NCBI GenBank assembly: GCA_019321725.1
Contig: CM033113.1
Location: forward strand, 1,302,001-1,366,000
From: Paulownia fortunei
Taxonomy: Eukaryota; Streptophyta; Magnoliopsida; Lamiales; Paulowniaceae
DNA length: 64,000 nt
Direction of reading: 5' to 3'
Below the pieces are notes generated by a model. The model ran no database searches. It saw only the letters and a list, made by a program, of their open reading frames with translations, and was not told the origin of the DNA. This document shows positions 1 through 64,000 of this stretch, piece by piece. The stretch's first letter is position 1. The number at the start of each line of letters is the position of its first letter. Both the position numbers and the translations under genes were made by a program.

Positions 1-1414
1 AGTTTAAAACCCTAGTCGATTCTCAGGATTTGGATTCTCTCAAGCAATCACAGAATCTCATGTATGTATGTATATGTGTGTGTGTATATATATATACCGA
101 TCACATGTGTATTCTTTTTGTATACGAATCTGTCTATTATGCAAAAAAATTGATTAATTGCTTTTATTTGCCTCTTTACGTGCCAAAAATAGTGATTTTA
201 AGGAAATAAATCTGCAGATTGGGAAGATTGCAGGACAGTAATGCAGTATTATCCCACTTTAATGAGTATTCGGAGAATTGCTTTGCAGAAGTGTCTGCGG
301 ATTTTTCTAAGAACGCACGCCTCTTACTATCCATGAAATCGGACCTCGATTACATCTTTCAAAAGCTCAGGTATGCAAAATTATTTTCCCTGCAATTATA
401 ATTAGGATATGTACAGGTTGTTGATATATATAAGTTTTTATTTAATTATTGAAATTCGTGAATTTTATATGATGTAAACTTGGATTTATACAGAAAATGA
501 CTTCTGTGTAAAATGGGATGAGATTTTTTGTTATTCCAATTCTCCCTTGTAGGTCTAGATATTTTGTGGTTAAAAATGATGATGCCTTTTTTTAACATCT
601 CTAATTCCAGTGTTGGCATGTGGTGGACTACAGGAAGAGAAACTCAATTTGAGTGGCTTTGGTTACTTGTGATAGAATGATTCATATAATGATTTTAGTG
701 GATCTCGTGGAATACCCAAAAAGATAATCACAAGCCTATTTGGATTTTGAAATCTCTTTAGCTGGTCTCAAGGGTTTTCCTAAATCTATGTCGAATAGAA
801 TTTGATGGAATGAAAATTTTATTCAAATCCTTTATAAATAAAATGAGCTAGTTCAAACTTACCCCGTATTTGAATTTCTAGATCATCAACCATAAGTTGG
901 TTTTGCAAAATACATCATGAGTTGGAATCTCCACTAATATGATAAAAGTGGTGCTATAATCCCTTTTTCAGCGGCATTCATGTCGCTGTGGCCAGCTGAA
1001 GGAGCTAATCTTCAGAATTTTCACTTTCCGTGATCCCATCTGGTCCTCATTCTCATACTTAAGAAGGAAAAAGATTGCGAGTTTTCTTGCTAAAAAAAAA
1101 TGAATAATAATGTGAGTCTTATCGTTGTTATAGAAGAAACTTTTCTTCAGGTTGAAGTGTGATGTGCCACTTACTGTTGTTTTTGGCCTTCCTGCAAGCG
1201 ATGAGCAGAAATCTCGTCTGTATTATAGTTGTTATGAAATATATCCCTTCAGGAATACAGGTTTACAGATTCAAAAAGCTAGCATGTCATTTAGATTTTG
1301 GATTTTTGTAGGAGCCTGAAGGCAAAGATTGTGGCAACCTATCCAGATGCTTTTCCTGATAATTCAACAATTGAGGCTCTTGATCAAAGACCAGACCTCG
1401 AGTTGCCTAGGTGA
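1..1414 (+). CDS. KxDL motif-containing protein, 3' part (gene enters from left edge)
   Basis: Three coding exons are visible: 1-61 (incomplete at its 5' end), 218-370 and 1312-1414, joined by GT-AG introns; the stop is TGA at 1412-1414. The joined reading frame gives about 105 residues. It contains the KxDL family core: a Gly-Arg-Leu-Gln-Asp segment, then Met-Lys-Ser-Asp-Leu-Asp-Tyr-Ile-Phe (the KxDL-type signature, here K-S-D-L), then a conserved tail with Thr-Tyr-Pro-Asp-Ala-Phe-Pro and an acidic C-terminus. Exon 1 continues upstream of the window, so the start codon is not seen. In animals KxDL proteins are subunits of the BORC/BLOC-1-related complexes that position lysosomes; plant members are small, coiled-coil-like and poorly characterised. 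Identification rests on motif and exon-by-exon similarity. The molecular role in plants is inference. Confidence 0.88.
62..98. repeat. TG/TA microsatellite in KxDL intron
   Basis: Directly after the splice donor the intron runs through GTAT repeats into TG and then TA dinucleotide repeats. It is a simple-sequence tract with no coding content. Confidence 0.8.
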
Positions 1415-2165
1415 TTCTTGCACCGCACATACTTAGAAAATTTATGTTTTCCCTTTTCTCTCTGCCCATCTTCTATTCAAAGTGGGTTGCATCCAGCTTC
1501 TGGAAATATCCATGTTGTCTAGAGCTTTTGTACATTCTGGTGTCGTACTTTGTGAAGTAGTATGGCTCTGTGTTTCAACATTGTCCAAACTCTACTACTT
1601 TAAGATGTGTGCAGCTATGAGAATAGGTGGATCTAAATGATCACATGACCACAACAGGGAATTTATTAATTGTGAAGCTTATCATAAAACTGGCTGTATT
1701 ATCGATGAATGAATCAAGATTTGGACACTGTAAATTGAAATCATCAATTGTCTTGGTGATCAATTTAACGTTTTTGCATTCAATTTTCACTACCTGTGAG
1801 TTTCTCTGTCTAGAATCTGGTCACCTTTTTCTCAAAAGAAGAAAAAGAAAAAGAAAATGCTTCAAATTTGAAACCATTGATAGGTTAAGATTGAGTTAAC
1901 TTTAACAGTTTAATTAGGCATGTGTAATTACCAATTTTCTTGGATAATAATTCCCCTGGAGGTAGGATAATCTGGAGTGGGTGTAACTAACTGTTGCAAG
2001 TGGGATATCCATATTATCTGAGGTAATGATTGGCTGTGATGAAGAATGTGGAATCGACATAAAAAGGTTTTATGAAAAGGGCATAATTTGATGCAACACG
2101 GGCTTCACAAGAGGGTGGAGAAAATCATGAGGTGAAAACTAGTTACTTCGCCCCTTCTCTAACCC
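1415..2165. other. Intergenic / 3' flank of KxDL gene
   Basis: AT-rich sequence after the KxDL stop. The only long open frame, at 1627-1899 (+), has a low-complexity tail and no recognisable domain. The first few hundred bases are probably the 3' UTR. I see no RNA gene or transposon end here. Confidence 0.5.
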
Positions 2166-2269
2166 AATTTAGTTCTGCCTGTAAGTTGATTTCATGGTAC
2201 TGTTAAAACAGGCACCTAATTTAGTTCTGCCTATAAGGTGATTTCATGCTACTGTTAAAACAGGCACTT
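2166..2269. repeat. 52-bp imperfect tandem duplication
   Basis: Two adjacent copies, 2166-2217 and 2218-2269, share the start AATTTAGTTCTGCCT and the end ACTGTTAAAACAGGCAC. Only a few substitutions and a small indel separate them. No coding function is apparent. Confidence 0.85.
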
Positions 2270-5200
2270 GATCAATATATTTCTGCATATTTCACATATT
2301 GAAGTTTTTGTATGGAATGGTATAAAGTTAAAGCTCTTCATATTTTTTCGTCAAGAGATGCAACAAAAATTTCAAGTTAGATTACAAAAAACAACCGCAC
2401 AGATACTTTTTGTAGAGAACCTGACAACCCACTTTTTTGTAAATGATGGAGGCCATGACAATCTCCTGTGTCTCATGCCATCAACACAATTCCACGAATT
2501 CTGCATATCTTCTAGTCCAACAAAAGGTACAAGCCAAAATTACGGCACACCACTAGCATTGTAGAGAGAGAATTCAAATAAATTCCAATACAATGGTGTT
2601 TGTGTGTGAGGAGTGGGGTTGGTAGTGTTGGGGCGGAGAATCTGGGAAGAAAGTGGGGGATAGGCGGCGATGGAGAGGGCATACGTCCGCCTCCCACTCT
2701 TCTCAATTGTTTCTTTCGCAGCCATGTTGTGTTGCTGCCCATCGACATTTACGATACACTCGTGTATCTATTTGTGTGTAACGTTAAAATACAGGTCTGG
2801 GCAGCGGTGGCGCACAGATTTTCAAAATTTGAATTGAAATGGCCGCGGCCACGGTGACTTCCGGATTTGGAAAGTGAACTGTGGAAGCATGTTGACAAAA
2901 ACTGCTAACTTCTTTGATCCGATCCACCAACTTTTATTATTTGAATATACACCGGAAACGGGCTTGTTCCTAGACCCATTAGTGCTGGATTTTGACTTTT
3001 AAATATGGGCCTGATATGTGTGTGGGTCTGTAATGAATTATGATGAGAAAATATACTAATTTTGTGCCAATTATGTTTTTTTAAATATATGCTACAATAT
3101 TCTAGTGACAATACAATAGAAGCGGGATTGAACCTCATCAAGATTTGTGCTAAATAACACAATGATTTTCGTAAAAATGTAGCCAAAGAAAATATTTTTA
3201 GTTACTTTGCAAGCTGCATCAACCTTTCTTTTACTTCTCTCATGGTTTATAAATTTTCATGATTGTCATATTTTCTCATAGTTTGGTTTCATTAAAATTG
3301 AAGGAAAAAACAAAGAAATATACAACTTTTCATAAAATGTTTTCTGTAAATTAAACTTTTTTTTCCCAATGTTTAGCAACTTGAAAGATATTAGTTTTTT
3401 ATATTGTATATTATTTTTAAATTTAATCTAGTACGAAAACAACAACCATCTATTCTCTCACTTTAAGACGGGTTTTTAATAGAAATACCCATAGAGAACT
3501 AAACATATGGATTATATATATATATATATATATATTCTTTCCAAAGTTATTGTTTAACAATTTATAAAATGTTATATTAAAACTCACAAAGAAAGTAATA
3601 ATAATTAAATCTTATTTTCTACGTTTTTAGCTTTTCTGACCGTTGGCCCAAAAGAACCAAAGAAAAAAAAATCCAAACCCTAAACAAGTGAACCTAAACA
3701 ACAAACCCCGCCGCACACACTCCCCTAAAGTCTCCACGGATACTCCTTAAATATGCTTCCAAAACGCTAGCCCTAATTCATATAATTTCACATCATCATC
3801 TCCTCGTCTTCCCACACCCAATCCCATGGCCGGTTCATCCTCCATCTTTTCTTTATCTCCGCCATCCGCTGCCTTTTCTCATGGTTCTTGCTTATAGTGA
3901 ATGAAAAAAAAAAGCGCACCGATGAGGAAGAAATCCCAAGTATAGGAAGTGCCGTATGACACTTTAAAACGCAGCGCTTCGCCGCCGTTCCTCCTTTCCC
4001 ATCCATCGATGCCAAGTTTTTGTCTCTGTGACAGATCTTGTTCATCGGTCGGGACTGCGTGATTTCCGGCGGTTGCTGTGTGTGTGATTTGGAACGGGAC
4101 TCTGAGGTTTCAATCGTTGCTATAAATATATTCTTTTTTAATTTCTATTTTCTTTTACTTTTTCCGCCGTTGGGTGGTTCAATGCCACGTCGCCGGTAGC
4201 CAAAATACTGGTAATGACCTGCGGTGTCATGATTGAACCAAAATCAATTTCATTTTTCGCATGTTGATAGGAACCTGTGGACTGATTATATTACGTTCAT
4301 TCACGGAGCTGGTTTCTGCGATTACATTTTCTTCAATTATAGTGTAGTTTAATGTAATAAGTTATGTATCATATGATTAAACACACGATTGCCCATATGG
4401 TGTTTGGTTGATGGTGTTTTTTCTTCAGATAACTTGAGGCCAATGAGGAATGATTATTTTATCTGGAATTACCGGCTGAACATAATTTTGATGTCAGATC
4501 GACTATCTGAGGCCTCATTTCAAACTACGTACACAACCATTTGTGGTTGTTCCAAATTTTGTTTGACAAAAAGTAATTTCTTATTTGATTCGTATTTTGT
4601 AGATTCATATATAATCGCATAAATAATTATCAATAAGTGAATTAATATTATCTATTCAATAAAAATTTATTTGATTCATTTTTTGATATACAATTCGCCT
4701 ATTAAGTCGTACCAGTTCAAACATTTCCAATAATTTAATAACTAGAGCATGCTTGACTTTTTAAGGTATTTATCTATGTTCACGACTGTCAAGTGCATTT
4801 TTGATTTAGTCGGCTAGTCTATAAGTTATAGAACACAAGTGAGTTGCGAACTTAGTTATTCCTTTATGTCAATAGCTTAGTTTTGAGAGCTTTTTTAGTC
4901 ATGTTTCACAAATCGGATTAATAATGGCTATTGAATACATTCTAAACTAGTGTATGATCAAATTTTACACCTTATGACATGGTTCAAAGTTTCAAAGGTA
5001 TTGAAAACATATTAAGGGCTCACACCATGATGAAGTAGGGATTGCAAGTATATGAGGTATGAATATATGTTATGATGGAGCTTTCACTCAATTTGGACAT
5101 CACAATCTAAACAGTATACAAATTTTAGTCTAGTTACTAAAGTGCCTGTGTATTACCAAAAATCACTTTCCAAAAAAACGTCTTTTAGTAATTTGCATAT

Positions 5201-5509
5201 TTGGCAACAAATAGTCTTTTATAATGTTTAGACTTGTTTCATAATTGATTAAGTACGATCTGATTTTGCAACAAGTACAGAGGTCATCATTTGCATATTT
5301 TTTATGATATATGAGTTTCATCCTGTTTTGGTATTAAAGTATTAGGGCGATTGTTTATGTGAGTGGGTTAATATAAGCATGGTGACTGAGTGGGTTAATA
5401 TAAGTATGGTGACATTTACACGTCATAGTATGCATGGTACACTGACAAATTAACAAGAATAAAAATCTCATTAATCAACAAAAAAATATTTTTACGGACT
5501 CATAAACTC
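2270..5509. other. Intergenic region with gene-like relics, no supported gene
   Basis: Mostly AT-rich. Two patches are richer in G+C and look like decayed 5' gene regions. At 2590-2860 there are competing open frames on both strands and none matches a family I know. At 3640-4130 a short frame from ATG at 3826 stops after 23 Ser/Pro-rich codons, in a context like a leader followed by a transit-peptide-like start. A possible acceptor followed by an open stretch lies at 4429-4622. I could not assemble a gene from any of these. A (TA)n tract lies at 3513-3535. Confidence 0.4.
3513..3535. repeat. (TA)n microsatellite
   Basis: About eleven uninterrupted TA units. Confidence 0.9.
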
Positions 5510-6165
5510 AATTCGTACAAAGTCTTATATACCTTTCATGTCTTTGGAACACATTTCTTCCTAAAGACTTAGGAAAATGATCAGTGATCATATCACTAGT
5601 GATAATATGTTTGAGAACTACTTGACTTTATGCAATGCTTTTTTGAATGAAGTAAAATTTGGTGTCAATATGTTTGGTCCTTCCATGATACTTGGAGATT
5701 CTTAGCATGTGGTAGTGCAACTGTATTATTGCAATTGGCAACAACTTAATGCAGCGTAGATTCTGAAAGAATTTCCTCAATTAGATAGCATCTTAAACTT
5801 TTGTTGTACAAGTAATACACTCAGGTTCTATGGTAGATAAAAAGATACAATTATGTTTTTTGCTACATCAAGTGATAGCAGCGCCTCCCAATAAGAATGC
5901 ATATCTCGATATAGATTTGTACTCATCCCTATCCGTTGATATGTTAATATATCCAATAGCTTTAAATTATCTCTATGGTAGCACAAAGTGGGATCGCTTT
6001 TCTCCTTCAAATATCTAAGTATCCTTTTAGTTGCAGCCCAATGGTCTTGTTTAGCATTATTTTGATATCTAATCACCATTCCAACTGCAAAGCATAGGTC
6101 CGATCGAGTACACATTATTGTGTACATCTAACCTTTTACCACACTTGCATATGGAATCTTAGATA
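5510..6165 (-). mobile_element. Decayed Ty1/copia polyprotein fragment (RT end to RNase H)
   Basis: On the minus strand the segment starting near 6165 resembles the end of a copia reverse transcriptase: a degenerate Ile-Pro-Tyr-Ala-Ser-x-Val run, then Met-Tyr-Thr-Ile-Met-Cys-Thr-Arg-Ser-Asp (family form M-Y-x-M-x-C-T-R-P-D), and a Trp-Ala-Ala-Thr-Lys-Arg-Ile-Leu-Arg-Tyr-Leu-Lys stretch. Further along, between about 5515 and 5720, the RNase H tail motif Thr-Lys-His-Ile-Asp-Thr-Lys-Phe is readable, and after it the Asp-Met-Ile-Thr-Asp and Leu-Gly-Arg positions, with stops and frame changes in between. No LTRs, primer site, integrase or gag could be tied to it, so it is an old fragment and not a functional element. 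The frame is open only over 5828-6127. Confidence 0.85.
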
Positions 6166-8432
6166 TGCGTTCTTTTTTTTTTTATTTATATCTTAGGGCA
6201 CAATTCTTTGCTAAAAATACAATCCATGTACATGAGTGTGTCAATAAGATTAGCATTATACATATGAAATCGTTTTATAATCTTTTTTATATAAGTTTTT
6301 TGAAATAAACTTGAGTTTTTTAAAACGGTCCCGATATATCTTATTATATGTTAAAAATGGGTTAATATTGAGAAAAATATGATTTTTTAAATTCTTCATT
6401 GGAAAAGATGTGAAAAAAAATGGATCATAAAACAATTGACGATTTCACACATTCCTTAACAAAATAGAGTTGCATAAAGAAGGAATTACACACTTTTGGA
6501 TATGATCAGATCAATGATTGCACAAACAAATTTTTCAAATGATATTAGTGGGCATTAGTGAAATGTAAGTGGATGTTGGTAGCCAATGTTAATGGAAGAA
6601 AAAAATGGTCATTTAGTGGGAAATCAAGCTGCTTGTTTCATTCTTTCCTTCTTAAAAGGAAATGTATGGGAAGGTTGAGAGAAGAGAAAAAAACCTTACA
6701 CCACAAGAGCATCCATATTTAGTCAAACATTCTTCTTCATATTTGTTTTCTCAGTATCTCTTAAAATATCATTAGAAGATGTATTCGAGGGCTCAAAATG
6801 TGTAGAAAAAATTGATAAATTATCTAGTAATATTTACTCTAACAAGAAGGATTATGGTTTCATTTAAAAAGTTTATAGTCAACTTGTTCGTCTAAAAGTG
6901 AATCAAATGAATTTTTACTGATAAGGTAAAATTGATTCACTTAGGGGATGCTTGACTCTTACTAAATTATCATCTCTGTTCTCCGCCAAAGCTATGGTCT
7001 TGGCTCATTTCAAGGAAATTATTGTTTATGTTTTTGTGACAATTATTTTGATTGATTGTTGAAAGATAAATTTGTGCAGATTTTTTCATCTTTTATGGTT
7101 TAACTTCTAGAACCAAAAATTAAGCATCATAGAGGTACACATACAGAGACTAAGTGATGTGGAACTAAGCATAGGAATTCCTCAAATACCTATCAGTCAA
7201 CTATAGTGGATATAATTTTAGTAGCATGGTTTTAACACTTAAAATTTTTAATTGTTACCTCCTAATTGCTGAATTTATGCTCCATGATGTGTGGGTTATA
7301 ATTTTTATTTTTTTAATTATTGTGAGTTGGGTTATTAGGAAAGCTAAAACTTGAAACACTTAATTTTCCCAGAACCATTCTTGCATTTTGTTAACTTCTC
7401 AAATTATATTTTTTAAGCCTACATTTTAATTATATTTTTTATTTTATGTTTAAAAAATCTAATCCAAAATATTATTTCAATTAGACTTGACAATACTATT
7501 ATTTATAATATGCAAGACAAACAATTCAAAGTAATTTTTTATTTCCGAATGTAATCTTATCAAAATATTTTATGAAAATGTTTATTTAAATTAAGAGAAA
7601 AAGATGGTGTTTCATTCACAATATTTATAAGGATTAAATACAGTATGTACCCTTGTAGCATGCCTATATTTGCATTCAATCAAGGGAATAAAACCACCCC
7701 TCTCTTTAATGATCTTTTTAACATATTGATCATAATACTTCAACTCTATTATATCATTGTACCATTTACAATTTCATTCCCCATGTTTTGATTTCTATTT
7801 TCATCCGTTATCTAGGAAAATTTGTAAAAAAACCCAAAAAGAATTTCTTTCAATGAAAACCAGAAAAATGGAATATGAAAATTTAAATTAAAAAAATGTT
7901 TATATTCCAGTTGGTACAACATACACATTTCCTCCCATTATTATTTGCAGATCAAGCTGTTCAAATTGTTACGCCATCTTTGCATGTACATTTTGCTTCA
8001 CAAAAATTAGGCTTATAATGCTTTGACTAATGATGAAAAAAACATGTGGGGTTGTGAATTTAAATTTCCTCTACATATTTATATAAAACAATGCAAAATA
8101 AAATGAAAAAGTTTTTCTATCTTTTTATTTTTTTGGAGAATTTTTCTTAGAAAATAGACAAAAAACAGAAAACAAAACATGAGAATGAAATTGTGAATGG
8201 TTACATTTTATATAATGGATTGGAATGTATTATGGTTAATTGCGATTATCGACATACAGCGAGGGGGTGCAAAGTGTAATTAACTCTTTATGTCACTATT
8301 ACACTGCAAATCGCCCGTGAAACACCCTCCATCCTCCCCCCGCTTTTGCCATTTGTATAGCCCCCACCCAAGTACATGCAATTTGACTGTCTTAACTCCT
8401 CACCCTGAATCCATCACGCGAAAAGCTTCGCC
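6166..8432. other. AT-rich intergenic region
   Basis: Strongly AT-rich, with many poly-A/T runs and no open frame of note. The last 200 bases are C-rich and probably belong to the promoter or leader of the following BES1/BZR1-domain gene. Confidence 0.6.
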
Positions 8433-8464
8433 CCCCAACAAATAAGAGCCCCAACAAATAAGAG
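8433..8464. repeat. 16-bp direct tandem repeat in promoter/leader
   Basis: The unit CCCCAACAAATAAGAG occurs twice back to back, about 80 bp upstream of the start codon of the BES1/BZR1-domain gene. Confidence 0.85.
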
Positions 8465-8545
8465 AAATCGACCTGTAGCCAGCCTCTGTGCTGGGACTCT
8501 TTTCTTGCCTGTAAAGAACAGATAAAAAAGTGGAAAAGGTTAATA

Positions 8546-9219
8546 ATGAAGGAGGCTGGGCGAGACAGAGGTGGTGGAAATAATGGGAGTGTGAGAAGTG
8601 CGGTAGAGAAAGAGAGGACTAAGATGAGAGAGAGGCAAAGGAGGTCCATCACAACCAATATCTTCCACGGCCTCCGCAAGCACGGCGGCTACCGCCTCTC
8701 TCCTCGCGCTGACATCAACGAAGTCCTCCGCCATCTTGCCCAAGAAGCCGGCTGGATCGTCGAGCCTGACGGCACCACCTACCGCTCCCCCACCATTTCT
8801 AATGTGCTTGCCTGCTGTAGTGTTTCGTTTTTCTTGCAGTTTTTTTCTTTATATGCTTACCGCTTTGTGATTTGTAGGGAACTAATGCATGCCCACTATG
8901 CGGTGGTGGAAGAAAGAGTGCGCCGCCAACGCCAAGCTGCAGCTACTTGGGCGGCGCAGGAGAATGCTCGACCACGACCTCGCCCCGCCGCGTCACAATC
9001 GGAGACTCCGCCGTGAACAACCTCTCGTCCGGTGGCCTGCCCTCCCTTTCATCAAACAGTGTCATGGCTACAAACGACACGCTTCTGGCCATTTACATGT
9101 GTGGAGCCGCGCCACAAAACGCCTGCGCCTCTGACGCCGCGTATGGGAAAGGACAGCAGTTGTACTTGTTGCATGAGGCTAGTGTGTCCAATCAGAACAC
9201 GCCAGCTGGATCGCCTTGA
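8546..9219 (+). CDS. BES1/BZR1-domain transcription factor-like protein, compact two-exon gene
   Basis: Exon 1 is 8546-8803 and exon 2 is 8878-9219; the 74-bp intron is phase 0. The product is 199 residues. Residues about 18-82 form a BES1/BZR1 N-terminal (bHLH-like DNA-binding) domain: [13 protein letters not shown], then Arg-Ala-Asp-Ile-Asn-Glu-Val-Leu and [13 protein letters not shown]. The Arg-Ala-Asp variant, in place of the Lys-His-Cys-Asp of canonical BZR1, resembles the BZR1 domains fused to beta-amylases (BAM7/BAM8 type). No amylase exons follow. Exon 2 opens with Cys-Pro-Leu-Cys-Gly-Gly-Gly and is Ser/Pro/Gly-rich; I do not see a clear GSK3 site cluster or PEST stretch. If the intron is retained the frame stays open to 9016 with a different tail. 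It could be a functional stand-alone family member or a truncated BAM7/8-like copy. The domain call is sure; the exact subfamily is not. Confidence 0.82.
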
Positions 9220-10167
9220 CGACGCTGTTCTTGAAGTTGAAAACCCGAGACCTTTTTGTCCAATTCCTAAAGTGTCCCTATTGCTTTCCTGATTGTTTAT
9301 TAGGAACTAAAAATACTGGAATATATGTAGCCACTTTTTTAAGTTCTCTTCGTCAATTCTTCTTGATACTGGAGCAATTAATATATATTTGCCGGGTTAT
9401 GGGAAAACTGGAAAGCAATTAAAGAACCATTTGAATGATGATCTTTGTTTGTTGTAGTGTTCAATGGGCTTGTTCTGTTTGTGTGCTCTCACAGGAGAAG
9501 AGACGTGAGTTACCCCAATATGGTCATATTTTACCCTGAGTCCTGATCAGCAGTCTTGGGGTCAGGGCAAGCCGCAAAACGGACCTCTAACCTCCAAGAC
9601 CATGATTTATGTGTTTTGATAAATCATGGCCATTGCGAAATCTATATACATTTCATAATGGTTTATGCATCCATCTTATCAAAACAACCCATTTCTTCGA
9701 AAAAGTAACTGGGGTACACAATATCTCTCACATTAAAACAATAAAAGGACATGGAAACATCAGATAATCTACAAAATGGAACCACAGCCAAATTGATCAT
9801 AATTAATGATGAACACTGCAAGGATTAAATTAGAAAAACAGGTCCCAGTCAAGGGCAAGAATCGGGCATAGCCACTCTTTAACTTTTGTGTATTTCCTAA
9901 AACTAAGTTTACCAGATGTCGGTATAACTGAAAATAAGAAAAACTGCTCACAACTTCTAACTGACTATATGCCTTGGATGATATTAAATTTGAACATACA
10001 ACTTCAACACCGACTAAATGTTTTAAGTGAAACCAGAGGAGCACTTCCGGCAGCCGACCAGGCAAGGAGGTTTAAGAGTCTTTTGAACAACCAGCTTGGC
10101 ATTAGGACCTTACTTGTGCCCACTTTGACCAAACACGATCACTTAAGCCTTCGACATTACCAAATAT
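9220..10167. other. Convergent intergenic region between BES1/BZR1-domain gene and DRT111
   Basis: Holds the 3' flanks of two genes transcribed towards each other. A short perfect inverted repeat lies at 9600-9629. The open frames here have no recognisable domains. Confidence 0.5.
9600..9629. repeat. Perfect 11-bp inverted repeat (hairpin)
   Basis: CCATGATTTAT and ATAAATCATGG are separated by an 8-base spacer. Immediately to the left, GTCTTGG (about 9553) and CCAAGAC (9594-9600) could extend a second, imperfect stem. Plant Pol II genes do not use such hairpins as terminators, so no function is assigned. Confidence 0.75.
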
Positions 10168-12938
10168 TCAAAAGAAGCCAGGAATTTCTCCCGGCATGGG
10201 AGCCAACTCATTGTTGCTGAACCTTTCCTCATCATAAAAACAAGCATGAACAACCCTACCTCCAAAAAACCGGCCTTCGAGTTCTACGAGGGCTTTAGTT
10301 GCTTGCTCTGCTCTCTCAAACTGAATAAATATTCTTACAGCTTCTTCGTGTGGGAAGTTTGGTTCCGTAATTTCAAATATCAGGACGCGAGTCACTGTAC
10401 CAAATTTAGCACACTCCTCTGCCACCTCACCCTCTAAATCATCATCTACCTCACCTGGGCCAACCTTCACAAAGAAGCACATGAATACATCAGAAATTGT
10501 AGGCAACCCACGATGTGCACAGATGATAAAGCAAGAATATGAAAAACACAAAGCAGCAAATCATTCAGATCAACTGCTGCCAGGGGCTGGAGAAAACAGC
10601 AACAATCACAGTAATCACCAATCAGTTATAGATAATTCAAGCAACAAGAAGGTACCAAAATATAGATAGAAAATATTTATATATATCTGATGTGTTGTTA
10701 GGACTGTGTGTGAGATGAGTAACCAAGCTACAACTTGCAAAATCCTTCAAATATACTGCATTCTGCAATGCAGTAGAAGGTGGAACAAATGAAAAGCAAG
10801 ATTAGACAACATTTATTGCACTCCGACGTATACCTGCAGGATCATAGAATGGAAATCAAGAAAAAAGAATCGAAGTAAGAATGTGACCAGTAAGTGTATG
10901 CTCAGAGAATGTTATCAAACAAAACAATTTGATACTGGATATTGATCATGCAGATTCAAACTTGGCTTGCAGATAGGACTTCTACTTTCAAAGGATGGCA
11001 TAAAAATGAGCCCAAGCTTACTGGATGCATGTGAAAAAAAGGAAAAGCTTTTAAGCTGTGTTGTGTCTTCCAGCATGAACCATTTCTTTCCTTTGTATTT
11101 ATTTGTCCCAAAGCTGGAGGTGCCAGTCAAAGTAAGGTTCTCAACCTTAAAACTAAGGTTTCAGTTTTCTTACTTCAAAGTGATTGAGACATAATCTGTA
11201 AAATTGCTCAATGGGTTAACTATAAAACAATATTGCTTTCTTCTCAGCCTAAACATTTACAGTTACACCACTGGGACAAGTTGAACAACCACCAAAGGAA
11301 AGCACCATTCCACAGATTTATAGTTTGTTTATATCCATAACATTTGGCTCATGGAACTGAGATAACTTTAGTCAAATTTGAAGTGAAATATTTTATTCCA
11401 ATTCTAAAACTTCAATACCTTGATAGCAAACATTGTATCCAAAGTATGATTCAACAAGCAGAAGCAGTTCTCAATTCCATTCTCTATCCAAGGTGGTGAA
11501 TTTCCACAAATCAGTACTGTTCAAAGGATGGAAAAAGCCACTGGAAACCTATTCGAAACTGGGTTTTTTTAACAATTTATAAAAATAAAAATAAAAACTA
11601 ATTTACAAAACAACCTAGCCTATCTATTCAAATATACTAGTATTCAAAAATAAATAAAAAAATCAACTCAGTAGGAGTGGTGCTTTGAAGTAGAATGTTA
11701 CAAAATTACATTAGGTTATTTTGTAAATTAGTTTTTTATTTTGTTATAAATTGTTAAAAAACCTCCCAAACCTCATCGTATGAAAAGCAAAAAGAATCAC
11801 ATACTATGATTTCAGTCATGTTTAAGTTATCTCAGTGCAAGTAAAATTACAACAGCTCTCTCTATTAGTTTTCAACTAAGCTCTACATTTATCTGATCTT
11901 AACTTGTAATTACCAAAATCATTTCTAAACCACTGTCCACCAGGAATTGTTACTTAAAGAAAGGGAATCCCAAATTAAACCATACAAATCTCACAATACA
12001 AAAGCCCTAAACTTCATAATCACTAAAAATATCACACCCAATTAAGCACGACGCATATTTAAATCTCTGAAAATGCAATAAGCAATCCATACCATGTTTC
12101 TGAGAAGCACAACCCTGGTGGGAGGCCCATTGAAATTAACACTCTTAACCTTCTTACTCTCGCTGGCATTCACAATAACGCCACCTCTCTTATCCGTCTT
12201 CTTAGCCACCAACGGCGTTGTAATTCCCTGCTCCTGCTTCCCCAAACCCTGTCCTTCCTTCCACCCCATCTTCGCCATCATCCTCTGGGCCGCCGTCATC
12301 TTCCCTTCCGCTCCCAATCCCAACCCTCCGCTCTCAGACTTCCCGATGCTAAACCCTTCCCCTCCCCCATTACCCAGCGGGGGTGGCGACGGCGATCTCG
12401 GCACACCACCTCCACCGCCGCTCAGAGCCGCCCTCCTCCGCCACGCTTCCTCTCCAGAAATATTCAATTCCCTGTCCCTATCGCGATCCCTCTCCCTCTT
12501 CTCTCTCTCTTCCCTTTCCCTCTCTCTCCTCTCTCTCTCCTCCAATTCTCTCCTCACCTCCGCCTCCGCTTGCTTCCTCTTTCGCTCCCGGCGGTAATCC
12601 TCATAGTCGTTTGGCCGGGCTGGGTCGTATTCTTCTACGACGGTGCTGGTGACTCCGACAAGAGCGGGTTGGAACGATGCCGTGCTAGGGTTAGGATTTA
12701 TATTCTCGTCGGCGGTTGGCTGAGTTGTAGTAGTGTGTTTACTGACGGTGGTGGGCTGGGATTGTTTGGGCTTGAGGTGTTGGGCCCGGATGATGGTTTG
12801 AGGAGGGGGGAAGGGTTTGCGAAGGGTAGGTGGGGCCATCTTGACGCTGCTGGACCAGACATTGGTGGTGGATGTGGTAGTGGAGCTGTCGTCCCTGGCG
12901 GATGGTGGGGGAAGGTCGCCGTACAACCCGCCCAGCAT
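10168..12938 (-). CDS. DRT111: Splicing factor DRT111/SFPS (SPF45/RBM17-like), complete
   Basis: Two exons on the minus strand: 12938-12093 (282 codons) and 10464-10168, with one phase-0 intron of 1,628 bp (GT-AG). The product is 380 residues, close to the family's usual ~385. In order: a Met-Leu-Gly-Gly-Leu-Tyr-Gly-Asp-Leu-Pro start typical of DRT111; a Pro-rich segment; a Glu-Tyr-Asp-Pro-Ala-Arg-Pro-Asn-Asp-Tyr motif; a long Arg/Glu/Asp charged helix; a G-patch at about 214-255 (Met-Gly-Trp-Lys-Glu-Gly-Gln-Gly-Leu-Gly); and a C-terminal UHM-type RRM with the Arg-Phe-Phe (RxF) element used to bind ULM peptides of SF1, U2AF65 and SF3B1. The methionine at 12938 was chosen over an in-frame upstream one because the family always starts there. 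Known role: nuclear spliceosome-associated factor affecting alternative splicing in phytochrome and ABA responses. The + strand frames over exon 1 are antisense shadows. Confidence 0.96.
11562..11763. mobile_element. Foldback/MITE-like element in DRT111 intron
   Basis: The arms at 11562-11617 and 11712-11763 are near-perfect inverted complements, beginning GGTTTTTTTAACAATTTAT on the left and ending ATAAATTGTTAAAAAACC on the right. They enclose about 95 bp. The element could fold into a ~50-bp stem. I could not find a convincing target-site duplication, so the superfamily is open. Confidence 0.75.
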
Positions 12939-14129
12939 TGTGTATGACAATCCAAAGCGTCTGTGTTTGCGGTTGTTGAGAATTAGTATTTGCAATTGCG
13001 CAAAAGAATAGATCAGATGTTTTATACGAGATAAATGGGACTTCACTTCCCCAATATTATTATTTTAGTATTTTACCCCAATTCATTATACTATTTCGCT
13101 CTAAAATTGTATTTTCACCGTAAAGTTCTTCGTAATTTACAGTGCGTCTTTTTTTTTTTGGTTTGCTGCTCAAAAATCAAGTAAAAAAAAAATTAATACA
13201 TACCGTCAATTGTGAATGAACAATAAATTGTAATACGAGAAACATGTTAAATAATTATAAATGATAATTAAAAATACACATTTTCACATCAAAGTGAAAT
13301 ATAATATTTACTTCTTTTTTCTTTCAATTTATGTCTATTGATTTTTCAAAAGTACATTTCCGAATTCTTGGAGGGAAAGATGCATCTTGGGTTGATATAT
13401 AGTGTGATTTGTCAAATATATTGGATCATATGGGATTTTCAACCAAGATCCAGATATCTATTTCACCCAATAAAAAATAATTGAATAATAAAAAAATTGG
13501 AATGTGAAGCGCAATTAGATGTCGTGATGTTCGATAAACTAAATTTAAAGATATTGACTGGTTAACATGTTTAAATATTGTATTTATGTCGTTGTCATCC
13601 GCAACGACTTATCATGTTTTGTATACTATAATCGATATTATTTATAATAAAAATATTAAAAATTATCTTATATTCGTCATTGAATAAAAAAACATTACGA
13701 AACTTTTTGATTGATTTTTTAGCAATAAAGATAAAAAAAGACGAGAGGTGGTGACTGATGAATAATTTTTTAAGTAAAATTTTGATATAAAGATATGTTT
13801 GGGGAACAAAGTGTTATATGAATAATATTCATACTACATCCGATATAATGAATATCGAGTACTTAGATCATTGATAAGTATTTTATTTTATAAAAAAAAT
13901 ATGATATTTGTCTATCATTTACATATTTCGATGTATTGTCCACCAAACGTAACATATCAAAAATCGTGGTATATGACTATAAGTTAATGATCTAAAATAT
14001 TTTTTAATTACTATAGAAAGTAAAATGTTAAAATAGTAAAATTTAGAGAGGTAAAATACTATTTTACTCTTTTAGATATAATCTATATATGTCTATATAG
14101 CTATCCGAAAAACACACAAGATGCTCAAT
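12939..14129. other. DRT111 5' flank and AT-rich intergenic DNA
   Basis: The first ~130 bases are the likely leader and promoter of DRT111 on the minus strand. The rest is AT-rich with no open frame or recognisable element. Confidence 0.5.
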
Positions 14130-14990
14130 AAAATTTTGGGAAATTTCATTTTTAATCAACCAACTCTCACCACAGTACACAATGGTCACTCAAGAAATAA
14201 AAGAAGCATAAATGGTCTTTCAAATATTTTAAAGTTGATTTTTTCCTCCAAAACTAATAATTTGTCGATGAATTTAATAGAAATGCACGCATGTGTGTTT
14301 TGCAACTTTTTGTGGGGGAAATTAATTTTACTCGCTAAAATTTATCTTTGTACTTCATTCTCATTTCATTTGTTAATAAAAAAGTTTGTCAATATATTCA
14401 ATTTGGTATATTATAAAACCAAATCATTTAAAATTCCTGCCAAAAACTCAAAATTTTATAGCAATCTTGAACGATTTAATGAATTTTGGTGAGATAAAAT
14501 TCTCATCCAATTGCACCATAAAATAATGACAGTGAATGCCTTGTTTTGAGCATTATATATTCTTGAATTGTGTTGCAGATGTTCTTTTCGCTTGTAATCC
14601 TATAAATTTGTAGAATTTTTATACACGACTGTTACTTTTTTATTTTTGTATTAAATTTAAAATAATCACCTTTCACTCATTTTTCTGTTATACATAGTTT
14701 TAAGTGAGAGTTTTTCACCTTTTTATATCCATATATTATTTAAAATTTACCATATATGTATTTATTATATTGGTGACAATAAATTTATTGATGAATATGT
14801 TGATTAAGTTGAAGAATTGTTTTTGAAAAGGGTTAGAAGTAATGGAGTTTTATAAACTTTGGATGAAAAGTGCAATTTATTAAAAGATTTGTGTGATTAT
14901 TTATGCCTCTTTTATAATTTGAGTGACCATTATATGGCTATGGTTAAAGTTGGGTGGCTATAAACGATTTTTTCACTAAAAAATAAAGTA
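14130..14990. mobile_element. Long inverted-repeat (TIR-like) element, non-autonomous
   Basis: The left arm (about 14130-14240) and the right arm (about 14870-14990) are diverged inverted complements. Both contain the core AATGGTCACTCAA, followed by a similar A-rich stretch with GCATAAAT, and outside it a matching segment around CAACC/CACCCAAC next to Thr-rich DNA. The interior (~600 bp) is AT-rich without a transposase. Boundaries are approximate and no target duplication was identified. Confidence 0.6.
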
Positions 14991-15254
14991 GATTTTCGAC
15001 AAAAAATAATTAAATAAAGGTGAAAAAAAGTGATAAGAATTTTTTTGAATAAAAATCAAATTTATTAGAGGCGAGAGGAGTAACGAAAAAAAAAGATAGA
15101 TGAAAGGATTTATACAAAATGTGATTAAAAAAACAAAAAAATGGAGAAAAATAAATAAATAATGCGTGCACGAGAACAAAGAGGAGAAAAAATATGTGAG
15201 ATAAAAGATATATTAAAAAAAAAAAAAGCATGTCAGTATCATATTTATAAAATG

Positions 15255-16005
15255 ATATAGTACTCACTCAAGTTTCAAAAGAACATATGTAATCACTCAA
15301 GTATAGGACAAAAAAAAAATCGTCACTCAAATTACATTAGAAATACAATTTCACTCGCTCAAGTTTCTTAAAAGGCATCAACTCAATTATGTTAAAAATT
15401 ACAAAATTCATGCAAATTTGGTTATTATTTATAGAGTAAATATTTGGTTACTATAGATCGAAGGAATTTGAAATTTGTAATTATTTACATAAAGCTTTTG
15501 AAATACCAATAGATAAATTAATTTGGAAATTTATTTAGACAATTATTATTTGGACACTATATAAAATATTAAATATATAATTGGATTGAATAGACAAATA
15601 TTAAGAATATTTGTAATTTTACATATGATATACATACATAATGCACATTATTTTTTGTTTCTAATTTTGTATATCTTTAATGTCGTGATAAGATTTTCAG
15701 TATAATAATTAAAATTTTGTTTACTTAGACTTCTTACGTGATTAGAATAATAGTAACCAAATCTTTATTCTAAAAATAGTAACTAAATTTGTTTGAGTTT
15801 TGCAAGTTTTAAGACAATTGAGTGATTATAGGTATTTTTTAATTAATTTAAATGAGTGATGTGTGTTTCTAATGCAACTTGGGTAATTCTATTTTTTACC
15901 TTATACTTGAGTAATTATATATATATATTATATATATATATATATATTTAAATGTAGGTGAGTGTTGTGTGCCTTTTATAAAATTTAAATGAGTAAATTT
16001 ATATT
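15255..16005. mobile_element. Second long inverted-repeat element, non-autonomous
   Basis: The left arm at about 15255-15395 contains three phrases: ATCACTCAAGTATA, TCACTCAAATTACATTAGAAA and CACTCGCTCAAGTTTC. The right arm at about 15795-16005 contains their diverged reverse complements in reverse order, for example TTTCTAATGCAACTTGGGTAA and TATACTTGAGTAATT. The ends share the 'ACTCAAGT' word with the neighbouring 14.1-kb element, so the two may belong to related families. A TA-rich tract interrupts the right arm at about 15917-15950. No coding capacity is seen inside. Confidence 0.6.
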
Positions 16006-16855
16006 TACTCATTTATTCCGACTACGATTCATCTATCTAAGGGCCTAAAATCTTCATTACATTACTTCAAAACAAAGGGCCCAACTGAAATTAATAAGCC
16101 GAATTCCTTGACTGTTGCCAAGGTATTAATTATTTGTATTGATGTGTATTTCAGAGCAGCAGAAAATTGAATATTTGAATTAATATAATTATGTATCTTT
16201 TAAATAAAAATATATTTGTATAAACAAATAGTTTATATATGGTGAGTTTTACAAACCCAATAATATATTTATTGTTGCCGTTTTGGTATATATTTGATTT
16301 TTTTTTAATGTGTTGAAATAACATTCATACTAGTAATAAAAGTTTATCATCAATTTTGACAAAGTAAAATAATCTTGAGACATTAAAAGTTCATACAATT
16401 GATTAAAGTTGAAGTTAAATCAATACTATTTTCTTTAAAATAACTTAACTATTTAAACAAAAATTAAAAGAATCGCAACTCCGAACCATCAGTATCCCAT
16501 TATAGCATGTCATATTAGTGTCATTATCCTTTAAAAATAATATTCCCTCTATCATGAAATTAAAAGTCCCTATTTGCTAGTTTATAAGAAAACTGGATGG
16601 GAAGCATATCCTCGACCCATAGAGGGCGTTTAAGCCGTTACTAGACGTAAAATCAGATAAAGATGTGAGCCACAATCACAATTACATGTACATACACGTG
16701 TTAGTAGGTAATTTTTAAATTTCGTATGTGTCCTTATTTCAACCTTTTTGACAAAAGAAAAAGACATGCAATAAATGCATTCTCTGTTCACACCTCAATA
16801 AATATCACCGTACTCACTCTATTTTTGCACAACTTATTTTCAAAAAAAATAAAAA
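16006..16855. other. AT-rich intergenic, 5' flank of LOG pseudogene
   Basis: No open frame is seen. The ~150 bases before the LOG-like start may be the former promoter and leader. Confidence 0.4.
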
Positions 16856-17130
16856 ATGGAAGTTTCTTCAACTCACAAATTTAATTCCATTTGTGTTTTT
16901 TGTGGATCCAATCTAGAAAAAAAATAGTGAGTTTATAGGTGTGGCCAATAATCTTGGTAGAACTTTAGCAGAAAGAAAAATTCATTTAGTGTATGAGAGA
17001 GGCAGTTTGGGGTTAATGGGGAGTGTTGTATTTCTGCTTATGTAGGAGGTGTCAAAGTTTTGGGAGTTATCCCAAAATCTTTAACAGTACAGAATATCAC
17101 AGATATGATAATTGGAGAATATTTTAATTG
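16856..17130 (+). pseudogene. LONELY GUY (LOG) cytokinin-activating enzyme pseudogene, 5' fragment
   Basis: From ATG at 16856 the frame reads like the N-terminus of a LOG phosphoribohydrolase: a lead-in, then Ile-Cys-Val-Phe-Cys-Gly-Ser-Asn. It meets TAG at once after a Lys-Lys pair. After a one-base shift the similarity resumes with Asn-Asn-Leu-Gly-Arg-Thr-Leu-Ala-Glu-Arg and His-Leu-Val-Tyr followed by Ser-Leu-Gly-Leu-Met-Gly. In intact enzymes that junction is the Gly-Gly-Gly-Ser nucleotide-binding loop; here it reads Glu-Arg-Gly-Ser. A second shift leads to Ala-Tyr-Val-Gly-Gly-Val-Lys-Val-Leu-Gly-Val-Ile-Pro-Lys. Similarity stops near 17130, before the catalytic Pro-Gly-Gly-x-Gly-Thr region. 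It cannot encode an active enzyme. Confidence 0.87.
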
Positions 17131-17926
17131 AGAGTTAAAAAAATATAAATTTTAAATTTTATTATTCTAAAAAAAATATTAATAAAAAATTAGTCGTACC
17201 AACTATCATATAATTATTTTAATTGCAACAATAAATTTAGAGTGTGACTTTTATTATTTTTTTATCATATGCATAAATATACATAAATGAATATAATTAA
17301 TTAATTATTATTATTATTATTACCAACCACAAATTGCCAAAAAAGGTGTTTGATACCAATTGTAGGTTAACGAATAAGCTGCTACAGATCATTGATGCAG
17401 CTGTTGTTGTGGCGCCATCACAACTTAACCGTCTTTTCTTCATCGGTCTTTTCCTTGGCATATACATTTAATCAGTCCCCCCCCCCAAAAAAAAAAAAAA
17501 AAAGGAAAAAAAAACATATGTGGTATTAAATACGTAGGAAAATCGTTAGTTATTAAAAGTTGAACATCGGATATATAATTCCTTTTTGATGGTAGGTTTA
17601 TGGATATATATTACTGTATTCTATTTTTTATTTTTCTCCAAAAATACACCCCTACCCTCCCGCGATTGCAGGTAATATATTTTTCTCTCTCTATCTCTAT
17701 GTGAGTGAAATTAGTCATGAAATCAAATCCAATTGGAAATCTGGTGGGTATTGGTTTCTTGATTTCACAAAAATTCATCGTTAATTGGGTTGGGTTTCAG
17801 GGCTTTTCTTGAATCAAGATTGTGACCCGGAGTTCTAACGAGACGCTGGGTGTATAAGCTAGGGTTTTTGAGTTGACAGATCTGAGTACGAGTCTGCAAT
17901 TCGATCATTACAATTCAAAATTCAAC
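17131..17926. other. Intergenic and leader of the SAPS gene
   Basis: AT-rich, with a C10 then A17 homopolymer run at 17477-17503 (a possible assembly or polymorphism hot spot). A CT-rich stretch near 17680-17702 and about 220 bases after it probably form the promoter-proximal 5' UTR of the SAPS gene. Confidence 0.5.
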
Positions 17927-20900
17927 ATGTTTTGGCGTATGGCTGGCCTCTCCACTGCATCACCAGTGAGTGCCCATTATTTTCTCTTTTCACAAGAAAT
18001 CTTGTTAATCTTTGTATTGTTTATTGGATCCAATTTCTTGGCATGTTGTTTCTTGGTCATTGGATTTGATTATGCCGAGTGATTTCCGTTTCTTGGAGTG
18101 CTGTGAGATTTGGTGAGTTGAAATAAGGTTTTTGATAGTTGAGAAAACATTGGAGTTTTGTGTGATTTCGTATCTTGTTGGCCAATGTGCCGTGGAGAAG
18201 TTTTTGTATTGAAGTCGTCTTGATTGGAGGCAGATATGATGGATTTTATTAGTCAAACTTAATATTGCCTGCAATTTGTTGAGAGCGATGTAACAGTGGC
18301 CAAGTAGAGAGCGTCACGTGGTACCACGGCATAGGGGACAGAGATTGGTGCGGCGTTTGATTGTCGTATTGCTAAAAGCCCTTATAGCGGTATTTGTACT
18401 ATGAACTTTACTATTTTGCATGGACAAGGCTAGACATCCATGTTCTTGGAGAGTATTAACATATTGAATCAAGATGAATATAATTGCGAGTTATTCAATT
18501 TTGCAAATAGAGTAAATCTGGACAAGTTGTGCTTTTGCGCGTAACAGGAGAACTGAGTGCCGCAACATGCCTCAGTTGACTGTTTAGGCATGTGAAAATC
18601 GGGTTTCTAATCATTCAGCTTGAGATGAGGAGGCTGCATGGTCTGTTAATGGTTATGTAAAATAGATTGTAATTCCTTTAATGGTGGCAGGATGCTCTAC
18701 TCCTTTTTGGTCAAACATTAACTATATTCTCCCTGTTTTCTTTGTTGTAATCAGAATCCTGCTCCTCTTCTTTTGAGAGTCTTCAAAGACAATTTAATCC
18801 TGTTGCACTCTTGTTTGTTATACAATATGCTCGTGGTCCTTCGATTTTGGATATCTCTTCATTCACCTTGTGATATAGATGAACAACTAGAGCGGTGCTC
18901 TCTGGTATCTAGCAATTGCTGATTGTTTGGTTTATGATCATATTATGACGACGACAAAAAATGAAATCATCACCACTGTTTCTATGAAATGGTTCTGAGC
19001 TTGCTAGTTGCCAACATGTATAGTAGTCTTATGTATGTATTATGTGAGGTCATAAATTAGCTGAGCTGAAAATGAAGAGCTGCTTCTTGTGTTCCTAACC
19101 ATCTGAAATTGTGTTTTTGTGCAGTTGATAACTAGTGATCTGTTCACGAGTACCTCATATCTTTACTTATAATGAATAGAATATAGTTATTTTAGGAAAG
19201 ACAATATTAACAATTTTCTCTAGTCTTGATCTCCAGTATTGAGTCATTAAGTCTATTCTCATAAAGATTTTTAGTTTTGTATTCATGTTTCTCAGGCTTT
19301 GGCTGCAACCCTTTGATCAAGTGGTAATTTGTTGTGAATATATTTGTATACATTGTTGTTGATGTTGTGCTGTGCTCTATGGTCAGAATTGGGAGTGTGT
19401 CTCAGTAACCATACTTGTGCGTTTTATGAAGTCATGTCGAGTACATATTTTATTCCCCTTCGATTATAATGTGCATCACTATATGTGTTAATTAAGTATA
19501 TAATGTAAGTTCTTTTACCGATTTTGTAAATCTCAGGTGGAAACCATTTTAGATAAAGAAAATTTTACACTGGAGGAGCTATTGGATGAGGACGAAATAA
19601 TTCAAGAATGCAAAGCTCTTAATGGCCGTCTTATTAATTTGTAAGATTCTATTTCAATTACCTTAAAACTTTTGTTATGATATTTTGTCCATCTCTTTAT
19701 ATTCCACTTGTGCAGTTTTGTTTTGCTGTCCCTTTTAAAAATTATCTCGAGCTGAAAGTGGAATGGCAATAGTTTGTCGTTCATAGTTGAACCAGCTGTT
19801 TTTCTTGCGAAAAGTACATCTTAGCTCAAGGAATTATCTTGTGCATTGTTTTATGCAGTAATTGGGCATAAATGCTTGTAAGATTAGATAATGCCACAAC
19901 AAGCAAAAAAGAATTTGTGATAGGTTGATTTAAGATGAGCGGGAGAGGAGGGCAGTTCGGTGAAAGTATATTTGGTCATTTTCAACAAAGTATTTCTTGT
20001 AGTAACTGATTGTTCAAGTAATCTTGATCAATCACTGTAACTTGACTGTTTTAATTCTCCTTTCTAATCGTCCAAACTGTCTTTTTCTTGTTCAGAATGG
20101 CCCACGTATTTCTTCTATTTTTTGGTAATAGTAGGAAAGCATGATCTGCTCTTTTACAAGTTCTTTCTTTTGTCAGAATATTCAGGATCTTTTGACTTTG
20201 CACGAACTAATTTTATACCAATTTTTCTTGCAGTTTGCGTGAAAGAGCTAATGTTAAACACCTGATTAAATACATAGTGGAAGAAGCTCCAGAGGATGCT
20301 GAGAAACAACGAACATTCAAGTAAGCATGTGTGATAGATGGTTCTAGGTGTACATTTGTTGCCAGACCAAATCCTTTTAAATGAAATTGTGATAATGTGT
20401 TCAAAACATAAGCTATTGATGAGTAACTTCCCTTCTTTCTGCCATCAGGTTTCCTTTCATTGCTTGTGAGATTTTCACTTGTGAGGTTGATATTATACTC
20501 AAAGCTTTGGTAGAGGACGAGGAGGTGTGCAGTTGTGAGAATTTTCTACTATTTGTTGGACATTTTTAATTTTGAACTTTATTAGTTACCTCCTACTTTT
20601 GGTTCACAGTTGATGGACCTGCTGTTCTCTTTCTTGGATTCTGAGCGCCCCCATAGTACTCTATTGGCTGGTTATTTCAGCAAGGTATGATCAGTGATGC
20701 TTGATGGGTAATTTTATGTATGGTTTCATCCCCCATTATCCCAGCATAGTTTAGATCTAAAATAGACAAAAAAGGTTAAAGGAAAGAGACTGATGTGTGG
20801 ATATAAATGACCTTCATATTAAGGTTGAAGTATCAGCTTTTTGTTAAAATAAAAGTCGATTTTTTCTTTCAGACTGAACAATAATGGCTCCCTGTAATTT

Positions 20901-23900
20901 TGATTTCCCCTCAGTTTTAGTTGTTTGAACCATCAGTTTTTTTGTTAAAGCAACATGCCATGTGTTAAAAAGTCAATGTTTTCCGCCGGGCCGAACATTA
21001 CAATGGCTCTTTCGCAATTTTGTTTTGTCCCTATTTATTTGTTGTTTGAATATGTTATTGGTAGATGACAAGTATTACTCCTGTAGTCATAATTGCTCAT
21101 CATTTTCCTAAATTCTTCAGAACCGTACCCCCTCTCTATCTCTCTCTGTATGTGCGCAATGAATAGCTTGGACCTCTAATATTTGCAATTTTTACCACTA
21201 TAACTATCAATTCCTCTGCTGCATCAGCTTCTCCTTCTGTTATAAGAAGAAAGAGAACTCTTATCAGAAAAGTTCAGCTGCTCAGCATTCTAATAAAGCA
21301 TGCTAGTTGTGCATCTGCGAAGTATGTCCATCTACATGCACAATAAGTGTATAAGTGTCAAAATTATTTGTATACATTTGCAGTTTTAGTGGTTTGAGTC
21401 TCTCCATGCATATTGTATTTGTCTACCCCTGTTTTATAAGATGGTGTTAGAAAGAAGTATATCTCCACTCTGAACATAAAAGATTTGCTTAGGTTTAGAA
21501 AGAAAATGAGGAAGTGAAGGGTATAGGTAACTTGGATGAAATAAGGAAGTTATTGTTGACATTTCAAATTATTTCACTAGTTGTATGTACAAGTCTATCA
21601 TATAACTAGCATTACATCTATTTTGACCTGTAATTTCTGTAAAAATTTATCCTATAACTGGCTGTCTTTCACGGCATACAGGTACTTTGATTATTATTTG
21701 CTAGATATTTGATGCTCTGATCTTTATGTGCTAGGTTGTCGTATGCCTCTTGCTGCGGAAGACAACTCCTCTAATGAATTACATACAAGTGAGTCCAATA
21801 CAATTTAGTAATCAGCTATCTTATTTTCTTCTGACTAGCACCATACTGATAGTGACATATACTAATTGTGACATATGATCTGGATAGCTTCTTAGGCTCA
21901 TGCACATGTGCTTGATGGTTTGGTTCTCTGGAAGTCGAATTAATAGTATTTTTGTTTTCAGCCTTCAAAGAATTTGGCCACCCTTAAATTTTATTACATT
22001 GAATTTTTCACATGCCATGGTATCTGTCACACTTTTTTTTTTTATATTGCCACTGGAAAGACAAATCACATGTTACATTTTTTGAATATAACATAAGGAA
22101 ATAGAACCTAAGGGCTCGTTTGGTTGTATTTTTGTTGAGAAATTTCATTTTCATTATTTCCATTGGGAATTTGTTGTATTGGTTTTCGTGTGATAATTGA
22201 AAATATGTTTGGATGAATGTGTGAATGTAAAAAAAATGTTGGTTTGGAAATGAGAATGTGTTTGGTTGAGTAGGATTAAAAAACTTTTACCATAAAAAGA
22301 CGTGATAGAATTGGAATTATGTTTGTGTATTTTATGATACCAATTTTGAGGTTTTATGTATATTATACAATATATTTAGATTTAGTGGAAGGGTCCACCA
22401 ATCAAAATATGAATATTGTTTATGTTGTATAGAGCTAATGGGACCCACATTGTTAGTAAGATTAGGTGGAAAGGAGGGCATTTTTGGTAATTAGCATGAT
22501 GAGTAGAAACAATTGATTTGATGTTACTTATAGCAGGTAGGTGACATGGGAACCCGGGAATCGTCCATAATTATGTTTTGGAAACAAGAAAAAATGGGAT
22601 TGGAGAACAAACGGCCATAAGCTGCCCTCCTTCTTCAGACTATGAATCCATGTTCAGACTATCCATTGTAGCAGTAGCCCTCCATCTTCTTCACACTCCC
22701 AAAATCACAGTTGGGCTTTACTGTTTCTTGTTTCTTCTTCATGCAGGAGACAAATTGGGGTATGTAACCTAAAATATACACCCATTTCAAATAAGTTGAG
22801 AACACCCATAAATCGAGGTGTAGAACCCAAATATACACGGTTCATGGAGCCCAACAATGGAGTTGTCGGTCTCATGCTCAAATCGGAGGTTATAACAACC
22901 CTAAGGAGGGTTGCTATTGATTTATGCCCACAGCAACCCACATACCTTCAGTTTCTTGTTCACCGGCGAAGGAAAGTCGTTCTCACCGGATGACTCGTAT
23001 GGTGAAGGTGCCGTCGTGAAGGCTTTCGAGGGTGCACTGTTGTTCTTGCTGGGCTTGAGGAATTTGGGAGAAGGTTGATTAGGCATTTGTAAAGAGAGGG
23101 AGGAAAGTGGGTGAATTTCCATTAATGTGAAATGACTGAGATGACAACATAATAGTGTATTGATCGATAGGTGAAAGAATAGGTAGATATGTTTTAGATA
23201 TAGGATCGGAAATGAGATGATAGGCCTCCGATATAGGATTGGAAATGAGATAATAGAGTAGGAGTGTGAAAATAAAAGATTTGAAAATGGTAATTTCTAT
23301 TGAGATTGGGTAAAACAAACATGATTCCGGATTTTAGAGTAGTATAGAATGTGAAAATGGGGTTTGGGAGCTGGAACAAACAAGCCCTAAGTGCCCTTTT
23401 GGTTTTATTTTCAAACTCATTTTTTATATTTCCAGCATTGCTAGGCTTTACTAGATTTTCGTGTAAAAATAATAATATGTTTGAATTATTTATATTTTTA
23501 TGATGATTATATAGGTTTGGAAATGAAAATATGTATGTTTTTGGTATTTTTTGCATATGTTTGAAAATGAGTTTCATAGGTGCATGAATTAGTGGTTTGA
23601 AAATGGATCTGAAAATGAAAATAAGTTGTGTTTCTGATAAAAAAAGAGTAAAACAAATGCATTTTAAGAGTTTTAAATAGTAAAAGTTGGAAATATTCCC
23701 ACTGAAAATGAAAATAGACAGACAGCCCCTAAGTGTTTCATTAATGTCAAAACAATATACATAGGCTGCGTAGAAGGAAGTAAAATTACTCTCTTGTGCT
23801 TTCTTTCTTTTTTTTTTTTTTTTTTTTTGGAGTCCTTCTGAAGGGAGAAGTCGTAGTGGACTTTATAAGTATTCATGTTTTTTCAAGAAAATTTCTCTAT

Positions 23901-26900
23901 GTATAATTTCAAGTAGCTATAAGTTGGCCATATGTGTTTTTCTGGCTTGGCATGTTAAACTATTTCAGGCATCTCAAAATATTTATTAAAGGTTCTTATT
24001 CCAAGATATTTATTCCAAATAGCTGTAGACTCAGCATTACCTTTTTGTTTTAAATGTCATATGCCAAATTTTATGTTCCTCTTAGAGCTAATTCATATAT
24101 TGGCTATTTTTCTTAATACCCACTGCTATTTGACATTTAACCCAGGAGCTTGAATGTTCATTTTATGTTTGTACAGGCTCATCAGGATATCATTAAAAGG
24201 CTTGTTGACCTAATTGGAATTACCTCTATAATGGAGGTATGTTGTTCAGCCCCCCACTTCCTCTCCCTGGTCTCTCTTTTACTAGGTTTCTTTGTTTGAA
24301 AATCCTAATAGATTTCTTGTGAACAGGTTTTAATTCGTCTAATTGGCGCCGATGAACATATTTATGCCAACTGTGCGGACTCTATGCAGTGGTTGGAAGA
24401 TATGAATGTGCTGGAGATGATTGTTGACAAATTCAGTTCATCTGTAAGTTGCAGTAAGCATGTATAGCCTGGTATAACGATTCTTTATGGCCTTCTACCT
24501 TTCTTGAGTGGAGTGATTGGAGACAGGCATTCTTTTTTTGATACTTGAGGGCATGAAGTTTGTTGCAGCTTTCGTGTTTTTGCCAATATATCCTTTTGTG
24601 GAGCAAACTATTCTTTCATCATACTCTGCATGTGCTGCCTATGTTTTTGTTGAAGTTGCATTTTTTTGGGGGAATGAGTTGAAGATATGATACTAGTTTT
24701 CTGGTCTTGTATTTTCTAGAAAGCAATGCAATTTGAAAAGAAATTCTACTTTTTGAGGCCCAAATTCTATTAATCAATGACCAATTTCCTGCCTTCTATT
24801 CCTAAAAAGTTTTGATGGGTTATTTGTTGTATTTTCAGGACTGCCCTGAAGTACATGCTAATGCTGCAGAAACTCTTTGTGCGATTACTCGATATGCTCC
24901 GCCAGGGATAGCTTCAAAAATCTCCAGCCCAAGGTTGCATTGGTTATTCCTATGTTGATTCTTCCTTCTTGGTTCCCAATTGTTCTCTTCTTATCTTGAT
25001 TGGAATCTGGTTGCTGTCACAGTTTTATCAGAAGATTGTTTTGCCATGCTCTGGAGGACTCGAGGCCAAAATCTGTTTTGGTCAACTTGTTATCTGTCTG
25101 TATATCCTTGTTAGACCCCAAGAGGTTAACATCAGGGATGTATTACATGTATACCCGTCAAATGACTCATGGATCAGGAAGTGCTGCTAATCCTGAAACT
25201 GTTCAAGGCATGCTGGAGAGCATAGGTAAGTACTTGGATTTCATTTCTTACGATAACTAGACTTCACCAATGCAAGAGGCACACCTTAAATATAAATAAC
25301 TTGGAAGATACTGATAATTTGGCCAAAGTATTGGAAGAATATTCGCTGACATCTACTTGTCCTGGTTGTTGTTGAGTAATTGGGCAAATCACGTCTGTTG
25401 CACTGAATTATTATGAAGCTCTTTCTTCAAATTTATATGCCATAACCATTAACTATTGATGGGATCACTATAACTATCAAGAGCTGATCAGGTTAGCCAA
25501 GTATCCTGAGTTTTGGGGAACAGAGTCAGCCTTCTGTACATTATGATATTTTTCTGTGTGGATGATTTATGTCATAAGTCTGCAAGAACCCACGTCTATG
25601 GATTCAAATAATGATATTTGCCTTATGGATGCAATACTTCAACTCTCATGGCCAAAGAAAGGCCCACTGAGATGAAAATGGATGTGCTTTCATTAATGTT
25701 AAGAAATTACAGCATATTGAATGCACTGAAATTTCATTTGATAGTTGATACTGGTTATCAAGAAATCAGTGAATGGGAAGCTGCAAGCACTTGATTTGGT
25801 AGTTAGTTAAAAATAATGGCCTTCCTCCCTACAACTTGGAAAATGCTTGCTGAGTTAGAGAGAGAAAAAGTTAAGAGATTTTGTGCCTTAAAGAAACATG
25901 GAAAAAATCAACTTGCTAGAGAATTGAAGGTTTTTATGGTAGCCATATCCTTTTCTAGATCATTATCTATTCGTTTATGAGTTATTATAAAAATGCGTGA
26001 TAACTGAATTTATTTTGTCCGTTAAAGTCTACATATCTGGGTAGAATTATCGTAATTGTGATGTTAGTTGTAATCAAATCTTTATCATGGATTAGCAAGA
26101 AGACAATATACTGGTTTATTGGGCAGGTGATCTGCTCAAGCTTTTGGATATTTCATCTGAGGACCACGTCTTGCTAACGACGTATGGCAAATTGCAGCCT
26201 CCTCTAGGAAAGCATCGTTTGAAGGTATCTTGTGTCTGTTACTCAAGGATTGTTAAGATTCCATGATTGTTGCGAAATGTAATTTTATATGGACTTTTCT
26301 ACTTCTTCAGTGGAATTGCTTTCTTTGGAAAAAAACTGTTTTAGAAGATTCACTTTCGTATCCAACAACTAACTATAAGTGCTTCTGCACTTAAATTCTT
26401 ATACACTATAAATGCTACTTTGATTGTTTTTGTTTAAAAGTGCTATTTTTCACATTTCAATACCTCTTCTGCTCGCGGTGTCTTTGTCTTATCCAAAATT
26501 ATCTCTTTATAAGAGAAGTTCATCAGTTCTCTGGAACCAAAATCTGATTCCGAACAATGATGGGTATCTCAGATTATAGAGTTCATCTCGGTCTTGGTGG
26601 CTGTTAGTAGTGAAGTCGCAGAAAAGGAATTGATTCGCCTGGGTGCTGTTAAACGTATTTTTGAATTGTTTTTTGAGTAAGTTGTTTGCCCCATTTCAGC
26701 TTCTAATATTAATTTTTAGTGTGGATTACAAAATTTTAAGTAGTCTCTTTTTTAGGTATCCGTACAATAATTTCTTACATTATCATGTGGAGCACATTGT
26801 AACATCTTGCCTGGAGAGCAAGAATCCTCAGTTTGTCGAACATCTTCTTCATGATTGTAATCTTATTGGGAGGATTCTTGAAGCAGAAAAAAACTTCACT

Positions 26901-29900
26901 TTGGCTGTTGATACAAGCAAGGTAATTCTCTTGTGTATCTACTGTTGGAACATTTAGATGTTTCTATCGTTATGTGTATTTGTCTCATCCTGTACCTCTA
27001 CTCAATTCTGTTTCTTATTTTTTGGCTTTCTATGATGTTGGGCAAAAGACTTGAATTATGCTAGAATCAATTTCTTTTAATGTATCTTGCAGCCTACTAT
27101 ACCTGCTGAGGGAAGATCACCACCCAGGATAGGAAATATTGGTCACCTAACCCGTATTGCTAATAAACTTGTTCAATTGGGGAATAGCAACAGCGACATA
27201 CAGACATTTTTGCAGGTTTTTCCAATCTTCATTTTATTTTTGTTGATACCGTCATTTTTCACTTGGTGCATCATGACAACCACCATACCCACATATCCCC
27301 GAAATCATGTTTCTTGACTATGTTTAACTTAGAGTGATGTTGATGTTGGTTGGGTTAGAGCTATCTCCAACTTTGTTGTTATAAGCTCCTAGTTTTATAT
27401 GACCTTTTGTTTTGTATTGTTTGATTAGCAATTGTGTTCCTTCTGTTTTCTATATATCCTATGGCACTATCATCAGATCCATATTTGAGATCTTGTATTA
27501 AAATACGCGCACTAACTTTAGGGGCAATCTTTCGATACAGTGAGAATCTTTCCAAGGCATCTATGCTGTTAATTATCTGATATATTTTCTAACAAAGTTC
27601 TTTGCTTATCTTTTTATTGGCAGGAGAATAGTGATTGGGTTGATTGGCAGACAAATGTGCTGCTTAAGCGCAATGCTGTGGAAAATGTCTTCCAGTGGGC
27701 ATGCGGGTGAGTGTTATTAAATTGAGTCTCTGCATCCTTAGTACATGTGCACAAACTCTGATGTCTATGTATCCATGGTAGTTTCCAACAAAGTGTCCTT
27801 TTGTTTGTTATACCAGTCCACAAGTTTCAATTGAATGGGGCCAGATGCCCATGCATACGGCTAAGATAAACTTTCAATCTTTAGGTCATGTCTTAGGCAG
27901 CTATGTTGTATGCATTTAATGCCATGTTATCTGGGTAGAGCAAGTTGAGATCTTGAATGGAGAAAAATGAAGGCTAGAAAAGTCTAGTATGACAAATGGA
28001 AATTTTTGTTGTTTGGATACTTCAATAGATTTGACAACAACAGTCCATAAGATGAATGTCTTTGTTCACAGGCAACAGGTAAGATTCTCACTTTTGATTT
28101 ATTTGCAACATTGGTATAATAAGTGAGTTTGTTTAGGTGTTTGTTCTTTGTTGGTAGAGAAGTGTGAAGAAGTCGAGATTCATTAACTGTTACGTCTATG
28201 TCATGCCATGGGTGCTTACTCCCCATTCATTCTGATTCTGTTTAATATGATGGGTTTCTTGCAGCATGATCTCTGCTGCTACAGTATTTTCAATTGCATG
28301 GTCTATTTGGCTAAATCTCATTTTTCAATTTCAAATTCGTATTATGGATGTAACTTTTGTATTGATTTTTCAGGAGGCCCACTGCACTACAGGATCGGAC
28401 AAGAGATAGCGATGATGACGATTACCAAGATAGAGATTATGATGTTGCAGCATTGGCAAATAACTTGAGCCAGGCCTTCCGATATGGAATCTACAGTAAT
28501 GATGATATCGAGGAGGTATGTTTTTGTGATCTCTTTATTATGTTCTATTTTGTCATTTTGTGTCACAAGAAGATTAGAGGTTCAATAGAGGTGGAAAGGA
28601 ACAAAGATGTAGCTTTGAACTGTATTAGCTAGTGTAATATTCCCTGTGCATTTAAACAACATTATCTGTTTGCTTTGTGCAGGCTCATGGTTCTCTTGAA
28701 CGTGATGATGAGGTATGCACATGAGGATTGAGTCATGACTTAATTATTTATTGTGTTTCCTAGTTTTTATGTCAGTAGATTAAAGATGGTGATGACTTAT
28801 GATAGCCTATGTATCAAATGGTGAAGTTTATTGGTATAAAATAACTCTTAAGAACTTGATTTCTGCTTTTTCATCATTCATTACTCTCACTCTCACTTCT
28901 CGCAAATCCTATAGTTAGCTTCTGAAACCTTTGTTGCAAAATATAAGATCTAATTTTTCTATCATATTTTCAGTGACCATGATGGGTTGGGTGGGTGAGA
29001 CTTGGTCGTAGTGGACCACATTCTTAGGGGCTGTATAATGAAAGGGATACGAGGTGGAAACTAATGAAACATGGCAGCCAATTACACTTATAAGTTGATG
29101 TTGTACTTTTATATATATAGAGAGAGTACAGATTTAATGCAATGAACTATTCCTGTAATAATGTAAGAGCTATTGATCTAGCTGATAGACTGGTGCAGTA
29201 TGGATGAAGAGATTCCTGTTCTTGCAGTCTTGTGAAGTAAATTTTTGAAGTTTTAGTGTGTATCTAAGTTATGTCAATGGCAATTCCTTATCTCCTACAA
29301 TTATGCATTTGAATATTTGAGTTGACATCTGTTCTAAGTTTCTGTACCATTATCGTATTTACATTGCTGTCCGCTCTTCTCTTATGTTTATGAAGCTTTT
29401 AACTATGTCAAACAATTTGAATAAGTTCCTACAATAACTTTTTCAGGATGTGTACTTTGACGATGAATCTGCTGAAGTTGTCATCTCGTCCCTTCGGTTG
29501 GGAGATGACCAGGAAAGGTAAGTGGATAGACTTGTGTGGTTTGGTTATCTTCTCTTCCTTTTTGGAAATGAAGATTAAATTTGTTATTTTGGCCTTGGTG
29601 TTCGTTAAAGAAGTTCTTCAGTTCATTGTCTCCAGCAAGTTCGAAGTTTGAGAGTCACACATTTTTATGTTTTGATGGGAACACATTTAAATTATTATCC
29701 TTGATTTCATTTGAAATGTTTTTTAAAACCAGTGAAATTTAAGTTGATAAATTTTTTTCATATATATTTTTTCTTTTCTGGTTGAAAACTTATTGCTAGA
29801 GATATTTTGCAGTTTAATATGCCAAAAGTTGTCATGACTATGCAATTACGAGCCAGTGCTAAATATCAGCTCCAGTGCTAGCAGAGGGATTGCATTTTGA

Positions 29901-30585
29901 TCTCTTTATTTGGTCTTTGATTTGATGTGAATGCTTTGCATGGCATGATGTCCCTTTGATCTTATTTATATTCTCCATTTGCCCGCTTGTGTTTATAGTT
30001 TTGACTTTTGATCATGTTTACAGCGGATCTCTTTTTACAAACTCCAATTGGTTTGCATATGAGGAGGGGAGAACAGTTGATGAGCATTCATCTGGTTCAA
30101 TTACTTCCTCATCCCCCAACACTGAGGGGCATGTGGGTGTTGGAGGAGCTGATGGTGAGGTCATTGTTGAGGAAGATGCGGATTTGGCAGACACTGCCAC
30201 GTCTGAACCTCCTGAACAGAAACCAAATTTAGATGATAATGTGCCTAGCAAATTGTCCGAGGGCTTCAGAGAAACTGAAATTAGTGGGTCTGACAAAACA
30301 CCCGAGTGGGTTGAGTGGAGGGAAAGTTCTGATTCTATTGAATTTCCTCCCACCTCGAATTCTGCTAACATGTCCAATGCAGCTCAAGACCCATCTTTAC
30401 CCAATGGCGAGCTGCAAGTGGAATTAGGTCAACCTGATGTTGTTGGACAAGATAAAATGGTTGCGCCTGCAGATAATTGCAAGACTGACAGTGGAGGGTC
30501 ACCTGCTTCAAAAGAGATTGACTCTGGTACCAATCCTTCACAATCCACAGAAGTGGATAAAGGAACCAAAGCATTGGAAAAGTAG
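17927..30585 (+). CDS. SAPS-domain protein (SIT4/PP6 phosphatase regulatory subunit), complete, 19 exons
   Basis: Exons: 17927-17965, 19537-19640, 20234-20320, 20449-20524, 20610-20684, 21735-21788, 24177-24236, 24327-24443, 24839-24933, 25023-25225, 26127-26224, 26573-26676, 26756-26921, 27093-27215, 27624-27706, 28374-28515, 28683-28712, 29447-29517, 30024-30585. All introns are GT-AG, the phases agree, and the sum is 2,289 nt (762 residues). The start Met-Phe-Trp-Arg-Met-Ala-Gly-Leu is typical of plant members. Residues about 14-490 form the helical-repeat SAPS domain, with Leu-Leu-Asp-Glu-Asp-Glu-Ile-Ile-Gln-Glu-Cys-Lys near its start and the Asn-Leu-Leu-Ser-Val-Cys-Ile block in exon 10. 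An acidic Asp/Glu segment follows (exons 16-18), then a disordered Ser/Glu/Pro-rich tail (exon 19). SAPS proteins bind SIT4/PP6-type catalytic subunits; in Arabidopsis they act with FyPP phosphatases on PIN auxin carriers. That partnership here is inferred. Intron 6 is expanded by two transposons. Confidence 0.96.
22112..23387. mobile_element. Tourist/PIF-Harbinger-like element with gene-like cargo in SAPS intron 6
   Basis: The left end is GGGCTCGTTTGGTT. The right end is the inverse, ACAAACAAGCCC. TAA flanks both sides (22109-22111 and 23388-23390), as expected for PIF/Harbinger insertion. The interior has no transposase. Its centre (about 22560-23110) is markedly richer in G+C than the ends. 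On the minus strand it carries an open Ser/Pro/Lys-rich frame (23122-22922) that looks like the first exon of a host gene. The element is therefore probably a non-autonomous, Pack-type transposon carrying a captured gene fragment. Confidence 0.75.
23391..23729. mobile_element. Second Tourist-like MITE abutting the first
   Basis: The left end is GTGCCCTTTTGGTTTTATTTTCA. The right end, inverted, reads GGGGCTGTCTGTCTATTTTCA. TAA lies on both sides (23388-23390, shared with the neighbour, and 23730-23732). About 340 bp long and AT-rich, with no coding content. One element apparently inserted at the edge of the other. Confidence 0.65.
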
Positions 30586-31783
30586 ATTTTCATGCCAGAA
30601 CAGAAGACTCTTCCGGACCTGCAGGATGTGAAAAAAAGAATTAATTTATTGGAAGGAGTGTAAATTCTTATGCTAAGTTGTGTCAAGATGAACGTAGCAC
30701 TTGTATTGATGAGGTGGTGGACTAACTCTGGGAAGATGCTGCTCATGACTGGTACAACTATGCCAACCTTGTTTGTTATGGGGTATACAGTGAGCTAAGC
30801 TGATGATTTCTACCCTTTTTCCTGCCTTTATGCAACAAAGTGCTATCAGCTCAATTGAAACCTAACAGCTACTGAATCTGTAGATCTGTTCTTTTTGCCC
30901 ATCTTTTTAGTTTTTGTACTGCTAGGTAAAATCTGACTTGCTGTTAAAATGTTCAGTGTATGTTCACAAGATCTTGTTTATATCTTTTAGTTTCTCTTAT
31001 CCAAGTGGCATCAAAAGATTCCTTTGCTAAGTTTCCAAATCTGTAACTTTGAGGCTGTAAGAGAGGGTTTATTTTATCAGGCTTATTCGTTTCCTAAATT
31101 ATCAAATGTGTAACCTCAAAAGGAGGGTTCATTTTATCAGGCAATTAAGCCATAACTAAGGACGACAGGATCCTACTATTGTCAAATTTGTGTTGGCTGC
31201 TCCACTCCATATATGTTTTAGTTCATCGAGTTGGTTCCTTCCAAGAAATTATGATTACGGCGCCATGCGGACTGAAATTACAAGAACGCAGATTGTAAAT
31301 TAATATATCAGCGTTACGTCTTATATATCTTTGGGCTAAATCGACTTATCTTTTTTTTTTTTTTTAGTGAATTTTCAATCTTTCCCATGCTGATTAAAAT
31401 ATATTTAGTAAGATTCGAAACTTAGAATTGGTGTAAATATAATATTTAGATATATAAAAAAGAGGATTATGCAACAAAATATTGTTCCAATAATAAGCAT
31501 TGTGTGTAAAAAAACAAAAATATTTGGTTATTTTTTGGGCCCTTCCAAATATGTGGTAAACTAAAATCATTCTTAAAATACTAATAATAATTAATTCAAG
31601 TATACGAAAATATTAAAAATAGAGATGCTTTCAAATAATAATTAAAGTTAAATTTACATGTAAAAAAAAAAAAAAAAATCTCATTGTTATCCTTTCTGTT
31701 CCTCTAATTTTTCTTCTCTCTCAAATTATTTTCCTTTATGGTTATGAAATTTTTTTTTCTCTAAAGGGGTGTCAATAGGAAAG
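30586..31783. other. SAPS 3' UTR and intergenic DNA
   Basis: The first few hundred bases are probably 3' UTR. An imperfect tandem repeat lies at about 31037-31142; both copies end GGGTTTATTTTATCAGGC or close to it. Poly-T and poly-A runs follow at about 31350-31365 and 31662-31678. No gene is seen. Confidence 0.5.
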
Positions 31784-32110
31784 ATTTTGGAGGGAGAGGG
31801 TGGCTAGAAGAGAGAAAGAGATGATGACATGGACACAAAAGGAAGAGAGAGCAATGGAGAGCGAGAGAGAGGCAGAGAGCTGGGAAGAAAGGGGGGTCAA
31901 GGGAAAAGAGGAGTTGAAGAGGAAAGAGAGAGACAGTGAGAGAGACAGGAGAGGGTGAGCGAAGGATGGAAGGAGGAGAATATAATGGGAAAGAGAGAAA
32001 AATGACGATAGAAAAAGAATAGAAAGGGGAGAGGAAGGGATGAACTGTGTGGGGAATGCAAAGAGAAGGCAGCACCGGTAACGATGGTGAGTGAAGGAAA
32101 TGAGAGGGTC
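31784..32110. repeat. Purine-rich (GA) tract of about 330 bp
   Basis: The + strand is almost entirely A and G, with short GAGAGA runs interrupted every few dozen bases. The minus strand frame over it gives a low-complexity Ser/Leu/Pro/Phe peptide that I regard as a composition artefact. Such tracts can be GAGA-type promoter elements, or simply degenerate microsatellites. Confidence 0.7.
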
Positions 32111-32765
32111 GATTTGGAATTTACTGATTTAACCTTTTTAAATTGAGTCAAAATATAATAAAATTGACTTTATTCTAAAGATCTAAATACTTCTTGTATA
32201 ATTAGGTACAAAAATACTATTTGCATTTAAGATATTTCAAAAAAACTTAAAACAGTAAAATCTAATTATGAATACATTTGAAGACCCCTGCAAATATTAA
32301 GAGGAATTATTTTTTAATTTTTTTTAATCGAGGCCAAAATGATAAATTGATAACTTCCATTTGAATCTTTTAAAAAACAATTTTAAAGGGAATACTTTTG
32401 TAATTATAAAAGATAGAGAAAAAAATAATAATTTAAAGACGAGGTAAAAATAAATTAAGCCTATATTCTCTCTCTTTTCCCTAAATACGTAAATTCATTT
32501 CATTGTTGGAAGTTGGAACTTAGATGATCAGTATTTGATCATGGTGCAGCCACACAACATTACTTAATCTTCAACTGACTAGAACGTCGACTAAAAGCGG
32601 AGGAAACGAATGTATTGGATATTGTATGCACTAACCAAAACAATATACTTATCCTGTTAAAATGAAATCTTCCTGATTCTCAAAATTCAGTTAACACTCG
32701 CTATATTACACATTATCAAACTCCAAGGTGTGCACAACAAATTGCTGTAATTGTCAACTTTATCA
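32111..32765. other. Intergenic and 3' flank of CPSF30
   Basis: AT-rich up to about 32500, then the 3' UTR side of the minus-strand CPSF30 gene. No separate feature is recognised. Confidence 0.5.
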
Positions 32766-35700
32766 CTACATGGGTTCATCAGAGAGAGCGTTAGAATCCG
32801 CCTCCAAGCTGCGCCTCTTCTTTTTTCCTTCCCCGTGTCTAGACCTTCTTGGAGCCTCATCCTCACTTTCACTTTCATCATTCCTGTGGCTGTTTCCAGC
32901 ACTATAATGATCATGTTGTTGAGCTTTCCCTCTCTGCTGATACTGACCTACATCGCCAGGTCCACCAACGGAGCCTGCCATCTCTTGACCCTTACCTTCA
33001 TCTGAACCATTATTCCTATCACCAGTTGGTGCTTTCTGATCTCTCTTAGCTCGATTAGAATTTTGAGAAGGCTGTGTTGGCGGTGGTGCATAAAAAGGGA
33101 GCATACCAACTGGTCGGCCAGCTCTTGCTGCAGCAGTAGCACCAACACCCATTCCACCCATGAAAGGAGCCCTTCCTGGACCCATCATCATCCCAAATCC
33201 ACCAGAAGGCCGGCCAGGGAACATCATCCCAGAGGCAGGACCTGCAAAATCACCAGAGATTCTAGGACCATATGGTCCAAAGCCACGGGGAGCCATACCA
33301 AAAAGATCAGGCATGGGAAAACCATCAGGATTCATAGGTCCATAAGAAAATCCATCACCCCCCATCAAGTTGGGGGGAAAACCTCGCATCCCAGGGAAAG
33401 GCCGAGCACCACGTGCAAGAGGCATCTGAGGAGGCCACATCATTCCTCTACCCCTTCCCCTTCCTCGAGCTCCGAACACCTGTCCAAGGCTTTCATCCTC
33501 TTCTTCACTTTCTTCTTCTTCCTCTTCTTCATTATCTTCAAATGGTACAATATCTGGATTTTCATTCCCATTCTCAAGGTTTACTCCCTTTGCCTTCTCC
33601 TCTTCTCGTTTTGATTCTGCTGCGAGCGAGACAGCCTGAGGAAACGATAAAATTTTCCAATTTCAATCATTTGATGCCCATTCGAACGATAATACAGTAT
33701 AATGCACCACAAAAAAGTTGCATAATTGTAATGCTCGTGTTGCTTCCTCACAATACATGCAGTTTAGAACTAGATGCTTCATGCATCAGATAATTGCTAA
33801 CTGCAACATTGCCCTAAGATAAGTAATACATGGAACCTATTCACAGTAAAGCACTGAACTAAGCAAACAATTATAAAGGAAAGACCATTTAAACATCACA
33901 GACACTGGGTGTGACCATTTACATGGGCATATCTAAAATAATAACAGCAATAGTTTTCACCCACTACAGGTAAGAAGTACAACAAGAAAAAACAATATTA
34001 ACTTATATTGGAGTTTCCGAGAAAACACTGGAATAATTCTCATCTTCAATATTCAAAGGTAAAAAAGGAGGATTAGTAGCATGATGAAGCTACTGGACTG
34101 AGGATGGATATCAAACCTAAAAAGTTTTAAGCTTTTTGACCAAAAACTCCTAGATACAATCCAGTGAAATATCCTGAACTCAATTTCAAGAAATACAATT
34201 ACCATAAGATCACTGTCTGGCTCGAGGTAGAGCAAGGATGCCAACTGCTCACCAATAGAAGGCTCCAGTTCCTGACAGTCTCTACTTATCTGCAACAAAA
34301 TGAACAAAGTAATGTAAAAAATAGTCAGCCTCCGGATAGAGTATGAAAAACATACTGGAAACGAGAGAGCGAGAAGACAATATGAAGAGCCCAAAGTAAG
34401 GTAGGAAAAAAATGAGGGCAACATTCTCTAAATCATCTAAAATGACTCTGACAAGTCCTTCTAACACCAAGGGTTAATTGCTGCCCTCTAGTGTACCACT
34501 GCAACGCAGCTTAATTGACGAAATCTGAAGTCCATTTAAAACTCCAAGAAAACAATTGGCTTTCCTTAAAAGTTTTCAAGTGATTTATATAAAAATATAA
34601 AACTTGATAATCTCAAAATATATTTTGGAAATGTAGGACAAGCGATGTTCAAGTACCTTTACTGGTAAGTTCTCGTTGAATGGGTTTCTCAAATGCCGAG
34701 TTTTGTTGAAGGACAATTCACCGAGCTGCATGCATGTATCATGGTTACTTATTTCAGTATTTATCCATTACATATAGAAACATATAAATAGCCTGAAATA
34801 CCAAACTACAAGTGGAACTTGAATGCATGATTATGATGGACACCCACAGTAGCTGATCTTATGTAACAGTTGAAGTAGTCCCAAAATCACTATGACACTG
34901 CAGAAATCCTCATTTTCTTTTCATATTTCAACATTTTAAGTTAACAAGTAGATTAATAATTTTAAGTTATGAATGGGATACAAATAACAAACACAAAAAG
35001 CAGTCTGCATGACCATTGATCTATCCACATAGTTACAGTAATCTGATTGGAATATCGTGGAATAAGAATATGTCTTTTACAATGATCAACACACACAACA
35101 TGCATACATACACGCCACTGCTTGTGAAATGTCACATATCATTGTATAGTAATTAAGTTAAAAACGTACAGCACGTGCACAGTCTTTCCAGACTGCCAGC
35201 AAGAATGGAGATAGTGAAAACTTCAGGTTTTGTACATAAGATAGAGACTATGGCACAATGAAGTATAACTATTCTATAATCCCAGAGCCAAGAACAAATT
35301 ATACAAATATGAAGAGTAAGTCCACCATTCAACATTCCACATAAGAAAAGTAGACACTTAAAGATTTGACTTCTAATGGCATACACAGACACAATTACCT
35401 TGTAAGAAAATAATAACTTCTTGTTTGCATCAAGAAAATTGTTGCTCTGTGACAGCACTAATTATATCATCTCAATGTGGTAACAAATATATGCGGCGGC
35501 ATAAAATACACTTCAATTAGTGTTTAATAACCATGAGATAGTGTTATTGAGCACAAGACAGGTTCCAGAATTAATATTCAACTTTCTTGTTTGTAAGAGT
35601 AACAACTCAACCAACACTTCAGGCAAGTATCAAAGGCAAAACATGGACCCAATACTGATTTTGTATCTAAGGAATTGCCATCTAGTGATCTCACAGTAAA

Positions 35701-38700
35701 TCTCTTGCTTAAATTGTGACAGAGGAGAAGGGGAGGGTCGAGATACACCATAGTAAGTTCAAGCATTCTAGATCATCAGCTGCCTCAAGCTCTGTAATTC
35801 TCAAAATCATGAAAGACATTCTTTCACAAGTATCATGAAAGTGAAAGGATGTGAGAAAAAAAATGGTCATGTAAAAGGCTAACAGCTTTAGTGAGGACGT
35901 AAGCATTAGATAACTTCCAAATTCCAACAAGAAATTATGATTGTCGAACCAACACAAATAAAGATTGGTTATGCAGGAAGAAAGCTGGATTAAATCTTCA
36001 CCAAAGTATTATTCCTAATCATCTTACATATTCTCAAAGAAGATGCTGACAAGAATTAAATAACAGGAGTTCCAATCATCTCATAGCAGACAGATTTGAA
36101 TACTGATGTTCCTCAACATATATTAAACTTCAATAAATGAGCCATATGGTCAGGACCTTCAACCATTTGAGAGCAAAGTTCCGTCCATAATGAGCAGTTC
36201 CGTGAGAATGCTTCCAGTTTCCTCCACCAACAGAGCCACCAATTCTGGATGTCATCTTTGCACAACCCTAGTAAACCACAAATAGATCTATCATGATACA
36301 GACAAATAGGTAGTTACTGTCTAATACTGAAAAACCCGGAAGTTTCATGTGCTTTCTGATATATAAGTTATAACCACTCAAATTGGTATTCCGCTGTCAA
36401 TAACGTGAAAAACCCACCTGAAAATGTCGAGTCTTGTTAACTGAAAAGATCAAAATGACATTATCGACAGATTCAAAAGCGTCATTAAGCTTAGCCTCAT
36501 TGCTTCGCTGAGTTGCCCATACTCCTTGTTGTACAGACAGCTCCAGATTCTCGTGGTTGCAACTTTTGACCACAAAGTACCTAAAAGAACCATATGCACA
36601 TGGAATAAGTGTATAAGTGAAAGTGAGTCAACTGAATAATCCTTCTCCTTTTTTTTCTTTCTTTTTTTTTCAGGGGGGGGGGGTGCGGGCGAAGGAGGGA
36701 AGGACGGGAGAGACGTTATTAGGAAACTATTAAGAGGAAGTCGATGTAAAAGTACTTTACCATTCTAAACATTTAAAATAAACTAGAAGGGGCAACTAGA
36801 AGAACCAATAGCCCAAGCTTATAGAGCATAGCTCGGGAGAGAGAAGACAATACACAGGCATAAATATCAATGGCATTGAAATCAATGTCAAATAATTTTA
36901 TACGTATTTACTATGTTAAACAACTTGGGATCCACAAAAGTATACATGTGACCAATGAGAAGAGGAACACTTCAGTTCATACCTCAACCATTTGAAACAC
37001 TAGGGATATGTTTGGTTGTGATCCGGGAGAATGTTTTCTTTGGGCCCAGAACAAGATCATGTTTGTTTCTCCATTCCCCCAACACAAACACATTCTCCCC
37101 CAAAATAAAATGGGCCCACTATATATCAACATCAATACATTATCAAATTACTATATTACTATAAATATATATCATCTTTTTTACATTCAAGAAATACAAC
37201 ATATAACATCAAAAAACGCTGATGTGACAACCCAACACAACCTTACATTACAAAACTGCTACAGTAAAAATCCCCTCCCAAATACATACAAACATTACTG
37301 TCATTCTCTCTTCATTCTCCCAAAACACATTGCACCAAAATACCTTATCCCAAAACACCCAAAACATAACTAGGTGTAAATGAATCGCCAGCATCTGAGG
37401 ACTGGCATACAAAACACAATGACTAGTATTCTGCTTGCTAAACTAAAGAATTGTCTAGTTTGCAAGATCTATGTCAATTGAACTTATTAATTCAGAGAGC
37501 AGGAAGCTCATAAGGGTCACCAAGAACTCAATAAGTCCACAAAAGAATAACTAGTTCAACCAGTAGTAAGAAACTTTACAAAGTTAAGAATCACAAGATT
37601 ATTCCAAAATCAAAGGTAACACCGCGTAATGATAATTGACAAACAATTATTTAATGAAATTATACGCACCACATAACAATATGGTCTAGGCCCTCCCTGC
37701 GTCCAGCCCAGCCCAAAATACACACACATAAATACATAGATTTACAATTACAACAATAATATATAAATCAGTAAATAAAGGGAACTGAACTCTTCTCTCA
37801 CAGGAAGTTTGAATTCATCAGTCTTGTCAAACAAGACTTGCCCTTATGAATTTGTAGCCACATAAAGCCTTGAAAGAATGTCATATCTTTACTCTTCTAC
37901 TCTAGATTTGGTTTTAAATGCAACCCAACCCACTGCTTGACTCAATCTTCTTCCCTCTAAATCAATACAGCCACAATCAATTATGAGGAACAATGGCATC
38001 TGAGGTTCAATTAAGTAGCAAGAAAAACACACCCAACTAAAGAAAAAAACAGAGAGGAAACATGCCCACTTTCAGACCAAGACCCAAGTTAACTGCAGAA
38101 ATTAGCAGTTGACTTGAAATCTGATGGTGATCAAATTTTAAGGAATTACCTCCTTCATGCCGTGTAAGCATATTCTAAAGCTGCCCATAAAATCAGAAAA
38201 AAACCTTGCTGGTCCAAAGGTATTACATATTGTGAGGTCCATACACAATTCAAACATTGAAAATCCGAGGAAAGAAAGTATGGCAATCAGGCAAAAGGCC
38301 CTGATTAGCCATCAACATATACACTGGAGATCATAAGTTCTCTAGACTAAGAGAGCACTCTGATCAACTTTCAAGAACTAAATAGCACCCAAAACAGACT
38401 TTTTATTATTTTTTCTTCCATTTGAGGAATATACTTAAATGGTATTGTAATTTGCTCTACAAGATGCAAGCTTCAGAACAGGAAACCTGGCTGCTATCTA
38501 GTATTGAAGAACACTTTTCGGCAAGAGAAGTTTTAGTTTTTCAAAAAAGGGAGAAATAGTACATGAACAAAATTTCTCCTAGAGAGAAAAACTAAGAAAT
38601 GTTACTTTTTCGGTTTTTCCGTATCTCATTCATCAAGTTAACCAGAATAGCTAAAAGATACCTTGCTTAAGAGTACTTCTTTTATCGACTACCAGATTAA

Positions 38701-40513
38701 TACATAAGAATGCTAGCTTCTCAATAAACTTGATGAGCTCAGTGCAATTCGAAGCCCATACATAGAAGCAATGACAAAAGAACGTGTCCACATTTATTAA
38801 TTAAAAATGTTGCAATGACTAAAGAAATGCATATCGCTCACATCAATTCTTCCTACATGTTCACAGATCAGCCAAAGAACAAAAGGACATGAGCAAAGAT
38901 ATTAAATACATCGTCCAGAGAGCAATAATAAGGAATTAAACACGTGACAACAGTTAATTACAGCTGATGTGGGAGAAAATCTCATAAAAAAACTTCGACA
39001 TATAAATACATGACCTGGTTTGCAACCTAATTAAAGACCTTGTTCTGAACACACCTAGATGTTCCTTGGGGCAGGGGTGTAGCAGTCCTACTAGCTTGAT
39101 TTTGCTGGCTATTGGGAAGATTCAGTACTTGAACCTGGCTGCCCTGCTGCTGAGGCTGTCCTCCTTGCTGTGGCTGTTGAAGCACATTAACAGACTCTGT
39201 CATGGTAGTTTTTCCTACTTGATTTGTACCGTTTGGTCCTTGTGGAAGCTGGGACTTTTCTGTCTGCTGGACAAAGTTGGTATTACGGTTTTGAAAAAAT
39301 CTGTTAGAGTTTCCATAGTTGTATGAAGCCAATTGCTGAATCTTCTGAAGAACTTCTTCCACAGGAGGCGGAGGTCCTGGCAGCTTTGCATGCCTGTATC
39401 TACAATCAGGACCATTTGGACAAAATCCCAGTTTATACCTGCAACATAACACCACCAATCAGAAAACAGAAAAGGGCTCGCAATTCAGACCATGAAAATG
39501 AAGACATGAACAAGTAATCATTTTATTTCCCCCCTAAAAAAGGTGAATAGAGGATGTCTAGAGACAAGATACAGACAAAAGAATATATATGACAGGCATT
39601 GTTTGTTGCATAACAAATATGTTAGTGAAAATTCTACTGGGCTCCCCTGCACCCTGGAGAGAAGCATTTAGGCAAATGTCACTAAATTCATACCAAGTGC
39701 AACAGACCCGCGCCATTGCAGGATCTGGAGAGTTAGATGGACTTAGCCTTGCCCTGAAGGGAGACTGTTTCCATGACTCATACCTTTGACCTCCAGGTCA
39801 CAATGAGATGACAACTACTGTTGCACCAAAGCCCACCCTCCTTAGGTCATATTGTATGTATGTAAATGAAATCCCAATCTAACTTTTCATAATGTAGACG
39901 AATATCAAATTCCCAAGATATACAATGGCAATAACGCACTATGTTGTTCGTTTTGCCAGGAAATAACAATTACTGTTCCAATTATCTAAAAGCATCCAGT
40001 GGACAGAACTAAAGACATACCCATTTATCTATCCATATTTTTTTTAAAACCATGGTATTCACATTGCAAGAGGAGAATTATCACTAAAATTGAAGGCAAA
40101 ACGACACCATATACATACATATTGCACTCCTTTATATCCTCATTTGTGTGTTTGTACACGCAATCCTGCTCGCGGCACTCTCCATAGAGGCGAAAAAATC
40201 GGCAAACCGGCATCCGCGACTTGTCGTACTGATGAAGGAACCCACAGGCGTCGCCTTTCATGCACAGTGATCGCAGCCAGTGCCGACATACAGTCTGCCG
40301 GAAGCTCCGCCTTCCCCCGCCACCCATCCCCTCCGCCGCCTGCGTCGCCGGCATGGGGGCTGCGGAAGGGTTATTGGCATTCGCCGCGGCGCCCGATGCG
40401 ATGTTCGCATCCGCCGATGATTGGATTACGGGTACCGATGCAGTCGGATGAACAGGGCCCGTATCTAGCCCGCCCTCGAAATCAAAGCTTAAACCACCTT
40501 CTCCATCATCCAT
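32766..40513 (-). CDS. CPSF30: CPSF30-L: CCCH zinc-finger polyadenylation factor with YTH domain, complete
   Basis: Seven exons on the minus strand: 40513-40119, 39438-39055, 36580-36418, 36267-36157, 34725-34657, 34289-34203, 33635-32766. Phases agree and the sum is 2,079 nt (692 residues). Three CCCH fingers are visible: Cys76-Cys84-Cys90-His94, Cys104-Cys113-Cys118-His122 and Cys130-Cys138-Cys144-His148. A Gln/Pro-rich linker follows. A YTH domain spans about residues 261-400 (start Tyr-Phe-Val-Val-Lys-Ser), with likely aromatic-cage tryptophans at 281 (Val-Trp-Ala-Thr-Gln) and 332 (Gly-Asn-Trp-Lys-His). The tail is acidic, then Gly/Pro/Met/Arg-rich, then Ser/Asp/Arg-charged. In plants this protein binds RNA in the CPSF complex, and the long form reads m6A to steer poly(A) site choice. 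Intron 2 is 2.47 kb and contains a likely alternative end of the mRNA. Confidence 0.97.
37003..37371. mobile_element. Possible MITE in CPSF30 intron 2
   Basis: The left end is GGGATATGTTTGGTTGTG. The right end, inverted, begins AGTTATGTTTTGGGTG. Between them a C/A-rich right half mirrors a G/T-rich left margin. About 370 bp, no open frame with a domain, and no clear target duplication. Confidence 0.5.
38793..39055 (-). terminator. Alternative 3' end inside CPSF30 intron 2 (short isoform)
   Basis: If the donor after exon 2 is not used, the reading frame continues from 39054 for eight codons and stops at TAA/TAG near 39027. A minus-strand AATAAA lies at 38798-38793, about 230 bases further on. 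Arabidopsis makes a zinc-finger-only CPSF30-S by polyadenylation within the equivalent intron. The same arrangement here is inferred from the in-frame stop, the signal and the unusually long intron. Confidence 0.6.
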
Positions 40514-42824
40514 CTTTATAATTATAAATAAATAGAAAAAGAAAAAAAAAAGGTACCGGTGTATTTGTATGTATATATATGTAAGTATACGCTGCGAAAT
40601 TCGGCGAATGGTGGGGTTCTGGAGTTACAGAGTGAGAGGTTTTGGGTGTTGAAAAAGGACACTAATGGGGAAGAAAGACGAATAATGAGAAAAAAAAAAC
40701 GCAGAGAAAGTAGGTTCTGGTGTTGTTACCAGTTTAAGGTACAACCTGTGATGCGGTTAGTGAATGTTACCTTGTGCATCGAATTTTGTACCTTTCGTCG
40801 GGTGTAAAAAAAATAAACACTGTTATTAAATTTTACAGCTTGGGGCCGAAGTGCTTGCTCTATCAGATCACACTTTGACCAGTGCCCTCACCATGTACAA
40901 GTGCTGAGAAATATGGTGTAGCGTTTTTCTTGTGGGACTTTGTGGGGTAAATAGCAATTTTGCCCTTGAGTTTGGAAAAATAGCACCATAAATTTATTAA
41001 TGTATGTTTTATTCTCAAATATAAAAAATTCCCGAGTTCATTTTACAACATTGGCTGATAATTTGCCCTTAATTCCAAACATCATCTTTTTTTTTGTGAT
41101 CTAATGTTTATTAGTGGTAGAGCATTTTTTTCCTAATTTCAATTACTTTTAATATTTATAGTTGCTAGTTTAACAATACATTTTAGCTCGAAATTATAAA
41201 ATATATTCTAAAAATACAATAAAATCAGTGAAAAAATAGAATTCTGACATTAAAAACGTGACTTAAATCTTAGAGCAATGAGTGATTTATATTTTGTGAC
41301 TATAAATATTTTGTAATATTTCAATAGATTATAAGAGATATTTTGAAACTGTAAACTTAGAAATAGCGTCTCTATCGCTTGGACGAAATATGCTTCAGTT
41401 CAACCAAACACCATAGGCATTAAACTAGTTGAGGTAAGCCAGTGTGCTTCTCGAAGTTTTGGTAGTGAGGCTTGCATAATGATATATTGGACGAAATTTA
41501 AAATTTTGAAAGTTTGAAAGTAATATTTTTTGTTTATTTAATTATATTTTTCTAAGTTATATTTACACGTGTTTCATACGATTTAAATTAAAAAATAATT
41601 TATCGAGTGTAGTAGTAATTAATAACTTTTACTAGTATCGTGTTTTATTTGACTCTACAATGATGACCACAATGATCATACAAAAACATCAAGTATTGGA
41701 AGAAAAGCTTATTTTATATCTAACGACAAACATGGGGGAAAATAATGCACCAAATTATAAGCTGGTGTTAATTCTTTAAAATAATTTTATTCCTCATAAA
41801 TATGGAGAAAAAAAAAGTTACAACATTGATAGTAAATAGATGGCAATGGATAGATTTGGCCAAACTTAAAACGTGCCCGTCAAAAAAAAATTGACCCACA
41901 CTCAACGAGTTATATCTATTTTATTATTTTAAAAATATTAAATATATATATTTTTTAACAAAACTATACACTCAAACTTTTTAAAAAACATGTATTTTCC
42001 AAAAATATTACATAAATATATATCATACATTAAAAAAATAAATAAGACTAATTTGGGGAGGGGTGGGTTTGAAAACAAAAATGCACGCTCATTCCAAATT
42101 CATTTGTAATAATAAAAATACATCACATTACCGTATCTAGTAAATATATTGTACAAACTATGAAGCAAACACAAGATCGAATAAATCAAAATATATGCGA
42201 TGTGGTAAAAAATTAACACAAATAATTTAGTTGCATTGAAGTTAAGTTGGGCACTTAATCTCCAACCAGGGTTAAAAAAATCTCCAAACCACAGGCTCAA
42301 AATCTTGAAATGCCCAAATTATATATATCCAATGTGACCTGGAGCACAATAAATGATAGGAAAAATGGAGTATGTCTCGTTTCAAACCTTAAAATGCCAA
42401 AATTAGTTTTGAAGTTAAATAGCAATGTACATTGCAAGATAACATATCATTATATAAAAGTTAAATAAGACTAAAAAATGCAATTAAATTTCTGGTATTC
42501 ACTAAAATTGACGTAAAGAGTAAAATTTAATTATTTATTTTAAATAACAAATTGGAGCATAAATCCACAAAGAAATGAACGCATCAAATTATTCCCAATT
42601 GTTGTCAAAATGCAAAAGGAATCAAATATTTTATGACAGTATGAGCATGAATGACACTAACCCTGACCCTACTATTCAATCAATTACTTATTTCTTCGTT
42701 AGTATTATCATTTCGCTTTATTTTCTTCTTTTCAAACAATATTTGGTACATATACCAATATATAATCTTAAAAGTTCCATGATAAATATTATTAACTATC
42801 CTCTTTAGAAATATGCATTTGATT
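40514..42824. other. CPSF30 promoter side and AT-rich intergenic DNA
   Basis: The first ~300 bases are the likely leader and promoter of CPSF30 on the minus strand, with an interrupted TA/TG microsatellite at about 40560-40590. The rest is AT-rich, and I see neither a gene nor a well-bounded repeat in it. Confidence 0.5.
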
Positions 42825-43189
42825 TGAAAATCACCTCTTCATAATGGATCGGGCGAGCTGAATTACTGTAGAACGAGAATGCTGACCAGTCATGATTTGG
42901 TGGGTTGCTATCTGCGTCACGAATTAGGATTGCCCGACGAAAGCCCTCCGATGCTCAAATCAGTAAGTTGCGTAGGTGAATTAAAGCAGAAACTAAAGAG
43001 TGCATAAGTTTTAATTAAATGTATACCTTTCAATTATGAAAATATGAGGGTATTTATAGCGAAAAATAAAATTTTTATGGACTATTGGGCATCTGGCCAA
43101 TTGAAGAGTTTTTCTTTTGGTCTTTAATCTCCCGACCCACTTTTTTTGCCCATATTGCTTAGGTTAATTCATTTAGGTTAAACCCATCA
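42825..43189 (-). repeat. Left LTR (3' LTR) of the gypsy element
   Basis: It begins TG and ends CA on the + strand, and aligns along its whole length with 48067-48430. Shared words include GTAAGTTGCGTA, TCAATTATGAAAATA and GTATTTATAGCGAA. About 365 bp. Confidence 0.8.
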
Positions 43190-43893
43190 TAAGTCCCCTA
43201 CTCTCGAGTAAATCCACCGAGTAAGAGTTAGTCGAGAGTAACCGAAATTTTAATAATTTCTCAAAATGAGATAGTGTTTTTATGGTACTCCAAGTGGAAG
43301 CCTTTGACATATTGTAGATGAGAGTCATAAATCATCAATCATTCAAATAGACTCCCTTACATTGTTGGATTATACCTACTTTCATAAAATTTATCTATTT
43401 AGGTCAAGTTTTCTCTAAGAGAATCATTTTCAACGACATGAGCTATCAAGGTACTTGATCTTACATTTAGGGATCTTTTTCCTCACTTTGATATTTTCAC
43501 CATTTGTTTTTTGTTCAAGTATTCCACTCAATCTTCTTCTTTGTCTTTTTTTTTTTTTTTTTTTTTTTGAGTCAATATGTCGAACACCTTAAAGGCATCA
43601 ATGGTAGGAGTAAATAACAATGATGATGTAGAGGTAGAACCATTTATAATCCACGGTGATGATTCACTATCGTTGTCGGCAAGCTCCACCACCACAGCCT
43701 GCCTTAGAGTCGCGAGCTGCAGCTCGCCAACGGATTGCACGCGTGCTGCAGCACGCTCGTCCAGCGAACAGGCAGCTCACATGAGCGAGCTGCCTACCCG
43801 TTCTTCACCGCGAGCTGGCAACTCGCTATTTCACTATGTGAGCTGCTACAACATCTTGCAATTCCAGCAAGCTACTGGTGCTCGCCAGCTCTT
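43190..43893 (+). other. Internal 3' region of the gypsy element with an antisense open frame
   Basis: After the polypurine-like stretch there is about 340 bp of non-coding DNA, then a long poly-T run (about 43547-43568). A + strand frame from ATG at 43577 runs to 43981, opposite to pol. Its product is 134 residues: an acidic, Ser-rich beginning, then an Ala/Ser/Arg-rich part built from repeated GAGCTGC/GCTCGC words. Its last third lies in the RNase H junction. I do not recognise the product. Some plant gypsy elements of the Tat group carry an antisense gene between pol and the 3' LTR, and this would be the same position. That comparison is inference. Confidence 0.4.
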
Positions 43894-44327
43894 CGTGCGA
43901 ACTGCTGCAACAGCTCGCCGTTCTGGCTTGGTAAGCAATGGAGAGGATACCAAATATCTTTTCACGTCAAAGGCTTGTTGACATTACTCGGTCCACTCAA
44001 AATTCTATCCTTCGTGAAACAACTTGAAGAAATGGAGTTCTTTATCTGCTGACCTTGAAATAAAACGGTTCAAGGCCGCAAGTCTTCCAATTAGCTGTTG
44101 GACATGTTTGATATGTCGTGGATGGAACATGTTCAAAATTACATCAATTTGTTATGAGTTTGTTTCTATACCCCTTTTAAATATCATATATCCCAAAAAC
44201 TTCCCTCATCGCACACCAAATGTGCACTTTGCATGATTTAGCTTTATCTGATATGTTCGCAAAATGTTGAAGAATTATTCCAAGTCTGACACATGGTTGC
44301 ACACCTGCTTGCTCTTGACCAGCATGT
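43894..44327 (-). pseudogene. Gypsy RT/RNase H segment, copy A
   Basis: On the minus strand, reading from 44327, the frame starts with the Met-Leu-Val-Lys-Ser-Lys-Gln that follows the YxDD box. It goes on through Lys-Cys-Thr-Phe-Gly-Val-Arg, Leu-Gly-Tyr-Met-Ile and Gln-Gln-Leu-Ile-Gly-Arg-Leu-Ala-Ala-Leu-Asn-Arg-Phe, and into the start of RNase H. Several in-frame stops are present. At about 43935 the gypsy coding similarity ends and changes to the Ala/Arg-rich junction sequence that is repeated in copies B and C. Confidence 0.85.
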
Positions 44328-44974
44328 GTGAATAAATGTTTTGCTAATTAATTATAGTTCATTTACTGTATCTAAGTGGTTCTTGAAAGGTTCTTGTTTG
44401 TAGCTGTAGTTTTCTCCTCCTTTTCAAACTTTATATTTTTTTTTTCTCGTTTAGTATGCTTGAAGAGGCTGATGGAAACAGAAGTTGAGAGCTTGAAATT
44501 TGGAATGGCACGTTAATTATGACCCTGCCGCGCACAATTTTTCAGGCATAAGGTACTGAGGAACTGTTATAACCGACATGCTTCGGACGCACCTGATAAG
44601 TTCTATCTACTAATTTGTTTATTTGATAGTCTAAAAGTTCTATCTATTTTTGCATGTTCTTTTGCTACCTTCTATTTGTGGGGATTTGAGATGTGAAAAA
44701 GTTAAACTTGATAATAGTAGATTTTATGCGCATGTTTACTTTTAAATTTCTTCGTGTTGGAAACCAAAGTGGAGCATCAGACTGCTGAAATTTGTAATAT
44801 TGTGTTTTTGTGGTGATTGTAACCCAAAATCATTTTTAGTCCGTTGAAGCTTGGGTAATTCTCCTGAATGGAGGTTTCAATGGTTCAATCAATTGAGGAT
44901 CCGATGGAGATGCATAGGAATACTGAGCTGAAACAATCGGATACAGAAACAGAGTTGCAGGAAGAACCATGCTT
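44324..44974 (+). pseudogene. AIR9 5' fragment embedded in gypsy element, copy A
   Basis: 651 bp, collinear with 51346-51995 in the AIR9 gene and in the same orientation. It covers leader intron DNA, the small upstream ORF, the acceptor before the start codon, and the first 36 codons of AIR9 (ATG at 44868). The reading frame is intact through the AIR9 part and then runs into gypsy junction sequence, stopping at 45062 (64 residues). Differences from AIR9 are scattered substitutions, for example Ile for Thr and Met for Val near the start. It has no AIR9 promoter and no downstream exons. Confidence 0.93.
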
Positions 44975-45407
44975 CGTGCGAGCTGCTGCAGCAACTCGTC
45001 ATTCTGGCTTGGTAAGCAATGGAGGGGATACCAAATATCTTTTTAAGTCAAAGGCTTGTTAACATTACTCGGTCCACTCAAAATTATATTCTTCGTGAAA
45101 CACCTTAAAAAAATGGAGTTCTTTATCTGCTGACCTTGAAATAAAACGGCTCAAGGCCGTGAGTCTTCCAATTAGTTATTGGACATGTTTGATATGTCGT
45201 GGTTGGAGCATGTTCAAAATTACATCAATCTGTTATGGGTTTGCTTTTATACCCCTTTCAAATATCATATATCTCAAAAACTTCCCTCATCGCACACCAA
45301 ATGTGCATTTTGCATGATTTAGTTTCATTTGGTATGTTTGCAGAATGTTGAAGAATTATTCCAAGTCTGACACATGGTTGCACGCCTGCTTGCTATTGAC
45401 CAGCATG
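44975..45407 (-). pseudogene. Gypsy RT/RNase H segment, copy B
   Basis: Same content and orientation as copy A, again beginning on the minus strand at the Met-Leu-Val-Lys-Ser motif and ending in the Ala/Arg-rich junction. It differs from copy A by scattered substitutions and single-base changes. The left boundary is fused to the AIR9 CCATGCTT and the right boundary to AIR9 ATGTGTGAATAAATG. Confidence 0.88.
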
Positions 45408-46069
45408 TGTGAATAAATGTATTGCTAATTGATTATAGTTCATTTACTGTATCTAAGTGGTTCTTGAAAGGTTCTTGTTCGTAGCTGTAGTTTTCTCCTT
45501 ATCTTCAAACTTTATTTTTTTTTTCTCGTTTAGTATGCTTGAAGAGGCTGATGGAAACAGAAGTTGAGAGCTTGAAATTTGGAATGGCATGTTAATTATG
45601 ACCCTGCAGCGCACAATTTTTCAAGCATAAGGTACTGAGGAGCATAAGGTACTGAGGAACTGTTATAACCGACATGCTTCGGACGCACTTGATAAGTTCT
45701 ATCTACTAATTTGTTTATTTGATAGTCTAAAAGTTCTATCTATTTTTGCATGTTCTTTTGCTACCTTCTATTTGTGGGAATTTGAGATGTGAAAAAGTTA
45801 AACTTGATAATAGGAGATTTTATACGCATTTTTACTTTTAAATTTCTTCGTGTTGGAAACCAAAGTGGAGCATCAGACTGCTGAAATTTGTAATATTGTG
45901 TTTTTGTGGTGATTGCAACACAAAATCTTTTTAGTCCATTGAAGCTTGGGTAATTCTCCTGAATGGAGGTTTTAATGGTTCAATCAACTGAGGACCCGGT
46001 GGAGATGCATAGGAATACTAAGCTGAAATAATCGGATACGAAAATAGAGTTGCAGGAAGAACCATGCTT
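45404..46069 (+). pseudogene. AIR9 5' fragment embedded in gypsy element, copy B
   Basis: 666 bp, collinear with 51346-51995 and with exactly the same end points as copy A. It is longer because of a 16-bp internal duplication of GCATAAGGTACTGAGGA at about 45626-45659. The AIR9 start codon (45964) is kept, but the frame meets TAA after about 21 codons, so it is broken. The divergence pattern is not that of a direct copy of A: some sites match AIR9 where A does not, and the reverse also occurs. Confidence 0.93.
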
Positions 46070-47372
46070 CGTGCGATCTGCTGCCATTTTGGCTTGGTAA
46101 GCAATAGAAATATCTTTTCAAGTCAAAGACTTGTTGACATTACTCGGTCCACTCAAAATTCTTCCCTTCATGAAATACCTTGAAGAAAGGGAGTCATTTA
46201 TCTGCTGACCTTGAAATAAAATGGTTCAAGGCCACGAGTCTTCCAATTAGTTGTTGGACATGTTTGATATGTCGTGGATGGAGCATGTTCAAAATTACAT
46301 CAATTTGTTATGGGTTTGCTTCTATGCCCCTTTTAAATATCATATATCCCAAAAACTTCTCTCATCGCACACCAAATGTGCACTTTGCATGATTTAGCTT
46401 CATCTGGTATGTTCGTAGAATGTTGAAGCATTATTCCAAGTCTGACACATGGTTGCACGCACGCTTGCTTACTCTTGACCAGCATGTCATCGATGTATAC
46501 CTCCATGTTGCGGCTGATCAAATCCGTGAACATGTTATTGACTAAATATTGATATGTAGCTCGAGCATTCTTCAACCCAAAAGGCATCACTCTATAACAA
46601 TATATCCCTTGGTCCGTTATGAAGCTCGTCGTCTCTTGATCTTCATGAGCCAATCTAATTTGATTATATCCCTGATATGCATAAAGAAAACTCAACAGTT
46701 CACAACCTGAAGTGAAGTCCACTAGCTTGTCTATATGCGGGAATGGAAACGGAATTTTTGGGCAAGTCTTGTTTAGATTCGTGAAATCTATGCAAATATG
46801 CCACTTGCCTCCTGATTTGGGTACGCGGACTACATTGGCTAACCACTCTAGATATTGGACTGGATGAATATACTTGGCTGCTAATAACTTGTTGAACTCT
46901 TCTTTGATATGTTGAGATCTTTCAGGGCCAAAGGTTCTTTTATTCTGTTTGATCGGCTTCATACTTGGATTAACATTCAGCTGGTGAAGTGCTAACTCTG
47001 GTGGTATTCCCACTAGTTCTTCCATACTCCAAAAAAATACGTCAATGTTATGTCTAAGAAAGGTTGACAAGTGCTCTTCCACTTCTGGGTTGAGTCTAGT
47101 TCCAATCTTGATTGTCTTTGGGGGTTTCCTTGGAGTAGTTCCACTATCTTCAGTTCCTCAATAGCTTTCAGTTTCATATTATCGGGCTTCTTATTCCCAT
47201 CTTTTAATTCTACATCGACGGAGTTCATAAGCTTTCTTTTTCCCTTTTTTTTCTCCCTCATTCTAGATGATTGAGAACAAGTACGCAACCGTTTTTGGAT
47301 ATTTTTGATTAATTGAGAACTGGTGTAAAAAATATTGAGTAAATTGCTCAAAATTGGTAATTGTTCATCCAA
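46070..47372 (-). pseudogene. Gypsy reverse transcriptase region with RT/RNase H copy C
   Basis: This is the only copy that continues into the rest of the polyprotein. From the right, a frame at 47372-47013 carries the stretch before RT. After a frame change, 47082-46333 carries the RT fingers and palm: a Pro-Glu-Leu-Ala-Leu-His-Gln-Leu-Asn lead-in, Pro-Lys-Ser-Gly-Gly-Lys-Trp, Cys-Ile-Asp-Phe-Thr-Asn-Leu-Asn-Lys, Met-Pro-Phe-Gly-Leu-Lys-Asn-Ala, and the catalytic box Tyr-Ile-Asp-Asp. The frame breaks again just after Leu-Val-Lys-Ser-Lys-Gln. The RT/RNase H part (46070-46486) corresponds to copies A and B and lacks a short stretch at its junction end. Confidence 0.9.
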
Positions 47373-47639
47373 GGAGTTGATTAAACCAAGAGAGAGCTCA
47401 CTTGGTCAACGTGGTTCTAAAAATATTGAAGTATGTGGTATCGCTTAACTTATATAGGACAGCCTCTGTCGAAGAGAAGGGGCTATGCTTCGGGGGAAGA
47501 ACTACTAACGGGGTAAAATTCTTCACATAGGTATGTGTTTTAGATGGATAAGTTGGTTGATCGGTATAAATGTGTGACCTCGCTATTGGAGTTGGTGGCA
47601 TGGTGTATGTCGCATTGGTATCGTTTCATCGCTTGACCT

Positions 47640-47965
47640 TATTTTCTGGTCGAGAAGTGTGACTGTTCATTTTCTCTCGTGCTCTACTGGGAGGTGGAGT
47701 TGCAGGCCTTAATCCATCCCGGTCAGTAGTAGGAGAAGAAGTGCGACTCCTTGGGGGGTTTTTGTGGAGCGCTCTTTATGATGGGCTGCAGCAAATAGGG
47801 CAATCGCTTCAACCGCGACCCTGGCACTCGCTTCTTTGGTCATCTTTCGTAGAGCTCATTTAGTAAGTTGGACTCTCGGTTCATCTTGCAGTGGTGAGAG
47901 TTGGTCCATGGGATTGTTAATAGGCGGTCGTCGAGTAACTGGTTGTTCTGGTACTCTTCTTGTTA
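47640..47965 (-). pseudogene. Gypsy gag-like remnant
   Basis: On the minus strand a Pro-Met-Asp-Gln-Leu-Ser-Pro-Leu-Gln-Asp-Glu-Pro-Arg-Val-Gln-Leu-Thr stretch is followed by a stop. It resumes with an Ala/Glu-rich helix (Met-Thr-Lys-Glu-Ala-Ser-Ala-Arg-Val) typical of the N-terminal part of gypsy gag. The capsid core, zinc knuckle and protease are missing before the RT. Confidence 0.65.
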
Positions 47966-48066
47966 GGGGATTGTTTTTTGGATGCTAGTCTCTTGAACTG
48001 ATTTAGATCAGGTTTGCATTTCTCAATAATCAATAAGATTTTTCATAAATGGTGCAAAAAATAATA

Positions 48067-48430
48067 TGGAAATCACCTTCTTGTAATGGACTGTGCAAGT
48101 TGGAACGCTAATCAGTCACAAACTTGGTGGGTTATTACCTGTATCACAAACTAGGGTTAGAGGTGCTGTGGTTGCCCGATGAAGGCCTCCGACACTCAAG
48201 TTAGTAAGTTGCGTAAGTGAATTAAATTAGAAATTAGAGAGTGCTTAAAATTTAATCGAATGCATACTTTTCAATTATGAAAATAGGAGAGTATTTATAG
48301 CGAATAATAAAATATTTATTAATTATTTGACATCCGGTCATTAGAGAATTTTTCTTTTTATCTTTAATCTCTCTATCAACTTTTTTTTACCCATATTACT
48401 TAAATTAATTCATTTGAACTTAGACCATGA
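48067..48430 (-). repeat. Right LTR (5' LTR) of the gypsy element
   Basis: Direct repeat partner of 42825-43189, with many substitutions and small indels. The terminal dinucleotides are TG on the left and a mutated CA (GA) on the right. Adjacent 5-bp flanks of the two LTRs do not match, consistent with age or rearrangement. Confidence 0.78.
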
Positions 48431-49282
48431 TAACATGATCCAATTAATTTGGACCATTAAATTCTTTCAATGATGATATGTTATAACTCCCGAATTAATA
48501 TATTAAACTAGGACACTCAAATTGCACATATATGAATATGTATGAAATGTAGTATGGCATTATGTACTTTCCATTGCCAAAATGGGTAAAACCCTGTAAA
48601 CATACCCAACAAATACATCAATCCTAAATATTACTCCTATAATATTATGTAATATATATATATATATATAATGAGTCGAACATAATAAATTCGATAATTA
48701 CCATTTTAATTAAGTTGTTACGTACAAAATATATACTGAACAATATTATGCGGAGAAGTATAGCAATAGCGACTTTAACTCAAATTTAAACATACATCTC
48801 CAATACACCCCTTTTATAATACTCTCAAACACATCCAAATTTGGGGTTTATGAGAATATATAATAAATCAGGGTTGGTGATTTGTCAATTGTCACTGTGC
48901 CAATAATGGCAGCTCACTGGCTATATTGTCTTTACTAATCCAGCAAAGCTCCACTTAATTCCAAACCACCAGCCTTTCAATCAATCAATCAATGGTTATT
49001 TTCAAATTGCTACCATTATTAATAAAATTAGCACAAATATAATGGGGCCATAAGGCTCCCCTCTCTATCACTAGTCAACCATTCACACTCGCACATCAAT
49101 TTTTGGTCGAGTCTATGTCAAATTTGAGATTTGATTATCACTAAAAAGTCATAATAATTGTATTTTAAATATTAATTATTTCGTTCTACTATAATTAACA
49201 TGTTTGAGTTTGAGTATTATTGTAAGTTCTAAAGTGTTTTTGGACATTGTTCAAGAAAAATTCATCCATATATTGTCAAAAT
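48431..49282. other. AT-rich spacer
   Basis: Holds a (TA)n tract at 48652-48670. No gene or bounded element is seen. The last eight bases (49275-49282) are the left target duplication of the next element. Confidence 0.5.
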
Positions 49283-49723
49283 TAGAAGTGCACGACAATT
49301 AGAAGTCCACGTTGGGTTCGATCGAGCTGAATTTTGGCAAATTCATAAATCGAACACTAAATCGAAATTTTTAATTCGAATTGATCATAATCGATTTTTT
49401 TTTATTTTTCGATTCGATTTTCGATTAATTATTATTTTTAAATAAAATAAAATAAAAACTAAATAATAAAATTATAAAATATATTTATTTATTTATTATT
49501 TTTAGTTTGGGTGAGAAAAACATAAAAAACAGTATAAAAATAAATAACAAAATATAAAAACTTAATTTTTAAAATAAAAATAATAATTCAATTTTCAGTT
49601 TGCTATTAACCGAAATTTAAAACCGAAACTAAACAAAATTAAAAATTTGAAAAATAAAAAATAAAAATTTAAAATTTTAATTTCGATTCGATTCTACCGG
49701 TTAACCGAATTATGTCCACTCTA
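49283..49723. mobile_element. hAT-type MITE with 8-bp target-site duplication
   Basis: GTCAAAAT occurs exactly at 49275-49282 and again at 49724-49731. Between them the element begins TAGAAGTGCACGACAATT and ends, inverted, TAGAGTGGACATAATTCG. The subterminal regions contain repeated TTCGATT/AACCGAA words. 441 bp, AT-rich, no transposase. The 8-bp duplication and ends of this kind are typical of hAT elements. Confidence 0.85.
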
Positions 49724-50970
49724 GTCAAAATATCAAATTTCGTCTAAAAAGTTTTTTTTGTGTAATTGTGAAATAAATGGACAATTAAAATTCATCCTTT
49801 TTTTATGACCACAATAATAGATTGTAATATCAATTAAATTGTCAAATATGATAATATTAGGACAAAAGATACAATAATCATAATAATTCTACCGTCGTAT
49901 GAAAAAAATTAAATTTTGTTCAAAAATATTTTAGAAATTGATAAATGTTTATTTATTTGTATCAGCTGATGACAGTGCAAGAGCAATTCTCGTATATACC
50001 CTTCATTAAACAAACCAATGTCAAAAAATAAATATATAAAAAAAGAACATTTTTATTTCCCTTACCCTCCAACTCGTCGCTTTTCCCTCTGCTGCTGCTT
50101 ATTACCTTAGTTAAGTGCTAAAAGTATGGTGAAAATCTAGTGAAAATATTAAAAATATAAAAATAAATTCGAAAATAAAACCAAAGGGACACTATATTTT
50201 CTTCATTTAATTAAGGGCAGGAATGTCAATTAAGGTCTTTTCGCTGCTATGGCATTAGGAGAATTGCTCTGGCAATATAACCACCCAATTGTTCCTACCT
50301 GTACATGTACCCACCCAGGGGTTGAACCCATCCTTCCAGTCTTTTGAATTCGATTTCAAAAAATCCTTCAATCTGTCCTTTTCGCACCCGATTTTCCGCC
50401 AACTTCACTTTCCAAATTACTACTATTTTCTCAAAAACCACACCAAAACTTAAAATAACAGGAAAACCCCAAAATACGCGCACAGCAACAAGCAGTTATA
50501 CTTTCAGACAAAAAATCATAACCTATGCACTGTAATCCACATTACATTGGCCCCAACAACAAATATATACACATCTGTATCTCTATCTGCGCTGATAACT
50601 TCCATAATTCTCTCTCTGTTTCACTAAACTTCTTCTCCAGTGTTTTTTTTTTCTCTCTCTCTTACTTTGCTTTACGTCTCTCTTTTTCTTGTCACGCTTT
50701 GAAAAAGAGAAAAAGGCAAAGAGACACTAGTATAAAACTGCCATGTAATATGATACATACATTATTGATATTTATGTACGTATAGTTCAGTAGTGATAAT
50801 GTGCTTTCTTTAGAACCCTAGTGTGGGAAAAAATTTCCGGGTGTAGTTGAACTGTCTTGCTTTTCTTGCTGGGCTCACTCTACTTCACCAGATCTAAACT
50901 GTTTTGAGGTAGTAGCACTTAAACCTACACGCATTCTTGTTTTTTCTTGCTGTCACTGTTTTTCTTGGTC
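49724..50970. other. AIR9 upstream region and probable first leader exon
   Basis: AT-rich DNA gives way at about 50570-50700 to a CT-rich tract, as is common around plant transcription starts and 5' UTRs. No coding frame with family similarity is present. The leader exon ends cannot be fixed without transcript data. Confidence 0.4.
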
Positions 50971-51333
50971 TTCTTGGATTAAGTAGTAATGTGGGTTTAG
51001 GCTCAAGACTTGAGACTTGCAAATTTTTTATGTTTTCTTTGTTCTTTATTGATTTTATCGGTTAAAATGTAATGTGGATTTAGACTCAAGAATTCTAGAC
51101 TTGCAAAGTTCTTGATTTTTCTTGGACTGAATTATAATGTCGGTTTAGACTCGAGAGCTTTAGAATGGCTTTTTTGCTGCTGTTCTTGGCTCTATTTGGA
51201 TTTTCTTGGATTCAATTATATAATCGGTTCAGAGCAAGAAGTTGAGAGAAGCATTCCGCTGTTTTTTCTGTCTCTTTTTCGATTTCTTGGATGGAATTGT
51301 ACTGCCGGTTCAGAGTCAAGAACTCGACAGCTG
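50971..51333. repeat. Five imperfect ~60-90-bp repeats in the AIR9 leader
   Basis: Units start near 50973, 51060, 51121, 51204 and 51286. Four of them open with TTCTTGGATT or a close variant. All contain a core like AATGTGGGTTTAGACTCAAGAACTTGAGAC in degenerate form (GGTTTAGACTC, GGTTCAGAGTC). They lie in a non-coding leader or leader intron, directly before the segment that was copied into the gypsy element. Confidence 0.75.
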
Positions 51334-51475
51334 TATTTGCGTTATATGTGTGAATAAATGTTTTGTTAATTGATTATAGTTCATTTACTGTATCTAAGTG
51401 GTTCTTGAAAGGTTCTTGTTTGTAGCTGTAGTTTTCTCCTCCTTTTCAAACTTTATATTTTTTTTTCTCGTTTAG

Positions 51476-51508
51476 TATGCTTGAAGAGGCTGATGGAAAC
51501 AGAAGTTG
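51476..51508 (+). promoter_or_regulatory. Short upstream ORF in the AIR9 leader
   Basis: ATG after a TTTAGT acceptor-like context starts a ten-codon frame (Met-Leu-Glu-Glu-Ala-Asp-Gly-Asn-Arg-Ser) ending in TGA. The same frame is preserved in both embedded AIR9 copies. If the segment is exonic it could reduce translation of AIR9. Whether it is exon or intron is unknown. Confidence 0.35.
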
Positions 51509-51888
51509 AGAGCTTGAAATTTGGAATGGCACGTTAATTATGACCCTGCCGCGCACAATTTTTCAGGCATAAGGTACTGAGGAACTGTTATAACCGACAT
51601 GCTTCGGACGCACCTGATAAGTTCTATCTACTAATTTGTTTATTTGATAGTCTAAAAGTTCTATCTATTTTTGCATGTTCTTTTGCTACCTTCTATTTGT
51701 GGGAATTTGAGATGTGAAAAAGTTAAACTTGATAATAGGAGATTTTATGCGCATGTTTACTTTTAAATTTCTTCGTGTTGGAAACCAAAGTGGAGCATCA
51801 GACTGCTGAAATTTGTAATATTGTGTTTTTGTGGTGATTGCAACACAAAATCTTTTTTAGTCCATTGAAGCTTGGGTAATTCTCCTGA

Positions 51889-54800
51889 ATGGAGGTTTCA
51901 ATGGTTCAATCAACTGAGGATCCGGTGGAGATGCACAGGAATACTGAGCCGAAACAATCGGATACGGAAACAGAGCTGCAGGAAGAACCATGCTTTGAGA
52001 GTGTGAAGAAAGTCTCTAAGGCGCCCAAACCAAATGCCATAACAACACCTAAGGGCACTGGTACAGGTTTGGCTTCTAAAAGAAAAATTGAAGCAAAGGG
52101 TGGTACAGAGTCTAGTTCGAATGAGACAAGATCAACATTGACTAAACCAACTATGAGCAGTGCCTCGCGCACTTCAGGATCAGTTCCAATGACTAGAAGG
52201 AGCAGCACTGGTGGTTTACCTGAAAAGCAGCCAATAGCGGTTACAAAACGACAGAGCGGTGACATTGGTTTAGCAGTAGGTAAAAGAACCAGCTCTTTAG
52301 CCTCAGAACCTCTAAGGAAATCTCTTCCAGAAATTCGGAGGAGCTCAGTGTCATCCATTGGTGCTAAGCCTGCTATCAGACAGAGCATTTCGGAAACTCG
52401 AAAGTTGGTTCCGATTTCACCTGTTGCTAAAACTCCAAGGACACCAACCAGTTCTGATTCAAGCAAGCAAGATTCTAGTAAAAAAACTTCCTTCAGATCC
52501 TCTCAGTTGTCAGTTTCTTCAATCAAGAGGATTTCTTCTCCATCATTGGATAGCACTGGAAGTAGTAGCTCTGTTAGGAAGTCGGTTGCAAAGGTTTCTC
52601 CCCTCTCTACCCGGTCACCCACAATATCCACTGGGTCCAAATCTGGTAGTCTGTCAACATCTCTAGACAGAAGTTCTAGTTTATATGGTCGTAAGAAAGT
52701 GGGAACTCCAGAAAGTCGGGACTCGCGTCTGATTATGCTTCCTCAAGTGGAGGTGAAAGCTGGTGATGATGTGGTAAGAATTCTATAAGTAAGCCTTTGA
52801 AAAAATGTATTGGTATTAACAGACTTTAACTGCTGGTGGACTTACCGAAAATGTTTTGATCTGTAACATTCTATATTCATCCCAGGATATTTTTAGATAT
52901 TGGTCTTAACTGGTTTTTTCACATCATATGTTGAACTACTGTCTAGGCTTCTAAGTGTTTGTGGTACACTTCATTGCATTTTGGTCCAGACTAAATGTGG
53001 CAAATGGGGATGCACAACTTACATTCTATATCTTCATGGCGTGAGCCATGAGAGAGTTATTCCTATTGCAGTGGCTTGAAAATTATAATTCAAACATTAA
53101 ATAATTTGTCACAGTTGGAATGCTATTATTCTTCATCCTTTGTTTCTTGGTCAATTTTCAGTTAATTAAAGGTTCGTGTGACTTTTTGTTTTTTTCAAAT
53201 GAAGAGATTGGATCTTCGGGGCCACAAGATACGCAGTCTCAACAGCGGTGGACTGAACTTGCCACCAAATCTAGAGGTACTTTGTGTTTATCACAGTTCC
53301 TGAGATTTACCTGTTGGTTTTCTAGTTTTTGTCTTTTAGTGCACGAGATTTAGGTTTCTCAATGCACATTGCTGCCAAGAGTAACCTGTGATACTAAGGC
53401 TCTCCATTTCTTCTTTTTTGGGAGTAAATTTACACGCCGATGGTCCTCGATTAACTGCCTTATTCTTTGATTATTTTTGTATGAGAAGCGCTATAATGTG
53501 ATCATTTCTCTGTTAAATGTCATAGTACACATTTTTAAAACTCACATTATCCAGTTGTGTAAGGAATGTAAACTTTGTTTTTGGACTTGGTTCACTATCA
53601 GTTCCTAAACATGAGAATTCTGTCTGCATGCTAGAGCATATATAGATATTTTCTTGTAATTTAGTCTTACAATTTTTAATTCCTGGATTTTAGCAAACTG
53701 GCCCCAAGCTCTTGAGTGACATCATTACAGCCACAAGATGGAGAACATCCATCAATTGTTGCTCCCGAGCTTATTTTTATTGATTTTGGTTTGACACTAA
53801 AATTAACTTTTTTGCAGTTTGTTTATCTCAGAGACAACCTCTTGTCCACATTGGATGGTATTGAAGTCCTGAAACGGGTGAAGGTGTGTATAGATTGCTC
53901 ATTGCCAAATATCTTAACTTAAATTTTAAATACTCAAAGGATAAGTTCAGGGTTGTCTGTTCTTCTTATTCCGCTAGTCAGCATCTTGTTTCTATCTTAA
54001 GCCACTTGTGCATCATAGTCCTTGTTCTACTTTCAGGTTCTTGATTTGAGTTTTAATGATTTTAAAGGACCTGGTTTTGAGCCACTTGAGAATTGCAAAG
54101 CACTACAGGTGATCCTTTTTTCTCGACGATCTACTGTTTAAAGAATGGGATACTTGTTTGTACAATTATATGATTTTCTTTTACTGCAGCAACTTTATCT
54201 CGCTGGAAATCAAATCACATCCTTGAAGAGCCTTCCCGAGCTTCCTAACTTGGAGGTGAACCTCCAGATATTGTTTTGGCTCATGCTTTTCTCACATCAT
54301 TGTTAGGATTGTGTCTGTGCATGATGATAAAACAACTTCCTTTGTGATTTTGCAGTTTCTGTCTGTTGCTCAGAATAAGTTAAAATCTCTTTCAATGGCA
54401 AGCCAGCCTCGTTTACAGGTAGGTTTGTTGCTTTACAAATCTTATTATCCCTGTGTCTTTCAGTTTACGAAAGTCAACTTTGTGTTTTCATAGGTACTAG
54501 CAGCCAGCAAAAATAAAATATCAACTTTGAAAGGCTTCCCATGCTTACCAGTGCTTGAGGTTAGTTGAGCAATTATGTTCCCAATTTTGATTTCATAATT
54601 ACAAAAATTAGCTTTACTGGGTGATAGTTTACAATTCAAGTTGAAGATGTAAGATTTTTGGAATATTGTGAAAATCTTTGCACGCTATGCACATCTAACA
54701 GATGATGATGGACATTGATTTTCTAACTTCAAGTTGGAACTAATAGGAGTCTGAAGACATATGATGGAAAATTTTCCCTATGTCGATCAAGCTAGTGAAT

Positions 54801-57800
54801 AATTCTAGGTCATGTAGATCTAGTAATAAGTAATCAATCATATTTTTATCTTAACATGCCAAACTTGATCGTGATTGCTAAATGCATGGACATGCATATT
54901 TTTGCCATGATGATCTGCAGCATTTGCGTGTAGAGGAGAATCCCATACTTAAGATGTCTCATCTGGAAGCAGCTTCAATTTTGCTTGTTGGTCCGACTTT
55001 AAAAAAATTCAATGACAGGGGTAAGTCTGATAGTTGTATTTAATCTCACCTTTGGCTGCCTTCTGCTCTTTTCTTACTCCTTTTATCACTTCATCTTCAG
55101 TACATAATTATTGAGTTTGAATTTTCTCAAAATTGTTTCAATGGATATCGTTTCTCTTCCTTGCTTTCCCCTGGTGGCGTGTTTGGGGGATATTGTGACT
55201 ACTTTCTACTGTAAAATGTCCATTCTCCAAATATGTTCTTTTTTATTTACGCAATTATTAACCATATTCTCCTTACTATTCACCTGTTCGAAATTCTTGC
55301 AGATCTTACCCGTGAGCAGATAGCAATTGCCAAGCGTTATCCTTCTCACACTGCCTTGTGCATTCGAGGTGGTTGGGATTTGTGCCGTCCAGAACAAGCT
55401 GTAGGTAAGTTTTTAGCAAATCACTCTTGTTTTGGTTTCTGAACAATGGATTCAATGTGGGCACTGTTTGACTTTCGATATTTCTCTTAATTTTATTTTT
55501 CGGTTACATTTTGAGGTAGTCTTTGGCAGTTCCTTCGTTTTTTGTTATGATGAGTAGGATTCTAGCGAATGTGGATATAAAGAATAAGGGCTCAAGGGTT
55601 TTTCAAATATTAAATTTCTGAAAAGAATCTGACAAGCTCAAAGGATGGAAACTGGGAGCAGGTGAGCAGCAGGCTGTTGCTCCTTCAGTGTGCACAGCGT
55701 CATACTGTGTAACTGGGTCAAGTTGTTTAACTGACATTGTTGCCAGTCTTGATGAGTCCTAGGATCTAGAGCATATTGCATTTGACAAATTACTTGTATA
55801 AAAGAAGTTGGTTGTTCCAGCTTGGTGCCTAGCTCAATTTGATTTGTTTTTTCAATGAGCTTTTCTAGTGCACTTGAGATTCTTTTGTACGTAGACCTAA
55901 CACGAGTTTTGTCAACACTGGGAACAAGCTCATATCCTTAGCGAGTGGCTGCCTTCAGTGTTTACCAGCTTCTGTTCCTATGAGGGTCCATGCACCTTCC
56001 TGCAGTGTTAAGCTTGAAAACTGAAAGTTTGTATACTTTCCAATTGCGTCCAATGTGCATCAGAGTAGACACTGTCCTAACGCTCCTACCCATGTGCGGC
56101 ACTGCTGTTTTTCTGGATAAAATATCATACAATCAGGGAGGAACTTTACTTGAATTATTAGATCAGTTTTAATTCATCATTGCGGATTTTATCATTAAAT
56201 TTCAAGTTAGAAGACTGCATAATATGAAGATGCAACTTAATTTTTCAAAGACTACTACCATTTGGCCTGAAACTCACTCAACTATACTGTTCTCTATTTG
56301 TATGATTATATCAAATTAGACATGCAGCAATCATGATAATTGTTTTTCCTTTTCATTCCTTTCTTTGTGTCTAAATATGCTTGTCTTTGTCAACAGATTC
56401 TACGTTTAAGTTTCTGCTAGAACAATGGAAAGAACACCTTCCTTCTGGATACTTGCTTAAAAAAGCTTTTGTAGACCAACCATTTGAGGAAGATGCTTGC
56501 TGTTGCCACTTTGAGTTTGTTAGAGACATAACTGAAGGTAGTGGTTCAGCATTAGACTTGAAATACCAGTGGTTTATAGGAGAGCGAACTCCTTCAAATT
56601 TTACAGCAATTTCTGGCGCATGCGGAGAGGTGTGTCAATAGTTTTCAAGCATTTAAATTTCTGATTCGTCATTTAAAATTAAACAATTGCCTTTGAACTC
56701 TATGTCAGATCTACTTCCCCAAGCGTGATGACATTGGCAGAATCTTGAAAGTGGAGTGTACTCCGATACTGGGAGATACTGAATATCCCACGATTTTTGC
56801 AATATCTTCGCCAGTTTCTCCAGGTATAGTTTCTCTGATAAATTGAGGAAATTGCTGATTATTGAATGCATTTTCCATGTATTTGATGCTGCTGCAGTCA
56901 TGATGCATATTTGCCAAAATTTATGAGGATGTTAGTAATGTATGCATCATCTTGCTTGCATGCCACTATCTGCCAGTTCATTCTTCCCGTAGTCATGATA
57001 AAGCAAAGTATGAGAAAAGGTTATCTCTGAAGCTAGTCAGTCAAACGGAGTGGCCATTTCATTCCTCAAACAGTTTGGAGTACTTGTGTAATGAGTCTGA
57101 CTGCAACTTGAAATCAGCTAATTAACTTAGTACTATGATGAGTCATATAATACTTTCTGATAGCTTCGAAATATGATGTCGTTGATGGTGTCATTTCCTT
57201 CCTCCCCAGATGGCCCAGTTTCCTGTTTGCTTGACGATGTGGCCTGGGCTTAGTAGATAGGGCTTTTCATACCAGTTTAAGGAATTGTTATTCTTTCTTT
57301 TCTTTTTTTTTTTTTTCAAAGAAACTACTCTAAGCACTTGTGCTCTGTTCTCTTCATTTTTTGGACCTTTTGATGTCTGTGTCATTAATGTTTCCTTTCT
57401 GACAGCAAATGAGCTTTGTTCTTCAATATTCTTTGCTTCCTGATGTTGGATATGTGCCCTTCTCTTTTCCTATTTGAGATTGACCAAGTTACTCTCTATC
57501 ATCGCCATATTATTATTATCAATGTTATTTCGATGGTTCTTATTTGAACAAAGTTTTACATGATCTAAAAGAAATTCATCTGGTGGATACGTATTTTCCA
57601 TGTCCATTAACTATTTCTGGGTATCTTTCTGAAGGCACTGGAATCCCTAAGGTCATAAAGATTGATGTACGTGGGGAGCTGGTGGAAGGAAACACAATGA
57701 AAGGGTATGCTGAGGTTGCATGGTGTGGGGGGACTCCAGGGAAAGGTGTTGCTAGGTAAAATCATCCAAGGTTGCCATATGAAGCATTTTGAGTCTGAAA

Positions 57801-60800
57801 CTGTTCTACCCCCCCACCAAAAAAAAAAACAAAGATGATCCTCTTCATGTGAGAGGAACTTATTTTTTTTGGTTTGTATGTAGTTGGCTTAGGAGACGAT
57901 GGAATAGCAGCCCTGTGGTAATTGCTGGTGCAGAAGAGGAAGAATATCAACTTACCCTAGACGACATAGATTCATGTTTGGTTTATATGTACACCCCTGT
58001 AACTGAAGAAGGTGCCAAAGGGGAACCTCAGTATGCGATCACTGATTATGTAAAAGCAGGTGCGAGGTTGATAAATGTGGCGTTCATCCTTATTTACCAT
58101 AGCATGATTGAGGAGTTACACTGACACTTTAGGTGAAGTGTAACATCTGAAAGCTGATCTGGTTGTTAAAACTGTGGGTGCACCTTTCTTGACAAAAGAA
58201 CAAAAAATCATGCCTGATTCAATGCATGTATTTGCATATATTCTAGTCATTTTGCTTCTCAACCTTGAAGCATCTATGTTTCCTGGAAATTGACATGCCA
58301 AGAACTTGAAATTGCATTTTTGTTATTATATTATCTTTGTAATCTTTTGGGTCCTGTTTATGATTTCTTTCCACCAAGAATCATTAATAGCATGAACATA
58401 TAACAAGGTTATTTCAAACATAGAACAATGCTCCTTCAAACATTGATTGTGAACTCTGAAACTTTTGATTGTTCTGCAAGAAATACATTGCAACTGCAGC
58501 TTTGACTGCTCATTTGTCTACTTTTTTAGATGACTATATGACTTGTACTTAAGGAAGTGCGGAATCTATGTCCAGGATAAATACATTAGTGTGTAACATG
58601 TCTGACATAAACTTTCCTCTTGCAGTATTCCGGCATGCTAATTTTTAAATTTTCAAAATTAACTTTTCTGGCTGCCTTAATTAATACTTTATTATAGATT
58701 CGATATCTTTTTCCTTTTTAACCAATCAATTATTTTCTTAAGTACTTTATTGCTCTTCGTTGGCAGCTCCTCCATCTGTGAGTAACATACAAATTACTGG
58801 AGATGTTGTTGAAGGAAGTACAATCAGAGGGGTAGGGGAGTATTTTGGAGGAAAAGAAGGCCCCAGCACGTTTGAATGGTTGCGTGAGGATAAGGATACC
58901 GGGTTGGTGTTCATTGCTTTGTGTTATTTCTGTCATGAAGTGAATCAATTGGTCTATACCACTTGTTTTTTTTTCACTTTCAATTATGGTTTGGCTCAAT
59001 CAGTTGGTCTGTCTTGTCTCTATGATCTTGACTCTTGATTATGCTTTTCGCTTGTTTGTTCTCTGGGTAAGCTGTCCCCTGTTAGTGAATAAAATTAGTA
59101 TGGAGCTTATTTTTCATTTGCATCGTGCAAGTCTTGCTTTCATTCTGTTTTCCTTGGATTTTATTTTTCTTGTGGGAGAGAGGTGATCAATCTGTTTCTC
59201 TTTGGCCATAGAAACTGAGTTAGCTGGTTACTTTTTCTCCTGTTTGCAGAGAATATACATTGGTGTTAATGGGTACAAATGAATATACTTTAACAAAAGA
59301 AGATGTTGGATGTTGTTTGGCATTTGTTTATGTACCTGTGAACTTTGAAGGTCAGTTCTTTCATCATGCAAGTCTTGCAGTTCTTCTAGCCTGCTTTATG
59401 TCTTCTTGTTTGCAGCAATATATAATCTTCCCTGTATTTCGACTATTTTCAGGGCAGGAAGGGAAGTCTATGTCTGTAGTGTCCCAGATAGTTAAGCAGG
59501 GTATGTAACAGCTTATTTTCATTGTGAGTTGGCTACTGTTAGAATAATTAGGGCAATGTTTCAGTCATATGAAATGCTTGTTCTTCTCAATAATATTGGT
59601 ATTGAACTACTTCCTTTTTTTTAAATGTTGCCTCCAAAAGTTTTTAGTTGGCTTTTATGTACTGACTATTATTGTTGGGTCTGCATAAATATATCTTTGC
59701 TCTTTTTCAGTTGTGCAAGCTTGTTTTTGGTTAGTATCTTATTTCTACAATTCCAATGGACGAGTCCTTACTGAAGTTTCCCACTACAAATACTTCTTTT
59801 GAATCGTTTATATATTATAACTCATTATAGTTGGTCTTTCTCTTATTTTCCATGCCTTCTTGAATTTATAATAGAAGCTTAATGAAACAAGTTATTTTCC
59901 AAGAAACAAGGAGTTTCATACAGTTCTATTGTTCTCCTTGCTATTGAAGATCCTCAGGTCTATGCCAGAGCTGGTTTACTTGGAATATTTCTGATTGTTA
60001 GACCTGATTATGATTATTTTGACAATCAATTACTAATAAACTTTATGTATTGTCAATTTGCGTAGGCAGAGGTAAATTGGTAAATAAGATTGGATAAAAT
60101 TTTAGTAGTTGCTACTGGATAAATATCGTAAATTTGAATGCACAAAATATACCTTTCCTTATTAAATTGGTGATCCTGATAAACCATGATTTATTTGGTG
60201 TAAAGTTCTGAACTCAGAAAAAAGCATGTGCACCAGTTGCTTAAATTTATTTGTTGCTTTTCTGTTTCTGAAGTATCATCAACTCTTCTATCCTGAACAT
60301 GCTTTGGTTGGTGAGTTCACTATTTTATTTTATTTTTCTTGTAGTTGTCATTTTTTAATCTGCTCTGTTCATTTTCTTCCTTTTTTCTTTATTCAAATAA
60401 CAGCTCCACCAAAAGTAACAAATGTGAAGATAATTGGTGAATTGAAGGAGGGAAGTAAGGTTACTGCGACTGGTATTGTCACTGGAGGAACGGAAGCTTC
60501 TAGTAGAGTTCAGTGGTTCAAAACCAGTTCTTCTACTTTTGAGGGTGAAAATGGTATTGAAGCATTAAGTACATCCAAAATTGCTAAGGTAAGATGTGCT
60601 TAGCAGCATCTTGTTTTAACTCGTATTGTGGATGCATACTTTCGGTTTAGCATTTTGCTTTATGTAGGCATTTCGCATACCTTTGGGAGCTGTTGGCAAA
60701 TACATTGTTGCAAAATTTACACCAACGACTCCGGATGGTGAAGCTGGTGAACCAGCTTATGTGATTTCTGACACAGCTGTTGAGAGTGAGTATAGTCTGT

Positions 60801-63800
60801 TCAAATTTTATCATTTAATTATGATAAGGAATCAGGAGAGTGCAGAAGTTGCGAAAGCACTGTAATTGTTGTAGTATTTTGATTTACTGTTAGTAACTTC
60901 TTATGTCTCTCTCTTGTTCATTATATCCCCAACTAATTCCTCATGAGAACCGGACAATTGAGGGATTTGGTTCTTATGAGAACTAGATATTAGAGGTAAT
61001 TGATCATACTTTATTTCAAAGAGCAGGTGACAAATTGAGAAAGAGAAGAATGAAAGAAGCGCTATCTATAATTCCTCAGGGTTATTTCTCACCTATGCAA
61101 CTCCTTAGGATTTATCTCTTAATAGCTGATCTGGATCATGTTGATTGTCTTCATTCTCTTTATTTGATTTCCAAAATCAGTTTGCACTGTCCCAAACTAG
61201 TTTCTTACTTCGATTTATTCTTTACCACTCACTTGTAGTTTTTCTATACTGAAGGTGAAAAAGTTACGTACCAGATATAACCTTATGTCATACATCAAGG
61301 AACATACTTGGAAAAGTATACAGAATACATATTTACTCTGTTAACTCTTCTTTATGGGGATGGAGTCAGTGAAATGTGCCAACTTGATCATAAACGATTG
61401 AAACAGAACCTTATGAATAATCATTGCTTTGAACTATTATAAATGAATATCTGTATGGCTTTTGGTTGTCACAGCACTACAACTGTTATTAAAAAACCAA
61501 TCTTTGTCACTTGAAACTCTAATTTAACTGATTTAGATTATATAACGTTTATTTTCTTTATTTTTTACTCAATTTCATTTTCTTTTCCCAATTTTCGACA
61601 TTGCCTGAAATTAGATGAATTGTAATCTTATAGTGTGACTTTCATAAAATGTTTGGTAAATTGTCCATGCTATTATGAATTTAAGCATTTTAGCCCGATG
61701 GCTAGTTCCTGAAACTATGCTTGTAAGTCCAATATTATAGCTCAGGCCTTGCTTAAGGTGATTCTTGCTTGATTTGCATGTCTTTTAACTACTAGACTTG
61801 TGAAGATTCAGCGGTATGCGAAATATTTGTCGTGAACTGTTTTTAAATGATTACTAACATGTACTAGAATTTTTGCAGCTCTTCCCCCAGTCTTAATTTT
61901 TTGTCTATAACCGGTGATTACTCTGAAGGGGGAGTGTTGACAGCATCATATGGCTATATTGGCGGCCATGAGGGGAAGAGTATCTATAATTGGTATCTTC
62001 ATGAGGTATATTACTACTGCACACTGTCACATCTAAACCCTATATCTTACGTCTTTTGCTATCAGTGAAGCGCCTTAGAAGGGAATAGAAAGGAAATTTA
62101 ATAAACATCAGTGACTATAATAACTGTTTGGATAGAGCGTAAATTCAAGCATCATCTTGCTAGCATTATTAGCCACGTGCAAAGGACTTATCACCTGAAG
62201 TATGAATCAACCTTAAAATGATATATTTGTGCATTAAACAAATTAATTGCTACGCCATGTAGGTTGAATCTTTTCATTCTCTTTTATATGATATGAAGCA
62301 CCCTGAAAAAGTTTAACGTGCTAATTTTCCAAAGAAAACAAAATTTTGGAGCGCATATATTCTTTTTAAACATTTCACATACTTGAAGGAACTTAGCTCA
62401 TCAGTTTGTTCTATGTTTTACCCTACCTTTTTATTTTTAATTTCATAATAATGAAAACTCTTCCTTGCATCATACGAAAATTAGGCAAAAATATTTATTC
62501 ATGATTAAAGCGTGAGTAGCTTTTAAGTCTTCCTCAAGCAGGTGACAACAATGTCTTGTGATTTATAGATTTTAGATTTTCCTTTACTACTTTTGGTTGT
62601 TAACTTCTATATTCCTTGACTTCCTGCAGGTGGAAACCGATGTTGGTACTCTAATACCGGAGGTTTCAGGTCTTCTTCAATATCGAATTCCAAAAGATGC
62701 CATTGGTAAATTCATATCTTTTACTTGTATCCCAGTACGCAATGATGGTATTGCAGGTGAACCAAGAACTTGCATTGGACAAGAACGTGTTCGTCCAGGT
62801 AACTACAAAAAGCAAGTTCTTAAGTTCTGGATATTGAGATTTGGTTCCACTTGTATTTTGTATGGGAGTTTGCATTTGTTTTACCAGTTAAATCTTTCTC
62901 AAGTGCTAACTGTGGCTATGTTATATTAGCACTTGGAAAGAACTGAAAACGAAATGTGTGGTTATATTTGTAGAAGCAGGCTGGATTATTTCAGCCTGCA
63001 GTGACAATTTTAGGGAAGAGCTTTGGACGGTTCTCTTTATTGCTGTGAATTGATGCGCACAGTGAATGTGTTTTGATGACTTAGGATTCTGTTGCTTTTT
63101 GGGTCTTCCACTGGGTTGCTTCTTTCTGTATTTCAATTTCTTTTCTCCGCAGAAGAATAAACTCCCTGAACGCTCAATTTGTTCAAAAGTTGGATAATTA
63201 TATTCTCTGCTTGTTGAACCATCTTTCCTTCTACCTTTCTGTTTGTTGAATCATTGGCTTAAGTTTACAAATTTTATGTCAATTTTAGATTGACTAATAT
63301 AGCAGCTTATGTTTTCAAGATAATACATCACAGAGGAGCAAATCCATTGAAATCTGGCAGCTGAATTTCCAAGCCACAGATCTGTCAACAACTGAATTTC
63401 GATGTTTAATAACACTGATATGTGCTGATGTGGGAGGACTCTACTTTTATTGATTGCTTTAATGCTTTTCAAGATTCTTCCTTGGTATAATTGATTTTTT
63501 AGGACGTTGTATCTTACTTTTGGCATGGATGTCAAGTGCCTAGTTTGGTCCTTTCTTGTACACTATTTGATACAAGACTCTGAAGCTCTCAGTAGTGAAA
63601 AGTTTTTTGTTTTCTGTTGTGGATTAATTCTGACATTTTTTTCCCTCCTTGTTAATCCATTAATAGGAAGCCCAAGATTGCTTTCTTTACAAATTATTGG
63701 AACTGCTGTTGAAGGCACTACTCTAAATGTAGAAAAGAAATACTGGGGTGGTGAAGAGGGAGAGTCAATATACCGCTGGTTCCGGGTATTTGATTTGATT

Positions 63801-64000
63801 TGGAGTACCATTAGCATATTCGTTAGGTTTTTGTGCTTGTGAAGTTATAAAGTTTCACTATAGCTATAGCTGATAATTCTGAGAACATTTTTTCCCAACA
63901 AAATTTAACATAATTGCTGTTTCTCATAGAGGCTAAACTGTAGAAATTTTTGTTGCAGACTAGTTCAAATGGCACCCACAATGAAATAATTGGTGCAACT
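51889..64000 (+). CDS. AIR9: AIR9, microtubule-associated protein, N-terminal ~60% (runs off right edge)
   Basis: Exons: 51889-52773, 53205-53276, 53818-53883, 54037-54108, 54190-54255, 54356-54418, 54494-54559, 54921-55020, 55303-55404, 56397-56629, 56709-56823, 57635-57755, 57884-58059, 58767-58902, 59250-59350, 59453-59500, 60404-60588, 60668-60785, 61879-62005, 62630-62798, 63667-63785, 63959-64000 and on. Residues 1-295 are basic and Ser/Thr/Pro-rich, the microtubule-binding part. Residues 296-430 are leucine-rich repeats, about one repeat per 22-24-codon exon (Leu-Tyr-Leu-Ala-Gly-Asn-Gln-Ile; Leu-Ala-Ala-Ser-Lys-Asn-Lys-Ile). From about residue 580 come A9 repeats, each with a Gly-Gly-x-Glu-Gly (or Gly-Gly-Thr-Pro-Gly) and a Trp core. 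AIR9 decorates cortical microtubules and the preprophase band, and marks the division site. Phases agree except at exons 18-19, where a one-base discrepancy occurs (see 61884-61888). Confidence 0.96.
60782..61892 (+). other. Frame discrepancy at AIR9 exon 18/19 junction with tandem donors
   Basis: With the strong donor GTGAGT (exon end 60785) and the acceptor before 61879, the frame is lost. Exon 19 has five Cs at 61884-61888 where the family sequence Leu-Pro-Pro-Ser-Leu needs six. A second GT four bases on (GTATAG, exon end 60789) restores the frame exactly and changes the junction to Glu-Ser-Asp-Ser-Ser-Pro-Ser-Leu. Either a base is missing in the assembly, or splicing has shifted, or this allele is damaged. 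Confidence 0.75.

Follow-up and report, generated by a model that had tools for sequence, protein, structure and literature searches.

A tandem array of fused gypsy and AIR9 segments beside its parental sequences in Paulownia fortunei, probably the product of local rearrangement

Layout and junctions of the array

The analyses presented here describe, within a window of 64,000 nucleotides of Paulownia fortunei DNA, a tandem array in which a segment of a decayed gypsy element is joined to the beginning of the neighbouring AIR9 gene, and which very probably arose by a local rearrangement with two junctions followed by amplification of the resulting unit. Repeat search and self-BLAST resolve the locus as R1-A1-R2-A2-R3, followed by a 4.86-kb stretch (M) and by the source A, to which the AIR9 body is attached; here R is a gypsy segment of ~0.43 kb, A is the 0.65 kb made up of the AIR9 leader and 36 codons, and M occurs once in the locus. 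The elements of the array and its surroundings are as follows.

43891-44327, minus strand: R1, segment of the gypsy element lying downstream of the RT core, native left flank still attached (self-BLAST, core alignment)
44324-44974, plus strand: A1, copy of the AIR9 leader and first 36 codons (self-BLAST, core alignment)
44972-45408, minus strand: R2, second gypsy segment (self-BLAST, core alignment)
45405-46069, plus strand: A2, second AIR9 copy (self-BLAST, core alignment)
46067-46487, minus strand: R3, with the native RT continuation joined on its right (self-BLAST, core alignment, genome search)
46484-51345, no strand: M, present once, absent between R and A of the array units
51346-51995, plus strand: source A, AIR9 leader and first 36 codons (self-BLAST, core alignment)
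44324-44327 and again 45405-45408, plus strand: J1, right end of R to left end of A, ATGT microhomology of 4 bp (core alignment)
44972-44974 and again 46067-46069, plus strand: J2, right end of A to left end of R, CTT microhomology of 3 bp (core alignment)

The E-values of the repeat matches (0 to 1e-158) exclude chance, and self-BLAST aligns the two overlapping R-A-R stretches with 90.6% identity across 1539 columns. The initial annotation had described three gypsy segments with two AIR9 segments between them and the source nearby, and self-BLAST reproduces this with nearly base-level agreement. The array units preserve the parental order and orientation of R and A, a colinearity that the initial annotation had not mentioned. 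The source A and the native R flanks both lie within one 9-kb stretch, intact beside the array. No traces of M were detected within the array at E<=0.01.

J1 and J2 are each present in both units (core alignments), as had been proposed for the two AIR9 segments from the outset. J1 links 46483, where R ends on its right as seen in the uninterrupted copy R3, with 51346, and is a forward-join such as deletion of M (46484-51345) would leave; J2 links 51992, where A ends on its right as seen in the source, with 43891, and is a back-join such as tandem duplication of 43891-51992 would leave. Among 200,000 random local junctions, microhomology of at least 4 bp occurred in 2.1% and of at least 3 bp in 6.1%, and the chance of both junctions having at least 3 bp with one of at least 4 bp is about 0.002. 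Breakpoint microhomology thus exceeds chance, as expected of an MMEJ/MMBIR-type rearrangement.

The two parents and the fate of their copies

Both parental sequences are recognizable beside the array.

46336-47157, minus strand: RT open frame of the gypsy remnant (PF00078, E 2.6e-18; protein relatives)
42930-43174, minus strand: LTR-like repeat, left copy, 82% to the right copy
48172-48415, minus strand: LTR-like repeat, right copy, 82% to the left copy
51889-64000, plus strand: AIR9 gene body, first ATG to window end (Pfam, protein relatives)

The PF00078 match confirms the gypsy RT on the minus strand. The remnant is flanked by the LTR-like direct repeats (82% alike over 246 columns, self-BLAST), whose strand was assigned from the RT and a TATA-like sequence spotted by eye. 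At 47249-47252 the remnant is without about 1.07 kb found in the cousin copy L044.

A genome search with 43560-44323 (40 of 202 candidates scored) gave 42 matches: the three copies of the array, 37 RT copies elsewhere, and two pieces from the left flank of a single cousin. All 37 other scored RT copies begin at 43921-43926, so that the extent first given for the gypsy segment holds for its main part, but not for the left ~30 bases (43891-43920), which have no counterpart in these 37 matches. The ~30 bases are the left flank of the element and are also carried by R2 and R3; since the 37 other scored RT matches lack them, the boundary between flank and R predates the array. A second search, with 46071-46900, gave 40 matches (40 of 361 candidates scored), and each of the 39 matches other than the array crosses the J1 point without A, R being contiguous in those copies. 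A cousin near C9:12.98 Mb has pieces of the left flank, set apart by a longer spacer from an R that continues into RT and holds no A; this copy is paralogous and does not represent the empty allele.

In the core alignments, R1 and R2 are identical at 393/429 positions, R1 and R3 at 372/409, and R2 and R3 at 363/409, a divergence of 8-11%; without the R3 end, where a few mismatches adjoin a deletion and may be alignment error, the distances are 7.4-9.4%. The left flank of the element also holds a plus-strand open frame of 136 codons (43571-43981) that runs into R1; it has no Pfam match and continues as the tail of the chimeric frame of A1. Elsewhere in the window, self-BLAST found four inverted-repeat pairs (15285-15922, 14146-14967, 7725-8240 and 11565-11761; 73-87% alike, arms of 50-175 bases), possibly remnants of small inverted-repeat elements.

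The identification of the host gene as AIR9 stands: of the plus-strand ORFs between 57.5 and 63.8 kb, all seven that were tested match IG_AIR9 (PF23197), five of them above the curated cut-off, and the first exon matches Sesamum radiatum AIR9 at 83% over 68%. Among named relatives, Sesamum proteins are near the top of the lists for the AIR9 first exon and the gypsy RT alike, which points to a plant probably within or close to the Lamiales. A1 and A2 align to AIR9 codons 1-36 and are colinear with the genomic source except for small indels. Each segment starts 543 bases upstream of the ATG of AIR9 and would probably not bring the AIR9 promoter along. Searched against the 509-Mb genome, A1 matches at three places only, all in this locus, and the remainder of the AIR9 first exon (the part not in the array) has one match. 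A search of the literature for AIR9 with tandem duplication and chimeric found no paper.

The open frame of A1 has 64 codons, 36 from AIR9 and 28 from R2; A2 has a stop at codon 23 and has lost the reading frame. A2 (45405-46069) also contains a 17-bp internal insertion, without counterpart in A1 and the source, that has the appearance of a short tandem duplication of the adjoining bases. The core alignment gives identities of 628/642 (A1-source), 619/640 (A2-source) and 614/640 (A1-A2, a divergence of 4.1%, with private indels), with 9 lineage-specific changes in A1, 17 in A2 and 4 in the source. A1 is therefore nearer to the source than it is to A2, a pattern that would follow from a slowly evolving source or from gene conversion. 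The source may have converted A1: core-alignment positions 22-372, an interval chosen afterwards, hold no A1-specific change and eight of A2.

Within the same array (43891-46487), lineage-specific changes are about twice as numerous in the R copies as in the A copies (p 3e-4). The excess persists in two stricter counts, with the six R3 changes beside the deletion dropped or with R1 and R2 only (p 0.002 and 0.0096). We rejected C-to-T decay as its cause, the spectra being alike in R and in A1 and A2 (C>T/G>A in 35 of 57 versus 15 of 26 lineage-specific changes).

Proposed history and alternative explanations

Considering that J1 and J2 occur with the order of the locus kept, we suggest a tandem duplication of R-M-A with M missing from the extra copy. 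An extra copy of R and A would have been created to the left of the original R-M-A, the DNA between them being absent; CTT would have linked the end of A with the start of R (the tandem-duplication junction), and ATGT would have linked the end of R with the start of A, with loss of M. R-M-A may have become R-A-R-M-A by duplication and then deletion or, alternatively, in one microhomology-driven repair or replication event in which the template was switched forward and then back. In a second round the R-A unit would have been doubled, most simply by unequal exchange between R copies, to give R-A-R-A-R-M-A, and the copies would have decayed afterwards. No state with only M duplicated or with only one unit was seen in the one genome. 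The repair pathway, the number of steps and the order of the rounds are what we infer. The identical junctions of both units are the stronger argument for one origin, despite the closeness of A1 to the source. The earlier proposal of a chimeric unit that was made at the DNA level and was itself duplicated is supported. Template switching between the nearby loci, also put forward in the initial annotation, is compatible with what we observe. Its description of AIR9 as amplified inside a gypsy element is better replaced by a duplication spanning the gypsy remnant and the AIR9 leader, since the order of R and A matches that of the locus.

In a tree of 23 distinct sequences from 36 family loci (L007-L043 minus the array locus L024) plus R1-R3, the array copies form one clade (96.8/98), within which R1 and R2 are grouped (90.9/96). 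Across 390 columns, derived states are shared by R1 and R2 only at 6, by R1 and R3 at 2, by R2 and R3 at 1 and by all three at 23. Both the grouping and the shared derived sites would fit an initial event giving R-A-R3 and a later doubling of R-A, which is the order we favour; it is not proven, the AU test giving p 0.24 for each alternative grouping of R1-R3. A site list of R2, inspected by eye for a mosaic, revealed no clear crossover. At a substitution rate of 7e-9 per site per year, A1 and A2 would have diverged roughly 3 My ago and R1-R3 6.5 My ago, to an order of magnitude only.

It is formally conceivable, and in our judgement unlikely, that an extrachromosomal R-A circle returned to the locus, either twice or once as a dimer, through homologous recombination with R. 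Entry of such a circle into R would yield R-A-R, and entry of a dimer R-A-R-A-R, which is the layout seen; however, the circle itself requires J1 and J2, and hence extra steps, and the locus carries no independent sign of any circle. The circular intermediate made from both loci that had initially been proposed is not needed. Capture of AIR9 sequence by the gypsy element during reverse transcription (by RNA template switching), with insertion of an element already carrying the AIR9 piece, would account for the position of that piece between LTR-like repeats, and capture of this kind has been described from plants (PMC13317346). Against this, A is matched nowhere else in the genome and is absent at the J1 point of all 39 other scored copies (40 of 361 candidates scored), so that the fragment does not travel with the element; moreover, the source A lies 5 kb away in the same order as in the array, and tandem copies of the RT segment surround A, joined to it through microhomology. 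We consequently reject retroelement-mediated capture, to which we attach only a very slight probability. Repeats adjoining their source may be assembled wrongly; here, however, the copies differ by 4.1% (A1-A2) and 8-11% (R) and have private indels, although an assembly-error repeat would be near identical, and the locus is on a 23.7-Mb contig of the 509-Mb genome. From the divergence between the copies we judge simple mis-assembly unlikely, and an artefact of assembly has, all told, scarcely any probability.

A separate question is what the array might do. Transcription from the right LTR-like end would cross A2 and A1 in antisense, and could thereby supply antisense to the AIR9 leader and start codon. 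Orientation alone is the support for this reading, and a retroelement-driven source of antisense or small RNA tuning AIR9 seems to us very unlikely.

Significance and comparison with known systems

We regard the locus as a readable fossil of the DNA-level fusion and amplification of a decayed retroelement and a neighbouring gene, in which both breakpoints can still be seen and the other members of the element family serve as a control. It is a clear example of mechanisms already known, none new being shown, and it warns against taking every gene fragment found in an LTR element as captured by that element. What we see belongs to a known class of local rearrangement and resembles ordinary repair of the genome, not gene capture.

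A review on how plant transposable elements capture genes describes transduction, abnormal template switching and transduplication (PMC13317346). As in capture by LTR retrotransposons, an element with LTR-like repeats at its borders encloses fragments of a host gene; unlike in such capture, the fragments are found at one locus only, colinear with the neighbouring gene and absent from the other scored copies. The array also resembles tandem duplication by MMEJ, MMBIR or FoSTeS, all of them candidate pathways here, in its short microhomologies at both junctions, local source and head-to-tail order. A paper on microhomology-mediated tandem duplication (PMC4812662) refers to Vaughn and Bennetzen 2014 for rice tandem duplications. 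Finally, two papers on the Sdic cluster of Drosophila melanogaster (PMC3395120, PMC7475035) describe adjacent units that were duplicated, fused by deletion and tandemly amplified beside the parental units, the Sdic repeat also containing a dead retroelement piece. With Sdic the Paulownia array has in common adjacent parents, a fusion minus the intervening DNA and repetition of the fused unit in tandem. Sdic is a gene family affecting sperm competition, whereas here there are two units only, with no function shown; and Sdic joins two genes and had its RT1C piece inserted, whereas here the decayed gypsy element is itself one of the two parents.
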